Of a stretch of 64,000 nucleotides of DNA, positions 1-64,000 are shown piece after piece. The stretch covers positions 1-64,000 of the forward strand of contig NZ_JABFHG010000016.1 in NCBI RefSeq assembly GCF_013112485.1, given 5' to 3'. The notes beneath the pieces are model-generated. The model was given only the letters and a program-made list of their open reading frames with translations, did not search any database and was not told where the DNA came from. The stretch's first letter is position 1, and each line of letters opens with the position of its first letter. The stretch comes from Roseicella sp. DB1501 (GTDB taxonomy: Bacteria > Pseudomonadota > Alphaproteobacteria > Acetobacterales > Acetobacteraceae). The position numbers and the translations under genes are program-made.

Positions 1-369
1 CGGCACGAAAACACCGCGGCCGGAGGTCTGCTGTTGGCGCAGCCAGTCATCCTGCCAAGCGCGCACAAAGGCAGCGACCCGCCGGTACGAGCCGTCATAG
101 CCGAGCCCGGCCAGTTCCGCGTGGAACTGCCGGGCCGTGCGTTTCTGTTTGCGCGGTCTGCGGGCATCCGTCCGCAGCCAAGCTGCCAGCCGCTCGGCAA
201 AGGGATCCAGCTTGCTGGGGCGATCAGGTGTCCTGAAAACAGGCTCCACCGCCTCGGACCGCAGGTACTTGCGGATGGTGTTCCGCGACAAACCGGTCCG
301 GCGGGTGATCGCCCGGATCGATAAGTGGTCCCGGAAATGCCAGCGCCGAATAACGCTCAACAACGCCAT
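1..369 (-). CDS. istA: IS21-family transposase IstA, N-terminal part (runs off window)
   Basis: Reading the minus strand from the ATG at 367-369 gives 123 open codons to the window edge. The product starts MALLSVIRRWHFRDHLSIR and contains a helix-turn-helix (SIRAITRRTGLSRNTIRKYLRS), then an Arg/Lys-rich linker and TARQFHAELAGLGYDGSYRR, the usual N-terminal layout of IstA. IstA is the DDE transposase of IS21 elements; its N-terminal HTH binds the multiple terminal repeats. Matching terminal repeats lie just upstream at 423-480, so this is the left-end side of the element. The DDE core and istB lie outside the window. It differs in sequence from the second IS21 copy at 15.7 kb. Confidence 0.85.
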   Translation of the reverse strand, partial: MALLSVIRRWHFRDHLSIRAITRRTGLSRNTIRKYLRSEAVEPVFRTPDRPSKLDPFAERLAAWLRTDARRPRKQKRTARQFHAELAGLGYDGSYRRVAAFVRAWQDDWLRQQQTSGRGVFVP

Positions 370-422
370 GTCCAACACTCCCGCCGCCTCCGCCCAGAAA
401 GCCGAGGCTAGCGTCCGAACAT

Positions 423-482
423 GGGTCAACTCTCAGTGGCAACTTCACCCCAAACCAGGTCAGATCTCAGTGGCAATCAACA
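423..482. repeat. IS21 terminal repeats and element end
   Basis: Two direct copies of a motif with the core CTCAGTGGCAA occur at 423-443 and 457-480 (variants GGTCAACTCTCAGTGGCAAC and GGTCAGATCTCAGTGGCAAT). Read outward the element ends TGTTGATTGCC at about 482, the TG...CA end typical of IS21. Such repeated blocks are IstA binding sites. Confidence 0.75.
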
Positions 483-846
483 CCGACCGTGCATCTGTGT
501 GCCGAGATGATATTGCCGCACACCATTCACGCCGCTCCCTGCCAATCTGAGGGGGACTGGCGCCGCCAGTCGTGGTCCCAAGCTGAATGGAGACGTCTAA
601 TGGTGATGCTGATCGCTCTGGCCCTGGCTCTGCCTCTCACTACAGCAGGCGCAATGGTCGTCCGACACGACCCTGGAGCTGCGGCGCTGCTCTGGTCAGG
701 CGTGGGATTAGTCAGCGGCTTGGCTTGGTACGCATCCATTTAGAGCAGAAATGGGCGTAGAGCTGGGTACTATCTACGTGCTCGTTGTACCGGTGACGCG
801 CTGACCCTCTACGACCGTCTCCTCCGCATCGCCAGTCGCCTGGACC
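483..846. other. Interrupted, unassigned stretch between IS21 end and Tn3 transposon
   Basis: No convincing gene. A short frame at 600-743 (+) would encode a 47-residue hydrophobic peptide starting MVMLIALALALPLTTAG, possibly a small membrane protein, but it has no clear ribosome binding site. A second open frame from about 744 (ending ...LTLYDRLLRIASRLDQV) runs into the transposon target site at 847-851. It continues in frame beyond the other transposon end for about 20 codons to a TAG near 12035, so the transposon probably interrupted a coding or formerly coding sequence that I do not recognise. Confidence 0.4.
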
Positions 847-851
847 AAGTC

Positions 852-889
852 GGCCCGCTGGCAGCATCCGTGCGGAAATTTACGGTAAG
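852..889 (+). repeat. Tn3 left inverted repeat (IRL)
   Basis: A 38-bp sequence starting GGCCCGCTGGCAGC and ending TACGGTAAG. Its inverse is at 11917-11954 with one mismatch (A for G at position 31). Similarity continues inward for about 7 more bases (GGCCTGA), whose partner is now found at 10694-10700 on the far side of the IS630 insertion. Confidence 0.92.
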
Positions 890-902
890 GGCCTGAGCGG
901 GG

Positions 903-3827
903 TCAGATCGAAGCCGCCTCGGCCGTCTCGTCCTGCGGCCAGCCCAGGAAGTAGGTGCCGTTGGGGATGATGCGGGCGTGCTGGAGCGGCCAGACGTGGG
1001 CGAGGTCGGCGGGATCGATCTCGGCCCCGCCCGCGCGGAGGCGCCCCACCACGCGCTCGATCTGGACCGTGTTCCACAGCACGGCGGCGTTGGACAGCAG
1101 CCCGAGGCAGCTCGCCTTGCTCATCACCTCCTCGTAGTTGCCGACCCGGAACTCGCCGCGGTTGGCGAAGAACAGCCAGCGCGCGAGCGAATGGCACGCC
1201 TCGCCGCGGTTGAGCTGGCGCTGGATGGCCAGGCGCGTCGGCTCCTCGTGGATGTAGCGCAGGATGAAGAGCGTCTTGCAGGCGCGGCCCAAGGCGGTCA
1301 GCGCCTTCGAGACCCGGTCCGCCGGCGAGGCGTTGATGAGCCGCTGCAGCACGACGTGCGCGGGAGCGGTCCTGTCCCGCAGCGAGGCGGCGATGCGCAC
1401 GAGCTGATCCCACTGCTCGGCGATCAGCGCCGTGTCCACCACGCCGCGGAACAGCGGCTCCAGCGGGCCGTGATCCGTGGTCTTGTCCAGCTTGTAGAGC
1501 TGCTGGTCGGGCAGGTCCTTCAGCCTGGGCATGAAGGCGATGCCCAATAAATGACACAACCCAAACAATTGCTCGGTGAAGCCGTGCGTATCTGTCGTGT
1601 GGGCCAGCGGTCGGACCAGCGTGTCGTTCTCCAGCAGCCCGTCCAGCACGTAGCCGGCCTCGCGCGGGGCGCAGGAGATCGCCTGCGTCGCGAACACGCC
1701 GAACCGGTCGGAGAGGTGGGTGTAGAGGGTGATCGCCCGGTCGTAGTAGCCGAAGTAGCGGGGGTAGACCGCGCCGAGCAGGCCGTCGCGCTGCACGGCG
1801 AAGCGCTGGCCGTCGGAGGAGGACAGGGTGCCGTCGCCCCAGGTGGCGCTGAACGGCAGCGCGTGGTGGTGGTCCACCACCGCCTTGCTCGCCGTCTTCA
1901 GCGTCGCCTCGCGCAGGAACCACTGCGAGGCGTGGTGCAGGCGGTCGGGCGTCATGCCCTCGATGCTGCCGGCCATGGCCGCGACCCCGAGGTTGGTGCC
2001 GTGCGCGATGAGCGCGGCCAGCAGCGTGCGGTAGGTGTCCTCCCCGCCCCTCGGCTCGTAGCCGCCGAGCGGGGCGAGCGCGCGGGTCAGGCCGGTCCAG
2101 CGGTCCACCTGGCGCAGCATATCCTCGACGCGGACCTGCGGCAGGCTGGCGGCGATGACCGCGCGCAGCTTGCGCAGCGCGGGCGTGACCGGCAGCGCGT
2201 CGGCCTGGCGCAGCCGCAGCTCGCCGTCCTGGATGCGCGCGAACAGGTTGCGCGGAAGGCCGCGCGCCGCCGCGCCCGCGGCCTCGGCGAAGCGGGCGCG
2301 CAGGGCACCGAGCGCCTCGTCGGGACGGGGCGGCACGGGCAGGTGGGCGTAGGCGTCCGCCTTTGCCTCGGCCCACTGCCGCTCGCCCATGAGCAGGTTC
2401 CAGAACGACACGTGCCGGCGGCTCGCGGCCAGGAACAGGTCGCCCGAGCGCAGCGCGTCGCGCACCGCGAAGGCGAGGGCGATCTCCCACAGCGCCCGGC
2501 GCGGCCGCTGGCCGGCCGGGCAGGCCACCTTGCGCCAGGCGGCCGGGACGAAGTGCCGGGGCGCGTCGTCCAGCAGCCTCTCCGAGGCACCCGCATCCAG
2601 CCTGCGCGCGACCTCGACGGCGGCGAGCAGGGCCTCGCTGCCGGCCGCCGCCTCGAAGGGCAGCCGGAGGAAGGCGGGCAGGTAGCGGCGCAGGTCGCCG
2701 TGGCGCGCGGCCAGCTCGTCCAGGAGGCCGCGCTCCTCCAGCCGGGCGAAGGCGCGGCAGTCCGCCGCCGCCCCGCGCAGCGCGGCCTCCTCGACGGCCT
2801 CGTAAAGCCGGGAAATGGGTGCGTCGCGGTCGGCGTCGAGCAGCACGTCCACGGCGCCGAGCAGGGTGTCCAGCCCGCTCTTGGCCCGCCGGCGCAGGGC
2901 GCGGTGCTTCTCCTTGTATGCGAGCCGGGAACGCCGCTCGAACCCGGTCATGTACTGGTCGTGCATGGCCACGACCTGGTCGAGCAGCCCCTTGCGGGTC
3001 TCGACCAGGAAGGCCGCGACGAGGGCGTGCCGCTTGGGCGGGGCGAAGCGCCTGAGCGCCTGGGCGTCGTAGCGGCGCCCGAGCTGGGCGAGATGCTGCT
3101 GCAGCTGCGGCGTCGCGGCCGAGAGGTCCGCTCCGGCCCCGAGCAGCTCGTCCAGCAGGTCGAGCCGGGCGAGACGAGCCGAGATCGCCTTGGCCCGCGC
3201 CGCGGGCGGGGGTTCCTTGAGGTGGGCGAGCGGGGAGCGGTGCTCGCCCTCGGGCACGTCCACCAGGTCCTCGATGGCGTCGCGCAGCCGTTCCGGCAAT
3301 CCGGCGGCGATGCGCTCGAACAGGTCCTGGACGGCGTGCGCCGCGGCGGAGGCGACCAGGCGCTCCAGCGTGCCCGGCGCTGGCAGCACGACGCGCGCGG
3401 TGCGCAGCAGGTCCTCGGCCAGCGCCAGCAGCGGCCCGGGCGTCATGCCCTCGGCCGCGCGCTCCTGCAGCCGGTCGCGCAGTCTCTGTTCGGCGGCGTG
3501 ATCGAACTCGCCCCAGCCCAGGTGCCGGCGGATGCGCGCGAGCTGGGCGCTCTCGGTGGCGGGCCGCTCCGGCTTGGGCAGCGCCAGCACCGGGTCGAGG
3601 CCGAGCTGGGCGGCGAGGTGGTTCACCGCCTCGGGCGGCACGCGCCGGTAGTCCGCGGCGAAGCGGCCGGTGGCGCGCAGGGTGCAAAGCTGGACGGCGC
3701 AGCGCAGCCGGTGCTCCGCCCCGCGTGCCCGGAGCACCTCGGCCGCGTCCGCTGCGGTCAGTGTCCAGCGCCGGGCGAGGGCGTCCTCGCCCGTGTCGCC
3801 CCGAGGTGCGTTGGCCCGGGAGCCCAC
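903..3827 (-). CDS. tnpA: Tn3-family transposase TnpA
   Basis: A 974-residue protein, the usual full length for Tn3-family transposases. The N-terminal part (ARRWTLTAADAAEVLRARG...AVQLCTLRATGRF) matches the DUF4158 DNA-binding region. The C-terminal half holds the DDE core: an Asp in the WGDGTLSSSDGQRF segment (about residues 660-675), a later Asp/His segment (TDTHGFTEQLFGLCHLLGIAF), and a Glu-containing C-terminal segment (LNRGEACHSLARWLFFANRGE). It binds the 38-bp ends and drives replicative transposition to a cointegrate. The start taken is GTG at 3827, 12 bases after the tnpR stop; no strong ribosome site is seen, so translation may be coupled to tnpR. The C terminus ends 14 bases inside IRL, as is normal for tnpA. 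The frame is intact. Confidence 0.95.
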   Translation of the reverse strand: MGSRANAPRGDTGEDALARRWTLTAADAAEVLRARGAEHRLRCAVQLCTLRATGRFAADYRRVPPEAVNHLAAQLGLDPVLALPKPERPATESAQLARIRRHLGWGEFDHAAEQRLRDRLQERAAEGMTPGPLLALAEDLLRTARVVLPAPGTLERLVASAAAHAVQDLFERIAAGLPERLRDAIEDLVDVPEGEHRSPLAHLKEPPPAARAKAISARLARLDLLDELLGAGADLSAATPQLQQHLAQLGRRYDAQALRRFAPPKRHALVAAFLVETRKGLLDQVVAMHDQYMTGFERRSRLAYKEKHRALRRRAKSGLDTLLGAVDVLLDADRDAPISRLYEAVEEAALRGAAADCRAFARLEERGLLDELAARHGDLRRYLPAFLRLPFEAAAGSEALLAAVEVARRLDAGASERLLDDAPRHFVPAAWRKVACPAGQRPRRALWEIALAFAVRDALRSGDLFLAASRRHVSFWNLLMGERQWAEAKADAYAHLPVPPRPDEALGALRARFAEAAGAAARGLPRNLFARIQDGELRLRQADALPVTPALRKLRAVIAASLPQVRVEDMLRQVDRWTGLTRALAPLGGYEPRGGEDTYRTLLAALIAHGTNLGVAAMAGSIEGMTPDRLHHASQWFLREATLKTASKAVVDHHHALPFSATWGDGTLSSSDGQRFAVQRDGLLGAVYPRYFGYYDRAITLYTHLSDRFGVFATQAISCAPREAGYVLDGLLENDTLVRPLAHTTDTHGFTEQLFGLCHLLGIAFMPRLKDLPDQQLYKLDKTTDHGPLEPLFRGVVDTALIAEQWDQLVRIAASLRDRTAPAHVVLQRLINASPADRVSKALTALGRACKTLFILRYIHEEPTRLAIQRQLNRGEACHSLARWLFFANRGEFRVGNYEEVMSKASCLGLLSNAAVLWNTVQIERVVGRLRAGGAEIDPADLAHVWPLQHARIIPNGTYFLGWPQDETAEAASI

Positions 3828-3839
3828 CCGCGGTCTCGG

Positions 3840-4475
3840 TCAGGACGCGTGGGGCGGGCGCTCGGCAGCGCGCCCGGCGCCGAGCAGCGCGAGGCCCGGC
3901 GCCTTGAGCGTGCCGTCGGCGTGCAGGTAGTGGTACAGCGTGCTCGCGGGCACGCCGCCCAGCTCGCGGCAGATCGCGGGGACGCTGCGGCTCCCGTCGG
4001 CCATCAGGTGCTGGGCGTAGCGCAGGCGTTCGGGCGTCATCCGGCGCGGGCGGCCGCCCTTGCGTCCCCTCGCGCGCGCGGCGGCGAGGCCCTCCTTCAC
4101 GCGCTGGCGGATGACGTTGCGCTCCATCTCGGCGAAGGCGGCCTGGATCTGCAGGAAGGCGCGGCCCATGGGGGTGGTGGTGTCGAAATCGGCGTTCAGC
4201 GCGCGGAAGCCGATGCCGCGGCCCTCCAGCGCGTCCACCAGCCGGATCAGCTCGCCGGCGAGCCGCCCGAGGTGGTCGAGGTCGAGCACGACCAGCACGT
4301 CGCCCCTGCGCAGGTAGTCCAGGCACCCCTTGAGGCCCGGCCGGTCGGCGTTGGCCCCGCTGCCGCGGTCGTCGAAGATGCGTTGGCACCCGGCGGCCCG
4401 GAGGGCGTCGATCTGGCGGTCGAACACCTGCCGCTCCTCGCGGGTGGACACCCGGGCATAGCCGACCAATTCCAT
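3840..4475 (-). CDS. tnpR: Tn3-family serine resolvase TnpR
   Basis: A 211-residue serine recombinase of the small resolvase/invertase type. The N-terminal catalytic domain begins MELVGYARVSTREE with the nucleophile Ser10 in ARVST, and continues to the long E helix (MGRAFLQIQAAFAEMERNVIRQR) that dimerises and contacts the minor groove. A C-terminal helix-turn-helix (SVPAICRELGGVPASTLYHYL) follows, with a Pro/Gly-rich tail. It resolves the cointegrate made by TnpA at the res site just upstream and probably autoregulates there. It precedes tnpA on the same strand, so the two are likely one operon read from the res region. Confidence 0.93.
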   Translation of the reverse strand: MELVGYARVSTREERQVFDRQIDALRAAGCQRIFDDRGSGANADRPGLKGCLDYLRRGDVLVVLDLDHLGRLAGELIRLVDALEGRGIGFRALNADFDTTTPMGRAFLQIQAAFAEMERNVIRQRVKEGLAAARARGRKGGRPRRMTPERLRYAQHLMADGSRSVPAICRELGGVPASTLYHYLHADGTLKAPGLALLGAGRAAERPPHAS

Positions 4476-4620
4476 CGCCTTCGCGCCCCTGCCCGCTCAC
4501 GACAACCTCTGCCAGGGCGGGTTATTCATCAACTGATTGCTGCGGGGTTGTCGTGAAGCGAAAGGCCGGATCCGGCGTGCCGGCCGGCCGCTCACGACAA
4601 GGACGTGGTTTTCGCGAGTT
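4476..4620. promoter_or_regulatory. Putative res site of the Tn3 transposon
   Basis: The 9-base motif TCACGACAA occurs at 4497-4505 and 4592-4600, and its inverse TTGTCGTGA at 4548-4556, all just upstream of tnpR. Paired inverted arms and a further direct copy fit a multi-subsite resolvase binding region that also contains the tnpR-tnpA promoter. The exact crossover dinucleotide is not assigned. Confidence 0.65.
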
Positions 4621-4704
4621 CGCGCCCGCCGTCGGCGTGCAAGGGGTCGCCGTACGGTTTGCTGGAGGCCGCGCGTCGAGGCGGCGGGGCCCGGGCCGGG
4701 CCAG

Positions 4705-5529
4705 TCACTCGGCTCCGCCCCCGGTGCCGGACCGCGCCGGCGTGGCGGCGGCGGCCGCGGCGCCGATCCGCCCCGCGCCCATCCGCCGCAGCGAGACCTC
4801 CAGCCGGGCCTCGGCCTCGCGGATCTCCTTCAGCGCGCCGTGGGTGAAGCTGATGTGGCGCTCGGCCGCGGCGCGGGCGGCCTCGGGGTCGCGCGCGGCG
4901 ATGGCGTCGTGGATGGCGCGGTGCTGGTCGCGCAGCAGGTCGCGCACCTCGGGGCGGTTGTAGAGCTTCTCGCGGCTGTAGAACACGCCGGCGCGCAGCA
5001 TCTGGGACAGCGCCCGCATCACGTGCAGCAGCACGGCGTTGTGGGTCGCCTCGTAGATGGCGATGTGCAGGTCGGCGTCGGCCTCGGCCTCGGGGATCGG
5101 GTCCCGCCCGCCATGCGCCGCGTCGATGCGGCGCATGCAGGCGGCGATCGCCTCGAGGTCCACCTCGGTCGCCCGCTGGGCGGCGAGGGCGGCGGCGTCG
5201 CCCTCGATGAGCTCGCGGAACTCCAGGTAGTCGTAGGTGGTCTCGGGGCGGGAGGCGAGCAGCGCCACCAGTGCGTCGGTGACGCTGGCGCCGAGCGGGG
5301 CGACGTGGGTGGCGCCGCCGGGCTCGCCGACGAGCAGGCCCTTCTCCTCCAGGATCTGGATCCCCTCGCGCAGGGTGGGGCGGGAGACGCCGAGGCGCTC
5401 GGCGACCTCGCGCTCGGGCAGCAGGCGCTCGCCGGGGCGCAGCGAGCCCTCGAGGATCAGGCCCTCGACGTGGCGCGCCACGGTCGCGGCGGCGCGTCCC
5501 GGCGGTTTCTGCGTCGAATCGGGGGGCAA
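4705..5529 (-). CDS. lldR: FadR-subfamily GntR regulator, probably the lactate-responsive LldR
   Basis: A 274-residue protein with an N-terminal winged helix (residues about 13-80; PGERLLPEREVAERLGVSRPTLREGIQILEEKGLL) and an all-alpha FCD effector domain. The FCD metal/ligand residues are apparent in DADLHIAIYEATHN, DQHRAIHDAI and ERHISFTH. The start is a TTG at 5529, chosen because GGAGG lies 8 bases upstream and the helix-turn-helix follows directly. It is transcribed away from lldP. A palindrome (TGGTAA-N7-TTACCA) between the genes is a good operator. LldR/PdhR proteins repress L-lactate genes until the acid binds; here the target is inferred from position only. The C-terminal tail is Ala-rich and low-complexity. 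Confidence 0.85.
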   Translation of the reverse strand: MPPDSTQKPPGRAAATVARHVEGLILEGSLRPGERLLPEREVAERLGVSRPTLREGIQILEEKGLLVGEPGGATHVAPLGASVTDALVALLASRPETTYDYLEFRELIEGDAAALAAQRATEVDLEAIAACMRRIDAAHGGRDPIPEAEADADLHIAIYEATHNAVLLHVMRALSQMLRAGVFYSREKLYNRPEVRDLLRDQHRAIHDAIAARDPEAARAAAERHISFTHGALKEIREAEARLEVSLRRMGAGRIGAAAAAATPARSGTGGGAE

Positions 5530-5997
5530 GGCCGGCGCCTCCGGTCGGTTTCGCTTCGGCAGCCTGACACGGGAAAGCGATCTGTCCAGGGCAGATTACA
5601 CGGTCTTCATAATTTCCTCTTTGGCGGTGATGGTAAATCTATTTTACCAAACCTTGTTCAATGGGCAATCGCGTTGCCACCGCCCGCCAGTGCGGACCGG
5701 CAGCGAACCGACCCGGTGGGAGGATACGATGCGTGACAGACCAGGCAGGGCTTGGCCCGACACAGCCGGCGCCACCCGCGGCGGCGCAACCACCCGCATC
5801 GCCATCCCGTGCCGCCGACGCCGGCCGGCGGCGTGCCCGGAGCGGCACCCGGCCCGATGGCTGCCGCCCTGACCGGCCGGCACGCCCGGTTCCGCGGCCC
5901 TCTCAACCCGCTCACCACCGCGCCGCGCCCGCGCCGTCCGTCGGCCGGGTGAGGTCGCCCGCCGCCTTCCCGCCACCCCCAGTCAGGGAAACGCCTC
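5530..5997. other. lldR-lldP intergenic control region
   Basis: No gene is supported in these 468 bases. The AT-richest part (5600-5655) contains the GntR operator and presumably both divergent promoters, leaving lldP with a leader of about 340 bases. Open frames here are GC-driven shadows. Confidence 0.55.
5631..5649. promoter_or_regulatory. Candidate LldR (GntR/FadR-type) operator
   Basis: The inverted repeat TGGTAA-N7-TTACCA fits the TGGT...ACCA half-sites used by FadR-subfamily regulators. It lies about 100 bases upstream of the regulator and 350 upstream of lldP. Confidence 0.65.
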
Positions 5998-7674
5998 ATG
6001 GTCTGGTCGCAGGTATACGATCCGCTGAACAACATGTGGCTCTCGACGCTGCTCGCGGCCGTGCCGATCGTCGTGCTGCTCGGCGCCATCGGCCTGCTCG
6101 AGATCAGGGCGCACATCGCCGCCGCGCTCGGCCTGCTCGCCGCGCTCGCCATCGCCGTGATCGGCTTCGGCATGCCGGCGGACATGGCCGCCGCCACCAC
6201 CCTCTACGGCGCCGCCTACGGGCTGCTGCCGATCGGGTGGATCATCCTCAACGTGATCTTCCTCTACCGCCTGACCGAGGAGGCGGGGCTGTTCACGGTG
6301 CTGCGCGACAGCATCGCCGCGATCACCCGGGACCGGCGGCTGCAGCTGCTGTTCATCGCCTTCTCCTTCGGCGCCTTCTTCGAGGGCGCGGCGGGCTTCG
6401 GCACGCCGGTGGCGGTGACCGGCGCCATGCTGATCGGCCTCGGCTTCTCGCCGCTCGCCGCCTCCGGCCTGTCCCTGATCGCCAACACCGCGCCGGTGGC
6501 CTACGGCGCGCTCGGCACGCCGGTGATCGCGCTGGCGGCCGTCACCGGGCTCGACCTGCTCGAGCTCTCGGGCATGATCGGGCGGCAATTGCCGCTGTTC
6601 TCGCTCATCGTGCCGTTCTGGCTGATCTGGGCCTTCGCCGGCTTCCGCGGCATGCTCCAGGTCTGGCCGGCGCTGCTGGTCAGCGGCCTCTCCTTCGCCG
6701 TGCCGCAGTACCTGGTGTCGAACTTCCACGGTCCCTGGCTGGTGGATGTGGTGGCCGCCATCGCCTCGATGATCTGCCTCGCCGGCTTCCTGCGCGTCTG
6801 GCACCCGAGGACGTTGTGGCTGGCCACCAGCCGCACCGAGGACCCGACGGTGGACAACGCGCCGGCCTCCGAGCCCCGCTCGGCCGGCGCCGCGGCGGCG
6901 CCGCGCGCCGAGGGCGGCGCGGTGCTCCGCGCCTGGCTGCCCTGGGTGATCCTCTCCGTCTTCGTCTTCCTCTGGGGCGTGCCGCAGGTGAAGGCCTTCC
7001 TCGACGGCCTCTGGATCTGGCGCCTGCCGGTGCCGGGGCTGCACAACATGGTCATGAAGGTGCCGCCGGTGGTCGCCGAGCCGCACGCCGAGGCGGCGGT
7101 CTACAGCCTGAACCTGCTCTCCGCGACGGGCACCGGCATCCTGCTCGCCGCGATCGTCGCCGGCCTGGTGATGCGCTACTCGCCGCTCGCCCTGCTGCGC
7201 GCCTACGGCCGGACCTTCTGGGTGATCCGCTACTCGCTGCTCACCATCGCGGCGATGCTCGCGCTCGGCTTCGTCACCCGCTACTCCGGCACGGACGCCA
7301 CGCTCGGCCTCGCCTTCGCGCAGACCGGCTGGATCTACCCGCTGTTCGGCACGCTGCTCGGCTGGCTCGGCGTGGCGCTGACCGGCTCCGACACCGCCGC
7401 CAACGTGCTGTTCGGCGGGCTGCAGAAGGTGACGGCGCAGCAGCTCGGCCTCTCGCCGGTGCTGATGGCGGCGGCCAACTCCTCCGGCGGCGTCATGGGC
7501 AAGATGATCGACGCGCAGAGCATCGTCGTCGCCTCCACCGCGACCAAGTGGTACGGGCACGAGGGCGACATCCTGCGCTACGTCTTCTTCCACTCCATCG
7601 CCCTGGCGGTGCTGGTCGGCCTGTTCGTGATGCTGCAGGCCTACGTCTATCCCTTCACCCTGCTGGTGCCCTAG
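5998..7674 (+). CDS. lldP: L-lactate permease
   Basis: A 558-residue polytopic inner-membrane protein of the LctP/LldP family, which imports L-lactate (also glycolate and D-lactate in known members) with protons. Many hydrophobic helices are visible from residue 18 onward. The family-typical segments are GAFFEGAAGFGTPVAVTG and, near the C terminus, TGSDTAANVLFGGLQK and NSSGGVMGKMIDAQSIVVA. Length matches the family. The ATG at 5998 follows GGGAAACGCCTC. It is the first gene of the lldPEFG unit, separated from lldE by a strong palindrome that may lower expression of the downstream genes or protect the permease message. Confidence 0.93.
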   Translation: MVWSQVYDPLNNMWLSTLLAAVPIVVLLGAIGLLEIRAHIAAALGLLAALAIAVIGFGMPADMAAATTLYGAAYGLLPIGWIILNVIFLYRLTEEAGLFTVLRDSIAAITRDRRLQLLFIAFSFGAFFEGAAGFGTPVAVTGAMLIGLGFSPLAASGLSLIANTAPVAYGALGTPVIALAAVTGLDLLELSGMIGRQLPLFSLIVPFWLIWAFAGFRGMLQVWPALLVSGLSFAVPQYLVSNFHGPWLVDVVAAIASMICLAGFLRVWHPRTLWLATSRTEDPTVDNAPASEPRSAGAAAAPRAEGGAVLRAWLPWVILSVFVFLWGVPQVKAFLDGLWIWRLPVPGLHNMVMKVPPVVAEPHAEAAVYSLNLLSATGTGILLAAIVAGLVMRYSPLALLRAYGRTFWVIRYSLLTIAAMLALGFVTRYSGTDATLGLAFAQTGWIYPLFGTLLGWLGVALTGSDTAANVLFGGLQKVTAQQLGLSPVLMAAANSSGGVMGKMIDAQSIVVASTATKWYGHEGDILRYVFFHSIALAVLVGLFVMLQAYVYPFTLLVP

Positions 7675-7686
7675 AATCAGGAGCCA

Positions 7687-7718
7687 CGCCGCGCGGGGCG
7701 GATCCGCCCCGCGCGGCG
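7687..7718. terminator. 32-bp perfect palindrome between lldP and lldE
   Basis: The sequence is perfectly self-complementary with a central GATC (arms CGCCGCGCGGGGCG and its complement). There is no U-run, so it is more likely an intercistronic stability or attenuation hairpin than a full intrinsic terminator. Confidence 0.55.
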
Positions 7719-7757
7719 CACCTCCTTCCATCCATCCGAGAAAGAGGCCGCGCCGCC

Positions 7758-8540
7758 ATGACCGCCACCCCCAGGGGAACCGAGCAGCGCCCCCGCGTCG
7801 GCCTGTTCGTCACCTGCCTCGCCGACGCCATCCGCCCCCGGCTCGGCTTCGCCGCCCTGCACCTGCTCGAAGCCGCGGGGTGCGCGGCGGAGGTGCCGCG
7901 GGCGCAGACCTGCTGCGGGCAGCCCGCCTGGAACTCGGGCGACAGCCGGGGCGGGGCGGCCCTCGCGCGCCGGGTCATCGCGGCGTTCGAGGGCTACGAC
8001 TACGTGGTCGCCCCCTCCGGCTCCTGCGCCGGCATGATCCGCATGCACTACCCCGAGGCGCTGGCGGAAGACCCGGCGTGGCTGCCCCGCGCCGAGGCGC
8101 TCGCCGCCAGGACGCACGAGCTGCTGAGCTTCCTCGTGGACGTCAGGGGGTGGCGGCCCGAGGGCGTGTCGCTCGCGGCCAGCGCCACCTACCACGACTC
8201 CTGTGCCGGCCTGCGCGAACTGGGCATCCTCGCCCAGCCGCGCGCCCTGCTGCGGGAGGTCGAGGGGCTGGAGCTGCGCCCGCTCACCGGCAACGACGTG
8301 TGCTGCGGCTTCGGCGGCACGTTCTGCGTGAAATACCCATCCATCTCCGACGCCATCGTGAAGGAGAAGGCCGTGCTCATCGAGGCCACGGGGGCGGAGC
8401 TGCTGCTGGGGGGCGATCTTGGCTGCCTGATGAACATGGCGGGCGCCCTGCACCGCCGGGGCAGCAAGGTGCGCGCCTTCCACACGGCCGAGGTGCTGGC
8501 CGGCATGGGCGGCGGCCCGGCCATCGGCGAGGAGGGCTGA
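7758..8540 (+). CDS. lldE: L-lactate utilisation protein LldE (LutA), CCG-domain
   Basis: A 260-residue protein with the two cysteine-rich CCG motifs of the family: TCCGQPAWNSGD near residue 54 and DVCCGFGGTFCVKYP near residue 182. These motifs bind Fe-S or zinc clusters in heterodisulfide-reductase-like subunits. LldE, LldF and LldG (LutABC) together oxidise L-lactate to pyruvate and pass electrons to the respiratory chain, replacing the FMN lactate dehydrogenase LldD, which is absent here. The ATG at 7758 lies just after GAAAGAGG. Order and tight spacing with lldF indicate one operon. Confidence 0.93.
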   Translation: MTATPRGTEQRPRVGLFVTCLADAIRPRLGFAALHLLEAAGCAAEVPRAQTCCGQPAWNSGDSRGGAALARRVIAAFEGYDYVVAPSGSCAGMIRMHYPEALAEDPAWLPRAEALAARTHELLSFLVDVRGWRPEGVSLAASATYHDSCAGLRELGILAQPRALLREVEGLELRPLTGNDVCCGFGGTFCVKYPSISDAIVKEKAVLIEATGAELLLGGDLGCLMNMAGALHRRGSKVRAFHTAEVLAGMGGGPAIGEEG

Positions 8541-8543
8541 ACC

Positions 8544-9947
8544 GTGGCGGCGGTATTCCAGCAAGGCGTCGCCCGGGCGCTGTCCGACCCGACCCTGAAG
8601 CTCGCCATCGACCGCACCACCGTCACGGCCGAACGCAAGCGCGCGGCGGCGCTGGCCGACTACCCGCAGTTCGCCGCGGCGCGGGAACGCGGGACGGCGA
8701 TCAAGGACCACGTCGTTGCCAACCTGGACCACTACCTCGATGAGTTCGAGCGCAACGCGACGGCGAGCGGTGCCGTGGTGCACTGGGCCGCGGACGCGGA
8801 CGAGGCGTGCCGGATCGTGCTGGGCATCTGCCGGGGCGCCGGCGCGCGCCGGGTCACGCGGGCGAAGTCGATGCTGGGCGAGGAGATCGGCCTGCCGCAC
8901 GCCCTGGAGGAGGCGGGGATCGAGCGGGTGGAGACGGACCTCGCCGAGCACATCGTCCAGCTCGCGGGCGAGACGCCGTCCCACATCGTCTGGCCCGCCC
9001 TGCACAAGACGCGCGAGCAGGTCTCGGCCCTGTTCAAGGCCGCGCACCGCGTCCCGCACGAGGCCGACACCGTGGAGGCCATGGTCGAGAGCGCGCGGCG
9101 GGAGCTGCGCGACCGCTTCCTCTCGGCCGAGGTGGGCATCTCCGGCGCCAATTTCCTGATCGCCGACAGCGGCGCGGTCTGCACCGTGACGAACGAGGGC
9201 AACGCCGAGCTGACCACGACGCCGCCCCGGGTGCACGTCGTCACCGCGGGGATCGAGAAGCTCGTGCCCTCCCTGGCGCACGCCTTTGCGATGCTCCGTC
9301 TGCTCGTGCGCTCGGCCACGGGCGCGGACCTGACGCAGTACACCACCTTCCACTGCGGCCCGAAGCGGCCCGGCGACCGCGACGGGCCGGAGGAGTTCCA
9401 CATCGTGCTCGTGGACAACGGCCGCAGCCGGATGCTGCGGGACGCGGGCCTGCGCGAGATGCTGCGCTGCATCCGCTGCGGCGCCTGCATGAACCACTGC
9501 GTCGTCTACCGCCAGATCGGCGGGCACGCCTATGGCGGGACCTATCCCGGCCCGATGGGCGCGGTGCTGACCCCGGCGCTGGAGGGGGTGGACAAGGCGC
9601 GCGACCTGCCGCACGCCTGCACGCTGAACGGCAGGTGCCAGGAGGTCTGCCCGGTGGGCATCCCGCTGCCCACCCTGCTGCGGGGCTGGCGCGACCGGAG
9701 CTGGAAGGAGGGGCTGGTGCCCCGCGGCGTGCGGTCCGGCCTGGGGCTGTGGCGTTTCGCGGCCGAGCGGCCCTGGCTCTACCGCCTCGGCACCGCGGCG
9801 GCCGTGCGGGCGATGCGGCTGTTCCGCCGGGGCGGCTGGATCGGGCGCATGCCCTTCGCCGGCGCCTGGACCCGCTACCGCGACCTGCCGGCGCCGGCTG
9901 GGCGCACCTTCATGGAGCAACTGCGAGATCGGGAGCGGGGCCGGTGA
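8544..9947 (+). CDS. lldF: L-lactate utilisation iron-sulfur protein LldF (LutB)
   Basis: A 467-residue protein with an N-terminal LUD domain and a ferredoxin-like C-terminal part. Two 4Fe-4S motifs are visible: CIRCGACMNHCVVY (about residue 310) and CTLNGRCQEVCPVGIPLP (about residue 359). YGGTYPGPMGAVLTP between them is typical of LutB. It carries electrons within the LutABC lactate-oxidising complex. The GTG start at 8544 lies three bases after the lldE stop. The length is close to that of Escherichia coli YkgF. Confidence 0.93.
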   Translation: MAAVFQQGVARALSDPTLKLAIDRTTVTAERKRAAALADYPQFAAARERGTAIKDHVVANLDHYLDEFERNATASGAVVHWAADADEACRIVLGICRGAGARRVTRAKSMLGEEIGLPHALEEAGIERVETDLAEHIVQLAGETPSHIVWPALHKTREQVSALFKAAHRVPHEADTVEAMVESARRELRDRFLSAEVGISGANFLIADSGAVCTVTNEGNAELTTTPPRVHVVTAGIEKLVPSLAHAFAMLRLLVRSATGADLTQYTTFHCGPKRPGDRDGPEEFHIVLVDNGRSRMLRDAGLREMLRCIRCGACMNHCVVYRQIGGHAYGGTYPGPMGAVLTPALEGVDKARDLPHACTLNGRCQEVCPVGIPLPTLLRGWRDRSWKEGLVPRGVRSGLGLWRFAAERPWLYRLGTAAAVRAMRLFRRGGWIGRMPFAGAWTRYRDLPAPAGRTFMEQLRDRERGR

Positions 9948-10594
9948 GCGCGCGCGAGACCGTGCTCGGCGCCGTGCGCGCCGCGCTGGGACGCCCCCGC
10001 CCGGACCCGGCCGCCGTCGCCGCGGAGGCGCGGGCGCTGCTGGCCGACCCGGACGCGATCCGCCCCTCCCTGCCGCTGCCCGACCCCGCCGCGGCCTTCG
10101 CGGCGCGGGTGGTCTCACCCAAGGTCGGGGCCACCCTGGACCGCATCGGCGACCTGCAGGAGCTGCCCGGGGCGGTGCGGCGCTACCTCGCCGGACACGA
10201 GTTGCCGCACGCGCTGACGCTGCAACCCGACCCGGCGCTGTGGCGCCTGGACTGGACCGGCTTCGAGCTGCGCGAGGCGGCGCGCCCTGACGAGGCGGCG
10301 GCCCTCGGCCGAGCCCGCTGGGGCATCGCCGAGACCGGCTCCCTGGTCTTCCACTCGGGGCCGGAGACGGCGGTGCTCAACCACTTCCTGGCCCTGCACC
10401 ACCTGGTCGCGCTGCGGGTCGCCGACATCCTGCCGCACCTGGAGGACTACGCGGCGGTCGCCGGCCCGGCGCCGCGCAACCTGAACCTGATCACCGGCGC
10501 CAGCGGCACCACCGACATCGAGGGCAGCTACGTCCGCGGCGCCCACGGTCCGGCCTTCCTGCACGTTGTGCTGGTCGGGGCGCCCCTGCCCTGA
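9944..10594 (+). CDS. lldG: L-lactate utilisation protein LldG (LutC)
   Basis: A 216-residue LUD-domain protein, third subunit of the LutABC system. Family features are the segment ARWGIAETGSLVFHSGPETAVLNHFLALHH and the C-terminal NLITGASGTTDIEGSYVRGAHGP. The start is GTG at 9944, overlapping the lldF stop as GTGA, so it is translationally coupled. It is the last cargo gene; about 100 bases later comes the displaced inner end of the Tn3 right repeat and the IS630 element. Confidence 0.92.
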   Translation: MSARETVLGAVRAALGRPRPDPAAVAAEARALLADPDAIRPSLPLPDPAAAFAARVVSPKVGATLDRIGDLQELPGAVRRYLAGHELPHALTLQPDPALWRLDWTGFELREAARPDEAAALGRARWGIAETGSLVFHSGPETAVLNHFLALHHLVALRVADILPHLEDYAAVAGPAPRNLNLITGASGTTDIEGSYVRGAHGPAFLHVVLVGAPLP

Positions 10595-10704
10595 GCGGCC
10601 ACCGCCGCGGCGGCGGCGCGCCCGACGCGGGCCCCCGCTAGCCGCCCGCGGCCGCGCGGCACCCAGGGTCCTGGGGCCGCCGTACGCCGGCATTCAGGCC
10701 CTTA

Positions 10705-11918
10705 CTGGTGCATCCGGCAAGTTGATTGCATCTTTTCGGCGGCCCGCATGTTGGGCCAAGCGTTGGCTGTCCGGGAGTGCGGTCATGACCATCCAGGTGC
10801 GCGCCGTGAGCGGCGAGGAAGCCGAAGGACTGGCGCGCATGGCGCGCTCGCGGAGCCTCGGCGCCGGGCTGGTCCGTCGGGCGCAGATCGTGCAGCACGC
10901 TGTGCAAGAGGGTCTGAGCGCGCCGGACATCGCGGCGAAGATGGGGCTGTGCGGTGCCACGGTTCGGTTCTGGCTCAAGCGGTTCAATGAGCGCGGCCTG
11001 CGGGGGCTGGAGGAGGATATGCGCTCGGGGCGGCCGCCGACCTACACGGCCGAGGAGCGGAGCGCGGTGATCAAGGCCGCCCTGAGTCGTCCGACGGAGC
11101 TGGGCCTGCCCTTCGCCACGTGGACCCTGGATCGCTTGGTCGCCTACCTCGGCGAGCAGGGCATCGGCATGCGGCGTAGCCGGATCAGCGAGGTGCTCTT
11201 GGCCGAGGGCCTCAAGTGGCGCCAGGAAGAGACCTGGTTCGGGGCACGGGTGGCCCCCGACTTCACCCGCAAAAGGGGGCGGTCGAGCAGCTCTACACCG
11301 CGCCACCGGCGGGCAGCGTAGTTGTCTGCCTCGACGAGATGGGGCCGCAAGCCAGCAAGAGCTATCCCGGGCGGCGCTTGGTCAAACCGGCCGGGCCTCG
11401 AGCGGAGCGAGCCACGCAGGAGATCGATTACGGCCGGCGTGATGTCGCGGGCTACGTGTTCGGCGCCCTGCAACCGGCCACAGGCGCCGCCTTCACCGTG
11501 ACCTACGAGCGCCGGACCACCGCGAACTGGATCGACTTCCTGGGCCAGGTGGAGGGCTGGATCGGGCCCGAGGCCGAGCGGGTCTACGCCGTGGCCGACA
11601 ACCTCAACATCCACGGCGGCATGGACGTGCTGCTGTTCGCCCTGGCGCATCCACGCTGGGAGTTCGTGTTCCAGCCGAAGTATGCGGCCTACCTGAACCT
11701 GATCGAGCCGTGGTGGAAGGTGCTGCGCTCGCTGGCCCTCAAGGGGCGGCGGTTCGACGCCCGGGCCGAGATCGAGCAGGCCGCCGCGCGTGCCACCGCC
11801 TACTGGAACGCACACAAACATCCGTTCCTCTGGGGCCGCCGCCGGCGCCACCATACCCCGCGCCGCCTCGGCATCGCCGCCCCGCCAAATGTCGCACTCA
11901 TTTAGCGGATGAACCACT
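10705..11918 (+). mobile_element. IS630-family insertion sequence inside the Tn3 right end
   Basis: The element is bounded by CTTA at 10701-10704 and again at 11917-11920; IS630 elements duplicate TA, which is contained in it. The two ends are imperfect inverted repeats (CTGGTGCATCCGGCAAG on the left, AGTGGTTCATCCGCTAAA read inward on the right). Removing the element and one CTTA restores the extended match between the two Tn3 repeats (TCAGGCC to CTTACCGC), so the original junction can be rebuilt exactly. Confidence 0.85.
10785..11905 (+). pseudogene. IS630-family transposase in two frames (frameshifted or programmed)
   Basis: The first frame from ATG 10785 encodes the helix-turn-helix half (GLSAPDIAAKMGLCGATVRFWLKRFNERGLRGLEE, then the winged part to WRQEETWFGAR). 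Near 11270-11280 homology moves to the -1 frame, which supplies the DDE core: VVVCLDEMGP, then VYAVADNLNIHGG, then FQPKYAAYLNLIEPWWKVL, ending at 11905. The switch falls in the run AAAAGGGGG. IS630 relatives usually have one open frame, so this is either an inactivating indel or a -1 frameshift site. Apart from the shift the product looks complete. Confidence 0.82.
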
Positions 11919-11954
11919 TACCGCAAATTTCCGCACGGATGCTGCCAGCGGGCC
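11917..11954 (-). repeat. Tn3 right inverted repeat (IRR)
   Basis: A 38-bp inverse of IRL, one mismatch. Only the outermost 34 to 38 bases are contiguous; the bases further inward (GGCCTGA in IRL) are at 10694-10700 because the IS630 inserted at the repeat's inner edge. Confidence 0.9.
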
Positions 11955-11959
11955 AAGTC

Positions 11960-12438
11960 AGCGCCGGCAGCGCCGCGGCCGACACAGCGATTCATCGGGT
12001 GCGGCGGCACGCCGGAGGCCGAGGCTCGACATAGGCCTAGATATCTCCGAGGCGGAACTCCTTCGAGGGTTCGGTCTGGTGCTCGGCCGCCTTGGCGAAG
12101 AGGCTGACGGTGATGCTTCGTCCAATGGCATGGCCGCCCGGTAGCGCGCCTGCATTCCCACCCTACTCGCCGCCCCGTTGCCCGAGTCGCATCGCTAGTA
12201 GTCCGTCTCGTCCGGCAGCGGCTCTCGCGGTGCCACTTCGCCAAATGGCAGCGTATATGCGAGCTGAGGTACGAATCATACGCGCCAACTATCTGATAAA
12301 TATGGGATTAAACTCGAAGTTGAATCCCTCTTAGACGTCAAGGGATCTCATCATTTACGTGAAATATGAGGTTTTCCTTGAAAACTGGCGGCGGCAGCGG
12401 CATCTGTTCGCCACTCAAACCCGCAGGATGTCACCCAT
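11960..12438. other. Gene-poor stretch after the transposon
   Basis: It holds the second half of the frame interrupted by the transposon (to about 12035). A short minus-strand remnant reads SITVSLFAKAAEHQTEPSKE and then stops at about 12040; I do not recognise it. The part 12245-12360 is AT-rich and contains GGGATT-N13-AATCCC (12303-12327), probably promoter or terminator DNA for the next cassette. No gene is supported. Confidence 0.45.
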
Positions 12439-12762
12439 ATGGACGGAAAATTCTCGCGCTCTCGGTCAGAGCCCGACGTCTCTGACGTCGAGGATGGGGA
12501 GGAGACTTCCTCCGGCACCACCGATACCGGCGCCAATGACCTCGCCTCCAAGCGGGAACGCTTCCGACGTCTGGCCGAGAGTCGCACCAATAAGGCGCTC
12601 TCTGCCATCGCCATCATCGGCAATCTCTCCAACCGCCACGTCTATGAGTACGAGGACGCGGAGGTGAGGAAGATCGTAAAGGCGCTGCGCGAGGCGGTCA
12701 GCGCCGTGGAGGAGCGCTTCAACGCTCCGAAGGCGCGCGCCGGCGCCAGGTTCAAGCTGTAA
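12439..12762 (+). CDS. Uncharacterised small protein of the GHKL cassette
   Basis: A 107-residue protein that I do not recognise. The N-terminal 40 residues are acidic, Ser/Thr-rich and probably disordered (SDVEDGEETSSGTTDTGAND). The rest is helical with alternating charge (ASKRERFRRLAESRTNKALSAIAIIGNLSN, then EVRKIVKALREAVSAVEERF), with the look of a coiled-coil or a helix-turn-helix partner protein. It ends 14 bases before the GHKL ATPase on the same strand, with a ribosome site (AGGA) in the gap, so the two are probably one operon. Codon use is less GC-extreme than in the neighbouring transposon. Confidence 0.7.
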   Translation: MDGKFSRSRSEPDVSDVEDGEETSSGTTDTGANDLASKRERFRRLAESRTNKALSAIAIIGNLSNRHVYEYEDAEVRKIVKALREAVSAVEERFNAPKARAGARFKL

Positions 12763-12776
12763 GGCGGGCTAGGAAC

Positions 12777-14621
12777 ATGACCGTCGTGCAGCAGATCTCA
12801 CCGCTCGCGGTGCAGGATCCCGACTTTCTCATCAGCTCTACCATCGAGCGCTGCCCCCGCGTGATGATGGCACGCGAGCTCATGCAGAACGCCATCGAGG
12901 CGGCGATGCGGGCGCCAGGGGGGAAGCGCGTCGTGGAGGTCCGGGCCGTAGATATGGGCGGTGTCCGCAAGCTGAGCCTCTGGAACACCGGCCCTGGCCT
13001 GGGTCCGGATGAGCTCCGCGAGATGACGAACCTGGCCTCGTCGATCGGCAAGACCCTTGGTCTTGACGCCAATTTCGGCATGGGCGCCAAGGTGGCTTCC
13101 CTGCCCTCGAACAAGTACGGCATGCGCTACCGGTCCTGCCTCAACGGCCAGGTCAGCCAGGTAATCATCGCCAAGCGGGGCAATACCTACGGCCGCGTCC
13201 GCTTCGACTTCGGGGATGGCACCTTTGGCGACGTCGCGGACGTCACTGCGGTCGCTGTCGAGGAGGGGCAGGATACCTCCTTCGACTGGACCGAGGTGGT
13301 GCTGCTCGGCAACCGGCTGGAGCAGGATACGGTTGCCGATCCCTATGACGGTGATCCGAAATCTACGAGGCAGTGGCTGCAGGACGAGCTCTACCACCGC
13401 TTCTACCGCATCCCCGACGGCGTGCAGATCCTCATGCAGCCCGGCACCCACAAGCTCGATGGGCGCCGGACCTTCAAGACCCTCCAGCAGCGTATCAAGG
13501 AGGACGTGTTCGCGCAGTATGAGGCCGTCACCACCGAAGACGGCATCACCATCCACTATCTCTATGACCCACCCTACGACCAAGTATCAGGCAAGGGGCA
13601 CAACGCCTCAGTCTCGGGCGCCCTGCAGACCGACGCGAGCACCTGCGCCGTGGTCTGGCGCAACGAGATGTATGCGGTGAAGAAGGGACGGCAGTGGACG
13701 CGGGATGCGCCTGCCTGTGGCATAACTTTTGGTGCCAAGCACATCTCTGTCCACATCGAGCTGCCTGACAACTACCCCGTCCTGGCCGATGGCTATCGGC
13801 AGTTTCTCCGATTCAATGGCGGTGCTCAGGATCAGGTGGAGGTGGCCCATTTCTCTGCTCTGGCCCTGCAGAACCGGCCCCAGTGGGTAATCGATCTCGT
13901 GCGCCAGTATGCGCCTGACAGCGGTGGCGCCGGCGAGATCCGCGACGAACTTCAGGAGCTCCTGAATAACCTCCGCATCCAGCGCGAGGGGCCGCGACCG
14001 AACTCGCAGGGCACGACCGGCGTGAACCCGCAGCCCGGCGCGCCCGGCATGGACAGCGAGCGAGGCGGGCCGAACTCCATGCCGCGTGGTGGTGGCCGAG
14101 GCGAGGGGTCGCCGCGGCCGGCGAGGCCGGCGGATCTCACTTCCCTGCCGCCTGGGGCTAAGCCTGCCTCGACTTACGATAACGTCGAGCGCGCGCCGGA
14201 GGTCCTCTTCATTCGGACCCAGGAGGAGGCCGAGGAGAAGGAGCTGGAGGGGCGTGCGGCCCGCTACATCCGCGGCCCGAACCAGCTGATCGTCAACCTG
14301 CTCTACCCCGCGGTGGACCAGATGCGGCAGGACCTAGAGACGTTCTACGCGGATGTCGGTGACCAGGAGACCATGCGGGGCCTGGTGCAGGTGCAGTCCG
14401 AGAAGACCATGACGCTGCGCATTGGCCGCGCCGTCGTGTTCGCCCTGGCAAAGTCCCTCTCGCCGTCCTGGACGCTCGAGGACGTTGGCAAGGCGATGAG
14501 CCCGGAGAGTCTCTCCATCGCCGCTGACGACTACTGGAGCAGCATGGAGACGGCTCGCCGCAGCCTGGGCCAGCAGCTCCGCCCGGGGCCGCGCCGCGGC
14601 GCTCAGGTCGAGGCCGCTTGA
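12777..14621 (+). CDS. GHKL (Bergerat-fold) ATPase of unknown function
   Basis: A 614-residue protein with an N-terminal HSP90/histidine-kinase-like ATPase fold. The N box is ELMQNAIEAAM (about residues 37-47), the Mg-binding Asn and following acidic residue being visible; a G1-like segment is LWNTGPGLG (about residues 69-77) and the G2 box is NFGMGAKVASLPSNKYG (about residues 100-116). No kinase, receiver or transmembrane part is present. A Pro/Gly-rich linker (about residues 410-470) separates a C-terminal helical domain. The overall design recalls phage rIIA-like and MutL/Hsp90-like proteins rather than sensor kinases, but the function is unknown. It is paired with the upstream 107-aa gene and isolated between transposons, suggesting a mobile two-gene cassette, possibly defence-related. 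Confidence 0.8.
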   Translation: MTVVQQISPLAVQDPDFLISSTIERCPRVMMARELMQNAIEAAMRAPGGKRVVEVRAVDMGGVRKLSLWNTGPGLGPDELREMTNLASSIGKTLGLDANFGMGAKVASLPSNKYGMRYRSCLNGQVSQVIIAKRGNTYGRVRFDFGDGTFGDVADVTAVAVEEGQDTSFDWTEVVLLGNRLEQDTVADPYDGDPKSTRQWLQDELYHRFYRIPDGVQILMQPGTHKLDGRRTFKTLQQRIKEDVFAQYEAVTTEDGITIHYLYDPPYDQVSGKGHNASVSGALQTDASTCAVVWRNEMYAVKKGRQWTRDAPACGITFGAKHISVHIELPDNYPVLADGYRQFLRFNGGAQDQVEVAHFSALALQNRPQWVIDLVRQYAPDSGGAGEIRDELQELLNNLRIQREGPRPNSQGTTGVNPQPGAPGMDSERGGPNSMPRGGGRGEGSPRPARPADLTSLPPGAKPASTYDNVERAPEVLFIRTQEEAEEKELEGRAARYIRGPNQLIVNLLYPAVDQMRQDLETFYADVGDQETMRGLVQVQSEKTMTLRIGRAVVFALAKSLSPSWTLEDVGKAMSPESLSIAADDYWSSMETARRSLGQQLRPGPRRGAQVEAA

Positions 14622-15118
14622 CCCGAAACGGATGTGGGCGGTCTTTCTGGGGTCGGACTTCAGGAGAAGTTCGGCCCCTTCCTTGCGTTCTTAGGCTGCC
14701 GAGCTGATCCAGGCGGTCGTCGGCAACAAATAAGGCAAGCCCGGCTCACTTGTGGTGTGGGATACTTATCGCATGTGAGCCACATCCAATCACCGCCTAG
14801 GAAACGCAGTTGCAGATCGGGTATCCTACCTGGGGAGCCGGAAGGGGCAGGCCGCCGGGAAGTGCCGCTGCAGTGTGCCGGGGCCGGATGGCCCCCTCTC
14901 ACTCTCTCGCCAACATTGCCAAAGCCCACATCACCGTGCCGCACATCGCCAGCGGCTCCGTTGCGAACCATGGTCCGTGGTGGCGGTAGGGGTATTTCTT
15001 TCATCCCGATGCGCCAGCACGAGGTGTAGGGGATGTGATCGCCATTGAGGCTGATGCAAAGGGCCACCCTGGGGAGCAATCCACAGGGTGGCTTGTTGGC
15101 CTTAGTGACTGTTTGAGA
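14622..15118. other. Gene-less stretch with a terminator-like hairpin
   Basis: No gene is convincing; the open frames at 14634-15029 have no homology I can recognise. The only clear structure is the hairpin at 15063-15092. The sequence GACTGTTTGAGAATC at about 15106-15120 probably is the outer end of the IS5 fragment. Confidence 0.4.
15063..15092 (+). terminator. Terminator-like hairpin
   Basis: Perfect 9-bp arms GCCACCCTG and CAGGGTGGC with a 12-base loop, followed by TTGTTGG. It may end the GHKL transcript about 440 bases downstream of that gene. Confidence 0.45.
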
Positions 15119-15119
15119 A

Positions 15120-15418
15120 TCAGCGGTGGGCGACGCGACGGAGTAGGAGGGCGCCCATGCTGACGTGGATCATGGCTTCGGACACGTCGAGGCGCCTCTC
15201 GTAGTCCCGCACAAGACGGCGCCAACGGATCATCCAGCCGAAGGTGCGCTCTACCACCCAGCGGCGCGGCAGGACGTGGAAGCCCTTTGGATCGGAGCGC
15301 CGGACAATCTCGACGACGAAGTCAAGGAAGGCGGCCTTGTCCATCAACGTCGTGCGGTCGTAGCCCGCGTCGGCGAAGAGGTGCTTCAGTAAGCGTCCGG
15401 TGACGGTGCGGAGCACGG
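15120..15418 (-). pseudogene. IS5-family transposase, C-terminal fragment
   Basis: The minus-strand frame encodes only the last 100 residues: [21 protein letters not shown], then [21 protein letters not shown], then a short tail ending in [12 protein letters not shown]. The Glu of the VERTFGW motif is the final DDE residue of the IS5 (IS427-like) group. The upstream two thirds are missing; the sequence is fused at about 15418 to an IS66 remnant, so it is a dead fragment. Confidence 0.8.
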
Positions 15419-15670
15419 TCAGGCAGCGTGCGCAGTGCTGGTCGGCTTGAGGTTCCAGGGCAGGAGTTCGGCGACGCGGTTGACCGGGTGATCGGCGATG
15501 CGCTCCAGAACGGTGCGGAGATAGGCCTCTGGGTCGAGGCTGTTGAGACGAGCGGTGGCGACGAGGGATGCGATCGCCGCGGCGCGGTGCCCGCCTGCAT
15601 CGGAGCCTGCGAACAGCCAGTTTTTCCTGCCCAAGGTCAGCGGGCGGATGGCGCGTTCGACGGGGTTGTT
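15419..15670 (-). pseudogene. IS66-family transposase TnpC, C-terminal fragment
   Basis: The minus-strand frame contains [20 protein letters not shown], then a short segment leading to [20 protein letters not shown], and ends in [19 protein letters not shown]. This is the conserved C terminus of IS66 TnpC, including the catalytic Glu in VERAIRPL. The upstream part is cut off exactly at the IS21 terminus (15671), and the stop (15419) abuts the IS5 fragment. It records an older insertion broken by the IS21. Confidence 0.82.
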
Positions 15671-15775
15671 TGTGATTCGGCGTGGAATAGGGACCCTCTT
15701 GGAGGGGTGATCGGCGTCCAAAAGGGACCCCTCTGAAGGAGGGGTTCACGCTGGCTTCCGGGACGGACGGGAGCC

Positions 15776-17284
15776 ATGGACGGGATGCTGGTCGTGGAGA
15801 CGGTAGCGAAGATCCGACGGCTGCATTTGGCGGAAGGTCGGTCGATCAAGGCGATCTGCCGCGAGCTGGGTTTGTCGCGGAAGGTGGTCCGGAAGGTCCT
15901 GCGGTCGGGCGCGACCGAGTTTCGCTATGAGCGGACGCGCCAGCCCTTACCGAAGCTGGGGGCGTGGCAGGCCGAGCTGGATCGGCTGCTGGAGGAGAAC
16001 GCCGCCCGGTCGACGCGCGAGAAGCTGACGCTGATCCGCCTGTTCGAGGCGCTGCGGGCGCTTGGCTACGAAGGCGGCTACGACACGGTGCGGCGGCATG
16101 CGCGGGCGTGGGAGAAGGCCCGTGCGTCGCTGTCGACGGCGGCTTTTGTGCCGCTGAGCTTTGCGCCCGGCGAGGCGTACCAGTTCGACTGGAGCCACGA
16201 GGTCGTGGTGATGGACGGCGCGACCGTGACGGTGAAGGTCGCGCATGTGCGGCTGTGCCACAGCCGGATGATGTTCGTGCGGGTCTATCCGCGCGAGACG
16301 CAGGAGATGGTGTTCGACGCGCACGATCGCGCCTTCGCATTCTTCCGGGGCGCCTGCACGCGCGGGATCTACGACAACATGAAGACGGCGGTGGACGCGA
16401 TCTTCGTCGGCAAGGAGCGCGCCTATAATCGACGCTTCCTGCAGATGTGCAGCCACTACCTGGTCCAGCCGGTGGCCTGCACGCCGTCCTCGGGCTGGGA
16501 GAAGGGCCAGGTCGAGAACCAGGTCGGGCTGGTGCGGGAGCGGTTCTTCGCGCCGCGGCTGCGGGTGAGGAGCTATGAGGAGTTGAATGCCCAGCTGCTC
16601 GACCGCTGCGTGGTCCATGCCCGGGCGCACCGGCATCCCGAGCAGCGGGAGCGGACGATCTGGGAGGTGTTCGAGGCGGAGCGGCCGAGCCTGGTGGCCT
16701 ACACCGGTCGGTTCGACGGCTTCCACGCCGTGCCCGCCGCGGTGTCCAAGACCTGCCTGGTGCGGTTCGACAACAACCGGTACTCGGTCGCGGCGAGTGC
16801 AGTTGGGCGGCCGGTGGAGATCCGCGCCTATGCCGAGCGGATCGAGTTCCGCCAGGACGGCCGGGTTGTCGGCGAGCACCGCCGCTGCTTCGGGCGCGAC
16901 CAGACGATCTACGATCCCTGGCACTACGTGCCCGTGCTGGCGCGCAAGCCCGGGGCGCTGCGGAACGGCGCGCCGTTCAAGGACTGGCTGCTGCCGAATG
17001 CGCTCGAGCGGATCCGCCGCAAGCTGCGCAGCGCCGAGGATGGCGACCGGCAGATGGTCGACATCCTCACTGCGGTGCTGAGCGACGGGCTGACGGCGGT
17101 CGAAGCGGCCTGCGCCGAGGCGCTGCGCGAGGGCGTGCACTCGGCCGACGTGGTGCTGAACATCCTGGCCCGCCGACGCGACCCTCCGGTCCCGGCGCCG
17201 ATCCTCATCCCTGAAGCCCTGCGGCTGCAGCACGAGCCGCTGGCCGACTGCAGCCGTTATGACAGCCTGAGGAGCAACGCGTGA
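15776..17284 (+). CDS. istA: IS21-family transposase IstA
   Basis: A 502-residue protein with an N-terminal HTH ([21 protein letters not shown]), then the rve integrase core: [12 protein letters not shown] (first Asp), [10 protein letters not shown] (second Asp), and [20 protein letters not shown] (catalytic Glu). A C-terminal beta-barrel-like part includes [21 protein letters not shown]. It works with IstB to transpose the element. Its stop overlaps istB as GTGATG, so the two are translationally coupled. Confidence 0.95.
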
Positions 17285-18012
17285 TGGAACGGTCCGAGAT
17301 CCTCGCCGCCATGGGCGAGCTACGGTTGTTCGGCATGAAGGCCGCGTTCGACGGCATCATCGCGGCCGCGGTAAAACGCCAGCATGAGCCACAGCGGGTG
17401 ATCGGCGACTTCGTCTCGGCGGAGATTTCCGAAAAGCAGGCCCGCTCGATCAAGTACCAGATGACCATCGCCAAGCTGCCGCTGGCCAAGGACGTCGAGG
17501 ACTTCCAGTTCGAGGGGACGCCCGTCAACCAGGCGCTCGTGCGTGACCTGGTGGGCGGCAACTTCCTCGCCCAGCAGCGCAACGTGGTCCTGGTCGGCGG
17601 CACCGGCACGGGCAAGACGCATCTGGCGATCGGCATCGCCCGCGCGCTGATCCGCAGTGGCGCCCGCGGCAGGTTCTACAACGTCGTCGACCTGGTGAAC
17701 CGGCTTGAGGCCGAGAGTAGGTCAGGACGCGGCGGCCGCATGGCCGATCATCTCTGTCGGCTGGACTTTGTCGTGCTCGACGAGCTCGGCTACCTGCCGT
17801 TCGCGCTCTCCGGCGGCCAGCTGCTGTTCCACCTGGTCAGCCGCCTGTACGAGCAGACCTCGGTGATCGTCACCACCAACCTCGCATTCGGTGAATGGCC
17901 GACCGTGTTCGGCGACGCCAAGATGACCACGGCCCTGCTGGACCGGTTGACCCACCACTGCGACATCGTCGAGACCGGCAACGAGAGCTGGCGGTTCAAG
18001 AACCGCGCCTGA
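17281..18012 (+). CDS. istB: IS21-family helper ATPase IstB
   Basis: A 243-residue AAA+ protein of the DnaC/IstB type. Walker A is [13 protein letters not shown] (about residues 106-118), Walker B is [14 protein letters not shown], and sensor residues lie in [12 protein letters not shown]. It selects and remodels target DNA for IstA. The start could be GTG 17281 or ATG 17284. The C terminus is complete (SWRFKNRA). Confidence 0.95.
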
Positions 18013-18182
18013 TCACCCGAACGCCGAGGCCGCCACTGGCTGGTCGGCCGCCCCTCCGCCTCCGGCTCCGAGGCGACCGACCAGCCAGTGCCTCAGCACA
18101 GCCCAAGGGGTCCCTTTTGGACGCCGATCCGGGGTCCCGATTCCAAGCCGATTGACAGGCATCCGGCGGCGGAGGATCTGCG

Positions 18183-18941
18183 GTGAATATTATGGCAGGA
18201 TCCATTGGACCTCAGGAAGCCGAACGCCCAATGGTGGTGGCGGTACCGCCGGAGGAGCTGAAGGCGCACTACGCCCGCATTGTCGCGGCGCACAGCTCCG
18301 AGAGGCTGCGCGAGCGACGGAGGGAGCGGGGAGGGCGGACCATCACCTTCGCCTTGGCCGCCACCACACTGGCACTGGCTGGGGCGCTGGCGGCGTCCAT
18401 GCCACTGCGCCGGACGGTGCCGGTGTTCGTCCATTTGCACGAGGATGGATCCTTCACTTCCTCGATCTCGCAGCGCGATCTGCCAACGACGCTGCAGGAA
18501 GCCACCACGAAGGCGTCGCTATGGCTCTATGTCCGGGCCCGCGAAGGCTACTCGTCGGCGACCTGGTACGAGGACCAGCGCGTCGTCTATCTGCTGTCCG
18601 ACAAGGGGGCTGGCGACACTTACGAGACGCTCGTCCATCCCCGCAATCCGGAAAGCCCGGGCCGCAAGTACGGCACCCGCACGGTCATTCGCCTTGAGCG
18701 CGTCTCCGAGCATTTCCCCTGCGCCTATGAAAGCTGTCTCGGGCGTGAGCCGGATGCCTATCAGGTGCGCTTCCGCCGGATCGTCCATACCGAAGGTCAG
18801 TCGCCGCAATCCCGTGCCTGGGTAGCCACCATCCGGTTCCACCGCGTCGACGGCATCCCGGCATGGCAGCGCGTCACGTACAACCCGCTCGGTCTGCAGG
18901 TCGTCGAATACCGGGCTGAGGAAGAAGGAGCCGGTCGATGA
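18183..18941 (+). CDS. virB8: Type IV secretion protein VirB8
   Basis: A 252-residue bitopic inner-membrane protein: a short cytoplasmic N terminus, one transmembrane helix (TITFALAATTLALAGALAAS, about residues 54-73), and a periplasmic NTF2-like domain with family features such as YVRAREGYSSATWYEDQRVVYLLS and a C-terminal RVTYNPLGLQVVEY. VirB8 assembles the inner-membrane part of the conjugation channel. The GTG at 18183 has GGAGG seven bases upstream. It is the first T4SS gene after the IS21, which ends only 25 bases before the start; virB1-B7 are missing. The VirB9 start overlaps its stop (ATGA). Confidence 0.9.
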   Translation: MNIMAGSIGPQEAERPMVVAVPPEELKAHYARIVAAHSSERLRERRRERGGRTITFALAATTLALAGALAASMPLRRTVPVFVHLHEDGSFTSSISQRDLPTTLQEATTKASLWLYVRAREGYSSATWYEDQRVVYLLSDKGAGDTYETLVHPRNPESPGRKYGTRTVIRLERVSEHFPCAYESCLGREPDAYQVRFRRIVHTEGQSPQSRAWVATIRFHRVDGIPAWQRVTYNPLGLQVVEYRAEEEGAGR

Positions 18942-19891
18942 TCCACCGCCTGCTGGCCTGTACCCTCGCTCTCGGGCTTTCCGGCCCGGCCTGGGCGCTA
19001 CAGGAGCCTGAACCCTGCCCCGGCGGCGACCCGCGTGTACGCTGCGTTTCGGCGCGTGCCAGTCAGGTCATGCTGCTGCTCGCCCGTCCCGGCGCATCCC
19101 TTGTGATCGAGATGCCGGAGGGCGAGAAGGTCCTTGCCGTCCCCGTGAGCGATAACACGCTGATCCAGCGTGGCCGCGGCGAAGCCTCGACGCGCATCAG
19201 CACGGAGGAAGATGGCGGCGCGACGGTAGACGGTAACCTCGCGGTGGCCGTTCGCGGGACGGCCGTCGTGGTGAAGCCCTTCGGTCCGCTCGCACCCCAG
19301 CCCTTCTTCGTGCTCACCGAGCGGGATGGCAAGCAGCAGCGCTATGCCTTCGAGCTGCGAGCCGATGCCGATGCGCAGGCGCCCTACTACTACAGCGTCC
19401 GGCTGCGCAATGTGGCCGCCGAGGAAGAGGATCGCCGGGTCAAGGCCGAGGCCGAGGCCCGCCAGCGGGAAGAGCGCTTCGCCCGTGACCGGCTGGCTCA
19501 GGCGCAGGCGGCCCCGTGCTCCGGGATCCCGGGGGTGAACCGCCGCTATGTCGGTCGCGGTGACGCCGCGCTGGCACCCGCCGAGATCTGCGACGACGGG
19601 CGCAGTACCTATCTCCGCTTCCCCGGCGTCCAGCGCATGCCCGCGATCTTCACCACCCTGCCCGATGGGCGGGAAGCATCCGTCAACGTCTCCACTGGGC
19701 CCGGCGGCTGGGTTACCGTGCATGACCAGTCGCCGATGCTCCGCCTGCGGGATGGCGGGCGCGTCCTCTGCCTCATCAACCGGGGCTTCACGCTCACTGG
19801 GCGGAACCTCGAAACCGGTACGATCGCTCCCGACGTGGTGCGCTCGCCGTCACCGGGCGGTGCTCTGCCCGGACTGGATAGCGGGCGGTGA
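18938..19891 (+). CDS. virB9: Type IV secretion protein VirB9
   Basis: A 317-residue periplasmic protein with a signal peptide (MIHRLLACTLALGLSGPAWA). The N-terminal beta domain has the typical pattern of VirB9/TrbG/CagX, followed by a charged helical linker (about residues 165-190) and a C-terminal beta-sandwich (NRRYVGRGDAALAPAEICDDGRSTYLRF, then PDGREASVNV) that forms the outer-membrane core complex with VirB7 and VirB10. Two extra Cys pairs (CPGGDPRVRC near the N terminus) are visible. It overlaps virB8 and virB10. Confidence 0.92.
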   Translation: MIHRLLACTLALGLSGPAWALQEPEPCPGGDPRVRCVSARASQVMLLLARPGASLVIEMPEGEKVLAVPVSDNTLIQRGRGEASTRISTEEDGGATVDGNLAVAVRGTAVVVKPFGPLAPQPFFVLTERDGKQQRYAFELRADADAQAPYYYSVRLRNVAAEEEDRRVKAEAEARQREERFARDRLAQAQAAPCSGIPGVNRRYVGRGDAALAPAEICDDGRSTYLRFPGVQRMPAIFTTLPDGREASVNVSTGPGGWVTVHDQSPMLRLRDGGRVLCLINRGFTLTGRNLETGTIAPDVVRSPSPGGALPGLDSGR

Positions 19892-20970
19892 GCGGCACTT
19901 CCCCTCCGCCTGCCACCCCTACGGTGGCGGGCGGCCGACCGCCGATGTCGGGCGCGGGCAAGATCGGCATCGTCCTCCTTGCCCTCGTCCTGCTCGTGGT
20001 TCTGTACTGGCTCGGCAGCGGGCCGGGCACCTCGCGGCGCGATGAACTGGGTGTTGGTGCGTCCATAGGCGCTGCGGGCGTAATCCGGCGGATTGAGCCT
20101 CTGCCGCCTCCGGTCCTGCCTGAACCGACACCTGCGGCCCTTCCGGCACCGCCGCCCCGCTTCGCGGAGCTGACACCACGCCCGGCACGTCCCCGCACGC
20201 CGATCCGCCCCGCGCCGATCATGGGGTACGAGGAGCAATCCACCGGCCGCCGGGAGGGTGATTCCCAGACGGCGCAGCGCGAAGCAGGAGAGGGTGAAGA
20301 CGCTCTGGCCGGACGGCTGCGGGCTACTCGCACCGAGGCGGTGAAGGCCAGGCGGCTGCGCGATCCCGACCTCACCATCACCATGGGGACGATCATCCCC
20401 TGCACGCCGCAGCAGCCGCTGAATACCCAGCTCGAGGGCTTCCTCACCTGCGTCGTGCCGACCGAAGTGCGCGGCACGTCCGGGCGTGTCGTCCTGCTCG
20501 ATCGAGGAACGCGGATCGCCGGCCAGCTGAGGAGCGGCATGCGCCAGGGCCAGAACCGGGCATTCGTGCTGTGGACCCGGGCGGAGACACCGGACGGCGT
20601 TACCATCCAGCTTGCCAGCCCCGGTACCGACGCGCTCGGCCAGAACGGTCTGGACGTCGACGTGGAAACCAACTTCTGGTCGCGCTTTGGCGGAGCGATC
20701 ATGCTGAGCTTCATCGATGCAGGCCTGCAGGCGGCCGCGCTGGGTGCATCCTCGCTGGTCAATAGCGGCGGTAGCGGGAGCAACAACATCCGCTTCTTCC
20801 AGCTGCAGTCGGGCGGCCGCAGCGCCGCCGCCTCCGCGCTCGATGCCACCGTGAACATCCCGCCCTACGGCACGCGGCCGCAAGGCGAACCGGCGGCGAT
20901 CTTCACGGCGCGCGATCTCGACTTCACCGAGGTCTACCGGATCAACAGCACCCGCAGCACGGGCAGATAG
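19888..20970 (+). CDS. virB10: Type IV secretion protein VirB10
   Basis: A 360-residue protein: short cytoplasmic N terminus, one transmembrane helix (IGIVLLALVLLVVLYWLG), a Pro-rich periplasmic linker (about residues 70-110), and the TrbI/VirB10 beta-barrel domain. Markers are GTIIPCTPQQPLNTQLEGFLTC, GTSGRVVLLDRGTRIAGQL and the C-terminal NIPPYGTRPQGEP. It spans the envelope and gates the channel. The GTG start overlaps the virB9 stop as GTGA. Confidence 0.93.
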   Translation: MSGTSPPPATPTVAGGRPPMSGAGKIGIVLLALVLLVVLYWLGSGPGTSRRDELGVGASIGAAGVIRRIEPLPPPVLPEPTPAALPAPPPRFAELTPRPARPRTPIRPAPIMGYEEQSTGRREGDSQTAQREAGEGEDALAGRLRATRTEAVKARRLRDPDLTITMGTIIPCTPQQPLNTQLEGFLTCVVPTEVRGTSGRVVLLDRGTRIAGQLRSGMRQGQNRAFVLWTRAETPDGVTIQLASPGTDALGQNGLDVDVETNFWSRFGGAIMLSFIDAGLQAAALGASSLVNSGGSGSNNIRFFQLQSGGRSAAASALDATVNIPPYGTRPQGEPAAIFTARDLDFTEVYRINSTRSTGR

Positions 20971-20979
20971 GAGGGCGTC

Positions 20980-21108
20980 ATGGCCAAGCGTGGCCGCTGG
21001 CAGGCGGTGAAAGTGACCGGCGTCAAGCGGGGGCCCGACAAGCTGAGGCTGCCGAAACTCCGCAAGCATTCACGAAAGGCGCGGCGCAAAGCCGAGCGCC
21101 GCAGGTAA
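20980..21108 (+). CDS. 42-residue highly basic protein between virB10 and virB11
   Basis: From ATG 20980, with AGGAGG 6 to 11 bases upstream, comes a 42-residue product starting MAKRGRWQAVKVTG and ending with a run of Lys/Arg (HSRKARRKAERRR). About 45 percent of residues are Lys or Arg and only one acidic residue precedes the C-terminal third. It fits exactly in the gap between virB10 and virB11 with short spacings on both sides. It is likely missed by standard gene callers. It could bind nucleic acid or the coupling ATPase; I know no family for it. Confidence 0.6.
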   Translation: MAKRGRWQAVKVTGVKRGPDKLRLPKLRKHSRKARRKAERRR

Positions 21109-21122
21109 GAGGAGATGTTCGA

Positions 21123-22118
21123 ATGAGCGCCGCGGTCCCGCTGCTCGCCCATGCCATGCAGCCGCTGGCAGAGGCGCTGGCCGATCCCACTACCGAGGAC
21201 GTCATGGTCCAGCGGGAGGGGGAGTTCTTCGTTCGGCGCGGCGCGGAGACGACGCGCCATGAAGCGGCGGGCCTGCAGTTTGCCGATATTGAAGCTATCG
21301 CGATTCTGGCCGGTGCCGCGCGTCATCAGGATGTCGGACGCGCACGACCTCTTCTTGCCACTGAGCTGCCGACCGGCGAGCGGCTTCAGGCCGTTCTGCC
21401 GCCGTGTGTGCGGCCTGGTACCGCGTCTCTCACCATCCGGCGCGGCTCATCGGAGTTGCCGACGCTGGACGGGCTCGCGCGCTCCGGCATCTTTACCGCC
21501 ACCCGGCCGCAGCCGGGCGGAATGTCGCAGGAAGACCATGCGCTGGTCGAGCTGTACCGCTCAGCGAACTGGGAGCCGTTCCTGCGGGCGTGCGTCCGGG
21601 CCCGAAAGACGGTCGCATTCGTTGGCGAGACAGGCTCGGGCAAAACCCATCAGACCAAGGCGTTGGTAGGAGAAATCCCGCACGAAGAGCGCATCGTAAC
21701 GGTCGAGGATACTGACGAGTGGGGCGGGCTGCGTCATCCTAACCGGGTGGCGCTGTTTTATTCGAAGGGTGATCAGGGAGCAGCCCGCGTCGGAGCCAAC
21801 GAGCTGGTCGAGGCGGCGCTCCGGATGGCGCCTCGCTGGCTGCTGGTGCAGGAGCTGCGCGACGGGGCGGCCTTCTCCTTCCTGCGGGCACTGGCTTCCG
21901 GACACCCCGGCATTACCACCTGGCACGCTAAATCAGCGGCGACCGCATTCGACCCGCTGACCCTGATGGTCCGCCAACATCCCGCCGGTGCAACACTTCC
22001 GAGCGAAGACATTCGCCATCTGTGCCGTAGATTAGTCGATGTGGTGGTTCATTGTGCACGAGGCCAAGGAAAGTTCTACATATCCGAAGTATGGTTTAAC
22101 CTGCTCGACAAGGAATAG
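21123..22118 (+). CDS. virB11: Type IV secretion ATPase VirB11
   Basis: A 331-residue hexameric traffic ATPase. Walker A is FVGETGSGKTHQTKAL (about residues 166-181), the Asp box is TVEDTDEW, Walker B lies in RWLLVQELRDGAAFSFLRA, and the His box is GHPGITTWHAKS. It docks on the inner-membrane complex and powers substrate transfer and pilus assembly. A ribosome site (AAGAGGAG) precedes the ATG. It is followed two bases later by virD4. Confidence 0.94.
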   Translation: MSAAVPLLAHAMQPLAEALADPTTEDVMVQREGEFFVRRGAETTRHEAAGLQFADIEAIAILAGAARHQDVGRARPLLATELPTGERLQAVLPPCVRPGTASLTIRRGSSELPTLDGLARSGIFTATRPQPGGMSQEDHALVELYRSANWEPFLRACVRARKTVAFVGETGSGKTHQTKALVGEIPHEERIVTVEDTDEWGGLRHPNRVALFYSKGDQGAARVGANELVEAALRMAPRWLLVQELRDGAAFSFLRALASGHPGITTWHAKSAATAFDPLTLMVRQHPAGATLPSEDIRHLCRRLVDVVVHCARGQGKFYISEVWFNLLDKE

Positions 22119-22120
22119 GC

Positions 22121-23914
22121 ATGCGCTACGTCTTCGGCCCCGTGCCCGGCGTATCCTGGCGCACCGTGGCTGGGGTATTCCTGCTGTTCTTCGCGCTCGC
22201 CGTCTGGAGCGTGATCTCGTCGTTCGTCTTTCTGCTGCTGGCCGGACTGCGTGACGCCTTCGATTGGGTGCATATCCAATGGTGGTGGTACCTGCGGGAC
22301 TACTGGCATTATCACGGCGTCCCGGAGCGCCTGGCCGCCTCGGGCGCGCTTGCCACGCTGCTGGTCGGCGGCGTTAGCTGGCGGGCCTACCGGATGACGT
22401 CCAGCGGCGGCAGGCCGCTGTTTGGTGCTTCCCGTTTCGCCACCCGCGCTGACGGCGAGCGGGTGGGCCTCAGTTACAGTGCCACTCCGCGGCCGGACAC
22501 CATTATCCTCGGCCGGACGGAGGGCTGGCAACCGCGCTATGTCGGTCTGCCCGGTACCGAGCATGTGCTGTTGGCGGCGAAAACCCGCTCGGGCAAGGGC
22601 GTCTCTTTCGTCCTGCCCAACTGCTTTGCCTGGGGCGAATCGCTCGTCGTGCTCGACGTGAAGCGCGAGAATTGGGACGCGACGGCAGGGCATCGCAAGC
22701 GGATGGGGCAGGAAGTGTTCCTCTTCCAGCCGCTGGCGGAGGACGGACGCACCCATTGCTGGAACCCCCTCGGCGACATCGATGTACGCCAACCAGACTA
22801 CGTCTCCAAGCTCCAGCGCCGGGCCTACGACTTCTTCCCGGAAGTCATGGGACGCGAGCGCTTTTGGCAGGATGGGGCCCGCTCGGCCTTCCTCAGCATC
22901 GCCGTGCTAATCACCGAAACCCCGGGGCTGGTGCTCAACCCGGCCACCGTGTTCCGCTGGTTCGCCAGAGGGGATGCTTCCGCCGAGCTCGCCCGGATGA
23001 TCGACGTACGGCGCAAGTCGGGTAATCCCTATTCTCAAGCCTGCGTCGACCTGATCTCCGATTATCTCAGCGGCACAGAAGAAGTGGTCAAAGGCGTTCG
23101 CAAGCACGTTACCGCCACCATGGGCCTGTGGTTCAATCCGAAAGTCGCCGCGGCTACGGAGCGCTCGGACTTCGACCTGAAGCAGCTGCGCCGCCGCCGC
23201 ATGAGCGTCTACGTCGCGGTGATGCCGGCGGATCTCGGTCAGCTCGGCGTGCTGCTCCGGCTGTTCTTCACCCAGCTCTTCGAAAGCAACACGGACGTGC
23301 TGCCGGACCAGGACCGCTCGATCCGCTACAAATGCCACGTCCTGCTAGATGAGTTCACCTCCATCCCGGCCATGCGCCCGCTGGCCAAGGCGGCGGGCTT
23401 CGCGGCGGGCTTCGGCTTGCGCTTCTCCTTCGTGGTGCAATCCAAGAACCAGGTCCGGGAGGAATACAAAGGGCAGGGCGAGGCCTCACTGCTTGAGAAT
23501 CTGGGCGCGGAAGTCTATTTCGGCACCAGCGACCCTGCGCTTTGCAAGGAGATTTCGGAGCGATCTGGGAACGACACGGTCGAGGTGATGAGCCGCTCCA
23601 CACCCCGCTGGATGGCTTGGCTTCGCCCCGATCGGCAGAGCGAAACGGCGCACTTGCAGAAGCGAGCGCTACTCCTGCCGCAGGAAGTCGCCCAGATGCC
23701 TGCCGAGCAGGAGCTGGTGTTCCGGGCGTCGGTCCCGGCCTTTCTTCTCAGAAAGCTGCGCTGGTTCGAAGATCCCAGTTTCCGGCGGCTGGAGCGCCGG
23801 GCGCCGGAGGTACCGAAGGTCAGCTACACGCTTGCCCGTGATGATGGCACGGTGACGATTCCGACCACATCGGGGCTGAAGGCGCGGATTAAGACGAAGA
23901 AAGCGACGGCGTGA
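22121..23914 (+). CDS. virD4: Type IV coupling protein VirD4/TraG
   Basis: A 597-residue coupling ATPase. Two N-terminal transmembrane segments (about residues 13-36 and 62-84) are followed by the RecA-like core: Walker A LLAAKTRSGKGVSFVLPN (about residues 150-167), LVVLDVKRENWDATAGHRK, and Walker B CHVLLDEFTSIPAM. ERFWQDGARSAFLSI and QSKNQVREEYKGQGEASLLENLG are typical of VirD4/TraG. It recruits the relaxosome to the secretion channel. It converges on the relaxase gene with only 6 bases between the stops. Confidence 0.94.
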   Translation: MRYVFGPVPGVSWRTVAGVFLLFFALAVWSVISSFVFLLLAGLRDAFDWVHIQWWWYLRDYWHYHGVPERLAASGALATLLVGGVSWRAYRMTSSGGRPLFGASRFATRADGERVGLSYSATPRPDTIILGRTEGWQPRYVGLPGTEHVLLAAKTRSGKGVSFVLPNCFAWGESLVVLDVKRENWDATAGHRKRMGQEVFLFQPLAEDGRTHCWNPLGDIDVRQPDYVSKLQRRAYDFFPEVMGRERFWQDGARSAFLSIAVLITETPGLVLNPATVFRWFARGDASAELARMIDVRRKSGNPYSQACVDLISDYLSGTEEVVKGVRKHVTATMGLWFNPKVAAATERSDFDLKQLRRRRMSVYVAVMPADLGQLGVLLRLFFTQLFESNTDVLPDQDRSIRYKCHVLLDEFTSIPAMRPLAKAAGFAAGFGLRFSFVVQSKNQVREEYKGQGEASLLENLGAEVYFGTSDPALCKEISERSGNDTVEVMSRSTPRWMAWLRPDRQSETAHLQKRALLLPQEVAQMPAEQELVFRASVPAFLLRKLRWFEDPSFRRLERRAPEVPKVSYTLARDDGTVTIPTTSGLKARIKTKKATA

Positions 23915-23920
23915 TTAGCG

Positions 23921-26900
23921 TTATCGCCCGATCCTCTGCCCCTGACCCCGCTCTCTCACCGGCCCGCGCAGCCGCTCGAGTTTCTGCTGAACGGCATACG
24001 TGACGGCGGACGGTAGCCTCTTCACCCTTTCAATGACCGCCTGCTGCCGCGACGCGGTACGCTCCAACGCCGCTACGATCGGGGCCAGTGCCTCAGCCTG
24101 ATTGCGCTGCGCAAAATTTTGGCTGAGCATCATGGCGGGCTCTCCCTTTGCCGCCCTGATCTCCGCAGGCCGCAAGCCTTGCTGCAGCGACCTCGCCGTT
24201 CCTTTGCGAACCGCTCCGGCTTTGGCGAGGAAGTCGATGGCCAAATCCTTCTTAGGCTGGCGGGAGAAGTTGCGCGCGACGTTCTCCCATGCGTTGTCCT
24301 TGGTGATCGGCCGCATGTCGTTCATCGGGCGGAGCTTGGCGATCTCGCTGCGCTCCGCGCCCTCGCTCACCACCAGAAATGACGTGCGCCGGTGCCGGGT
24401 ACCGGAGGAATAGGCGGAAAACCCGTTGATGGTCTTGGATCCTGACGGGATGGCATAGATATGTTCAGTCGCTGTCGAGCCTTGCGCGGTGTGCGTGGTC
24501 ATCACCTCGCCATACGCCAGCCGGACCCGTCCCGAGCCGTCATTCAGCGTCTTCCAGGTGATCCGACCTTCCCTGCCTTTGGCATTCCTGACCTGCATGC
24601 CCTTGGCATCGGCGGCCAGCACGGTGAGGACGGAGCCGTTGCGCCCGATGGATCCGCGCTCCCCCTCGGCCCGGGTTGAAGCGAACAGGCGCACCTTGTC
24701 GCCAGCCGCCAGCGCCATGTCATAGGTCTCCTTGCCATTCCCGATCGCCCTGATCTTCACCGCGTCGGGCCCGATTTGGCCAAGCCGCCGCCTCTCTTCG
24801 CGGATGGCGACGCCAAGCCGGTGTGCATCGGCGTTGGTCGGGGCTGAGACGGTCAGCGAGTACCGCTCGTCGTCGGCGTTGGCGCGCAGGCGCTCGCCGG
24901 CCAGTGCCGCCACCCGTGCCAATGCCTCGCGCTGCCCTCCCGGCACTAGCTCGGCGGTGCCGTCCGCACGCTTCAGGGCAAGGGCTTCTGCCGCTTTCCC
25001 TTCGCGGAACAGCCTGACGATCTCCTTCTCCTCCTTGCTCTTCTGACGCAGCGTGGTGAGGATTTCGGGTACCTGGTCGGGTCCCAGGGCGCGGCGGGCC
25101 AGATCGATAACCGGGCCCGCCTCGATCGACTGGCACTGCCTATCGTCACCAAGCATCACCAGCCGGAAGCCATGCTTTTGTTGCAGCTCAAGCAGCTCCA
25201 GCCCTTGCCGGGTACCGAGGAGAGAGAGCTCGTCCACCACCACGACGGATTGCCTGGAGAGAGCGACGTCCCCCTTCGCCACCGCCTCGACGAAGACACT
25301 GTACGCCTTCGTACGATCGCGGGAGATGCCTGCGTCAATCAAGTCGTCGGCCTGACGCCATGCCAGCGCGATGCCATGCACATCCTGCTGCCGGGCATTC
25401 CATGCCGATACCAGCGGCTTCAGCGAGGTGGTCTTGCCCATGCCGGCGGCGCCGATCAGCACGGCGATGCGTCCGCCTTCGCCGAGCCGGTGAATAGCGT
25501 CCCGCTGGGCCCTGCCGTGCGCTTTCTCGAAGGTGAGGCCCGACTGCTGGATGGCGTGTTCGATCTCGCTGGCGCTCAGCCTGCCGGTCCGGTCGGCAGC
25601 CGCGGCCGTTGCAAGCTCGATGAATGCCTTCTCCTGATGGACATGCAGGGCGGTGGTCAGCTTCGCCTGCCTTGGATTGTCATGCTCCTGCCAGTACAGC
25701 CGGGTCCTCTGCCCCTGCTGGCGGACGCCTTGTTCCATAAAGCGCTCGGTCACCCGGTCGATATCGACAGTGGTGTCGATGCCGTGGGCGATCAGGCCGC
25801 GCAGGGCGGCCGTGCGGGCGTCCGGCGCGGTGATGACGGCCCGCTTGTCCAGCTCGGCCTCCATCCAGGGCAGGGCCGTCTCGTAAGCCTTCTGCAGCCG
25901 CTCCTCAGGCGAGAGTGGCGGCGGGGAAGGGCCGTACGTCTCGATCCCCCGATATTGCCAGTTCAGCGCATCCGCCTGCCGGTGCCAGTCGGCGAAATCG
26001 GCCATATCATCCTTTTTCAGCCTCTCCCGGGTCTCCCCATCGATGCCGGGGATCTCGCCCTGTGTCCCTGCCTTCAGCAGCCCGGTGCGGCGCTCCGGCG
26101 TCAGCTCGTCCCAGACCAGCCCGAGCGAGGCGGCATAGGCCCGCGCCGCGTTTTCACCGCTCTGGCTGCGCTTGCTGAAATGATCGCGGACCTCGGTGGG
26201 GATCGCGTCCAACCGTGCCATGCCGGTGTCCGGGTCGAGCGAAACGCTGGCCTGCAGGCGGTCCCGCAGGTTGGTGGCGAGGTGCGCCTGGTAAAGCGCG
26301 CCGGTCTCCTTGATCAGGCCGTCCAGCTGGCCGAGATCGAGGGAGCCGACGCGGCCGGATTCGCAGAACACGGCATTCATGACGGTGAAGTGGGTGTGCA
26401 GGTCCGGGTCGCCCGCGATCGGCACCGCGACGCGCTCGGTCTGGCCGTTCTGCTCCATCCACAAAGTCGGGCGGGCGGTGTAGTGATCGAACTCGATCCA
26501 GCCGATATGGCCCGGCTCCGATCCGTCCTTGCCGCCATGACCCAGCTTCGCCTGCGCGATGTGCGCCTCCAGGTAGGCCATTGCTTCCGAGGCGGCATCC
26601 CGATGCGCCTGATAGATGGCGGCTTGCTCCGCCGGTACCGCGAAGGCCCACGCAACCGAAACGCTCTTGTCCGGCGTCAGGGTGAAGTCGACGGAGCCGA
26701 GCGGGATCTTCTCCTTCGTCTCGCCGGTCTTCGGGTCGGTGTACTCGCGCAGGGTCGAATAGTGCTTGCCCTCGATCACCTCGCCGTCTGTCCGGAGGCC
26801 GACCAGCAAGGCATTGATCTGCTGGCGGGTGAGCGGCTGCTCGGGGTCGATGCCAAGTCCCTTGGCCACCAGCGGGTGCATGTCGCGTCGCGGCTGGGCC

Positions 26901-27226
26901 GCCGCTTCACCCATATCGCCATCTTGGGTCCGGCTGGCTGCCTTGGCGAGCGCCTGGCCGAGCCGCTGCTCGGTTTCCATGCCATAGTCGCCGCCCCGGT
27001 CCCCGTCGCGCCGCATCAACTCGTTTAGCGCCTCGCTGTAGGTGAGATCGCCGGTTGCGACCTGCTCCGCCAGCTCCGCGATGTCGCGTTGCTCCGGGGT
27101 ATCCGTGCCCTTGGTGTAGTAACGGGCGAGGTTCGCCACCTCCTGCGGCACCGTCGGGGTGAGAAGGTGGTTGGTCAGGGCGGCGGCGTCGGAGGGTGAG
27201 CCCGCCGCGATGGTGGCATAGGTCAG
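23921..27226 (-). CDS. MobF-type conjugative relaxase-helicase
   Basis: A large bifunctional enzyme that nicks oriT, stays bound to the 5' end and unwinds the plasmid. From the first ATG/GTG (GTG 27151) it is 1076 residues, but the reading frame stays open upstream and encodes TYATIAAGSPSDAAALTNHL, which resembles the N terminus I recall of related relaxases. I therefore place the start at CTG 27226 (1101 residues), overlapping the upstream gene's TGA; ATC 27229 is another possibility. Visible features: tandem Tyr in LARYYTKG (nicking residues, about 36-37), the metal His motif DLHTHFTVMNAVF (about residue 275), helicase Walker A IGAAGMGKTTSLKPL (about residue 594), VVVVDELSLLG, and TTHTAQGSTA near the C terminus. 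It ends with coiled-coil-like basic sequence. Confidence 0.9.
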   Translation of the reverse strand: MTYATIAAGSPSDAAALTNHLLTPTVPQEVANLARYYTKGTDTPEQRDIAELAEQVATGDLTYSEALNELMRRDGDRGGDYGMETEQRLGQALAKAASRTQDGDMGEAAAQPRRDMHPLVAKGLGIDPEQPLTRQQINALLVGLRTDGEVIEGKHYSTLREYTDPKTGETKEKIPLGSVDFTLTPDKSVSVAWAFAVPAEQAAIYQAHRDAASEAMAYLEAHIAQAKLGHGGKDGSEPGHIGWIEFDHYTARPTLWMEQNGQTERVAVPIAGDPDLHTHFTVMNAVFCESGRVGSLDLGQLDGLIKETGALYQAHLATNLRDRLQASVSLDPDTGMARLDAIPTEVRDHFSKRSQSGENAARAYAASLGLVWDELTPERRTGLLKAGTQGEIPGIDGETRERLKKDDMADFADWHRQADALNWQYRGIETYGPSPPPLSPEERLQKAYETALPWMEAELDKRAVITAPDARTAALRGLIAHGIDTTVDIDRVTERFMEQGVRQQGQRTRLYWQEHDNPRQAKLTTALHVHQEKAFIELATAAAADRTGRLSASEIEHAIQQSGLTFEKAHGRAQRDAIHRLGEGGRIAVLIGAAGMGKTTSLKPLVSAWNARQQDVHGIALAWRQADDLIDAGISRDRTKAYSVFVEAVAKGDVALSRQSVVVVDELSLLGTRQGLELLELQQKHGFRLVMLGDDRQCQSIEAGPVIDLARRALGPDQVPEILTTLRQKSKEEKEIVRLFREGKAAEALALKRADGTAELVPGGQREALARVAALAGERLRANADDERYSLTVSAPTNADAHRLGVAIREERRRLGQIGPDAVKIRAIGNGKETYDMALAAGDKVRLFASTRAEGERGSIGRNGSVLTVLAADAKGMQVRNAKGREGRITWKTLNDGSGRVRLAYGEVMTTHTAQGSTATEHIYAIPSGSKTINGFSAYSSGTRHRRTSFLVVSEGAERSEIAKLRPMNDMRPITKDNAWENVARNFSRQPKKDLAIDFLAKAGAVRKGTARSLQQGLRPAEIRAAKGEPAMMLSQNFAQRNQAEALAPIVAALERTASRQQAVIERVKRLPSAVTYAVQQKLERLRGPVRERGQGQRIGR

Positions 27227-27507
27227 GATGGCGCCGCTTCCTCCACGAGCGCCTGGGCGATCTTCTCCGGCAGGTCGACGAGCCGGACCTCCAGCGTGCC
27301 GAGCGTCTCCTGCTGCTGCTCGAGGATGGCTGCGATCCGCTTGAGGGTCTGGCCAAGATCGGATTTTGGCGGGGGCTGGGACGCTGCCAGCAGGATCTGC
27401 TCGAGCATGGCGCTCTGCAGGGCGAGGGTCTCGTTCATCTGAGCCACGCCCCGGATCAGCGCTTCCTGGCGCTCCTCCACCCGGGTCAGGCGTTCGTCGT
27501 CAGGCAC
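27223..27507 (-). CDS. Small coiled-coil protein overlapping the relaxase
   Basis: From GTG 27507, with GGAGG eight bases upstream, a 94-residue product reads MPDDERLTRVEERQEALIRG and continues as heptad-like helices (QMNETLALQSAMLEQILLAA, then LKRIAAILEQQQETLGTLEVRLVDLPEKIAQALVEE). It has no recognised domain. Its stop overlaps the inferred relaxase start, so the two would be translationally coupled. Position next to the relaxase and candidate oriT suggests a relaxosome accessory protein. A longer version (from 27666) lacks a ribosome site and runs into the opposite gene. Confidence 0.65.
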   Translation of the reverse strand: MPDDERLTRVEERQEALIRGVAQMNETLALQSAMLEQILLAASQPPPKSDLGQTLKRIAAILEQQQETLGTLEVRLVDLPEKIAQALVEEAAPS

Positions 27508-27652
27508 CGTTCTGCCTCCGATCTGTGGTGAACCGCCGTTAGGCGGGTTCCTTGGTCTGTCAGACCTTCTGCCTCCACGCTTCGTGGCCCCCGCCTCAGC
27601 GATCTGCACTAGACGCCAATCTGCTAGTTGAACGCAAGCTATTTGCTGTGCC
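27508..27652. other. Candidate origin of transfer (oriT)
   Basis: The only non-coding gap between divergent mobilisation genes. It holds GAACCGCC-GTTA-GGCGGGTTC (27530-27550, one bulge), the palindrome GGTCTG-T-CAGACC (27554-27566), and CTAG-N11-CTAG near 27610-27628. Clusters of inverted repeats beside the relaxase gene are characteristic of oriT. The nick site is not identified. Divergent promoters for the relaxase and traL-like operons must also lie here. Confidence 0.5.
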
Positions 27653-28087
27653 ATGCTGCCGCCCATGGGTAGGCAGCGACGCGACGAAGAGCTGAGCCGG
27701 ATTGCCGAGGTCGTCCGTCAAGGCGGCGGGCGGTCTCCCCTCTATCGATGGCTGCACAATCGGCACGATGCGTTTGCCGAGCTGCTGGCCGAGGTACGCC
27801 CGGAATGGCGTGCCTTGGCGGCGGAGTTCGCGGCCATGGGACTAAGCGGCGGAGACGGCAGGGCGGTCAGTCCCGAGGCGGCCCGGCACACCTGGTGGCG
27901 GGTGCGGCGTGACGTAGCGAAGGCACAGGCGAAGCGCCGCCCCGCCGTGCCGCCGGTGGTGACGACTGTTCACCGCCCGCCGGGTCCCGCGTCCGGCCTG
28001 CTGCCTGCCGCATCGTCGCCGCCAGACACTGGCGACGCCATGGCCCGGCTCCGGGCGGAAATGGCGCAGCGTTCAGGGAGAGGGTGA
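27653..28087 (+). CDS. Probable DNA-binding conjugation protein (first gene of ParA/TraL-like operon)
   Basis: A 144-residue protein from ATG 27653 (140 from ATG 27665). The N-terminal two thirds are helical and rich in Arg and Trp (SPLYRWLHNRHDAFAELLAEVRPEWRALAAEF, then SPEAARHTWWRVRRDVAKAQ), which looks like a helical DNA-binding module. The C-terminal third is Pro-rich and disordered. It is divergent from the relaxase operon across the candidate oriT and is followed by a ParA/TraL-like ATPase. No exact family is recognised. Confidence 0.7.
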   Translation: MLPPMGRQRRDEELSRIAEVVRQGGGRSPLYRWLHNRHDAFAELLAEVRPEWRALAAEFAAMGLSGGDGRAVSPEAARHTWWRVRRDVAKAQAKRRPAVPPVVTTVHRPPGPASGLLPAASSPPDTGDAMARLRAEMAQRSGRG

Positions 28088-28090
28088 TTC

Positions 28091-28858
28091 ATGCCGCGCG
28101 ATAAGAATGAGGACGTGCCGCTGCTCGATGCACCGGCGGAGACGGCTCCGGTACTCATGGTCGGGCTGGGTCGAGGCGGCTCGGGCAAGTCCCTGCTGCT
28201 GGCCGAAGCGGTATGGCGGGCCCACAATCAGGGGCGCCCGGTCATCGTCGCCGATGGGGACGCCCGGTCAAAAACCTTGCTCGGCCTGTTCCCGGACGCG
28301 CTGACGCCCGTCAGTGAGGAGCTGCCGGACGTCAAGGCGTTCCTGTCCAGCCTGCTCAACCGCATGGCTAAGGAGCGGCGTTCCGCCGTGCTCGACCTCG
28401 GTGGCGGCGACCGCTCCCTGCTCGAATACGGGCGCGACCTGCGGCTGGTCGAGTTCTGTGCCCGCCGGGGGATCGAGCCGCTCGGCCTGTATGTGCTGGG
28501 GCCGGAGGATGAGGACCTGTCGCATGTGGTCTCGATCTTCGAGGCCGGGTATTTCCGGCCGCGCCGGACCCTGCTGGTGCTGAATGAAGGGGTCATTCGC
28601 ACCGGCCGCACCGTCGCGGGGGCTTTTGAGCGGACGATGTCCAGCCCCGGCTTCGCCCGGCTGATCGAGGCGGGCGCGGTACCACTGCTGCTCACGCGGT
28701 TGGCCTGCATGGACGATGCAAGGCGGATGCCCGGCGGCTTCTATGAGGCGGCGGGCGGGGACGCGCTCGACCCGGTGGAAGGCTTCATGCTTGAGGATTG
28801 GCTCGCCGATCTGGAGCGCAAGCGCCGGGAGGCCGGGGCGGCGGGTTGGCTGCCGTGA
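28091..28858 (+). CDS. TraL/ParA-like P-loop ATPase
   Basis: A 255-residue protein with a deviant-type Walker A (VGLGRGGSGKSLLLAEAV, about residues 24-41), VIVADGDARSKTLLGLFPDAL, and RRSAVLDLGGGDRSLLEYGRDL, the features of MinD/ParA relatives such as IncP TraL. In conjugative plasmids such ATPases are used in DNA processing or relaxosome positioning. A ribosome site (AGGGAGAGGG) lies just upstream. The next gene overlaps its stop as GTGA. ParA for partition is an alternative, but no partner ParB follows it; the ParB-like protein is elsewhere and of a different type. Confidence 0.8.
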   Translation: MPRDKNEDVPLLDAPAETAPVLMVGLGRGGSGKSLLLAEAVWRAHNQGRPVIVADGDARSKTLLGLFPDALTPVSEELPDVKAFLSSLLNRMAKERRSAVLDLGGGDRSLLEYGRDLRLVEFCARRGIEPLGLYVLGPEDEDLSHVVSIFEAGYFRPRRTLLVLNEGVIRTGRTVAGAFERTMSSPGFARLIEAGAVPLLLTRLACMDDARRMPGGFYEAAGGDALDPVEGFMLEDWLADLERKRREAGAAGWLP

Positions 28859-29328
28859 AGCCTGAAGGGTTCGCGGCCCGGCTGACGGCGGCGGGCATCC
28901 CGCCGGACAAGCCGCTGCATGGGGTGCTGCTAACCGTCCATGAGGCGGCAGAAACCGCGCTTGCCACTGTGACGGACAAAGCGCGGGGCCTCACGCCGCA
29001 GGGCGAGGCTGAGCTGATCGCCCGCGTTTCGCGCGAGGCGGCGGACGCGGCGGAAAGCCGGGTTGATCGCATGGTGCGGGGATTCAGCCTGCGCACGGCG
29101 CTGCTGGCCGCCTTTGGCGGGCTGGTGCTGCTGGGTGCTGGCTACGCGGTTGGGCGCTGGGACGGAGTGCGGGTCGGCGCACAAGGCATCGAAGGCAGCG
29201 TCTTCATGGCACAGATTGCCAGCCTCAACGATGCACGCGCGCTGGCCCAGCGCTGCCGTGAAACGCAAAGGCAGGCGCAGGGTGGCACTGCGTGTGACCT
29301 GCCTCCGGTCTGGGTCAATCGACGCTAG
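28855..29328 (+). CDS. Conjugation-associated membrane protein
   Basis: A 157-residue protein from a GTG overlapping the preceding stop. A soluble N-terminal helical region (about residues 1-75) is followed by one transmembrane helix (LRTALLAAFGGLVLLGAGYAVGRW, about residues 80-103) and a short periplasmic tail with two Cys residues and a conserved-looking end (CDLPPVWVNRR). This resembles the TraM/MobI-type membrane proteins coded beside TraL in alphaproteobacterial plasmids, though I cannot name the family. It is coupled to the ATPase gene. Confidence 0.7.
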   Translation: MKPEGFAARLTAAGIPPDKPLHGVLLTVHEAAETALATVTDKARGLTPQGEAELIARVSREAADAAESRVDRMVRGFSLRTALLAAFGGLVLLGAGYAVGRWDGVRVGAQGIEGSVFMAQIASLNDARALAQRCRETQRQAQGGTACDLPPVWVNRR

Positions 29329-29340
29329 GAGGGGAGCGAG

Positions 29341-29691
29341 ATGGACGCGCTGGACGAATGGACCATGGAGCACCTGCAAAACTATCTCGGGCTCATCGAG
29401 AAGGTGCAGCCCTTTGTCGAGCAGGGCCTGAATGCCGATCCACCCTTCCGCCAGTTGCAAATCCGGGTGGACTGGAAAAATGCCGGTAGCCCCTGCGCGT
29501 TAACGGTGATTCTCGCCAATGAGAAACTGGAAGGCCGCACGAAGCGAGCGTCCACGGGGTGCCATTGGACGGACGATGCCTACAAGCTGAAGACACGGCT
29601 CTATTTCTGGCTTGTCGAGCGCTACGGCTTGGAAGCGCGGTATCTGCCGATCTCGCATAGGCAGAAGCGGTCGGAGTACCAGGGCGCGTGA
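29341..29691 (+). CDS. Uncharacterised 116-residue protein
   Basis: It starts at ATG 29341 with AGGAGGGGAG immediately upstream. The product (MDALDEWTMEHLQNYLGLIE...) is mixed alpha/beta with a hydrophobic core, two Cys and a Trp-rich middle (RVDWKNAGSPCALTVILANE). It is the last gene of the plus-strand transfer operon and ends 8 bases before the convergent Cys-rich gene. Function unknown. Confidence 0.65.
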   Translation: MDALDEWTMEHLQNYLGLIEKVQPFVEQGLNADPPFRQLQIRVDWKNAGSPCALTVILANEKLEGRTKRASTGCHWTDDAYKLKTRLYFWLVERYGLEARYLPISHRQKRSEYQGA

Positions 29692-29699
29692 GGTGGGGA

Positions 29700-30272
29700 T
29701 CAGAATGGCAGGTCGTCATCGAGTACGGCAAGTGCATGTCGGGGCTGCGATGCGCGGCGCATCTCCAGCTCCGCCTCGATGCGCTCGATAATGTCAGGAA
29801 GTTCGGGGCTTTCCGGGACGCTGGAGAAGAGCGCTTGCAGGGCGGCCACCTCGTCGGGTTCGCCGTCCATCATCACGATGGCATGGTACGGGCACCAAAG
29901 ATGCTCGGCCAGCTCGTCGGTCGAGGCGGAGCGCAGCCCTCCGGCGTTCGCCACCGGTACGGCGTAGATTTCTTCGCCAGCACGGGCCACGTAGAAGGCA
30001 TGATCCAAGGTAAGATGAAACGTCGCGCCAAAGAGCGCGATGGCGTGTTCGGGTCCGTGCTGCTTGCCGCATCCGTAGCAAAGGCCCTCCGGTGTCTGCC
30101 GCGTGTACGCTCCCGTCTCCTCGCAAGCATCGACGACAAAGCTGGTTTGATCCTGATGCACGCCGTCACCTTCGTAACCGCACATCCCGCACTCACCGAG
30201 TTCGTAAAGCGGCTGGCAGCCATTCGGGCACCAGTCATTGCCTTTGGCGGGCTTGGCGTGTTCGTCGTTCAT
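29700..30272 (-). CDS. Cys-rich plasmid protein of the putative leading region
   Basis: A 190-residue protein starting at ATG 30272 with AGGAAAGG upstream. The N-terminal 30 residues contain WCPNGCQPLYELGECGMCGYEG and a second set GLCYGCGKQHG is near residue 75, together a likely zinc-ribbon or double zinc-knuckle. The rest includes FGATFHLTLDHAFYVARAG and an acidic C terminus ending DDDLPF, similar to the acidic C-terminal tip of SSB proteins. It lies downstream of the first multi-hairpin leader and reads toward the candidate oriT. I do not recognise a named family. Confidence 0.75.
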   Translation of the reverse strand: MNDEHAKPAKGNDWCPNGCQPLYELGECGMCGYEGDGVHQDQTSFVVDACEETGAYTRQTPEGLCYGCGKQHGPEHAIALFGATFHLTLDHAFYVARAGEEIYAVPVANAGGLRSASTDELAEHLWCPYHAIVMMDGEPDEVAALQALFSSVPESPELPDIIERIEAELEMRRASQPRHALAVLDDDLPF

Positions 30273-30295
30273 GGTGTCGTCCTTTCCTGTGAAAT

Positions 30296-30497
30296 GAGGT
30301 GAGCAACCGCTCACCTCTCTAGGCCGCCGCCAATGAGGCCGGGGGTGTCGCTGGCAAGTCCGAGCACGGGGTGGAGGCTCCGTCTGCAAGGAGCGCAGCG
30401 ACTGAAGATGGAGGTGCCCCGCGCGCAGCCTGCGAAGCAGGTTGACTTGCCTGCGGAGGGGGTCGGCGGCCCCCTAAAACAAAGCCGCGTCTGCGGC
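30296..30497. promoter_or_regulatory. Four-hairpin leader, copy A
   Basis: Four hairpins in order: GAGGTGAGC-AACC-GCTCACCTC (30296-30317), CCTGC-GAA-GCAGG (30429-30441), GGGGG-N7-CCCCC (30458-30474), GCCGC-GTCT-GCGGC (30484-30497). The same order recurs at 32.8 and 34.2 kb with changed but still paired arms. It lies directly upstream of the minus-strand gene at 29700-30272. Candidate single-stranded-DNA promoter or RNA leader. The rest of the stretch to 30600 shows no gene. Confidence 0.65.
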
Positions 30498-30600
30498 GAC
30501 ATAGCCTTATCTCGGCTTGGTTGCGGCGCATGGCAGGAGCACTACCAGCAGAGCGGAAAAAGGGGCGGCCTGCGCCGCCCCTTCGCTCCGTGCCGTCCAG

Positions 30601-32418
30601 TCAGGCCGCTTCGTCCAGCGCTTCCGCTTCGGCCGTCGCCTCAACGGGACAGCGCAGCACCGGGGGCAGCCAGCGGGTTCCGGCGATCCGCTGCTCGGCC
30701 AGCTCGGCCAGCACGGTTTTCGTCATCCGGTCGGCATCGGGCACCAGCGCCTGTGCCTCGCTCAGCGCCTCGACCACCTTGCCCTTCGACACCCGGCCAA
30801 AATACCCGGCGGCGGTGGCGCTCCAGTATTCCGCCATGTCGAGGCCGAGGGCGGCATGGAGCGCCTGCGCACCCGGCGCGGCGTCTCTGCCGCCCGACTG
30901 CACCGCGTTGAGAGATTCGGCGACAAGGTACGCCAGCAGGTCAAGTTTCACCGCCTGCTCTGCCTGACGCAGCCACGGCCAGAGCTGTTCGGCCTCCTCT
31001 GGCAGGGTCTGCGTCCACTGCTCGCGCAGCTCGGCCAAGACCTGCGCGGCAACCGTCTCGGCCAGCGCGGCGGACGCCATCAGCGGATACCGCGTGGTGG
31101 CCGCGATCTGGAGGCAGGACAGCGGCGGGCGGTCGTAGAGGCTGGACAGGGCAAGGCCATGCACCAGCGCATCCAGCGCGATGGAAGGGGTGCGGGCCAG
31201 CACGGCCTGCATCGCCTGCGTCCGGTGCGCGGTCAGCTCCTCCAGCAGCGACGCCGACAGCACAGGCTTCGGCTTGGCCTCCACGGCACGGGCCGGAAGG
31301 GCAGGGGCCATCGCCTCCGCATCTTCCCGGCGAAGACAACCGCGCTCGATGCCGAGGGTGCCGTCGGCGGTCAGATGGACGACCGCGCCCGCGCTGGCCT
31401 TCATCTCCTCGGGGAAGGAGTGACAGGCGGCTTCCAACGCGTCGAGCTGCTCCTGCAGGGCGAGATAGGTGTCCTCGTCGTCGTCGCTTCCCGACAGGGC
31501 GATCTCGTCCGCCTGTTGGATCAGCCGGTCTACCTGCGCCTGTTCGTCCTCGGTGTAGTCGCGGACGGTCGGCGGCACGGCCTGATACCGGCTGCGATCC
31601 AGCCGCTCGGCGGCCTCCACCCATGCCCAGCCCTCGGCGCGGACGGCGACGGCTTCCTCCTCCAGCGTCTTGGCGACGAGCCGGTCCAACAGCGCCGGAG
31701 GCTCGAAGAAACAAGCATCGGCGGCGGAGAACAGGTCGCGGGTGAGGGTGCCGCCTGCCGCCAAGAACCGCTCCTCGCCGATGAAGCGGGCCCGCCGGTC
31801 CGTGCCGGCCACTTTGTCTTCCGACAGGCGGTGGCGGATGGCACGGGCGCTGGTGTCGTAGGTGGCGCTCACGGCCTGCCAGACGGCCTCCTGCCGTGCG
31901 TGATCGTCGCTGAGGGTGAAGGCCATCAGCTGCTCCAATGTCATGGCATCGGTGCGGTACATTTCGAACAGTGCCGGACTGACGCGGGCCAGCTTGAGCC
32001 GCTGCTCGACGATGCGCGCGGCCACGCCGAAGCGGGCTGCAATGTCGGCGGTGGAAAGGCCGTTATCCGACAAGGCCTTGAAGGCGTCGAACTGGTCGGC
32101 GGGGTGCATGGGCTGGCGAATCTGGTTTTCCGCCAAACTGACTTCCGCCGCGTCCTCACCCTCCTCCAGCACGCGGCACGGCACGGGGAAGTTTTTGGCG
32201 ATCCGCTTTTCCTTCACCAGCCGTTTCAGCGCGGCGAGGCGGCGTCCTCCGGCGACGACATCGTACTTGCCGCCGGGGCGGGGGCGGACGTTCAGGCATT
32301 GCAGCAGACCATGCGCGGCGATGCTGGCGGCGAGATCGTCGAGGCTGCCGCCGCCGGTCTTGCGGACGTTGGCGTCGGACGGGAGGAGCTGGGCGAGTGA
32401 GATGGAAATGATGGACAT
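30601..32418 (-). CDS. Large ParB/RepB/Spo0J-family protein of the leading region
   Basis: A 605-residue protein from ATG 32418. The N-terminal ParB domain (about residues 1-190) shows ISLAQLLPSDANVRKTGGGS, the nucleotide-binding segment VVAGGRRLAALKRL, ENQIRQPMHPADQFDAFKAL and an HTH (LSTADIAARFGVAARIVEQRLKLARVSP). The remaining 400 residues are a helical domain found in plasmid-borne ParB-like proteins. Members of this type in plasmid leading regions are early-expressed accessory proteins, unlike classic partition ParB; there is no adjacent parA on this strand. It follows the 111-aa gene closely (50 bases) and probably shares its transcript from hairpin leader B. Confidence 0.87.
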   Translation of the reverse strand: MSIISISLAQLLPSDANVRKTGGGSLDDLAASIAAHGLLQCLNVRPRPGGKYDVVAGGRRLAALKRLVKEKRIAKNFPVPCRVLEEGEDAAEVSLAENQIRQPMHPADQFDAFKALSDNGLSTADIAARFGVAARIVEQRLKLARVSPALFEMYRTDAMTLEQLMAFTLSDDHARQEAVWQAVSATYDTSARAIRHRLSEDKVAGTDRRARFIGEERFLAAGGTLTRDLFSAADACFFEPPALLDRLVAKTLEEEAVAVRAEGWAWVEAAERLDRSRYQAVPPTVRDYTEDEQAQVDRLIQQADEIALSGSDDDEDTYLALQEQLDALEAACHSFPEEMKASAGAVVHLTADGTLGIERGCLRREDAEAMAPALPARAVEAKPKPVLSASLLEELTAHRTQAMQAVLARTPSIALDALVHGLALSSLYDRPPLSCLQIAATTRYPLMASAALAETVAAQVLAELREQWTQTLPEEAEQLWPWLRQAEQAVKLDLLAYLVAESLNAVQSGGRDAAPGAQALHAALGLDMAEYWSATAAGYFGRVSKGKVVEALSEAQALVPDADRMTKTVLAELAEQRIAGTRWLPPVLRCPVEATAEAEALDEAA

Positions 32419-32468
32419 AAAAGGACTTTCTCTAAAATGGGTTGAATGAAAGGGGGTCGGCACGGCGG

Positions 32469-32804
32469 TTAGTATTCGTCGGGCAGCAGGAAGGTGGTGA
32501 CGCTGCGGTCGGCCTCGGTGATGATCCACAGCGTGTTGTCGCCGAAGCCCTTGCACGGCTGGGCGGGATCGATCGGGTAGGCGGACAGGATGCGATCCCC
32601 GGCGGCCACCGCCTCGTCATTGGTGGCCTTGTCGTCGTCGCAGCAGCAGCCCCAGTCCCCGGCGAGGTGCCGGGCCAGGCAGTGCAGCTGATGGGCCTCG
32701 CTGACGGCAGCGAGGACGCCGGGCGTGGCGACGATCTGGCCCGTGGCGAAGCGCGGTTTGACCGGCAGCGGCTGGGCGTGGGGATGTAGAATGAGAGCGT
32801 TCAT
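32469..32804 (-). CDS. Conserved small plasmid protein
   Basis: A 111-residue protein from ATG 32804, preceded by AAGGAGA. It has a Cys/Asp cluster (DWGCCCDDDKATND), a conserved-looking middle (GDRILSAYPIDPAQPCKGFGDNTLWIITEADRS) and ends DEY. It is the first gene of the unit containing the large ParB-like protein, and I recall similar small proteins placed beside ArdC and ParB-like genes in alphaproteobacterial plasmids. Function unknown; anti-defence is possible. Confidence 0.72.
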   Translation of the reverse strand: MNALILHPHAQPLPVKPRFATGQIVATPGVLAAVSEAHQLHCLARHLAGDWGCCCDDDKATNDEAVAAGDRILSAYPIDPAQPCKGFGDNTLWIITEADRSVTTFLLPDEY

Positions 32805-32831
32805 GGAAATCTCCTTGGGTTGGGTTACGGT

Positions 32832-33020
32832 GTTGAGCGGCGCTCAACCCGTCTTGGCCCGCGCCTAGGAGCGGTGGGGTAGCGGTCCAGGCCGAAGCGC
32901 CGGGAGGGGGATCACCCGGAATGCGAAGCATTTTGGGGAGACCCGGCGCGGAGCCTGCGCAGCAGGTTGCCTTGACCGCGGGGGAGGCGGCGGCCTCCCG
33001 CACAGAGCCGCGTCGGCGGC
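32832..33020. promoter_or_regulatory. Four-hairpin leader, copy B
   Basis: GTTGAGC-GGC-GCTCAAC (32832-32848), CCTGC-GCA-GCAGG (32954-32966), GGGAGGC-GGCG-GCCTCCC (32982-32999), GCCGC-GTCG-GCGGC (33007-33020). It is directly upstream of the minus-strand unit 32804-30601. The third stem has a different sequence from copies A and C but pairs fully. No gene is supported from 32805 to 33285. Confidence 0.65.
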
Positions 33021-33285
33021 GACATGGCTCTATCTGTCCATGCATTCCTGCATCCGGTCCGCGCCGCGCGTCAGGGAGCGTCACCCGCCAGGGCCGATCC
33101 CGCAGGGTTCGGGGAGCACCGCGACTAGCGCCCGGCCCCACCGGGGCGACGCCCGGTCAGGCGAGCTTGCGGGCCGGTATTACTTTTCGTTTGGCTCAGG
33201 GCAGGGCGAGCGCCGACAGCGGAGGCGCGAGCCGCCCCAGAGGTCGCCCCGACGGCGCTGGGCCGCCGGAGCACCCGTGACCGCT

Positions 33286-34197
33286 TCAGGCGGCCTGTTC
33301 CTCGGCGGCGGGCTGCAGCGACCACAGGAAATCGCAGGCGCGCTGGGCATGGGCGGCGGCGACGAAGATGAACTTCTTGTCGCTGGCCAGCACCTTGAGC
33401 CAGGAGCCGATATAGGCCGTGCTGTCCTGCTTCAGGTCGTGATCGATGCCGAGCGACGCGCAGGTGAAGGCGGCGGTCAGCTCCGCCAGGATCTCCTCGA
33501 CCGCCCGCGCCTCCTCACTATGCCGCTTGACGATCGTCTCGCGGTTCAGGCGGCTGGGATGGCCGGTCCAGTGGCCAAGCTCATGCGCCAGGGTGGCATA
33601 GAAGGCTTCCGGGTAAACAAACGTCTCCATGTCCGGCATGCGGATATAGTCGAGGTTCGGCGTGTAGAAGGCGCGCTCGCCACCGAGCCGGATATCCGCT
33701 TTCGTGTGGGCGATGAACGCGTCGGCATGCGCGATGCGCTCGGCCGGTGCCGCCGTGGCCGGCTCCAGGGTTGGATAGTAATGGGCCGGCAGTCCGTCGA
33801 TCTGGCCGGCATTGAACACGGCGTAGCTTTTCAGGAACCAGATGCTGCGCTCGTCTTGGGTGCCGTCCGGCTTCTCCTCGGTGCGCCGGATCGTGTCGGA
33901 ATAGGTGACGGTGGTGGCCTTCTCGCCCTTGCGAACCTGGGCGCCCATCGAGGCGGCCTGCTTGTAGGTCATGAAGTAGGGCGAGCTGTAGCCCTTCGCC
34001 GTCATCGTCATCCACAGCACCAGGGTGTTGATGCCGCGGTAGGGCTGGCCGTTATGCCGCAGCGGAAACCCGGCGCCGGTCGTCTTCCAGGGCCGCTTCC
34101 ACGGCTTCAGCCCCTGCTCCAACTCGGCGACGATGGCATCGGTCACCGCTTGGTAGAGATCCACGCGCCCGGTGGACGTCTTGCTGTGGTTTGTCAT
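33286..34197 (-). CDS. ardC: Antirestriction protein ArdC
   Basis: A 303-residue protein with an N-terminal ssDNA-binding domain (DLYQAVTDAIVAELEQGLKPWKRPW, then PYRGINTLVLWM) and a C-terminal metalloprotease-like domain with the zinc motif LAHELGHWTGH (about residues 200-210) and a following Glu (EEILAELTAAF). ArdC protects incoming single-stranded plasmid DNA from type I and other restriction enzymes and is typically made early after transfer. It is transcribed toward the candidate oriT from leader C. Length and motifs are complete. Confidence 0.93.
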   Translation of the reverse strand: MTNHSKTSTGRVDLYQAVTDAIVAELEQGLKPWKRPWKTTGAGFPLRHNGQPYRGINTLVLWMTMTAKGYSSPYFMTYKQAASMGAQVRKGEKATTVTYSDTIRRTEEKPDGTQDERSIWFLKSYAVFNAGQIDGLPAHYYPTLEPATAAPAERIAHADAFIAHTKADIRLGGERAFYTPNLDYIRMPDMETFVYPEAFYATLAHELGHWTGHPSRLNRETIVKRHSEEARAVEEILAELTAAFTCASLGIDHDLKQDSTAYIGSWLKVLASDKKFIFVAAAHAQRACDFLWSLQPAAEEQAA

Positions 34198-34212
34198 GGT
34201 CTCGTCCTCCTT

Positions 34213-34417
34213 GAGAAAGCCAACAGCTTTCTCGGAGGAGGCGAGGCACGCGCCGGGGAGCGGGGGAGCGCGTCACGGTCAGCGCCGGGGGAGGGGGCTC
34301 ACCCAACCTGCACGGAACGCCAGTGGAGGAAGGTTGGGGACACCGCCGGCGCTGCCTGCGCAGCAGGTCGCCTTGACGCGCGATGGGCCGCAGGCCCTGC
34401 TAGGCCGCGTCTGCGGC
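34213..34417. promoter_or_regulatory. Four-hairpin leader, copy C
   Basis: GAGAAAGC-CAACA-GCTTTCTC (34213-34233), CCTGC-GCA-GCAGG (34355-34367), GGGCC-GCA-GGCCC (34385-34397), GCCGC-GTCT-GCGGC (34404-34417). It lies upstream of ardC. Order and spacing of the last three hairpins match copies A and B, while stems one and three differ with compensation. Confidence 0.65.
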
Positions 34418-34435
34418 CCCAAAATGGAACAGCGG

Positions 34436-35254
34436 TCAGTGCCGCCATACCTTGATCGCTGAAACCACTAGAATGGCGGCGAGCAGCGGCAGCAGCACGG
34501 GCGTCGGCGCCATCCCAAGCAGTTGACCGCCGATGAAGCTGCCGAGCACCGAGCCGGCAGCCATCACCAGCACGAAGCGGCGATTCTGGCCGAGCACGGC
34601 AAAGCTGCGGTCCCGGCTGTAGCGGGTAAAGCCGACGATCATGGTGGGCAGGCTCACCGCCAGGGACAGGCTGCCAGCCAGCTTGATATCGGCGCCAAAC
34701 AGCAGCACGAGCGTTGGAATCAGCAGTTCGCCGCCGGCCACCCCAAGCAGCGATGCGACGATGCCGATGCCGAATCCCGCCATGACGCCGGCCACGGCCT
34801 GGACCGGACCGGTCAGCATGGCGCCCGATCCGCTCGCGCCGTGGCCGAGCAGGAGAACGATGGCAATCAGCCCGAGCATGATGGCGATGACGCGGTAGAG
34901 CGTATGCGATGTCAGCCGGGTGGCCCAGCCGGCGCCGAACCAGGCGCCAAGCAGGCTGCCGGCCAGCAGGTTGACGATAATCGGCCAGTGCGCGGCGACC
35001 TCGCTGAACGGCACAGTGTTGGCGCGAAAGGGCAGCGCCGAGGCGACCACGACCAGGCTCATCGCCTTGTTGAGGATGACCGCTTCGAGCGCCGCGAACT
35101 GAAACAAGCCGATCAGCAGCGGCAGGCGAAACTCGGCACCGCCCAGCCCGATTAGCCCGCCCAGGACGCCAATGACGGCCCCGCCGGCAAAGGCCGCAGG
35201 CATGCGACGCGCCCGAGTGGACGGAACGGATGGGGCGAGCATGGTGGCATCCAT
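34436..35254 (-). CDS. TauE/SafE-family membrane exporter
   Basis: A 272-residue protein with about eight hydrophobic helices and the duplicated TauE/SafE pattern: GGAVIGVLGGLIGLGGAEFRLPLL in the first half and GIGIVASLLGVAGGELLIPTLVLLFG in the second. The family exports sulfite, sulfoacetate and other anions. ATG 35254 lies inside the operator palindrome; the in-frame ATG at 35242 leaves the operator upstream and may be the true start. The divergent or upstream ModE-like regulator suggests control by an oxyanion such as molybdate, tungstate or sulfate. The substrate is not determined by sequence. Confidence 0.87.
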   Translation of the reverse strand: MDATMLAPSVPSTRARRMPAAFAGGAVIGVLGGLIGLGGAEFRLPLLIGLFQFAALEAVILNKAMSLVVVASALPFRANTVPFSEVAAHWPIIVNLLAGSLLGAWFGAGWATRLTSHTLYRVIAIMLGLIAIVLLLGHGASGSGAMLTGPVQAVAGVMAGFGIGIVASLLGVAGGELLIPTLVLLFGADIKLAGSLSLAVSLPTMIVGFTRYSRDRSFAVLGQNRRFVLVMAAGSVLGSFIGGQLLGMAPTPVLLPLLAAILVVSAIKVWRH

Positions 35255-35285
35255 CGATATAGCGTGATGACTATATCGATGGATG
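35248..35285. promoter_or_regulatory. Perfect 15-bp inverted repeat, candidate ModE-type operator
   Basis: Arms CATCCATCGATATAG and CTATATCGATGGATG with an 8-base spacer. The TATA-containing ATCGATATAG-N8-CTATATCGAT resembles the ModE consensus. It lies between the ModE-like gene and the TauE/SafE gene, both on the minus strand. Confidence 0.7.
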
Positions 35286-35291
35286 CCGGAA

Positions 35292-35654
35292 CTACACCAG
35301 AGGCGGTTGCGGCTGCGCCAGTGCGGCCAGTTCCTGCAGCTCGCTTTCGACGGCCCTGGCTGCCTTATCTTGAAGGCGGTGGTATAGCCCGAGCACGGTG
35401 CGGCCAGTTTCGGTCAGCTGTGCGCCGCCGCCCGTCCGCCCGCCTTTGGTCGATACCACCAGCGGCGCGCGGAAATACCCGTTCAGGGTGTCAATGAGAT
35501 ACCAGGCGCGCTTGTAGCTCATCCCCATGCGGCGGCCGGCTGCCGCGATGGAGCCGGTTTCCGCAATCCCCGCCAGCAGTTCGGCTTTGCCGGTACCGAG
35601 CAAGGTATCCGGGCCGAGCACGACACGCAGGGTGACAAATGGAATATCAGGCAC
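35292..35654 (-). CDS. Stand-alone ModE-like winged-helix regulator
   Basis: A 120-residue protein equal to the N-terminal DNA-binding domain of ModE: LLGTGKAELLAGIAETGSIAAAGRRMGMSYKRAWYLIDTLN (helix-turn-helix), followed by the wing with VVSTKGGRTGGGAQLTETGRTVLGLYHRL. The C-terminal molybdate-binding (TOBE) domain is absent, so it either does not sense molybdate itself or senses through another means. It precedes the TauE/SafE gene on the same strand with a perfect palindrome between them. Confidence 0.88.
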   Translation of the reverse strand: MPDIPFVTLRVVLGPDTLLGTGKAELLAGIAETGSIAAAGRRMGMSYKRAWYLIDTLNGYFRAPLVVSTKGGRTGGGAQLTETGRTVLGLYHRLQDKAARAVESELQELAALAQPQPPLV

Positions 35655-36046
35655 GGGTCAGCCTTCCTGGCCACCTTGGCCGGTGGCTTCCGTTGCAGCA
35701 CTTGCCTGGCGTCGGGCACCGCTACTTCATGATGGACGGTTTCGTTGTTTGATGAAGAGATAAGCGCTTGCGGACGCGCGCTGAAGCTGACTAGTGCGAC
35801 GAAACCGTCGGCAGTCGAGACCGCTCAAGGTCGAAAACGCTTTTGATAGTAGCGCTTAGCGCCTTTTAGTTTATAGTAGTATAGAACAGCCAACCCATGA
35901 TTGATCCTGTGTCCCTCTTCTTTCCCCATGTCCGTACGTGGTTCGCTGCCGATATGGCGACGAAGCGGATGGTGGCATCTGGGGTAAGGACTGGCGCGCA
36001 ACGGCGAATGCTTTCAGTCAGGACCGTGCAGGCCTATGATCGGGCC
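35655..36046. promoter_or_regulatory. Control region upstream of the copper operon
   Basis: No gene is supported. An 11-bp inverted pair GACGGTTTCGT (35736-35746) and ACGAAACCGTC (35800-35810) brackets 53 bases. An AT-rich part at 35850-35885 (TTTATAGTAGTATAG) is the likely promoter of the plus-strand efflux operon. The open frame that starts at 35897 runs into the signal-peptide protein below but its first 50 codons look non-coding. Confidence 0.45.
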
Positions 36047-36418
36047 ATGCTTCGTCGCTTCTCCCGGCAGTTCGTCTTCCTGGCCACGCTCGTCGCGTTC
36101 CTCTGCGCCGGCGTCACCCAGGCGATGCCGTCGGCCACGATGCTGGCGCCGCCGGAGGCGGCGATGACCATGCCGATGGTCATGGAGACGACGGATGACG
36201 GCACGGCCATGCCCTGCAAGGACTTGGCGCCCTGCCAGGACCGGATGCCGGGCTGCATGCTGGATCTTGGCTGCGTCTTCATGATCGGTCTGCCGATGCC
36301 TGATCCGTCGGCGGTCACGCGGCTTGACTGGTCGGCGATCTATTACTGGATGTCGGACGTCGACCCGGCCGGGCTAACCCGGAAACCCGCCCTCGATCCC
36401 CCTATCTCACGCGTCTGA
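36047..36418 (+). CDS. Small secreted Met/Cys-rich protein, CopL-like
   Basis: From ATG 36047 a 123-residue product has a signal peptide (MLRRFSRQFVFLATLVAFLCAG) and a Met/Cys-rich middle (MTMPMVMETTDDGTAMPCKD, then CQDRMPGCMLDLGC). Met and Cys clusters suit copper or silver binding in the periplasm. It lies upstream of the CusCBA-type operon and may act as a metal chaperone or a CopL-like regulator. The upstream in-frame ATG 36008 is an alternative start. No strong ribosome site distinguishes them. Confidence 0.65.
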   Translation: MLRRFSRQFVFLATLVAFLCAGVTQAMPSATMLAPPEAAMTMPMVMETTDDGTAMPCKDLAPCQDRMPGCMLDLGCVFMIGLPMPDPSAVTRLDWSAIYYWMSDVDPAGLTRKPALDPPISRV

Positions 36419-36620
36419 ACGGCCGGGCAGTGCGCAAGCACCGCCCCGGTTCGCCTCTGCTCGCTCGCCGATGTCTGGTCATCTGACGCCCTTGGCGTCG
36501 CGTGATCGCCGGACCTAGCGCGATCGGAGTTCCTCGCGGAGCCGGCTTCATCGCCGTTTCGTATCAGACGAACCTGTCGCTTGCGTCGTGACGCAGGCGC
36601 TCCACCAGTGAGATAGTAGT

Positions 36621-37031
36621 ATGATTTTCCATCGTTTTCGCGCGGCCGTGCTGGGCACGGTCGCAGTGCTTGCGGCCGCCTTCCTGAGCACGGCGGCCAT
36701 GGCGGCCGCTCGTGATTACCGGATCGAACTCGTCAGCGCCCAGGCGGCCGGCGCAGGCAAGACGGACGTCACCGTCCGCCTGATCCATCTGCCGGACAGC
36801 AAGCCGGTGCCCGATGCCGTCATTTTCCAGACCCGGGCCGACATGGCGCCGTCCGGCATGCCAACCATGACCGGTAAGGTCTCGCCGGCGGCCGCCCAGC
36901 CGCAGCCGGGCACTTACCGGCTGCAGGTCGAGACCGGCATGGCCGGGGGCTGGGCGCTGAGCTTATCGGCCAAGATTCAGGGCGAGACCGAGACGGTACG
37001 CAGCACGATCGCCTTCAACGCGGCGCAATGA
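36621..37031 (+). CDS. Periplasmic FixH/YtkA-like protein
   Basis: A 136-residue protein with a signal peptide ending at about residue 28 (STAAMAAA) and a single immunoglobulin-like beta domain with RIELVSAQAA...TDVTVRLIHLPDSKPVPDAVIF and GTYRLQVETGMAGGWALSLSAKI. Such FixH/YtkA-like domains are common in metal-efflux operons, where they may bind metal or aid folding of the periplasmic complex. It is followed directly by the outer-membrane factor. Confidence 0.75.
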   Translation: MIFHRFRAAVLGTVAVLAAAFLSTAAMAAARDYRIELVSAQAAGAGKTDVTVRLIHLPDSKPVPDAVIFQTRADMAPSGMPTMTGKVSPAAAQPQPGTYRLQVETGMAGGWALSLSAKIQGETETVRSTIAFNAAQ

Positions 37032-37032
37032 G

Positions 37033-38355
37033 ATGGTGTACCCATCTTCGGGGGCCGCGGCGCCCCTGCGGCCCGCCGGGCGACGTCCCGGCGCGGCCAT
37101 GGCGCTCGGCCTGACGCTGCTGCTGCTGGCCGGAACCGGCCAGGCGCAGACCCGGACCACCCAACGCGCGCCGGGGGCCTCGCTCCCTGGGGCGACGCTG
37201 GACAGCGTGCTCGCCCTCGCGCGCCAGCTCAGCCCCGAGCTGGCCGCCCGCGGCATGGAGACCGCCGCCGCGCAGGCGCGCGTCGCCATCGCCGGCTCGC
37301 TGCCGGATCCGACTATCCAAGTGATGTCGGACGATATCGACCGCACGTCGGGGCCGCGGCCGAACAAGATGATCTACAGCTTCCAGCAGGAAATCCCGCT
37401 ATGGGGGCGGCGCGACCTGCGGCGCCAGGTCGCCCGCGCCGAGGTCGGCCAGATGACGGCCCAGGCCCAGGCAGCGGAAGCCGAGGTGATCGAGCGCGTG
37501 AAGGTCGCCTTTGCCCGCTACTATACGTCCTACGAAGCGGTGCACCGGACCGAGGATCTGCACCGGGCGATTCACGGCATCGCGCAGGTCGCCCGCGAGC
37601 GCTATGCCCAGGGCCGCGGCGAGCAGCAGGAGGTGTTCCGCGCCGAGGTCGAGACCACGCGTGTCGCTACCGAGATCGTCCGCCTGGAGACGGCGCTGAG
37701 AAGCGCGCAGGGCCAGCTGAACGCCTTGCTGGTCCGCCCGACCACGGCGCCGCTCTCCGCTCCGGAGCGGCTGCGGCCCCTGCCGGAGGTCCGTGCGCTG
37801 GACGCGGTTCGGCTCGCCGAGCGCGCCGGGGCCGCCAATCCCGCGCTGGCCGCCGACGCTGCCGCGGTCAGCGGGGCGGACACCAACCGGCGGCTGACTG
37901 ACCGGAACTGGTACCCGGATATCACCATCGGCGGGGCGGCGGTCGACCGCTCGGGCTTCGGGCCTGGCGGCTACCAGGCCTGGGTAGCGATGAAAGTCCC
38001 GCTGCAATGGGGCCTGCGTGAGGCGCAGACGCGCGAGGCCGGCGCCCAGGCGGGCGCGGCGCGCGCCCGGCGGGATGCCCGCGAGCTGCAGATCCGCAGC
38101 GACCTGGCGGAGGCGGTGGCCGGTTTCGAGGGCAGCCGCCGGACGGCGGACCTGATCCGCCGCCAACTTCTGCCGCAGGCTCAGGCGCTGGTGCGCTCCG
38201 GAGCCGCCGGCTACGGCGTCGGCCGGGTGGATCTGGCCGCGGTGCTGCGGGCCCAGCACGATCTGGCCGATTTTCGGCTGCAGCTTCTGTCGGCCGAGTT
38301 CGACGGGCAGCGGCAGCTGGCCGCGATCGAGCGCCTGGTCGGGGGCAACCTGTGA
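37033..38355 (+). CDS. cusC: TolC-family outer-membrane efflux protein (CusC/CzcC type)
   Basis: A 440-residue outer-membrane factor. After a signal region (hydrophobic core MALGLTLLLLAGTGQAQ at residues 23-39) come the two OEP repeats with long amphipathic helices (LARQLSPELAARGMETAAAQARVAIAGSLPDP; LAERAGAANPALAADAAAVSG) and the conserved QEIPLWGRRDLR segment. It forms the exit duct for the RND pump encoded next. Its stop overlaps the adaptor start as GTGA. Confidence 0.9.
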   Translation: MVYPSSGAAAPLRPAGRRPGAAMALGLTLLLLAGTGQAQTRTTQRAPGASLPGATLDSVLALARQLSPELAARGMETAAAQARVAIAGSLPDPTIQVMSDDIDRTSGPRPNKMIYSFQQEIPLWGRRDLRRQVARAEVGQMTAQAQAAEAEVIERVKVAFARYYTSYEAVHRTEDLHRAIHGIAQVARERYAQGRGEQQEVFRAEVETTRVATEIVRLETALRSAQGQLNALLVRPTTAPLSAPERLRPLPEVRALDAVRLAERAGAANPALAADAAAVSGADTNRRLTDRNWYPDITIGGAAVDRSGFGPGGYQAWVAMKVPLQWGLREAQTREAGAQAGAARARRDARELQIRSDLAEAVAGFEGSRRTADLIRRQLLPQAQALVRSGAAGYGVGRVDLAAVLRAQHDLADFRLQLLSAEFDGQRQLAAIERLVGGNL

Positions 38356-39950
38356 ACCGCCGCCTGTGGGCCGGCGGCGTTGCACTGGCCGTGGTCCTGG
38401 CAGCAGGGGGTGTCTGGCTGGCGCCGCGCTCGCCGGTGGCGAGCAGGGCGGCCCTGGCGCAGCCGGCTCCGGCGCGGCCGGCGGAGGCACGGACGCCGCT
38501 CTATTATCGCAATCCGGCGGATGCCGCCGACTTCTCGCCGACCCCGAAGCGAGACGCCCAGGGTCGTGACTATCTGCCGGTCTATGAGGAAGAGACGCCG
38601 GCCCCCGTGGCGACCGACGCGGAGCGCACGCCGCTCTACTACCAGGACCCGTCGGGCCGGCCCGCCTACTCGGCGGTTCCGAGGAAAACCGCCGACGGCC
38701 GCGATTTCGTAGCGGTGTACGAGGACCCGAGTGCACCGCCGGCGGCCGCGACGGCCGCGGCACCCACGCCGGCGCCGGGCGGCGGCCCCGGCCGACTTCT
38801 CTATTACCGCAACCCGATGGGCCTGCCCGACACCTCGCCGGTGCCAAAGAAAGACTCCATGGGGATGGACTACATTGCCGTTTACGAGGAGGAAGCGAAC
38901 CAGCCAGCCGGCACGGTCACCGTCAGTCCGCAGCGGGTGCAGATGCTCGGTGTGCGTACCGAGGCGGCCGTCGAGCGGGCTCTGACCCGGTCGGTGCGGG
39001 CGGTGGGCACCATAGCGGTCGATGAGCGCCGCCTGGTCGTGGTGGCACCGCGCTTCGAGGGCTGGATTCAGCGGCTGCTGGTCAATGAAACCGGCCAGCC
39101 GGTACGCCGGGGACAGCCGCTGTTCGAGGTCTATAGCCCCGAGCTGGCGGCGGCCGAGCAGGAATATGTCATCGCCCGCGAGGCGGGGCGCGCCATGGCC
39201 GATGCCGACCGCGCGGTGCGCAGCAGTACGGCCGGCATTGCCGACGCCGCCTTGGCGCGGCTGCGCAACTTCGACCTGCCGGAGGGTGAGGTTACACGGC
39301 TGCGGCGCTCCGGCACGGTCAGCCGCACGCTGACGCTGAGCGCGCCGATCGACGGTGTGGTGCTGGAGAAAAATGCGGTGCAGGGCATGCGCTTTGCACC
39401 GGGGGACACCCTCTACCGATTGGCCGATCTATCGACGGTCTGGCTGCTGGCCGAGGTGTTCGAGCAGGATCTCGGCCTGATCCGGCCGGGGCAGGAGGCC
39501 ACCATCGGCCTGACCGCCTATCCGGAGCGGTCGTTCGATGGGAAGGTGACCTTCCTCTATCCGACCGTGAATGCCACGACCCGCACCGCGCGGGTGCGCA
39601 TCGAGATCCCCAACCCCGACCAGCTGCTCAAACCCGACATGTACGCCACCGTCGAGATCGCGGCGGCGGTGGGCACCGCGCCGATGGTCGTCGTGCCGGA
39701 TTCCTCGGTGCTCGATACCGGGACGCGGCAGACCGTGCTCGTGGAGCGCGCGGCAGGGCGGTACGAGCCGAGGGCAGTGTCCGTCGGGCGGCGGGCGGAC
39801 GGCTATGTCGAGATCCGCCGCGGCGTGGCCGCGGGGGAAAAGGTGGTGGTGGGCGCCAACTTCCTGATCGACGCGGAAAGCAACCTGCGGGCCGCGCTGC
39901 AAGCCTTTGCGCCGCCGCCTGCCGCACCCGGCCAGGAGGCACCGCGATGA
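38352..39950 (+). CDS. cusB: RND periplasmic adaptor, CusB type, with three heavy-metal-binding repeats
   Basis: A 532-residue membrane-fusion protein. An N-terminal membrane anchor is followed by three tandem copies of the short heavy-metal-binding module: TPLYYRNPADAADFSPTPKR, TPLYYQDPSGRPAYSAVPRK and LLYYRNPMGLPDTSPVPKKD, each ending in DY/DF-x-AVYE-like. Then come the barrel-sandwich/lipoyl and hairpin parts (VVVAPRFEGWIQRLLVNETGQPVRRGQPLF; SRTLTLSAPIDGVVLEKNAVQGM) and the beta-barrel end. One such module is usual; three is notable. The GTG start overlaps cusC and the end overlaps cusA. Confidence 0.9.
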   Translation: MNRRLWAGGVALAVVLAAGGVWLAPRSPVASRAALAQPAPARPAEARTPLYYRNPADAADFSPTPKRDAQGRDYLPVYEEETPAPVATDAERTPLYYQDPSGRPAYSAVPRKTADGRDFVAVYEDPSAPPAAATAAAPTPAPGGGPGRLLYYRNPMGLPDTSPVPKKDSMGMDYIAVYEEEANQPAGTVTVSPQRVQMLGVRTEAAVERALTRSVRAVGTIAVDERRLVVVAPRFEGWIQRLLVNETGQPVRRGQPLFEVYSPELAAAEQEYVIAREAGRAMADADRAVRSSTAGIADAALARLRNFDLPEGEVTRLRRSGTVSRTLTLSAPIDGVVLEKNAVQGMRFAPGDTLYRLADLSTVWLLAEVFEQDLGLIRPGQEATIGLTAYPERSFDGKVTFLYPTVNATTRTARVRIEIPNPDQLLKPDMYATVEIAAAVGTAPMVVVPDSSVLDTGTRQTVLVERAAGRYEPRAVSVGRRADGYVEIRRGVAAGEKVVVGANFLIDAESNLRAALQAFAPPPAAPGQEAPR

Positions 39951-42900
39951 TCGCGCGCATCATACGCTGGTCGGTGGCCAACCCCTTCCTCGTGCTGCTG
40001 GTCACGCTGTTCGTGGTCGGCACCGGCGTCTGGGCGGTGCGCAACACGCCACTCGATGCGATTCCCGATCTCTCGGATACTCAGGTCATCGTCTATACTG
40101 ATTATCCAGGCCAGGCGCCGCAGGTGGTCGAGGACCAGGTCACCTATCCACTGACCACGGCGCTACTCACGGTGCCACGCTCGAAAACGGTTCGTGGCTT
40201 CTCGTTTTTCGGCGCCTCCTTCGTCTATGTGGTATTCGAGGACGGCACCGACCTCTACTGGGCGCGCTCGCGCGTGCTGGAATATCTAAGCCAGGCGGCG
40301 CGGCGCCTGCCGACCGGCGTCACACCGTCGCTCGGCCCCGATGCCACCGGCGTCGGTTGGGTGTACCAGTACGTCGTCACCGGGGCGCAGCGGACCCTGG
40401 CCGAGCTGCGCTCGGTCCAGGACTGGTTCCTGCGCTATCAGCTGGCCCGCGCCGACGGCGTGGCCGAGGTGGCGAGCGTCGGCGGCTTCGTCCAGCAATA
40501 TCAGGTAGTGGTCGATCCGCAGCGGCTGCAGGCCTACCGCATTCCGCTGTCGCGGGTGACGGAGGCCATTCGCGCCAGCAACCGCGACGTTGGCGGCCGC
40601 TCGGTCGAAATGTCGGAAACCGAGTATCTGGTCCGCGGCCGCGGCTATCTGCGAGGCATCCCGGATATCGAGCAGATCGTGCTGATGATGCAGGGCGGCA
40701 CGCCCGTGCTGCTGCGCGACGTGGCCCGGGTCGAGCTTGGCCCGGAAGAGCGGCGCGGCATCGCCGAGCTGAACGGCGAGGGCGAGGTGGTCAGCGGCAT
40801 CGTGCTGCAGCGGCAGGGCCAGAACGCCCTCACCGTGATCGATAGCGTGAAGAAGACTTTGGCCGATATTGCCGGCAGCCTGCCGGAAGGCGTGACCGTC
40901 ACGGGGGTCTATGACCGCTCCACCCTGATTGGGCGCGCCATCGACACCCTGAAGCATACGCTATTGGAAGAAAGCATCATCGTCGCGCTGGTCTGCGTCG
41001 TATTCCTGCTGCATGTCCGCAGCGCGCTGGTGGCCATCATCATGCTGCCGGTCGGCGTGCTGATCGCCATGGCGCTGCTGCACCTGCTGGGATTGAGCTC
41101 GAACATCATGAGCCTGGGCGGCATCGCCATCGCCCTTGGTGCCATGGTCGACGCGGCCATTGTGATGATCGAGAACGCGCATAAGCGCCTCGAGCAGGCC
41201 GCACCCGGCGCGTCACGCGTGCAGGTGCTGACCGAGGCGGCGGTCGAGGTGGGCCCGGCGCTGTTTTTCAGCCTGGCGGTGATCACCGTTTCCTTCTTAC
41301 CGGTCTTCACCCTGGAGGACCAGGAAGGACGGATGTTCCGCCCGCTGGCCTTCACCAAGACCTTCGCCATGGCCGGCGGCGCCTTGCTGTCGGTGACGCT
41401 GGTGCCGGTGCTCATGGTGCTGTTCATCCGCGGCCGCATTATGCCGGAGCGCAAGAACCCGGTGAACCGGCTGCTGATCTGGCTCTACCGGCCGGTGATT
41501 GCCCTGGTCCTGCGGGCGCGGACCCTGACCATCCTGCTGGCCGTGCTGGCGGTCGGCGCCACCGCCTGGCCCTGGTCGCAGCTCGGCAGCGAGTTCATGC
41601 CGACGCTGAACGAGGGGACGCTGATGTATATGCCGGTCAGCCTGCCCGGGTTGTCCGTCACCAAGGCGGCCGAGCTGCTGCAGACGCAAAACCGCATCAT
41701 CCGCGGCTTCCCGGAGGTGGAAAGCGTCTATGGCAAGGCCGGGCGCGCCGCGACGGCGACGGATCCAGCGCCGACCGAGATGTTCGAGACAATCATCAAT
41801 CTGAAGCCGGAGGCGGAGTGGCGACCCGGGGTTACGGTAGACTCGCTGACGGCCGAGATGGATGCAGCCCTGCGAATGCCGGGCGTTTCCAATGCCTGGA
41901 CCATGCCGATCAAGGCCCGCATCGACATGCTCTCGACCGGCATTCGCACGCCGGTCGGCGTCAAGGTGTATGGCCCGGATCTGGGCGGGATCGATCAGCT
42001 ATCCCGCCAAGTCGAGGCGGCCATCCGCTCGGTGCCCGGCACCACCAGCGCCTTCGCCGAGCGGGTAGAGGGCGGCTTTTACCTGGAAATTGAGCCTGAC
42101 CGGGCGGCGCTCGCCCGCTACGGCCTGACGGTGGGCGATTTGCAGGAGACAATTGCGACGGCGCTCGGCGGCGAGCCGGTCACCACCACGGTCGAGGGCC
42201 GTGCCCGCTATACGGTGAACGTCCGCTACCCGCGCGGCCTGCGCACCGACCCGCAGAGCATCGCCGGCCAGGTGCTGGTGCAGGCGCCAAGCGGCGCGGC
42301 CATTCCGCTCGGCCAGCTCGCCAGCGTGCAGCTGCGGCGCGGTCCGCCGACCATCCGCACCGAGAACGCCCAGCTGGTGAACTATGTCTATGTCGACATG
42401 CATGGGCGCGATGTCGGCGGCTATGTCGCCGATGCACAGCACGCCGTCGCGGCACAGGTGCCGATGCCGGCCGGTTTCCATATCGAATGGAGCGGGCAGT
42501 TTGAGTACATGCAGCGCGCTAAGGCGAAGCTCATGGTGGTGGTACCGGTGACGCTGCTGCTGATTTTTGTGCTGCTCTATATGAATTTCGGACGCCTCAC
42601 CGAGACGCTGATCGTCATGCTTTCGGTACCCTTCGCGCTCGTCGGCGGTGTATGGCTGATGTACCTGATGCATTTCAACCTGAGCGTCGCCGTGGCGGTC
42701 GGTTTCATCGCCCTGGCCGGGGTCGCCGCGGAAACCGGCGTCATCATGCTGATCTATCTGGATCACGCATTGGCCGAAATTCGCGAGCGTTGCCGTCTCG
42801 AAGCGCGAGTGCTTACCCAGGCCGATCTGCGCCTCGCCATCATGGAGGGCGCTGTCGAACGGGTGCGGCCGAAGATGATGACGGTCACGGCCATCATGGC

Positions 42901-43108
42901 GGGGCTGCTACCCATTCTGTGGAGTTCCGGCACCGGGTCGGAGCTGATGCAGCGCATCGCCGTGCCGATGGTCGGCGGCATGGTTTCGTCGACGGCGCTG
43001 ACGCTCCTGGTCATCCCGGCGATTTTTGGAGCCGTGAAAGGGTGGCGCTTGCCGAGGACAGCAGCGGCCGCCGCGCCGGTACCTGCATCATTTGCGGTGG
43101 CGGAGTAG
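39947..43108 (+). CDS. cusA: RND heavy-metal efflux pump, CusA type
   Basis: A 1053-residue inner-membrane RND transporter of the CusA/CzcA family. Sequence tracks CusA closely: DTQVIVYTDYPGQAPQ, GQFEYMQRAKAKL and GGVWLMYLMHFNLSVAVAVG. Of the three Met residues that bind Cu(I)/Ag(I) in Escherichia coli CusA, the equivalents in APTEMFET (Met612) and IDMLSTG (Met661) are kept, while the third position is Leu727 (ARYGLTV). That suggests monovalent copper or silver as substrate with altered site geometry. It expels metal with CusB and CusC using the proton gradient. It overlaps cusB (ATGA). Confidence 0.93.
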   Translation: MIARIIRWSVANPFLVLLVTLFVVGTGVWAVRNTPLDAIPDLSDTQVIVYTDYPGQAPQVVEDQVTYPLTTALLTVPRSKTVRGFSFFGASFVYVVFEDGTDLYWARSRVLEYLSQAARRLPTGVTPSLGPDATGVGWVYQYVVTGAQRTLAELRSVQDWFLRYQLARADGVAEVASVGGFVQQYQVVVDPQRLQAYRIPLSRVTEAIRASNRDVGGRSVEMSETEYLVRGRGYLRGIPDIEQIVLMMQGGTPVLLRDVARVELGPEERRGIAELNGEGEVVSGIVLQRQGQNALTVIDSVKKTLADIAGSLPEGVTVTGVYDRSTLIGRAIDTLKHTLLEESIIVALVCVVFLLHVRSALVAIIMLPVGVLIAMALLHLLGLSSNIMSLGGIAIALGAMVDAAIVMIENAHKRLEQAAPGASRVQVLTEAAVEVGPALFFSLAVITVSFLPVFTLEDQEGRMFRPLAFTKTFAMAGGALLSVTLVPVLMVLFIRGRIMPERKNPVNRLLIWLYRPVIALVLRARTLTILLAVLAVGATAWPWSQLGSEFMPTLNEGTLMYMPVSLPGLSVTKAAELLQTQNRIIRGFPEVESVYGKAGRAATATDPAPTEMFETIINLKPEAEWRPGVTVDSLTAEMDAALRMPGVSNAWTMPIKARIDMLSTGIRTPVGVKVYGPDLGGIDQLSRQVEAAIRSVPGTTSAFAERVEGGFYLEIEPDRAALARYGLTVGDLQETIATALGGEPVTTTVEGRARYTVNVRYPRGLRTDPQSIAGQVLVQAPSGAAIPLGQLASVQLRRGPPTIRTENAQLVNYVYVDMHGRDVGGYVADAQHAVAAQVPMPAGFHIEWSGQFEYMQRAKAKLMVVVPVTLLLIFVLLYMNFGRLTETLIVMLSVPFALVGGVWLMYLMHFNLSVAVAVGFIALAGVAAETGVIMLIYLDHALAEIRERCRLEARVLTQADLRLAIMEGAVERVRPKMMTVTAIMAGLLPILWSSGTGSELMQRIAVPMVGGMVSSTALTLLVIPAIFGAVKGWRLPRTAAAAAPVPASFAVAE

Positions 43109-43146
43109 ACCTGGGCCCGGCGTGAGGAAGGCAGAAGGGACACCAC

Positions 43147-43275
43147 ATGATGCACGATGGCGGCATGATGAGCGGGATGATGTGGGGCATGGGGCTCGTG
43201 TGGCTCCTCGTGATTGTCCTCCTTGTGCTGGGTGTTGCCGCACTGGCGAAATATCTGTTTGGCCGGCGGGGATAA
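43147..43275 (+). CDS. 42-residue Met-rich single-pass membrane protein
   Basis: From ATG 43147 the product begins MMHDGGMMSGMMWGMG, then a transmembrane helix (LVWLLVIVLLVLGVAALAKYL), and ends FGRRG. Nine Met residues precede the helix, suggesting a metal-binding periplasmic or cytoplasmic tip. It sits 38 bases after cusA and is likely the last gene of the operon. Small proteins of this type accompany copper and silver RND pumps. Confidence 0.7.
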   Translation: MMHDGGMMSGMMWGMGLVWLLVIVLLVLGVAALAKYLFGRRG

Positions 43276-43278
43276 GCT

Positions 43279-43785
43279 TCAGCGCTCGACTGATACAAGC
43301 ACGGCGGGAGGGTGCCGTGCCGTCCGGCGCGCTAGCCAGAAGGCGGCGAGCGGCACCACCAGCCACTGCAGCAGCGGTGACAGGCCGGTATGGATCACCG
43401 GAACTACCGGCATCAGCTCGGAATAGGCCCAGCTCTGCCGCACCACGATGTTCAGCCATTCGCTGAAGATCGTGTAGCCCAGGCCGAGCATGGTGGTGAC
43501 GATGGCGACGGGGCCGTACGCTTGTAGCGGCCAGTCGCGATGGCCGACGCTGAGTAGCGCAGCGGTCAGGCAGCTGAGCGCAATGAGCACATCGCCCGCC
43601 GTGCAATGAATGACCGCAAACAGCTGCTCTCGCAACGTGCCGGAGCGCCAGATGGTATAGAGTGGTAGGTGCGCGGATTCCCAGACGAGATCGGTCACGG
43701 CGATGGTGCCGAGATAGACGCGAAGGGCGCGCAGCCAGTCCGTCCCGGCGGTACCCACGGCATTGGCAACGCCGGGAGCACTCAC
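43279..43785 (-). CDS. Uncharacterised four- or five-helix membrane protein
   Basis: A 168-residue protein from a GTG at 43785 overlapping the upstream gene's TGA (GTGA). Hydrophobic segments at about residues 20-40, 50-75, 85-105 and 140-155 (VYLGTIAVTDLVWESAHLPLY, VIHCTAGDVLIALSCLTAALL, AYGPVAIVTTMLGLGYTIFSEW, LLQWLVVPLAAFWLARRTA). His and Glu residues in the helices (VWESAHLPLY) might bind metal. No family recognised. It converges on the Met-rich gene with 3 bases between stops. Confidence 0.7.
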   Translation of the reverse strand: MSAPGVANAVGTAGTDWLRALRVYLGTIAVTDLVWESAHLPLYTIWRSGTLREQLFAVIHCTAGDVLIALSCLTAALLSVGHRDWPLQAYGPVAIVTTMLGLGYTIFSEWLNIVVRQSWAYSELMPVVPVIHTGLSPLLQWLVVPLAAFWLARRTARHPPAVLVSVER

Positions 43786-43991
43786 TGGCGTAAGATCCGT
43801 CGCACCAGCCGCGTTGGCGGCGACCCGAAGGCTGCGCCATACGCATCGGCGAGCACCGATCCGGGCGTCGCATCGCTGCACAAGGTTTCCACGGCACGCA
43901 GCAGGTGCTCGGCGGCGTCCGTCCGGCCTTCGGCGAGCGCTTGCGTGAGCGCTGCGATGATGTGGTCTTCGAGTGGGCGCGCAGGTCGCAT
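43782..43991 (-). CDS. Small uncharacterised protein, coupled to the membrane protein
   Basis: A 69-residue helical protein (MRPARPLEDHIIAALTQALAEGRTDAAEHLLRAVETL) with one Cys and a basic C terminus (TRLVRRILRQ). Its stop overlaps the start of the downstream membrane protein, so the two form a minus-strand pair. Function unknown; the helical repeats may mediate protein contact. Confidence 0.6.
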   Translation of the reverse strand: MRPARPLEDHIIAALTQALAEGRTDAAEHLLRAVETLCSDATPGSVLADAYGAAFGSPPTRLVRRILRQ

Positions 43992-44225
43992 TGGAGGATT
44001 CCGTCAATGATGCCATTCGAACGGATGACGCTGCGGCTTCCGACGGTAGGAAGGTCAAGACAGAAAACGCCGGGCATGTGCCTTGCATTCGCAGGGCGGC
44101 ATCTGATCTGTTGCGACGAGGCGACGGTGTGGTTGGGAAAGCACGCTTTAGGACGTGGGCATTCGCTTTTATTCGCCGGCCTATATCCCATCCGATAAAG
44201 GACGTTATCGGATGCGATGTATGCC
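43992..44225. other. Intergenic stretch with a 10-bp perfect palindrome
   Basis: Mostly no feature. CATCCGATAA-AGGACG-TTATCGGATG (44189-44214) has arms of 10 bp around a 6-base spacer, with the geometry of a tyrosine-recombinase core site or a repressor operator. It lies 12 bases upstream of the first toxin-antitoxin operator repeat and about 770 bases upstream of the integrase start. Confidence 0.5.
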
Positions 44226-44297
44226 GACTGGTCATTTCGACTAGTTGACGTTGACAGATGTTGCGCAGGCGAGTAGACTGGTTGATATGACTAGTTG
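44226..44297 (+). promoter_or_regulatory. Promoter and paired operators of the TA-integrase operon
   Basis: The motif GACTGGT-N7/8-GACTAGTTG occurs twice, at 44226-44247 and 44276-44297, 50 bases apart start to start. Between and overlapping them lies a good sigma70-type promoter, TTGACA (44251-44256) and TAGACT (44274-44279) with a 17-base spacer. Two operator copies flanking the core promoter fit antitoxin autoregulation with conditional cooperativity. An ATG at 44287 almost coincides with the predicted transcription start. Confidence 0.72.
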
Positions 44298-44310
44298 GAA
44301 TGGAAATGAC

Positions 44311-44565
44311 ATGCGCGAGGTTCAGGCGTCGGAGGCCAAGACGCACCTGCCTCGGCTGCTCGACGAGGTCGAGCGCGGCGAGACCATCGTCATCACGCGC
44401 CATGGCCGTCCGATCGCCCGCATCGTGCCCGAGGTTACTCGCCGCCAGGCCGAGATCGCCAAAGCGGTCGTGGAGCTGCGCGCGCTGCGCCACTCCATCG
44501 CGGAGCGCGGTGAATCACTCTCCTGGGATGAGCTGAAAGCCTTCCGCGACGAAGGCCGCCGGTGA
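44311..44565 (+). CDS. Phd/YefM-family antitoxin
   Basis: An 84-residue antitoxin starting MREVQASEAKTHLPRLLDEV with ERGETIVITRHGRPIARIVPE, the conserved DNA-binding and dimer part of Phd/YefM, and a helical C terminus that wraps the toxin. The start at 44311 fits the family N terminus; a leaderless start at 44287 would add 8 residues. It binds the repeats upstream and represses. Its stop overlaps the toxin start as GTGA. Confidence 0.88.
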   Translation: MREVQASEAKTHLPRLLDEVERGETIVITRHGRPIARIVPEVTRRQAEIAKAVVELRALRHSIAERGESLSWDELKAFRDEGRR

Positions 44566-44984
44566 CGCGCTGCGTCCTCGATAGCTCGGTGGCGCTAGCC
44601 TGGGTGCTGCCCGGCGAAGGCACCGACGCCACGGAAACACTACTCGACGAGATCGCCGCAGCGGGCGCGATAGCGCCGGGTCTGTGGCCGCTCGAGATGG
44701 CCAACGTCCTGCTGTATGCCGAGAAGGCGCGCCGCATCACCCAGGACGAACGTCGGCGCTCGCTCACCACGCTGGCGGCCCTGCCCATCCATATTGACCC
44801 GGACACGGCGGCGCAGGCCTGGAGCCGCACCCTCGCCTTGGCCGAAGCGCAGGGGCTGACCCTCTACGACGCGAGCTATTTGGAGCTGGCGCTACGCGCC
44901 AGCCTGCCCTTGGCATCGCTCGACAAGAAGCTGCGTCAGGCGGCGGCGGTGAGTGGCGTGGAACTGCTCGGGATGGCGGAATGA
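44562..44984 (+). CDS. vapC: PIN-domain toxin, VapC type
   Basis: A 140-residue PIN nuclease with the acidic metal-binding residues in VLDSSVALAWVLPGE (Asp6), WPLEMANVLLYA (Glu), and LTLYDASYLELALR (Asp). VapC toxins cleave tRNA or rRNA when not bound by antitoxin. It is coupled to the antitoxin upstream and overlaps the integrase gene downstream (ATGA), so toxin, antitoxin and recombinase are one operon. Confidence 0.9.
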   Translation: MTRCVLDSSVALAWVLPGEGTDATETLLDEIAAAGAIAPGLWPLEMANVLLYAEKARRITQDERRRSLTTLAALPIHIDPDTAAQAWSRTLALAEAQGLTLYDASYLELALRASLPLASLDKKLRQAAAVSGVELLGMAE

Positions 44985-46003
44985 ACGAGCTGATCACCCC
45001 GGTCGGTTATCTCCCTGCCTTGCCGTATGGCGGGATGATGGTGCCGTCGCTGGTCGCCGATCAGGGCGAGCGTGCCGCCAAGCGCTATATCGAATTCTTC
45101 GCCGCCAACATCCGCAACCCCAACACGCGCCGCGCCTATGCGCGCGCCGCCAGCGACTTCCTCGGCTGGTGCGAACAGCACCGCCTCACCCTGCCCAGTA
45201 TCGAGCCGGTGCATGTGGCGGCCTATGTCGAGCTACTGCTGAAGACTGGCCTGTCGCGGAACCCCGGCGAGCCCCCTGCCCCGCTGGCGGCCCCAAGCGT
45301 CAAGCAGCAGCTGGCGGCCGTCCGCATGCTGTTCGACTGGTTCGTGGTCGGCCAGATCGTGCCGCACAACCCGGCCGCTTCCGTGCGCGGCCCGAAATAC
45401 GTGGTCACCCGCGGCAAGACGCCGGTGCTGCCGCGCGAAGACGCAAAGGCGCTGATCGATGCCATCGAGACCGACACGCTGATCGGCCTGCGCGACCGCG
45501 CGCTGATCGGCACCCTGCTCTATACCTTCGCTCGCATCGAGGCAGCGCTCGGCATGGACATGGAGGATTACTTCTCTGCAGGCCGCAAGCGCTGGCGCGT
45601 GCGCCTGCATGAGAAGGGTGGCAAGGTCCACGAGATGCCGGTGCATCATACGCTGGAAGAATACTTAGACGCTTATATCGAGGCGGCTAGCATCGCCGAG
45701 GACAAAAAGGGCCCGCTGTTCCGCACCGCGCCTGGCCGCACACGCGATCGCCTAACTACTCACCGCCTGCAGGCGCGCGAAGCTTTTGCGATGGTCCGCC
45801 GCCGCGCGCTGGCCGCAGGCATCGACGCCGCGCTTGGCTGCCATAGCTGGCGCGCGATCGGCATCACCACCTATTTGGAGAATGGCGGCTCGCTGGAGCG
45901 TGCTCAGCAGATGGCGGCGCATTCCAGCCCGCGTACCACCAAGCTCTACGACCGAACCCAGGACGAGGTGACGCTCGACGAGGTCGAGCGGATCGTTTTG
46001 TAA
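44981..46003 (+). CDS. Tyrosine recombinase/integrase
   Basis: A 340-residue phage-type integrase. An N-terminal SAM-like core-binding domain (about residues 30-140) is followed by the catalytic domain: Arg in TFARIEAALGMD, Lys in RLHEKGGKVHEMP, CHSWRAIGITTYLE (normally HxxR, seen as HSWR), and AAHSSPRTTKLYDR with the second His and the nucleophile Tyr. Residue order R-K-HxxR-H-Y is complete. It lies at the edge of a set of cargo modules bounded by decayed copies of the same 3' end (48093-48203 and 55091-55200). It overlaps vapC. Confidence 0.92.
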   Translation: MNELITPVGYLPALPYGGMMVPSLVADQGERAAKRYIEFFAANIRNPNTRRAYARAASDFLGWCEQHRLTLPSIEPVHVAAYVELLLKTGLSRNPGEPPAPLAAPSVKQQLAAVRMLFDWFVVGQIVPHNPAASVRGPKYVVTRGKTPVLPREDAKALIDAIETDTLIGLRDRALIGTLLYTFARIEAALGMDMEDYFSAGRKRWRVRLHEKGGKVHEMPVHHTLEEYLDAYIEAASIAEDKKGPLFRTAPGRTRDRLTTHRLQAREAFAMVRRRALAAGIDAALGCHSWRAIGITTYLENGGSLERAQQMAAHSSPRTTKLYDRTQDEVTLDEVERIVL

Positions 46004-46058
46004 GAGCGCCCCCAATGAGATTGCAACATTTTGGCAGTAGACGTAGATCTCGGAAATC

Positions 46059-48053
46059 ATGCGAACAGATTGTATGGTTGGCGATAAAATGAGCCACCTT
46101 GACGATCTTCCAAAGCGTGATGGTAATCACGTAACTGAGGAAAAGGCCGTGGTGGCTTTCCAAAAGCGCCTGCTGGAAAGCGGAGCCTTCATTCTTCAGA
46201 GCGCCGATCGAAAGGATTATGGGACAGACTGTCAGATCGAGGTTCTCAATCAGGGCAGCGCAACCAACGTCAGAATCCATGTCCAGCTCAAGGGCACCGA
46301 GCGGTCTTTGAACGCGGACGCTTCTGTCAGTGTTGCGATTGCACGTACCAATCTTAACTACCTACTGACGCAGCCACACAGCTTCTACGTCTGCTACCAT
46401 GTGCCGACAGACTCACTGCGCATCTGCTTCGCAGAAGCGGTTCTGCGCCAATACGAGCACGGCGGCAGAAACTGGACGGAGCAGCAGACACTGACGTTGT
46501 CGTGTACCGACGAGTTGACCGTCGAGCAGCTCAAGACGGTGGCGTCTCTCGCTAAGTCGAGCGCGTCGTTGTTGCGAGACCGTAGAACCGGGCAGGTGAC
46601 GGCAGCGCCCTCTGAAATACCAGGAATGCTTAGGAGACAGATCGCGGACGTCCACGTCCCGGAAAACCGCGAAGCAGCCGCAAAGATCCTTGAAAGCCTC
46701 TACAAGGATGGCGCAGATGATGTGATCAGCGCCGCCTTTGACAAGTTCATTGCGGTTCTCGGCACCGACGACAACGCCATGAACTACGGCTACATGGCGG
46801 AGATCAACCTCGGAATGGCAGGTCGCAGCTCGAACTCTGGCCGGATCGAGGCCGCGATCGGACATTTCCAGTCTAAGCTCAACGTTGGCAGCTACCAACA
46901 CGGCAGCCTGCACTACACAATCGGCAACGCCCAGTCTGCACTGGGCAAAGAGAGCGAAGCGAAAAAAGCCTACGAGACGGCGCTTGAAGATCAGGAATTC
47001 ACAGCAGCGCCGGAGCTGGCGGCAAAGATACATAAGAATCTTGGAACGAGTATCGAGCGCTCAGGTGACCAAGAGCTTGCCGTTAGTTACTACTATAAAG
47101 CGCTGCACCTCGATCCAAATCTTCCGGAAGCACATAACGCTCTCGGAAACCACTACATCCGTATCGGCGATTATCAGGCCGCGCTGGATCACTTCGACCG
47201 TGTCGTGTTCACGGAACGTCAGCTCGGCGCGACATCGACAGTTGCCGGATGGCGGGTGAACGCGCTTTTCAATCTTACTGATGGTCGCGGTGCGTTTCGC
47301 GAGATCGCCTCGCTTTTGGGGAACGCTGACGACCACCCTTGGATCTGGCCTTGGTGCGCTCAGCAAGTCGCGAACTTCGGGCGCGCGACGGTTGGAAACG
47401 CGCGGCAGGCAATCGGTTTTTGGCAACGCTACATTGCTGCGCATCCGGCTGCCTCCGCCGCAAGACGAGAGCTGCTGCTTGCGACATTTTATTTGCGGGC
47501 CCAGGAGCAGGACATACAGCAGACTTACGCCGAGTTCCGTAAGGAATTCGAACGACAGATTGCATACATTGATGACGAAGATGCCGCCCTGCCGTGGGAC
47601 CGGCTGGGTCACTGGGCTCAGGACGAGGGTGATTGGGCGGAAGCCGAGCGGTGCTTCCGCAAAGCCTTCGAGCTAGAGGGTGGTCATTACGGCTACTGCC
47701 TTGGGACTGCCCTCAATTTCCTCGCCAAGTTTGATGAGAGCCTTCCAATCTTACTGGAACAGGCTGAGGTCATACAGCCCGACGCGATGAGTTGGTTTCA
47801 GGCTGCAGTCGCGTATGAGAACCTCGGCAGGCCAGCCGAGGCAATCGCAGCCTATGACCAAGCGCTAACGCTAGATCCAAACTACGATCTCGCCATGTTT
47901 AACCTTGGTGGGGTCCATTGGAACAGTGGCGACCATGTTGAGGCGAAGAAAGTATGGGCGGGGGCCATAAAGCGGTTCCCCGACCACGAGCTTGCTGCCA
48001 CGCTTCGCTGCATGGTGCCCTCCCTCTTTCCCCACGTACCGGATTCCAATTGA
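46059..48053 (+). CDS. DUF4365 (nuclease-like) domain fused to TPR repeats
   Basis: A 664-residue protein. The N-terminal 180 residues match the DUF4365 type, related to PD-(D/E)XK nucleases: KDYGTDCQIEVLNQG followed by RIHVQLKGTE, giving the D...E...QxK set. From about residue 255 the protein is a chain of tetratricopeptide-like repeats (GHFQSKLNVGSYQHGSLHYTIG, IHKNLGTSIERSGDQELAVSYYYKALHLDPNLPEAHNALG, AAVAYENLGRPAEAIAAYDQALTLDPNY). A nuclease-like head with a TPR sensor is a design used in several defence proteins, but no partner gene is adjacent. Start 46059 is chosen; ATG 46089 is an alternative. Base composition is clearly lower in GC than the neighbours, which suggests separate acquisition. 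Confidence 0.82.
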   Translation: MRTDCMVGDKMSHLDDLPKRDGNHVTEEKAVVAFQKRLLESGAFILQSADRKDYGTDCQIEVLNQGSATNVRIHVQLKGTERSLNADASVSVAIARTNLNYLLTQPHSFYVCYHVPTDSLRICFAEAVLRQYEHGGRNWTEQQTLTLSCTDELTVEQLKTVASLAKSSASLLRDRRTGQVTAAPSEIPGMLRRQIADVHVPENREAAAKILESLYKDGADDVISAAFDKFIAVLGTDDNAMNYGYMAEINLGMAGRSSNSGRIEAAIGHFQSKLNVGSYQHGSLHYTIGNAQSALGKESEAKKAYETALEDQEFTAAPELAAKIHKNLGTSIERSGDQELAVSYYYKALHLDPNLPEAHNALGNHYIRIGDYQAALDHFDRVVFTERQLGATSTVAGWRVNALFNLTDGRGAFREIASLLGNADDHPWIWPWCAQQVANFGRATVGNARQAIGFWQRYIAAHPAASAARRELLLATFYLRAQEQDIQQTYAEFRKEFERQIAYIDDEDAALPWDRLGHWAQDEGDWAEAERCFRKAFELEGGHYGYCLGTALNFLAKFDESLPILLEQAEVIQPDAMSWFQAAVAYENLGRPAEAIAAYDQALTLDPNYDLAMFNLGGVHWNSGDHVEAKKVWAGAIKRFPDHELAATLRCMVPSLFPHVPDSN

Positions 48054-48092
48054 TAGAGCACCTTCATCGACGCTGCAAAAGCGCAGTCGATG

Positions 48093-48203
48093 GCTGGAGG
48101 GCGCTCACCAGATGGCAGCGCACTCCAGCCCCGTACCACCAAGCTCCACGACCGCATCAAAGGCGAGGTAACGCTGACAGAGGCAGAGCATATCCGTCGG
48201 TAA
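48093..48203 (+). pseudogene. Decayed 3' end of an integrase (remnant 1)
   Basis: The sequence aligns to the last about 110 bases of the intact integrase (45893-46003): it encodes QMAAHSSP, loses one base, then RTTKLHDRIKGEVTLTEAEHIRR and a stop. It retains the His and Tyr-equivalent region (His replaces Tyr at LHDR). The divergence shows it came from a related, not identical, recombinase. A hairpin follows 29 bases later. Confidence 0.82.
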
Positions 48204-48231
48204 TTGTTGAAGAATCTTTGCGCCATGCGTT

Positions 48232-48251
48232 CGCAGGGCACTCGCCCTGCG
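48232..48251. terminator. Hairpin after integrase remnant 1
   Basis: Perfect arms CGCAGGGC and GCCCTGCG with loop ACTC, followed by TCTCCTG. The same 7-base arms (GCAGGGC/GCCCTGC) form a hairpin after remnant 2. No clear U-run. Confidence 0.5.
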
Positions 48252-48305
48252 TCTCCTGCAGCGCAATCGTCACCGCTGGGCAAGGCGAATAGGCGGCGCG
48301 CCTAT

Positions 48306-49307
48306 TTACGCCGCCCGAACCCAATCATCACACAGTGCCGGGAAGGACGAATGGGCGGCATCGGCTGCTTGCCCGCCCAGCATAGCGCGGTCGTTCAAAA
48401 CGCCACGTAAGGCATAAGCGTGCAGGATATCAGGGTCGAAGGCGTCGGCGCTGCTTAGTTTGTTCATGGTCGTGTGAATGAAAACGATGCCGCCGATAAA
48501 CGGGTAGTCACGCAGAATGCCGTTTTGGGCGAGCGGGCCATTATCGTTTTCTTCCCTCGCCGGATCAGGCTGCAACCCGTCGGGGTGTGGCCACCAGAAG
48601 TGGTCACCCACTTCATGGGCCGCGAGTGTCCACAAATGGCCATTCACCTTGCCCAGCCTCGCATCGTGCCGCTCTGCTTGAAGCTCGACGGCATCACCTC
48701 GGATCAATGTACGGGGCAACGCGACGACCAGGAACGTCGGCTTTTCTTCGAACTGGCCTCGCTTCACGTTGCTGCCGATCTGACGCATGACGCGCTGCAT
48801 GATCTGCAGCCAGTTCTCCACCGGGCCGTGCGGAGTGACAAAGGAACGGCCGATGCCGACGCCACGCCGCTGAGCAGTCTCCTTGGCCTGTCGCTGGCTC
48901 TCTCGGCCTGCCGTCACAATGGCCGGGTAAGCGTGCACCCCGCCAGACAGGTCGAGGGTCTTCACCTCATAATTCTCGGCATAGGCGTTGGCGCTAAAAT
49001 CAGGCGTCTTACCGGCCACTTCCTTTACAGGCCGCAGCGCCACGCCACGGGCCCTTGCTAGGAGGTAGAACAGGCCCTCGTGATAGCTCTCAAAAACCGC
49101 GTTGAAGGTGGCTGGATCATGCGGCCAACGGCCGCTTTTGATCGCTTTGCGAATTTTGGTGCAGGTGGCAACGGCCGCAGCCTCGCCCGCGGTGGCAGAT
49201 GCATCCAGCAAATCAAAGATACTCCGCGACAGAAGGAAGCTGGTGAAGTTACCCCCATCGCTGTTGATCTCCTGTAGGACGGGCAGCATCTCATCCCAGA
49301 GCGTCAT
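48306..49307 (-). CDS. Uncharacterised protein with a PD-(D/E)XK-like nuclease motif
   Basis: A 333-residue protein from ATG 49307. In the middle are GKTPDFSANAYAENYEVKTLDLSGG, giving the PD-(D/E)XK order (Asp, then Glu-x-Lys about 11 residues on), typical of restriction-like nucleases. The N-terminal part is helical (DEMLPVLQEINSDGGNFTSFLLSRSIFDLLDAS). The C-terminal part contains VALPRTLIRGDAVELQ and FWWPHPDGLQPD. The gene ends next to the integrase remnant hairpin and lies 34 bases downstream of acr3 on the same strand. No methylase or other partner is present. It may be a defence nuclease; no named family recognised. Confidence 0.75.
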   Translation of the reverse strand: MTLWDEMLPVLQEINSDGGNFTSFLLSRSIFDLLDASATAGEAAAVATCTKIRKAIKSGRWPHDPATFNAVFESYHEGLFYLLARARGVALRPVKEVAGKTPDFSANAYAENYEVKTLDLSGGVHAYPAIVTAGRESQRQAKETAQRRGVGIGRSFVTPHGPVENWLQIMQRVMRQIGSNVKRGQFEEKPTFLVVALPRTLIRGDAVELQAERHDARLGKVNGHLWTLAAHEVGDHFWWPHPDGLQPDPAREENDNGPLAQNGILRDYPFIGGIVFIHTTMNKLSSADAFDPDILHAYALRGVLNDRAMLGGQAADAAHSSFPALCDDWVRAA

Positions 49308-49341
49308 CACCGCGCCTCGCCGTTGGTCACAACATGCGATG

Positions 49342-50424
49342 TCATGCCTGGCGCGCTCCCGCTTCGTACCAGCCTCGGCTGCGTCGCACGATGTGCACAA
49401 TTGAAAGCATCACCGGCACCTCGACCAGCACGCCGACCACCGTGGCAAGTGCCGCCCCGGACTGGAAGCCGAACAGAGCGATGGCGGCCGCTACGGCCAA
49501 CTCGAAGAAGTTGGAGGCACCGATCAGCGCCGAGGGTCCGGCGACGCACCATTCGACGCCTAGCTTGCGGTTCAGCCAATAGGCCAGGCCGGCGTTGAAA
49601 TAGACCTGGATCAGGATCGGTACCGCCAGCAAGGCAATAACGGTCGGCTGGCGGACAATCTGCTCGCCCTGCAGGCCAAACAGCAGCACCAAGGTCAGCA
49701 GCAGCGCCGATAGCGACACCGGCGCCAGCCGCTCCAGCGTGCGCGACAGTGCGCCCGGCCCGCCGGTGCGCAGCAGCAGGGCGCGCCAGAGCTGGGCCAC
49801 GATGACCGGCACGACAATGTAGAGCACTACCGAAAGGATCAGCGTGTCCCAAGGCACGGTGATGGCCGATAAGCCGAGCAGCAGCCCGACGAGTGGCGCG
49901 AAGGCCACCACCATGATCAGGTCATTCAGCGCTACCTGGCTCAGGGTGAAATGTGGCTCGCCGTCCACCAGGTTCGACCAGACGAAGACCATGGCCGTGC
50001 AGGGCGCGGCGGCCAGCAGGATCAGCCCGGCAATATAGCTATCGATCTGACCGGCCGGCAGGTACGGCCGAAATAACCAGCCGATGAACAGCCAGCCCAG
50101 CAGCGCCATCGAGAAGGGTTTTACCAGCCAGTTGATGCCGACGGTGGCGGCAATGCCCCGCCAGTGGCTGCCGACCTGGCGCAGCGAGCCCAGGTCGATT
50201 TTGAGCAGCATGGGAATGATCATCAGCCAGACCAGCACGGCGACCGGCAGATTGACCTCGGCCACTGTCGCCTCACCAATGGCACGGAAGGCGCCCGGCG
50301 CGAGCTGGCCGAGCACGATGCCGACGATGATACAGAGCGCTACCCACAGCGTTAGGAAGCGCTCGAAGGTGCCCATGGCCGGTCGGGCCGGCGCAGCGCT
50401 GGCAGGAAGAGCAGTATCAGACAT
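49342..50424 (-). CDS. acr3: Arsenite efflux transporter ACR3
   Basis: A 360-residue membrane protein with about ten helices. ACR3 features include LVWLMIIPMLLKIDLGSL, WLVKPFSMALLGWLFIGWLF and the conserved LAAAPCTAMVFVWSNLVDGE with its catalytic Cys. It extrudes As(OH)3 using the proton motive force. It is the last of the divergent minus-strand ars genes (arsR, arsC-LMW, arsC-Grx, acr3). Only 11 bases separate it from the upstream arsC. Confidence 0.95.
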   Translation of the reverse strand: MSDTALPASAAPARPAMGTFERFLTLWVALCIIVGIVLGQLAPGAFRAIGEATVAEVNLPVAVLVWLMIIPMLLKIDLGSLRQVGSHWRGIAATVGINWLVKPFSMALLGWLFIGWLFRPYLPAGQIDSYIAGLILLAAAPCTAMVFVWSNLVDGEPHFTLSQVALNDLIMVVAFAPLVGLLLGLSAITVPWDTLILSVVLYIVVPVIVAQLWRALLLRTGGPGALSRTLERLAPVSLSALLLTLVLLFGLQGEQIVRQPTVIALLAVPILIQVYFNAGLAYWLNRKLGVEWCVAGPSALIGASNFFELAVAAAIALFGFQSGAALATVVGVLVEVPVMLSIVHIVRRSRGWYEAGARQA

Positions 50425-50435
50425 TTTGGTTTCCT

Positions 50436-50864
50436 TCAGCGCACCCGGTGGCCCTGCTCGTCCACCACCCGCTCGCCATCTTCTTTAATGAAGGCACCGC
50501 GTTGCGGCGGGGTGAGCAGATCGAGCACGGCTTCGGACGGGCGACAGAGCTTCACGCCCCGGTCGGTGACCACGAGGGGTCGGTTAATGAGGATCGGATG
50601 CGCCATCATGGCATCGAGCAGCTGGTCGTCGGTCAGCGACGGATCGCCGAGGCCCAGCGCGTCATACGGCGTGCCCTTTTGCCGCACCACGTCGCGCACC
50701 GAGAGGCCGGCGCGCCGGATCAAGTCGGCCAGTTCCGCGCGGGTCGGCGGATTCTTCAGATACTCGATAATCTGCGGCTCGACGCCGGCATTACGGATCA
50801 GCCCGAGCACGTTGCGCGAGGTGCCGCATTGCGGGTTGTGGTAGATCGTCACGGTCTCGTTCAT
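50436..50864 (-). CDS. arsC: Glutaredoxin-dependent arsenate reductase ArsC
   Basis: A 142-residue protein of the Escherichia coli plasmid R773 type. The active-site Cys lies in IYHNPQCGTSRNVLGLI, and the anion-binding Arg residues in HPILINRPLVVTDRGVKLCRP. It reduces arsenate to arsenite for efflux by ACR3 using glutathione and glutaredoxin. It overlaps the second, unrelated arsenate reductase upstream (ATGA). Confidence 0.94.
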   Translation of the reverse strand: MNETVTIYHNPQCGTSRNVLGLIRNAGVEPQIIEYLKNPPTRAELADLIRRAGLSVRDVVRQKGTPYDALGLGDPSLTDDQLLDAMMAHPILINRPLVVTDRGVKLCRPSEAVLDLLTPPQRGAFIKEDGERVVDEQGHRVR

Positions 50865-51382
50865 TTGGCCTGCTCCTGGCGCGCGGTAGCCGCGTCGCGG
50901 CCAATGGCTTCGACCTCTCGGCGGGTCGCCAGCGTGTCCAAAGCATTCAGGGGCAGGCTGGCAAAGATAGCGATGCGCCGGCCAAGCACGGCGAAGGCAT
51001 CGCGGAAGGCCAGCATGCGCTCTGCTTCATTGCCATCAGCGGCGGCCGGGTCTGGCACGCCCCAATGCGCGGTGATCGGATGGCCCGGCCAGATCGGGCA
51101 GGGTTCATTGGCGGCCTGGTCGCAGACCGTGAACACGAAATCCATCGTCGGCGCGCCTGGCGCGGTGAACTCTTCCCACGACTTGCTGCGCAGGCCTTCG
51201 GTGGGGAAACTCTGCTCGGACAACAGCCGGAGGGCCAGCGGATGCACCGTTCCCTTGGGAAAGCTGCCGGCCGAATAGCCTCGGAAGCGGCCGCTGCCAT
51301 GCTGCTCCATCAGCCGCTCGGCCAGAATGCTGCGCGCCGAGTTGCCGGTGCAGAGAAACAGGACGTTGAAGGTTCGCGTCAT
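50861..51382 (-). CDS. arsC: Low-molecular-weight phosphatase-type arsenate reductase
   Basis: A 173-residue protein with the LMW-PTPase active loop LFLCTGNSARSILAE (Cys15-type motif CxGNSxRS) and the downstream segment VFTVCDQAANEPCPIWPGHPITAHWGVPDPAA common to thioredoxin-type ArsC. It reduces arsenate by a different fold and electron donor from the adjacent Grx-type ArsC. ATG 51382 is taken because upstream codons are not typical. Having both enzymes in tandem broadens the use of cellular reductants. Confidence 0.92.
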   Translation of the reverse strand: MTRTFNVLFLCTGNSARSILAERLMEQHGSGRFRGYSAGSFPKGTVHPLALRLLSEQSFPTEGLRSKSWEEFTAPGAPTMDFVFTVCDQAANEPCPIWPGHPITAHWGVPDPAAADGNEAERMLAFRDAFAVLGRRIAIFASLPLNALDTLATRREVEAIGRDAATARQEQAK

Positions 51383-51395
51383 CGGAGCCGTCTCC

Positions 51396-51758
51396 TCACG
51401 CCGGCCGCTGCGGGGCAGGACAGCAGGCCGCGACCGGCAGCGCCGCATCGAGCAGCGGGCCACATAGCTCAGGCCGGCCCTGGCAACAGTCCTGGACGAG
51501 GAAGGCGAGCATTTCCCGAATGCCGGGGAAGTCCGCCACGTAGATGATCGAGCGGCTGGCGCGCCGCGAGCGGATCAGCCCGGCGCGCGTCAGCTGCGCT
51601 AGGTGGGTGGACATGGTGTTGTGCGGCACGTCGAGCCGACGGGCGATCTCACCCGATTGGAGCCCGTCATCGCCGGCTTCCACGAGCAGGCGGAAGGCGC
51701 GCATGCGCGTCTCCTGCCCCAGGGCGTTCATGGCTTCTACAGCGGCTATTAGGTCCAT
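51396..51758 (-). CDS. arsR: ArsR-family repressor (1), arsenite-sensing
   Basis: A 120-residue winged-helix protein from ATG 51758. HTH: SGEIARRLDVPHNTMSTHLAQLTRAGLI. The C-terminal extension carries Cys pairs (VQDCCQGRPELCG and AACCPAP) that can bind As(III) as in the Acidithiobacillus type. It controls the divergent promoter region with the second ArsR. It is the first gene of the minus-strand ars operon. Confidence 0.93.
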   Translation of the reverse strand: MDLIAAVEAMNALGQETRMRAFRLLVEAGDDGLQSGEIARRLDVPHNTMSTHLAQLTRAGLIRSRRASRSIIYVADFPGIREMLAFLVQDCCQGRPELCGPLLDAALPVAACCPAPQRPA

Positions 51759-51880
51759 ACGTCGATAAATATGGACATAATATCTGGCTGTCAATGCTGA
51801 GAGACTGTTGCGCGAGCTGCTATTTCGAAGATTCTAAAAATAGGGTTGCACGAGCGCGGCAGCTCCCCTAGCTTATTTCC
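51759..51880. promoter_or_regulatory. Divergent ars promoter region
   Basis: The stretch is AT-rich relative to neighbours. TATTTCGAAGATTCTAAAAA (51821-51840) resembles the sequence upstream of the monooxygenase gene at 52230-52250 (TATTTCGATTATCTTAGAA), suggesting a common ArsR operator. GTCGATAAATATGGACATAATATC near 51761-51784 may be a second operator for ArsR1. Confidence 0.6.
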
Positions 51881-52210
51881 ATGGATATCGAACAAGCAGC
51901 CGCGCAGCTCGAAGCGCTCGGCAATCCGACCCGGCTCAAGCTGTATCGAGCCCTGGTGCGCGCCGGCGATCACGGGCTGCCGGTCGGCCGCCTGCAGGAG
52001 CGCTTGAGCATCGCGGCCTCGACGCTGTCGCACCATCTCCACAAGCTGATGACGGTCGGCCTGGTCACGCAGGAGCGTCAGGCCACCACCCTGCTCTGCC
52101 GTGCCAACTACCCGATCATGCGCGACCTGCTCGGCTTCCTGGTCGAGGAGTGCTGCGTGGAAAGCACCTGCAGCACCGCCCTCCCCGATATCCCTGATGC
52201 GGCCGCCTGA
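51881..52210 (+). CDS. arsR: ArsR-family repressor (2), arsenite-sensing
   Basis: A 109-residue winged-helix protein: DIEQAAAQLEALGNPTRLKLYRALVRAG, HTH GRLQERLSIAASTLSHHLHKLMTVGLV, and C-terminal EECCVESTC, the closely spaced Cys set of an As(III) site. It is divergent from ArsR1 and first in the plus-strand arm with the monooxygenase and MFS genes. Two distinct ArsR proteins flanking one promoter region suggest separate control of the two arms. Confidence 0.92.
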   Translation: MDIEQAAAQLEALGNPTRLKLYRALVRAGDHGLPVGRLQERLSIAASTLSHHLHKLMTVGLVTQERQATTLLCRANYPIMRDLLGFLVEECCVESTCSTALPDIPDAAA

Positions 52211-52229
52211 TCGGCCTTTTGGGCTTACA

Positions 52230-52250
52230 TATTTCGATTATCTTAGAACC
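52230..52250 (+). promoter_or_regulatory. Second candidate ArsR2 operator
   Basis: TATTTCGATTATCTTAGAA lies 20 bases upstream of the monooxygenase start and matches the element at 51821-51840. It would give the monooxygenase its own regulated promoter. Confidence 0.55.
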
Positions 52251-52269
52251 ACAGAACAAGGAGAACTCC

Positions 52270-53745
52270 ATGAACGTCGTCACTCCCCTGCAAGAGCTGG
52301 CCGCTACTTCGACGGCCCCTGCCCTCTCCACCGACCGCCGGCCGGCGACCGGCCCGCTGCCGGTCGTCGTCATCGGCGGCGGCCCGGTCGGATTGGCCGC
52401 CGCTGCGGAGCTGCTGGAACGCGGCATCAAGCCGCTGATCTTGGAAGCGGGCACCCAGCCGGCGGCGGCGGTGCGCGCTTGGGGTCATGTCCCGATGTTT
52501 TCCCCCTGGACCTACAACATTGACAAGGCGGCACGCGCGCTGCTGGAACGCCATGGCTGGACGGCGCCGCAGGAGGATGCCTATCCCACCGGCCACCAGC
52601 TGGCCGAGGCCTATCTCGATCCGCTCAGCCGCACCCCGGAAATCGCTGCGCGGCTGCGGCTCGGGGTACGCGTGACCGGCGTGGCGCGCGTCGGCAATGG
52701 CAAGGTGCGCAATGCCGGGCGCGAGGCGCAGCCGTTCGAGGTGCGCTTCCTCGATAGCGCCGGCCGCGAAGGGCGGACCTTCGCCCGCGCCGTCATCGAT
52801 GCGTCAGGCACCTGGACCTCGCCCAATCCGGCCGGAGGCAGCGGCCTGCCGGCGATGGGCGAGCGCGAGGCCGCCGCCGCCGGCCGGCTGCGCTACGGCA
52901 TGCCAGATATCCTCGGCGCACAGCGGGCACAGTATGCCGGCAAGCGCGTGCTGGTCGTCGGCAGCGGCCACTCCGCCGCCGGCACGCTGATCGACCTGGC
53001 GAAGCTGCATGAGGCCGAGCCCGACACACGGGTCATCTGGGCGCTGCGCACCCGCGACCATCTGACGCGCGTGTTTGGCGGTGGCGACCAGGACCAGCTG
53101 GCGGCGCGCGGGGCACTCGGCTCCGCCCTGAAAGGCCTGGTCGAGCGCGGCGTGTTCGAGATCGCCGCGCCGTTCACGGTCGATACCATCGAGCAGGCTG
53201 CGGGCGGTACTCTGCAGATGAGCGGGGAAAGCGGTGACGATTGGCAGACGCTGCAGGCAGATGCGGTGATCGTGGCAACCGGCCTGAAGCCGGACCTCAG
53301 TTTCCTGGCGGAGCTGCGCACCGATCTTGATCCGGTACTCGATTGCCCGAGCGCCTTGGCACCGCTGATCGACCCGAACCTCCATTCCTGCGGCACGGTG
53401 CGGCCGCATGGCGCTATCGAGCTGGCACAGCCGGAGCCGGGCCTGTTCATCATCGGCATGAAGGCTTACGGCCGCGCACCAACCTTCCTGCTGGCAACCG
53501 GCCATGAGCAGGCCCGCTCCGTCGCGGCCTATCTGGCCGGCGACATCGAGGCGGCCAAGCGGGTCGAGCTGAACCTGCCGGAAACCGGCGTGTGCAGCGG
53601 CCCTGGTCCCGTCGCAGACGTGCCGAAAGCTGCCAGTTGCTGCGGTCCGGCACCTGTCGCCGAAGCAACGAAGGCTTCGGGCTGCTGCGGCCCGGCGACG
53701 CCGCAGCCGGCGCCTGTCGCTGCCACGTCCTGCTGCGGCGCGTGA
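52270..53745 (+). CDS. ArsO-like FAD/NAD(P) oxidoreductase with CC-rich tail
   Basis: A 491-residue flavoprotein. FAD Rossmann GxGxxG: VVVIGGGPVGLAAAAELLERG (about residue 35). NADPH motif: KRVLVVGSGHSAAGTLIDL (about residue 226). C-terminal ATG-like segment GLFIIGMKAYGRAPTFLLATG. The tail has three separated CC motifs (ASCCGPAP, SGCCGPAT, TSCCGA) in a Pro/Ala-rich linker, apparently metalloid-binding. Similar genes occur in ars operons as ArsO-like enzymes, but the reaction is not proven. It is followed three bases later by an MFS transporter. Confidence 0.85.
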   Translation: MNVVTPLQELAATSTAPALSTDRRPATGPLPVVVIGGGPVGLAAAAELLERGIKPLILEAGTQPAAAVRAWGHVPMFSPWTYNIDKAARALLERHGWTAPQEDAYPTGHQLAEAYLDPLSRTPEIAARLRLGVRVTGVARVGNGKVRNAGREAQPFEVRFLDSAGREGRTFARAVIDASGTWTSPNPAGGSGLPAMGEREAAAAGRLRYGMPDILGAQRAQYAGKRVLVVGSGHSAAGTLIDLAKLHEAEPDTRVIWALRTRDHLTRVFGGGDQDQLAARGALGSALKGLVERGVFEIAAPFTVDTIEQAAGGTLQMSGESGDDWQTLQADAVIVATGLKPDLSFLAELRTDLDPVLDCPSALAPLIDPNLHSCGTVRPHGAIELAQPEPGLFIIGMKAYGRAPTFLLATGHEQARSVAAYLAGDIEAAKRVELNLPETGVCSGPGPVADVPKAASCCGPAPVAEATKASGCCGPATPQPAPVAATSCCGA

Positions 53746-53748
53746 GAT

Positions 53749-54951
53749 ATGGCGGAGCCTCACAGGCGGACTAGCGTCGTCATCGCCCTCGGGACGGCGC
53801 AGACGCTGGCCTGGGGCTCCACCTATTATCTGCCGGCGGTGCTGGCCCAGCCGATGGCGCGCGAGTTTGGCGTGTCGCCATCGTGGATTTTCGGGGCCTT
53901 CTCAGCGGCGCTAATCGTCTCGGCTTTGTTCGGACCTGCCGCTGGCCGCGCTATCGATGCACGCGGCGGGCGCGGCGTTCTGGCGATCTCCAACCTGGTC
54001 TTCGCTGCCGGGCTTCTCCTGATGGCAACGGCCAGCCAGGTCTGGATGCTGGCTGCCGGCTGGCTGGTGCTCGGCATTGGCATGTCGATGGGCCTCTATG
54101 ACGCCGCCTTTGCGGCGCTGGCCTATCTCTACGGCCGCGAGGCACGCGGGCCGATTACTGGCATCACCTTGATTGCCGGGTTTGCCAGCACGGTCGGCTG
54201 GCCGTTGTCCGCGCTGTTCGAGGCGGAGTTCGGCTGGCGCGGTGCCTGCCTGTTTTGGGCGGCGGTGCAGCTCTGTGTGGCCTTGCCGATCAACCGGTTT
54301 CTGCTTCCTGCCACCCCTGCCCCGGCATCGGCGTCGCCCATAACGAATACGACCGCCGAGGCGACCGCGTCCGGTGGCACGGCACCCCGGCATGCCATGA
54401 TGCTGCTCGCGTTCGTCTTCTCCGCCGCCTGGTTCGTCACCGGCGCGATGGCCGCCCATCTGCCGCACCTGCTGGAAGCATCCGGTGCTACGCCGGCCGC
54501 AGCCATCGCCGCCGCCGCGCTGGTCGGCCCGGCCCAGGTCGTGGCGCGCGTGGCGGAGTTCGGCTTTCTGCGCAAGGCGCACCCGCTGATTTCGGCGCGC
54601 CTAGCCTGTATCGCGCACCCGATTGGGGCCGCCGCGCTCTTCCTGTTCGGTGCGCCAGCTGCGGTGGCCTTCGTCCTACTGCATGGGGCCGGCAACGGCG
54701 TGCTGACCATCGTGAAGGGCACGCTGCCGCTCGCCATCTTCGGCCCGGACGGTTACGGCCTCCGCCAGGGGTTGCTCGGTGCCCCTTCCCGCTTCGTCCA
54801 GGCCTGCGCACCGCTACTCTTCGGGTTGCTGATTGATGTCTATGGGGCAGCGTCCGTCGCAATCTCAGCGGCGTGCTGCCTTCTGGCTTTTGGAGCGCTC
54901 ATGGCGCTGCGACCAGCTTTGTCGGTAGCTTCCGCAAGACTGCCGACATAA
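53749..54951 (+). CDS. MFS transporter of the ars operon (ArsK-like)
   Basis: A 400-residue, 12-helix MFS protein. Visible features are ALGTAQTLAWGSTYYLPAVL (TM1), AGRAIDARGGRGVLAI (loop 2-3 motif) and WLVLGIGMSMGLYDAAFAALAYLYG, with a hydrophilic central loop at about residues 185-210. It resembles the ArsK group that exports trivalent arsenicals and antimonite. It lies directly after the ArsO-like enzyme and may export its product. The specificity is inferred from context only. Confidence 0.85.
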   Translation: MAEPHRRTSVVIALGTAQTLAWGSTYYLPAVLAQPMAREFGVSPSWIFGAFSAALIVSALFGPAAGRAIDARGGRGVLAISNLVFAAGLLLMATASQVWMLAAGWLVLGIGMSMGLYDAAFAALAYLYGREARGPITGITLIAGFASTVGWPLSALFEAEFGWRGACLFWAAVQLCVALPINRFLLPATPAPASASPITNTTAEATASGGTAPRHAMMLLAFVFSAAWFVTGAMAAHLPHLLEASGATPAAAIAAAALVGPAQVVARVAEFGFLRKAHPLISARLACIAHPIGAAALFLFGAPAAVAFVLLHGAGNGVLTIVKGTLPLAIFGPDGYGLRQGLLGAPSRFVQACAPLLFGLLIDVYGAASVAISAACCLLAFGALMALRPALSVASARLPT

Positions 54952-55090
54952 CGGTTGGAGCGCGCTCATGCGGCACGCGGTGCTCAGAGATGTTGGTGGC
55001 GCCGGCAAGGCAAACGATGAACTCAATCAGGTCCCACTAATTTCACCGGACGCCTTCGACCAGCAAAAGCCCGATGAATACTGCGGCACG

Positions 55091-55200
55091 TTGAAACACG
55101 CGCAGCAGATGGTGGCGCATTCCAGCTCCCGCACGACCAAGCTTACGATCGAACAAAGGATGAGGTGACGCTGACAGAGATCGGACGTATTCGCTTGTAA
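55091..55200 (+). pseudogene. Decayed 3' end of an integrase (remnant 2)
   Basis: Encodes AQQMVAHSSSRTTKL, loses one base, then YDRTKDEVTLTEIGRIRL and a stop. It aligns to the last 110 bases of the intact integrase at 45894-46003. Its upstream part is gone. It differs from both the intact gene and remnant 1, so it derives from a third related recombinase. Confidence 0.82.
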
Positions 55201-55228
55201 TCACAACGCATTATTAGCGCCCTGCATT

Positions 55229-55248
55229 CGCCCTGCGCTTGCAGGGCG
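55229..55248. terminator. Hairpin after integrase remnant 2
   Basis: Perfect arms CGCCCTGC and GCAGGGCG with loop GCTT, followed by CCTTTGTG. It uses the same 7-base arms as the hairpin after remnant 1. Confidence 0.5.
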
Positions 55249-55292
55249 CCTTTGTGGAGAAGGTTAGGCAAGGACAGGTGGCCTTCGGCTGG

Positions 55293-57212
55293 CTACGACA
55301 TCGCCGCGCTCCGGCGATTATACCAGAAGCCGACCGCGATCACCGCCAGGGTCAGGATCTGTGCTGTCACACCTTCAGCGGTCGGGTAAATGCCGAGGAA
55401 GGCCAGCCGGGGAAGACCTGTGATGGGCTGCACATCAAGCATGCCGGCCTCTTGCAACGCTGCAATGCCTTTGCCGGCCAGGACGATGGATAGCACCATC
55501 ACCAGTAGCGAGCTCACGGCGAAGAAGCGTCCGATAGGCAGCTGGCGGCTATAACGCAGACCCGCCCAGCCGATAATCCCAAGCAGGACAACGGCGCAGG
55601 CGATGCCGCCGAGTAAGGGCGCGGCACTCTCTGGCCGCCACATCGCGCTATAGAACAGGATCGTTTCAAACACTTCGCGATAAACGACGACGAAAGCCAG
55701 GAGGAACAGGACCCACCCGGAGCGGCGGGAAAGTGCTTCCGAGAGCCGCTCACGAATGTACCGCTGCCAGTTATCGGCCTGGCTCTTGCCATGCATCCAG
55801 ATCCCGACGGAGACCAGCACAAGCGCAGCGAAGAGAGAACCAAAACCTTCGGTCAGCTCGCGGCTCGCGCCGCTGATGGCTATCAAATAGGTCGCGGCAA
55901 ACCAGGTAGCGCCACCTGCCACCAACGCGGCAGCCCACCCGCCATGCACGTAAGGAAGTACCTCCTCACGACCAGCCTTTCGCAGAAAGGCGATCATCGC
56001 CACCACGATCAGCAGTGCTTCCAACCCCTCCCGCAAAAGGATGGTGGCAGCACCGACAAACATGGTGACATTGCTGTCGGTATCTGCGGTTAGCGTGCGC
56101 TCTGTTTCGTCGAGCAGTGCGCTGACCGCCGCCGCCTGGCCTCGGACCACTTCGGTAGACTGGCCGCGGCTGATGCCGGCGCGCAATTCATTCATCGCTG
56201 TTTCGACACGTCCGAGCAGCGCAGAGTCTTTGGCTGCAACCCTTGGCTCGAAGGGCTCAAATCCGTCCAGATACGCTGACAACGCCAGATCGGTCGCCCG
56301 GCGACGTTCGCCCGCGCCGTAGGCCTGAACGGCTTCACTCAAGCGGGTCCGGGCCAGCTCGAGCGATGCCCCCTGGACCGGACTGAGTGCCTCAGGATGC
56401 CGGCGCAAATAGGCCGTGATGGCCGCGGCACGTTCATCACCCAGCTGGGCGACAAGCTGGGCCGGGGTCGTCCCCGCCAGCGCTTCCGGCCTTGGCAACA
56501 CCGCCCGCACCATCGGATCTGAGCGCCACAGGCGCTCTCCTTCCGCGGAAAAGGACGCCGGATAGGCGAGCGTTCCGGTGTGGAACGCCAGAGCCCAGCG
56601 GTCTTCAGGCGATAGCTGAGCGAAGCTTGGCATTGCTGTGCCGTCCAAGCCCTGGGTGATTACCTGATAAAGCGCAAACAGACTGCGCTCCTGGGCCCGG
56701 GATCGATCGGTAAAGGCAATCGGTGGAGGGTCTAGGTTCGCAGCCGCCGGCCCATCGCCAGCACCGCTCAGACCATGGCAGCTGGCACATTGCTCAGCAT
56801 AGAGAGACGCGCCTCGCGGCACGTCTGGAGTTTTTGCCGGAGCGAGGGGTACTGGATAAGCATTCAGCAAATGTGTGGCCAGGCCGCGCGCCAACCTTGC
56901 GACATCTTCAGGCAGGGCTCGGGCCGCAATGGCGGCTTCCAACGCTGTGACATCGGCTATCAGCTGAGCTTGTTGAGGATGAAAGGGCAGTTGGCCGAGG
57001 CGGGTTCGTACGGATCCGGCAAACTCGACCATCTCCTCATACTCGGACTGGCTGATGATGCGCCCGTCCTCGACCGCTCCCGGATAATCCACGGCAATGT
57101 AGTCCAGAAGGCGCCAAGTGGTTTGAATGGCCGCATCGTCTGCCGCTCGCCCCGGCTGGGAGAACACCAAGCCGAGAAGAAGGGACACGACCAGAATGAA
57201 GCGGTACGCCAT
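55293..57212 (-). CDS. Iron permease FTR1 fused to a cytochrome c domain
   Basis: A 639-residue protein with a signal peptide (MAYRFILVVSLLLGLVFSQPGRA), a periplasmic helical domain, a c-type heme site CASCH at residues 142-146 with an axial Met candidate in GTAMPSF, and a C-terminal seven-helix FTR1 domain. FTR1 motifs: ILLREGLEALLIVVAM (about residue 390) and VYREVFETILFYSAM (about residue 515), the two RExxE-like Fe(III)-binding pairs. The heme domain probably oxidises Fe(II) or accepts electrons before uptake, or couples to a respiratory chain. It is read toward the integrase remnant. Confidence 0.92.
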   Translation of the reverse strand: MAYRFILVVSLLLGLVFSQPGRAADDAAIQTTWRLLDYIAVDYPGAVEDGRIISQSEYEEMVEFAGSVRTRLGQLPFHPQQAQLIADVTALEAAIAARALPEDVARLARGLATHLLNAYPVPLAPAKTPDVPRGASLYAEQCASCHGLSGAGDGPAAANLDPPPIAFTDRSRAQERSLFALYQVITQGLDGTAMPSFAQLSPEDRWALAFHTGTLAYPASFSAEGERLWRSDPMVRAVLPRPEALAGTTPAQLVAQLGDERAAAITAYLRRHPEALSPVQGASLELARTRLSEAVQAYGAGERRRATDLALSAYLDGFEPFEPRVAAKDSALLGRVETAMNELRAGISRGQSTEVVRGQAAAVSALLDETERTLTADTDSNVTMFVGAATILLREGLEALLIVVAMIAFLRKAGREEVLPYVHGGWAAALVAGGATWFAATYLIAISGASRELTEGFGSLFAALVLVSVGIWMHGKSQADNWQRYIRERLSEALSRRSGWVLFLLAFVVVYREVFETILFYSAMWRPESAAPLLGGIACAVVLLGIIGWAGLRYSRQLPIGRFFAVSSLLVMVLSIVLAGKGIAALQEAGMLDVQPITGLPRLAFLGIYPTAEGVTAQILTLAVIAVGFWYNRRSAAMS

Positions 57213-57321
57213 TGATTCGCCTGTAGATTTGCGACTGCGAAGCTATCGCAGCGATGAAGTCATGCCCAGGGGAGAGATCTGGTGTTTCGGCGGTGGGCTC
57301 GGACGTACCGTGTAGATGTGC

Positions 57322-57735
57322 CTATGTTCCGGTTGGGGCGAGCGCTTCGATGATCCGGCACTCGGCGACCCGGCCATGCCGGCACTGTCCGATCAGGGAG
57401 TCCAGCTCCCGGCGCAGCGCCTGCAAGTCGGCAATCTTGCGTTCCACTTCCTCCAGATGCTGACGGGCAATCACATCGACGGCTTCGCAGGGCAGGTCCT
57501 GTTGCTCGGCGATATCCAGCAGCGTGCGGATTTGATCCAGCGAAAAGCCAAGGTCGCGGGCGCGCCGGATGAAACTCAAGCGGGCAAGGTGCGCGGCGCC
57601 GTACGCCCGGTAATTGCCGGACGTACGATCAGGAGCGGAGAGCAGCCCCACCCGCTCGTACCAACGGATCGTCTCCACCTTCGTGCCGGTCGCTTTCGCC
57701 AGGACACCAATATTGAAGGTGGTATCTGCTTCCAT
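57322..57735 (-). CDS. MerR-family metal regulator, PbrR/CadR-like
   Basis: A 137-residue protein from ATG 57735. HTH: FNIGVLAKATGTKVETIRWYERVGLL; second helix pair NYRAYGAAHLARLSFIRRARDLGFSLDQIRTLLDI; coiled coil; metal-binding Cys in DLPCEAVDV and C-terminal QCRHGRVAEC. Three Cys of this layout are found in PbrR (Pb) and CadR (Cd) proteins, so it likely senses Pb/Cd/Zn. It activates the divergent P-type ATPase promoter with a perfect operator palindrome. Confidence 0.93.
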   Translation of the reverse strand: MEADTTFNIGVLAKATGTKVETIRWYERVGLLSAPDRTSGNYRAYGAAHLARLSFIRRARDLGFSLDQIRTLLDIAEQQDLPCEAVDVIARQHLEEVERKIADLQALRRELDSLIGQCRHGRVAECRIIEALAPTGT

Positions 57736-57740
57736 CGTCC

Positions 57741-57773
57741 TTGACCCTGTAGTGGCTACAGGGTCCATATAGA
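57741..57773 (+). promoter_or_regulatory. MerR-type operator-promoter of the P-type ATPase
   Basis: Palindrome ACCCTGTAG-TGG-CTACAGGGT (57744-57764) overlaps TTGACC (57741-57746) as -35, and CATATA (57766-57771) as -10, leaving a 19-base spacer. Lengthened spacers between -35 and -10 with a centred dyad are the hallmark of MerR-activated promoters. Confidence 0.85.
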
Positions 57774-57827
57774 GGGTGGCGCGTGGTTCGGGCAATCCGA
57801 GATGCGCTCCAGGATGGGAAAACGACG

Positions 57828-60014
57828 ATGGCGGACGGCGATCTGGTAAGTGTAGGCGCAAAGCCGCGAGCAACCCTGCGATACCGGGTGGAGGGCATGG
57901 ACTGCCCCAGCTGCGCCTCAAAAATCGAAACGGCCGTGGGTCGGGTAGCCGGTGCTGAGGATATACGCGTCAACTATGGCACCCAGGTCTTGGCGTTCCG
58001 CCTGGACGAGACGACCACATCTCGAACGGCAATCGAGGAGCAGGTCCGCAAGCTGGGCTACGGCATCGCGCCTGTAGAGGCGTTGCGGGTCGAAGCGGGT
58101 AACGTAAGCGCCGCGGCCGGGGATGCGGGGCCTGGCCGCGCCCCCCTGCCCTGGTGGAAAGGCACCAAAGCTCGCCTGGCGGCTGCTATTGCGACCCTGA
58201 CGGCGGCCGGTTTTGCCGCCTCGCTGGCCCTTCCTGATCTGGAGCATTGGGCGTACCTGCCCGCCGCCCTGCTTGGCCTGGCTTTCTTCGGCCGTAAGGC
58301 GATTGCGGCGGCCCGCGCCGGCTCGCCGTTCTCGATCGAAATGCTGATGTCGATCGCCACGGTCGGCGCGATCCTCATTGGCGCGACGTCCGAGGCGGCG
58401 GTGGTGGTGTTCTTGTTTACCATCGGCGAACTGCTGGAAAATGTGGCGGCCGGCCGGGCCCGGGCAGGTATCGAAGCGTTGGGCAGCCTGGTGCCGCGAA
58501 CCGCCCTACTGGTGGAGAACGGTACGGCGCGTGAGGTGCCTGCCGCCCAGCTGAAAGTGGGTGATCGGGTGCTGGTACGGCCGGGAGACCGGGTTTCGGC
58601 CGATGGCGTCGTGGCCGAAGGCGAGTCTGAGATCGATGAGAGTCCGGTCACCGGAGAATCCGTGCCCGTCGCCAAGACGGAGGGCGATCTGGTATTCGCC
58701 GGCAGCGTCAATGCTTCCGGCGCGCTGCAGGTCCAGGTCAGCAAGCCCGCCTCGGACAACACCATCGCCCGCATCATCCGCCTGGTCGAGGAAGCACAGG
58801 AGGCCAAAGCCCCGACCGCCCGCTTCATCGAGCGGTTTTCCGCCATCTACACCCCCATTGCGGTGGCTGTGGCGGCGCTGGTTGCCGTGGCGCCGCCACT
58901 GCTCTTCGGGGCGGACTGGGACACCTGGGTGTACCGAGGGCTGGCGCTTCTGCTGGTGGCCTGCCCCTGCGCCCTGGTACTCTCGACACCAGCCGCCATC
59001 GCCTCCGGGCTGGCGGTTGGCACCCGGCGCGGTTTGCTGGTCAAGGGCGGCGGCGCCCTGGAAATCATCGGCCGTATCCGGACCGTGGCCTTCGATAAAA
59101 CCGGGACACTGACGGAAGGCCGCCCGCGTGTGACTGACGTCCAAGCTCTGTCCGGCTCCGAGCGGACGATGCTGGGGCTGGCGGCAGCGGTCGAGAACGG
59201 CTCGAGCCACCCGCTTGGCCGCGCCATCCTGGAGCGGGCTGCGGCGGATGGTATTCCGTTGCGCCCGACCAAGGACGCGCGAGCCATCCCCGGCAAGGCC
59301 GTCGAGGCCATCATTACCGGCAAGCGGGTCAGTGTCGGCTCTCCGTCCTATGCGGCCGAGCAGGCGCCGCTGACGCCAGAGGCGGAATGGGCCATCACCG
59401 CCTGGGAAAATGAGGGGAAGACGGTCGTCGTCGTGGCGGTGGATAACGTACCCGCTGGCCTGATCGCGGTCCGTGACGAACCGCGCGCCGATGCAGCGGC
59501 TGGTATCCGGGCGCTTAATGCCCTTGGCGTTCAGTCTGTCATGCTCACCGGCGACAATCCTCGCACCGGCCGCGCCATTGCCGAAGCCCTCGGCCTTGAG
59601 GTGAAGGCGGGGTTGCTGCCGGAGGACAAGCTGCGGGAAATCGGCGCGCTGAAAGCCCAGGCGCCGGTCGCCATGGTCGGCGACGGCATCAACGATGCGC
59701 CGGCCTTGGCGGCGGCCTCGATTGGGGTCGCCATGGGCGGTGGGACGGATGTGGCTTTGGAGACGGCCGACGCTGCGCTGCTGAACAGCCGCGTCATGGA
59801 TGTCGCTGCTCTAGTCGGGCTGTCGCGGGCAACACTGGCCAATATCCACCAGAACGTGGCCATTGCCCTTGGCCTGAAGGCGATCTTCCTGGTCACGACG
59901 GTGGCCGGAATCACCGGACTTTGGCCTGCCGTATTGGCCGATACCGGTGCCACGGTGCTGGTCACGCTGAATGCGCTGCGGTTGCTCGGCTACCGTTTCA
60001 AAGGCGCCACATAG
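57828..60014 (+). CDS. Zn/Cd/Pb-translocating P1B-type ATPase (ZntA/CadA)
   Basis: A 728-residue P-type ATPase. An N-terminal heavy-metal-associated domain has GMDCPSCASKIE (residues 23-34). The transmembrane metal motif is ACPCALVLSTPAAI (Cys379-Pro-Cys381), the phosphorylation site is FDKTGTLTEG (Asp423), the HP locus is SSHPLGRAI, and the hinge is MVGDGINDAPALA. Such pumps export Zn, Cd and Pb from the cytoplasm. Start 57828 is chosen because it leaves the MerR operator upstream; an earlier ATG at 57783 lies just past the promoter. It is divergent from the MerR gene. Confidence 0.93.
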   Translation: MADGDLVSVGAKPRATLRYRVEGMDCPSCASKIETAVGRVAGAEDIRVNYGTQVLAFRLDETTTSRTAIEEQVRKLGYGIAPVEALRVEAGNVSAAAGDAGPGRAPLPWWKGTKARLAAAIATLTAAGFAASLALPDLEHWAYLPAALLGLAFFGRKAIAAARAGSPFSIEMLMSIATVGAILIGATSEAAVVVFLFTIGELLENVAAGRARAGIEALGSLVPRTALLVENGTAREVPAAQLKVGDRVLVRPGDRVSADGVVAEGESEIDESPVTGESVPVAKTEGDLVFAGSVNASGALQVQVSKPASDNTIARIIRLVEEAQEAKAPTARFIERFSAIYTPIAVAVAALVAVAPPLLFGADWDTWVYRGLALLLVACPCALVLSTPAAIASGLAVGTRRGLLVKGGGALEIIGRIRTVAFDKTGTLTEGRPRVTDVQALSGSERTMLGLAAAVENGSSHPLGRAILERAAADGIPLRPTKDARAIPGKAVEAIITGKRVSVGSPSYAAEQAPLTPEAEWAITAWENEGKTVVVVAVDNVPAGLIAVRDEPRADAAAGIRALNALGVQSVMLTGDNPRTGRAIAEALGLEVKAGLLPEDKLREIGALKAQAPVAMVGDGINDAPALAAASIGVAMGGGTDVALETADAALLNSRVMDVAALVGLSRATLANIHQNVAIALGLKAIFLVTTVAGITGLWPAVLADTGATVLVTLNALRLLGYRFKGAT

Positions 60015-60056
60015 GACCGCTTGGTCTCGCACCGGGCGAGTAGGTGACGGGCAACC

Positions 60057-60464
60057 TCAGGTGCACGGCTTGGCTGTTTCGTCCCCATAGCGGTCGCAGG
60101 CAGCGATGCCATCCGCCACGCCGCCCAGGAGATCCAGAGCCAGCTGTAACAGCTCACCGACCCGCGCATCGCCGAGCCGGTAATACACGAACCGGCCGCG
60201 CGGCTCGGCCTGCACCAGTCCGCACTCGCTCAGGCAACGAAGGTGATTGGAGACGTTCGACTGGCTGAGCCGGGTAGCGGCCACCACGGCGCCGACATGC
60301 AGTGGCCCGCGGCACAAGGCAGTCAGGATCGCCAGGCGCGAAGGATCGGCCAAGCCACGAAACAGCTTTGCCTGAAGATCAAGTGTTTGCGCTGGGGTAT
60401 CGAGCCGCATGGTCTCTTTATCTACCAGCTCGACATATTGAGTTCCACTGATATGATGCGACAT
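60057..60464 (-). CDS. ArsR-family metal repressor, CadC/CzrA-like
   Basis: A 135-residue winged-helix repressor from ATG 60464. HTH: HVGAVVAATRLSQSNVSNHLRCLSECGLV; wing YYRLGDARVGELLQLALDLL. Cys residues in TALCRGPLHVG and the C-terminal KPCT can form a CmtR/CadC-like Cd/Pb site. An inverted repeat overlaps its start codon, indicating autoregulation and control of the divergent HMA-CDF transporter. Confidence 0.9.
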   Translation of the reverse strand: MSHHISGTQYVELVDKETMRLDTPAQTLDLQAKLFRGLADPSRLAILTALCRGPLHVGAVVAATRLSQSNVSNHLRCLSECGLVQAEPRGRFVYYRLGDARVGELLQLALDLLGGVADGIAACDRYGDETAKPCT

Positions 60465-60468
60465 ATCA
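60449..60468. promoter_or_regulatory. Operator of the ArsR-family repressor
   Basis: Inverted repeat TGATATG-N6-CATATCA spans the repressor start codon at 60464 and lies 28 bases upstream of the HMA-CDF gene. ArsR/SmtB proteins bind such imperfect 12-2-12-like dyads. Confidence 0.7.
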
Positions 60469-60495
60469 TCCACCACTGATACGAGAAGGGCGACG

Positions 60496-61371
60496 ATGAG
60501 TACCACCACGACCTCCGCGCCCGTCACGGCGCGCTACCGCATTACCGGCATGGATTGCCCTTCCTGTGCCGCCAAGATCGAGCAGGCAACGCGGGCGGTC
60601 GGCGGCGTGGAGAAGGTGAAGGTCTCCCTCGCCTCACAGATCATGACGCTGCGCCTGGACAATCCTGACGCCCGCCTGCCGGAGATCGAGCGCACCATCA
60701 CCGGCCTCGGCTACCAGCTCGACTGGCTGGACCGGCCCGCCCCTGTCGAGGGCGGCGGCGATGATGACGAACTGCCGAAAGACCTCAGCCACATCACGTC
60801 CGGCTACAAGCGGGCACTGTGGATCGTGGTCGCGCTGAATGTCGGTTACGGCCTGGTGGAGATCGTCGGCGGCTTCCTCGCGGGCAGCCAGGCGCTGAAG
60901 GCCGACGCGCTCGACTTCCTGGGCGACGGCCTGATCAGTTTCCTTGGCCTGTTGGCTATTGGCTGGAGCCTAGTCTGGCGCGCGCGTTCGGCGCTGATCC
61001 AGGGCATATTTCTCGGTGTCCTTGGTTTGGGTGTGCTGGTCGCTACTGGCTACCGGGTGCTGGTGCTCAACCAGCCGGATTCCGAGTTGATGGGCATCTT
61101 CGGGGCGATTGCCCTGGTGGTGAACGTCGCGGCCGCCGCCGTGCTGATCCCGCACCGCACGGGCGATGCCAATGTGCGCGCGGTCTGGCTGTTCTCGCGC
61201 AACGACGCCATCGGCAACGCCGCCGTGGTGATAGCAGCGGGCCTGGTCTGGTGGACCGGCACGGCGTGGCCCGATCTCGCCGTGGCCCTGGTGATCGCCG
61301 GGCTGTTCCTGCAATCCGCCTGGTCGATCATCCGGGACGCCCGGCGCGACCTGGCCGAGGCCACGCCCTGA
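60496..61371 (+). CDS. Cation diffusion facilitator-like transporter with N-terminal HMA domain
   Basis: A 291-residue protein. The N-terminal 70 residues form a heavy-metal-associated domain with GMDCPSCAAKIEQA. The remainder has six helices resembling CDF transporters, with the paired acidic motifs ADALDFLGDGLI in TM2 and RNDAIGNAAV in TM5, where typical CDF proteins have HxxxD. It probably exports a divalent metal under control of the divergent ArsR-type repressor. The fused metallochaperone is uncommon. It overlaps lspA (TGATG). Confidence 0.88.
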   Translation: MSTTTTSAPVTARYRITGMDCPSCAAKIEQATRAVGGVEKVKVSLASQIMTLRLDNPDARLPEIERTITGLGYQLDWLDRPAPVEGGGDDDELPKDLSHITSGYKRALWIVVALNVGYGLVEIVGGFLAGSQALKADALDFLGDGLISFLGLLAIGWSLVWRARSALIQGIFLGVLGLGVLVATGYRVLVLNQPDSELMGIFGAIALVVNVAAAAVLIPHRTGDANVRAVWLFSRNDAIGNAAVVIAAGLVWWTGTAWPDLAVALVIAGLFLQSAWSIIRDARRDLAEATP

Positions 61372-61874
61372 TGCAGGCCCGGCCAAGCCGTTTTCTGGTC
61401 TGGGGGCTGGCCTTCGCCGCCCTCGCCTTCGCCATCGACCAGGCGACGAAGGCGGCGGCATTGGCGACACTTGCCCTGGCACGCGGAATCGAGGTGCTGC
61501 CCTTCCTCGACCTGGTGCTGGTGCATAACCGGGGCGTCACCTTCGGACTACTGGCGAGCGATCACCCAGCCGGCCGCTGGCTGCTGATCCTGCTGACCGG
61601 CACGATCACGGTGGCTTTGCTGATATGGCTGAAGCGGGCGCAGAGCCGTACCCAGGCGGCGGCGCTCGGCCTGATTATCGGCGGGGCGCTCGGCAACTTG
61701 GTGGACCGCCTGCGCCACGGCGCGGTGACGGATTTCCTGGATTTTCATGCTCAGGATTACCACTGGCCGGCCTTCAACTTGGCGGACAGCGTCATCGTGC
61801 TCGGAGTGGCGCTGCTGCTGATCGCCGAGCTGCGCGCGCCTAAGGGCGGCGCGCTGAGCAGGCGGGAAGCGTGA
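61371..61874 (+). CDS. lspA: Lipoprotein signal peptidase LspA
   Basis: A 167-residue membrane protein with the LspA catalytic boxes: LVLVHNRGVTFGLL, GALGNLVDRLRHGAVTDFLDF (first Asp in the VDRL segment, second in TDFLDF) and AFNLADSVIVLG (Asp). It cleaves prolipoproteins at the lipobox. Extra lspA copies (pbrC-like) are known beside CDF, PbrA or ZntA pumps in metal islands and are coupled to the transporter gene here. Confidence 0.93.
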   Translation: MQARPSRFLVWGLAFAALAFAIDQATKAAALATLALARGIEVLPFLDLVLVHNRGVTFGLLASDHPAGRWLLILLTGTITVALLIWLKRAQSRTQAAALGLIIGGALGNLVDRLRHGAVTDFLDFHAQDYHWPAFNLADSVIVLGVALLLIAELRAPKGGALSRREA

Positions 61875-61957
61875 GCTGCCATCGCGGTACTCGCCCTGCA
61901 CCCTTCCCACTAGGGAGGGTCGTTCCATCCACTGGTCCCAACGACAAAGGAGGCTTT

Positions 61958-62242
61958 ATGCGCAAAATCATTGCACTGCCTGCGATCATGCTCGCAGGAG
62001 CGCTTGCCACTGCCGGTGCGTTTGCTCAGGGCAGCGCACCGCAAGGTGGCATGCCGGGCATGCAGCAGATGCCCGGCATGCAGCACATGCCAATGATGCA
62101 GGGCCAAGGCGGCATGATGATGGATTGCCCGTGCCCAATGATGCAGCGCATGGCGTCGCTGGATCAGCGGGTGCGGCAGCTGGAGGAGCGAGCCAACCTC
62201 CCGACGCCTGCCCAGCCGAACGCGCCCGCGATGCCACGCTAG
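61958..62242 (+). CDS. Met-rich periplasmic protein
   Basis: A 94-residue protein from ATG 61958 preceded by AAAGGAGG. Signal peptide: MRKIIALPAIMLAGALATAG. The mature part is dominated by Met and Gln (GGMPGMQQMPGMQHMPMMQG, then GGMMMDCPCPMMQRMASLD), then a short coiled coil. It resembles CopI/CusF-like copper chaperones rather than an enzyme. It is transcribed with lspA upstream and the CcdA-like gene downstream. Confidence 0.78.
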   Translation: MRKIIALPAIMLAGALATAGAFAQGSAPQGGMPGMQQMPGMQHMPMMQGQGGMMMDCPCPMMQRMASLDQRVRQLEERANLPTPAQPNAPAMPR

Positions 62243-62330
62243 GGCTGCTACCATCCGTAGATGCCGAGGGCCGCACGTGGTGCGGCCCTCGTACCCGCGC
62301 GCTCTGAGATGATAAGGCCGCCTTCCCTTC

Positions 62331-63053
62331 ATGATGCTTGAGCTGTCGGCGTTCGGCCTGTTTCTCGCGTTCGGCGGCGGACTGGTGTCGTTCCTCTCGC
62401 CCTGCGTGCTACCGCTAGTGCCGGGTTACGTGGCCTGGGTGGCCGGCGCGAACCTTGCCCAGGCGCAGGCGCGTCCCTGGCGCACGCTGCGGCTCGCTCT
62501 GTTCTTCGTGCTCGGCTTCTCGGCGGTGTTTGTTGCCCTTGGCGCAGGCGCCACCCTGCTCGGCGGCTGGTTGCGGCGGTGGAGTTATGAATTGTCTATC
62601 GCGGGCGGCATGCTGATCGTGCTGCTCGGTCTGCTGCAGATGGGGCTATTGCGGCTGGCGCCGCTGGCGCGCGACCTGCGCTTTGCCGCGCCCGATGCCG
62701 GCGGCAATCCGGTGTCGGCCGTGCTGATCGGTATCGCGTTCGGCTTCGGCTGGACGCCCTGCATCGGCCCGGTGCTCGCTGCTGTGCTGGCCGCCGGTGC
62801 CATGGCCCCGGTCGGAGGTGTGGCGCTGCTGGCCGCCTATGCGGCCGGCCTTGGCGTGCCGTTCCTGCTTGCTGCTCTTTATCTGCCGGCGCTGCTGGCG
62901 CGCGGCCGGCGACTGGGACGGCTCGGCCATGGGCTGCGCCTGGCCAGCGGTGCGGTGATGGTGGCAGCCGGCGTCGCCATCGCCGCCGGCGAGCTGACCA
63001 CCGTGGCCGGCTGGATGCTACGCGCCTTTCCCTGGCTGGCGAGCATCGGCTGA
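62331..63053 (+). CDS. CcdA/DsbD-like thiol-disulfide membrane protein
   Basis: A 240-residue, six-helix protein with the transmembrane Cys motifs of CcdA: FLSPCVLPLVPGYVAWV and GFGWTPCIGPVLAAVLAA. It transfers electrons from cytoplasmic thioredoxin to the periplasm, supporting cytochrome c maturation or repair of metal-oxidised thiols. Its place after the metal-efflux and Met-rich genes suggests the latter use. Confidence 0.9.
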   Translation: MMLELSAFGLFLAFGGGLVSFLSPCVLPLVPGYVAWVAGANLAQAQARPWRTLRLALFFVLGFSAVFVALGAGATLLGGWLRRWSYELSIAGGMLIVLLGLLQMGLLRLAPLARDLRFAAPDAGGNPVSAVLIGIAFGFGWTPCIGPVLAAVLAAGAMAPVGGVALLAAYAAGLGVPFLLAALYLPALLARGRRLGRLGHGLRLASGAVMVAAGVAIAAGELTTVAGWMLRAFPWLASIG

Positions 63054-63208
63054 TGTGCACGGCGCCTATTCGCTTGTACGCTCAACGTGGCAGGCTGAAG
63101 CCTGAAAACGTCACACGGAACCGGGAAATAGCGCCTTTAGTAGAACATAAGCGGACGGACGCGCCATGTCTTCATGGCTGAAATCAAAATAAATACTGAC
63201 CGTAGCCG

Positions 63209-63658
63209 ATGACCAGATTATATTCACTGTGCTACGGCGTATCTGATACGTTATTACATAACAGGATTTCTGCTTCCTCCGTGCCTCATACCCTTCCTTT
63301 CCGCCCCACGACTGCTGGCCGCCGCCATGGGCTGATCAGCCTGCTGGTGCTCGTGTTTTTTGTCGCAGCATTGGCGGTCTCCACGGTGGCCCTGGCCTAC
63401 CCGGCGGTTGGCGCAGGTTCCATTCTCACCGGGTCCGAGTGCTTCGATTGCGCCCCGGACAGTGATCTTCCCCAGGAAAAAGGTGCCGTCGCTGGCCACC
63501 ATGGTGTTCGTTGCCTGTGCCATGGCGGCATGCGCGCCGATTATACGGCTACTTTCGCTCCCCCAACGCTCGGCACCGTGGCCTATGGCCCGATCCCGCG
63601 TGAACCGATGCGGACATCACGCCAGGACGCGCCGCCGCTGCAACCACCCCGCGTCTAA
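63209..63658 (+). CDS. Small secreted or anchored protein upstream of an efflux operon
   Basis: A 149-residue protein with a hydrophobic segment (LISLLVLVFFVAALAVSTVALA, about residues 42-63) followed by a Cys/His-bearing periplasmic part (SECFDCAPDSD, GHHGVRCLCHGGM). It resembles CzcI-like small regulators found before czcCBA. A start nearer the hydrophobic segment is possible. The next gene begins 70 bases later. Confidence 0.65.
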   Translation: MTRLYSLCYGVSDTLLHNRISASSVPHTLPFRPTTAGRRHGLISLLVLVFFVAALAVSTVALAYPAVGAGSILTGSECFDCAPDSDLPQEKGAVAGHHGVRCLCHGGMRADYTATFAPPTLGTVAYGPIPREPMRTSRQDAPPLQPPRV

Positions 63659-63727
63659 ACCCCGGTCTTGATCCGTGCGGCCGCGAAGAATGCGGTCGCT
63701 TGTAGAACTGTGTTCAGGGACAGCGTG

Positions 63728-64000
63728 ATGCGTACCCCCTCTTTGCCTGCTTTGCTGGCCGCACTGGTGGTGGCCATGCCAACCGCCGTGACAACGGCCC
63801 ATGCCCGCGACGCGACTCATCGGTCGGCGGCCCCTCTTCCGGGTAGCACCCTCCGGGTCGCCTCACCGGAAGCCGCCGTGACGCTTGCGCTGGAGCGCTC
63901 GCCAACGTTGGGTGCGGCGCAGGCGGCGGTCCGCGCAAGCCGGGGTGAGGAACTCCAGGCCGGGCTGCGACCGAACCCTGAGCTCCAACTCAGCAACCAG
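63728..64000 (+). CDS. TolC-family outer-membrane protein, CzcC type (truncated by window end)
   Basis: The first 91 residues of an outer-membrane factor: signal peptide MRTPSLPALLAALVVAMPTA, then VASPEAAVTLALERSPTLGAAQAAVRASRGEELQAGLRPNPELQL, the conserved first helix of the OEP repeat. It probably starts a czcCBA-like operon to the right of the window. Confidence 0.85.
   Translation, partial: MRTPSLPALLAALVVAMPTAVTTAHARDATHRSAAPLPGSTLRVASPEAAVTLALERSPTLGAAQAAVRASRGEELQAGLRPNPELQLSNQ

Follow-up and report, generated by a model that had tools for sequence, protein, structure and literature searches.

A new family of structured elements in the leading regions of mainly alphaproteobacterial plasmids, probably acting as single-stranded DNA promoters

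Three related leaders in a 64,000-nucleotide stretch of DNA from Roseicella sp. DB1501 (contig NZ_JABFHG010000016.1; hereafter the window) appear to belong to a new family of leading-region single-stranded DNA elements, which are probably single-strand promoters, the start of transcription being presumed. The family occurs in conjugative and mobilizable replicons of Proteobacteria, mostly Alphaproteobacteria. The best explanation as a whole, which we consider reasonably probable, is that the element folds on the transferred strand and serves the early expression of establishment genes before the DNA becomes duplex. Single-stranded promoters are known from work on enterobacterial plasmids such as F. 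If the explanation is true, an incoming plasmid could switch on protective genes before becoming double-stranded, and pre-duplex expression would extend, via an unrelated element, to a large set of environmental plasmids. Moreover, the element would serve as a signature by which to locate leading regions and anti-defence genes in these plasmids.

The sequence-only reading had described the same series of four hairpins at three places, each directly upstream of a minus-strand unit. Inspection of the sequence and the folds confirmed this arrangement, including the order of the hairpins (Table 1). The genes behind the three leaders are associated with plasmid establishment in new hosts. Hairpins 2 and 4 had also been taken to be conserved, which is true among the three window copies but does not extend to the family: CCTGC-N3-GCAGG (hairpin 2) occurs in 1 and GCCGC-N4-GCGGC (hairpin 4) in 3 of 110 family copies, which include window copy 3. 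The window hairpins were also tried as a family signature and rejected, the strict expression having matched only the window copies when applied to 17 collected loci (L001-L017) and the window. Folded as single-stranded DNA, the plus strand outperforms its dinucleotide shuffles in all three copies (z -4.91, -3.14 and -4.61; 0 of 200 shuffles as good for each). The minus strand also beats its shuffles (z -3.24, -2.90 and -4.75; 0, 2 and 0 of 200 as good). Thus, the folding of single copies cannot tell the strands apart and was discarded as a strand test.

Table 1. Leaders and neighbouring features in the window. For the leaders, the folded strand is given. R1 is a covariance model of the family that was built without window copies 1 and 2.
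Feature	Position	Strand	Remarks
Type IV coupling protein	22121..23914	+	
MobF/TrwC-type relaxase with helicase part	23921..27151	-	Sets the presumed transferred strand (+)
Candidate oriT region	27520..27652		Inverted repeats, before divergent plus-strand genes; putative, from reading the sequence
Cys-rich protein	29700..30272	-	Family search without match
Copy 1, leader of Cys-rich protein gene	30296..30497	+	Sequence, fold
Copy 1, divergent core	30356..30432	+	R1, 29.4 bits, E 5.4e-5; outside training set
ParB-like protein	30601..32418	-	Homologue of the plasmid F ParB-like protein encoded between ssb and psiB
Small protein	32469..32804	-	Family search without match
Copy 2, leader of small protein/ParB-like unit	32832..33020	+	Sequence, fold
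Copy 2, core and variable stem	32889..32957	+	R1, 47.3 bits, E 2.1e-9; outside training set
ardC-like gene	33286..34197	-	ArdcN and zincin-like metallopeptidase
Copy 3, leader of ardC	34213..34417	+	Sequence, fold
Copy 3, core and variable stem	34276..34358	+	R1, 80 bits, E 1.7e-17; training member

What the whole family shares is the core, located between hairpins 1 and 2: a variable and covarying stem around GGAGGGGGATCRCCC-NN-CCTGCAC...GGAAGG-NN-GGGGANACC. Besides a long-range stem, the fold has the variable stem, about 12 pairs in length, an internal loop that is rich in G and conserved (AGGGGGA), a helix of 8 pairs (CCCNNCCT/AGGNNGGG) and, at the apex, a small hairpin. At least 120 genome stretches matched the core pattern, some of them by chance, and 61 of the 80 matches listed were alphaproteobacterial. 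With a strict expression, 110 distinct copies were parsed from the collected loci; a looser expression gave 153 listed matches in the same loci, with the CCTTCC part nearby in 101. Core columns that are fixed by the search pattern or expression are conserved by construction. Covariation in a wider alignment, the absence of which had been named beforehand as a possible refutation, is present. For this analysis, 32 of 37 cluster representatives were aligned, five with a long apical part being excluded and copy 2 left out; six of the eight pairs of the inner helix are invariant in this alignment. The covariation score was 0.461 versus 0.148 (sd 0.015) in shuffles, 139 cells were changed on both sides versus 52.6, and slid structures scored lower (0.058-0.133). 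Of the five covariation measures, two are unremarkable against the shuffles: pairs changed on both sides number 13 versus 12.4 (reached by 254 of 500 shuffles), and further pair types number 44 versus 39.0 (reached by 26 of 500). Applied to the window, R1 recovered the three copies, all on the plus strand, and the next match had an E value of 1.5. In the whole genome only the cores of copies 3 and 2 were listed at E up to 1, and copy 1 is therefore regarded as a weak member. The apical part of copy 2 has shrunk to a short hairpin. A blastn search against plasmids returned 9 records for copy 3 and no match for copy 2, and the copy of one relative (L036) had no match in a phage collection.

Pair types and loops point to the strand that folds. 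On the template strand, which lies opposite the genes and is the plus strand in the window, the wobbles of 48 non-redundant copies are G.T in 47 and A.C in 4 cases (p 2.4e-10). The triloops of this strand are GNA in 28, TNC in 1 and other in 105 cases (65, 5 and 271 in all copies), compared with 128, 92 and 1382 in random windows. Flank hairpins with one wobble lean weakly to G.T (70 versus 48 in non-redundant and 139 versus 106 in all copies; 720 versus 723 A.C in random windows). The G.T wobbles and the DNA-type GNA triloops therefore indicate that the template strand folds and not the mRNA, in line with the original proposal. The same combination of tests could separate structured single-stranded DNA from structured RNA in other orphan motifs.

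The elements keep a fixed place before genes. A start codon lies 80-120 nt downstream in 93 of the 110 copies, compared with 7 of 110 in the opposite direction and 99 of 2200 randomly chosen positions. Among the 107 downstream proteins scanned, some of which match several families so that the counts overlap, ArdcN (22), HTH_ParB (21), MPTase-PolyVal (19) and DUF932 (14) prevail, followed by Tc-38 (9), DUF3768 (7), ArdA (5) and ParB_N (5), four families with 2 matches each and six with 1 each. The downstream genes, ArdC, ArdA, ParB-like, DUF932 and others, are of leading-region types. The proposed identity of the folded and the transferred strand was also supported by relaxase orientation, from which the transferred strand is deduced. 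In the window, the MobF relaxase is encoded on the minus strand, which would make the plus strand the transferred one, and all three copies agree. On other replicons, 48 of 54 copies agree by a hand count and 6 face the opposite way; the 54 exclude the window and three records in which no relaxase was found (W06, W19 and W22; 3 copies). W04 and W08 have relaxases that fall below the family cut-off; in W17, which encodes two on opposite strands, the nearer one was used; and for W11 the annotation supplied the relaxase. Omitting W04, W08 and W17 leaves 39 of 44 copies in agreement. By replicon, the majority agrees in 24 of 25 cases according to a recount (23 of 24 in the test), all replicons having been chosen because a copy had already been found on them. 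The strand assigned in this way is presumably the one that is really transferred; leading-region gene order alone could produce the agreement.

According to the mechanism that we favour, the transferred strand, here presumably the plus strand, would enter the recipient and each element would fold. Early expression of the gene, some 100 nt distant, would start at a site marked by the fold; the transferred strand would be the template and be read toward oriT before the complementary strand is synthesised. Transcription would start at or near the element, and a host factor, either RNA polymerase or primase, would read the fold. For comparison, Frpo of plasmid F reportedly folds as a single strand, is needed for early expression and rebuilds -10 and -35 boxes in its stem (PMC9849209). 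In the window, a simple consensus scan of positions 30200-34700 found 0 sigma-70 promoter-like sites with 0.3 expected, a weak test, since alphaproteobacterial promoters can be degenerate. In the 32-sequence alignment, the variable stem has no fixed sequence able to carry such boxes, and no clear -35 motif was found before the G-rich upstream hairpin that is present in 74 of the 110 copies. The claim of a new family of single-stranded promoters therefore stands in part: structure, covariation and strand agree with it, but as boxes were not found and the stem sequence is not fixed, the word promoter is what we infer. The lack of sigma-70 boxes suggests recognition via the conserved loop. Tentatively, and with less confidence than the general explanation, it may be proposed that these transferred-strand structures are unrelated to Frpo and start expression in the recipient without -35 and -10 boxes, a host factor reading the AGGGGGA loop and the CCTGCAC/GGAAGG apical part, in alphaproteobacterial and some beta- and gammaproteobacterial plasmids.

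A rather unlikely alternative is an initiation site of the ssi or sso type, at which primase or RNA polymerase primes the complementary strand on the folded transferred strand, the proximity of genes being secondary. The strand evidence, that is covariation, G.T wobbles and GNA triloops, fits this equally. Moreover, CCTGCAC is present in the core of 109 of 110 copies, largely by construction of the search expression, and CTG is the trinucleotide from which the E. coli primase DnaG starts. Frpo itself is reported to make a primer RNA (PMC7690428). However, a priming site does not require a gene start at a set spacing, yet 93 of 110 copies have one 80-120 nt away, and some replicons carry several copies before different genes.

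Early expression from a folded single strand also has to be weighed against structured RNA. A riboswitch-like or protein-binding 5' untranslated leader of the downstream genes would agree with the fixed place before start codons, with the covariation and with the gene-sense strand folding better than shuffles in single copies. However, it is quite improbable: on the gene-sense strand the wobbles of all 110 copies become A.C rather than G.U (115 versus 12; G.T 115 and A.C 12 on the template strand), the reverse of what a cis-regulatory RNA calls for, the consensus fold with RNA parameters is weaker (-20.7 versus -34.7 kcal/mol for the template strand), and no Rfam family reaches its gathering score at the leaders or elsewhere in the window, while a search of 27000-37000 at E up to 10 gave 12 matches, each below its own threshold. 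A folded divergent or antisense RNA made from the strand opposite the genes is still less probable. Here the wobble test does not distinguish between RNA and DNA, since G.U is equally allowed on that strand. However, the bias lies in the triloops and not in the tetraloops, which lack a clear GNNA excess over TNNC (5 versus 2 in non-redundant and 13 versus 8 in all copies), and a triloop rather than a tetraloop bias is expected for DNA; nor does such an RNA itself predict the relaxase orientation, although leading-region gene order could. A folded recombination site moving gene cassettes, like integron attC, is the least credible reading. Near-identical copies do precede different genes in one locus (e.g. 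L013 and L126), but the element sits ahead of genes at a constant spacing, whereas attC sites follow the gene of the cassette.

The favoured reading has close parallels in known systems. Like the window element, Frpo1 and Frpo2 lie in a leading region, in more than one copy and upstream of establishment genes (PMC9849209). In F, the repeats before ssb and before the orf preceding the DUF932 gene were taken as Frpo2 and Frpo1 by position, and ParB-like and DUF932 genes follow these regions. The leading region of F encodes DUF932, ParB-like, antirestriction, SSB and methylase proteins, and the ParB-like protein of the window is 31% identical to that of F over 637 columns. Both elements are non-coding, and in both the folding strand is the transferred strand, as deduced for the window family from relaxase orientation. 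In contrast to these likenesses, R1 gave no match in the leading region of F (E up to 10). The Frpo-like candidates of anti-defence islands follow the same idea with the same gene types, and are described as having been sought via similarity to known Frpo/ssi and -35/-10 boxes (Samuel et al. 2024, PMC11541004). The main text of that study does not contain the word Alphaproteobacteria. No such element is described among the literature matches listed, a search that covered few subscription papers and preprints and does not establish absence from print. STAXI (RF01728) is a structured element in the vicinity of ssb, antirestriction genes and other genes for DNA handling; single-stranded DNA has been discussed as a possibility for it, but its description as repeated pseudoknots sets it apart (PMC2864571). 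Neither STAXI nor radC (RF01754) turned up in the Rfam search of the window at gathering scores or in that of 27000-37000 at E up to 10. One of the sub-threshold matches in that region, a CRISPR repeat model, lies inside copy 3 (E 3.2).

The leaders of these plasmid establishment genes form a real and large family that folds as single-stranded DNA (ssDNA), of which no description was found in the literature searched. All three four-hairpin leaders claimed for the window by the sequence-only reading were recovered in place from sequence and folds, and the plus strand as ssDNA folds better than shuffles in copies 1, 2 and 3; the minus strand also does so in all three. The genes behind the leaders and other located features are listed below.

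Positions of the leaders and of neighbouring or related features
Feature	Replicon	Position	Strand	Adjoining genes or content
Copy 1	window	30296-30497	+	minus-strand unit: Cys-rich protein without family
Copy 2	window	32832-33020	+	minus-strand unit: small protein and ParB-like protein
Copy 3	window	34213-34417	+	minus-strand unit: ArdC-like protein
Small genes	window	27653-29328	+	between candidate oriT and leaders
Region beyond leaders	window	34436-43108		apparent sulfite-exporter-type membrane protein, ModE-like regulator, heavy-metal RND efflux operon (translations by eye)
Locus L162	betaproteobacterial Nitrosospira plasmid	4838-4917		next annotated gene behind copy: IS3 transposase
Locus L012, intact rule-breaking copy	Caulobacter plasmid	about 9133-9214		beside mobC
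Locus L016, intact rule-breaking copy	Caulobacter plasmid	about 9135-9213		beside mobC; precedes MerR-type regulator gene
Locus L166, intact rule-breaking copy	Sphingobium plasmid pDE2	28349-28430		before short gene behind relaxase

The family search gave no family at cut-off for the small genes at 27653-29328, whose position matches that of stbABC in R388.

A blastn search with copy 3 retrieved nine plasmid records, from Caulobacter (2), Shinella (2), Thiothrix (2), Novosphingobium, Ensifer and Marinibacterium. The hairpins previously named as conserved are not what the relatives share; common to them is a core between the first and the second hairpin. Its sequence, given for the strand opposite the genes, is GGAGGGGGATCRCCC-NN-CCTGCAC-(9 to 46 nt)-GGAAGG-NN-GGGGANACC, the spacer including at most one base of flanking motif. 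A pattern derived from the core matched at least 120 genome-contig stretches; among the matches listed, 61 of 80 were alphaproteobacterial by their titles, and some others were plainly chance. Among the loci analysed, a strict whole-core expression yielded 110 distinct copies, including copy 3 but not copies 1 and 2, which are too divergent for it. Columns that entered the pattern or the expression are bound to look conserved; the NN positions, the closing stem, the apical part and the spacing to genes were left unconstrained. The covariance model R1, built without copies 1 and 2, matched in 14 of 385 alphaproteobacterial genomes, source genome included, and in 12 of 398 drawn from the whole phylum, 11 of the 12 in the source's own class; the latter draw also includes the source genome and shares some genomes with the former. 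Copies beyond Alphaproteobacteria occur in Thiothrix and Nitrosospira, and 26 plasmid records and one genome, all chosen because they carry a copy, hold one to four each. The patchy spread over the genomes resembles that of mobile elements.

The position before genes is regular. Downstream of 107 of the 110 copies comes an open reading frame that has a ribosome-binding-like site, and in 93 of the 110 the start lies 80-120 nt from the element; the facing-away side gives 7 of 110 and random positions 99 of 2200. The 107 downstream proteins, some cut by contig ends and some scoring in several families, comprise ArdcN (22), HTH_ParB (21), MPTase-PolyVal (19), DUF932 (14), Tc-38 (9), DUF3768 (7), ArdA (5), ParB_N (5), DUF2958, N6_N4_Mtase, DUF3846 and UPF0020 (2 each) and six more families (1 each). 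At L162, an IS3 insertion has perhaps separated element and gene.

That the element folds as ssDNA is well supported and highly probable. Over the 14 pairs of the closing stem and the 8 inner-helix pairs, 6 of the latter invariant, 32 sequences gave a covariation score of 0.461 against 0.148 in shuffles, and 139 cells against 52.6 had changed on both sides; two further measures did not stand apart from shuffles (13 pairs, shuffles 12.4; 44 pair types, shuffles 39.0). An mRNA fold should give a wobble bias opposite to that of a folded template strand, the strand opposite the genes, and duplex DNA none. At the free inner positions, 76 wobble departures against 3 were A.C when read in the sense of the genes, equivalent to G.T on the other strand. 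With the closing stem included, template-strand G.T outnumbered A.C by 115 to 12 in the 110 copies, and by 47 to 4 in 48 non-redundant ones. In DNA, triloops of the form GNA have exceptional stability; the template strands of the non-redundant copies carry 28 GNA, 1 TNC and 105 other triloops, random windows 128, 92 and 1382. Weaker results came from flank hairpins, whose wobbles were G.T 70 times and A.C 48 times (720 and 723 in random windows), and from tetraloops (GNNA 5, TNNC 2). The data also support an additional long-range stem enclosing the core, with at least seven pairs in 27 of 48 copies (100 partner shuffles: mean 13.4, maximum 21 copies).

According to Samuel et al. (PMC11541004), the lagging region is where the relaxase gene is typically found. 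Provided that this gene reads away from oriT, its template strand is the one transferred, and the folded strand is thus expected opposite the relaxase gene strand. The window conforms, with its MobF relaxase gene on the minus strand and all three R1 matches on the plus strand, as do 48 of the 54 copies counted by hand on 25 further replicons. Of the six rule-breaking copies, replicons W03, W07, W08 and W13 hold one each and a single genome contig holds two; those of W03 and W07, two Caulobacter plasmids, adjoin mobC.

In plasmid F, the ssDNA promoters Frpo1 and Frpo2 lie upstream of leading genes and are reported to be required for their early expression (PMC9849209). The F leading region codes for DUF932, ParB-like, antirestriction, SSB and methylase proteins, and the ParB-like protein of the window is a full-length homologue of that of F (31% over 637 columns, E 1e-65). 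Two F regions, one ahead of ssb and the other ahead of the orf that precedes the DUF932 gene, are taken by position as Frpo2 and Frpo1. They are 88-90% identical to each other; in the second, the template strand folds somewhat better (-70.6 against -65.1 kcal/mol, without shuffle control). R1 nevertheless has no match in the F leading region at E up to 10, and sigma-70 boxes were not seen in 30200-34700 of the window. The element thus resembles Frpo in place, strand and gene set but falls outside the Frpo sequence family. Gene expression from the single strand is likely, with a putative promoter activity; that the element serves primer synthesis alone is possible, if rather improbable. The STAXI motif (RF01728) was judged likelier RNA than ssDNA on account of its UUCG loops (PMC2864571). 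On the opposite strand TTCG becomes CGAA, and this contains GAA, a triloop of GNA type.
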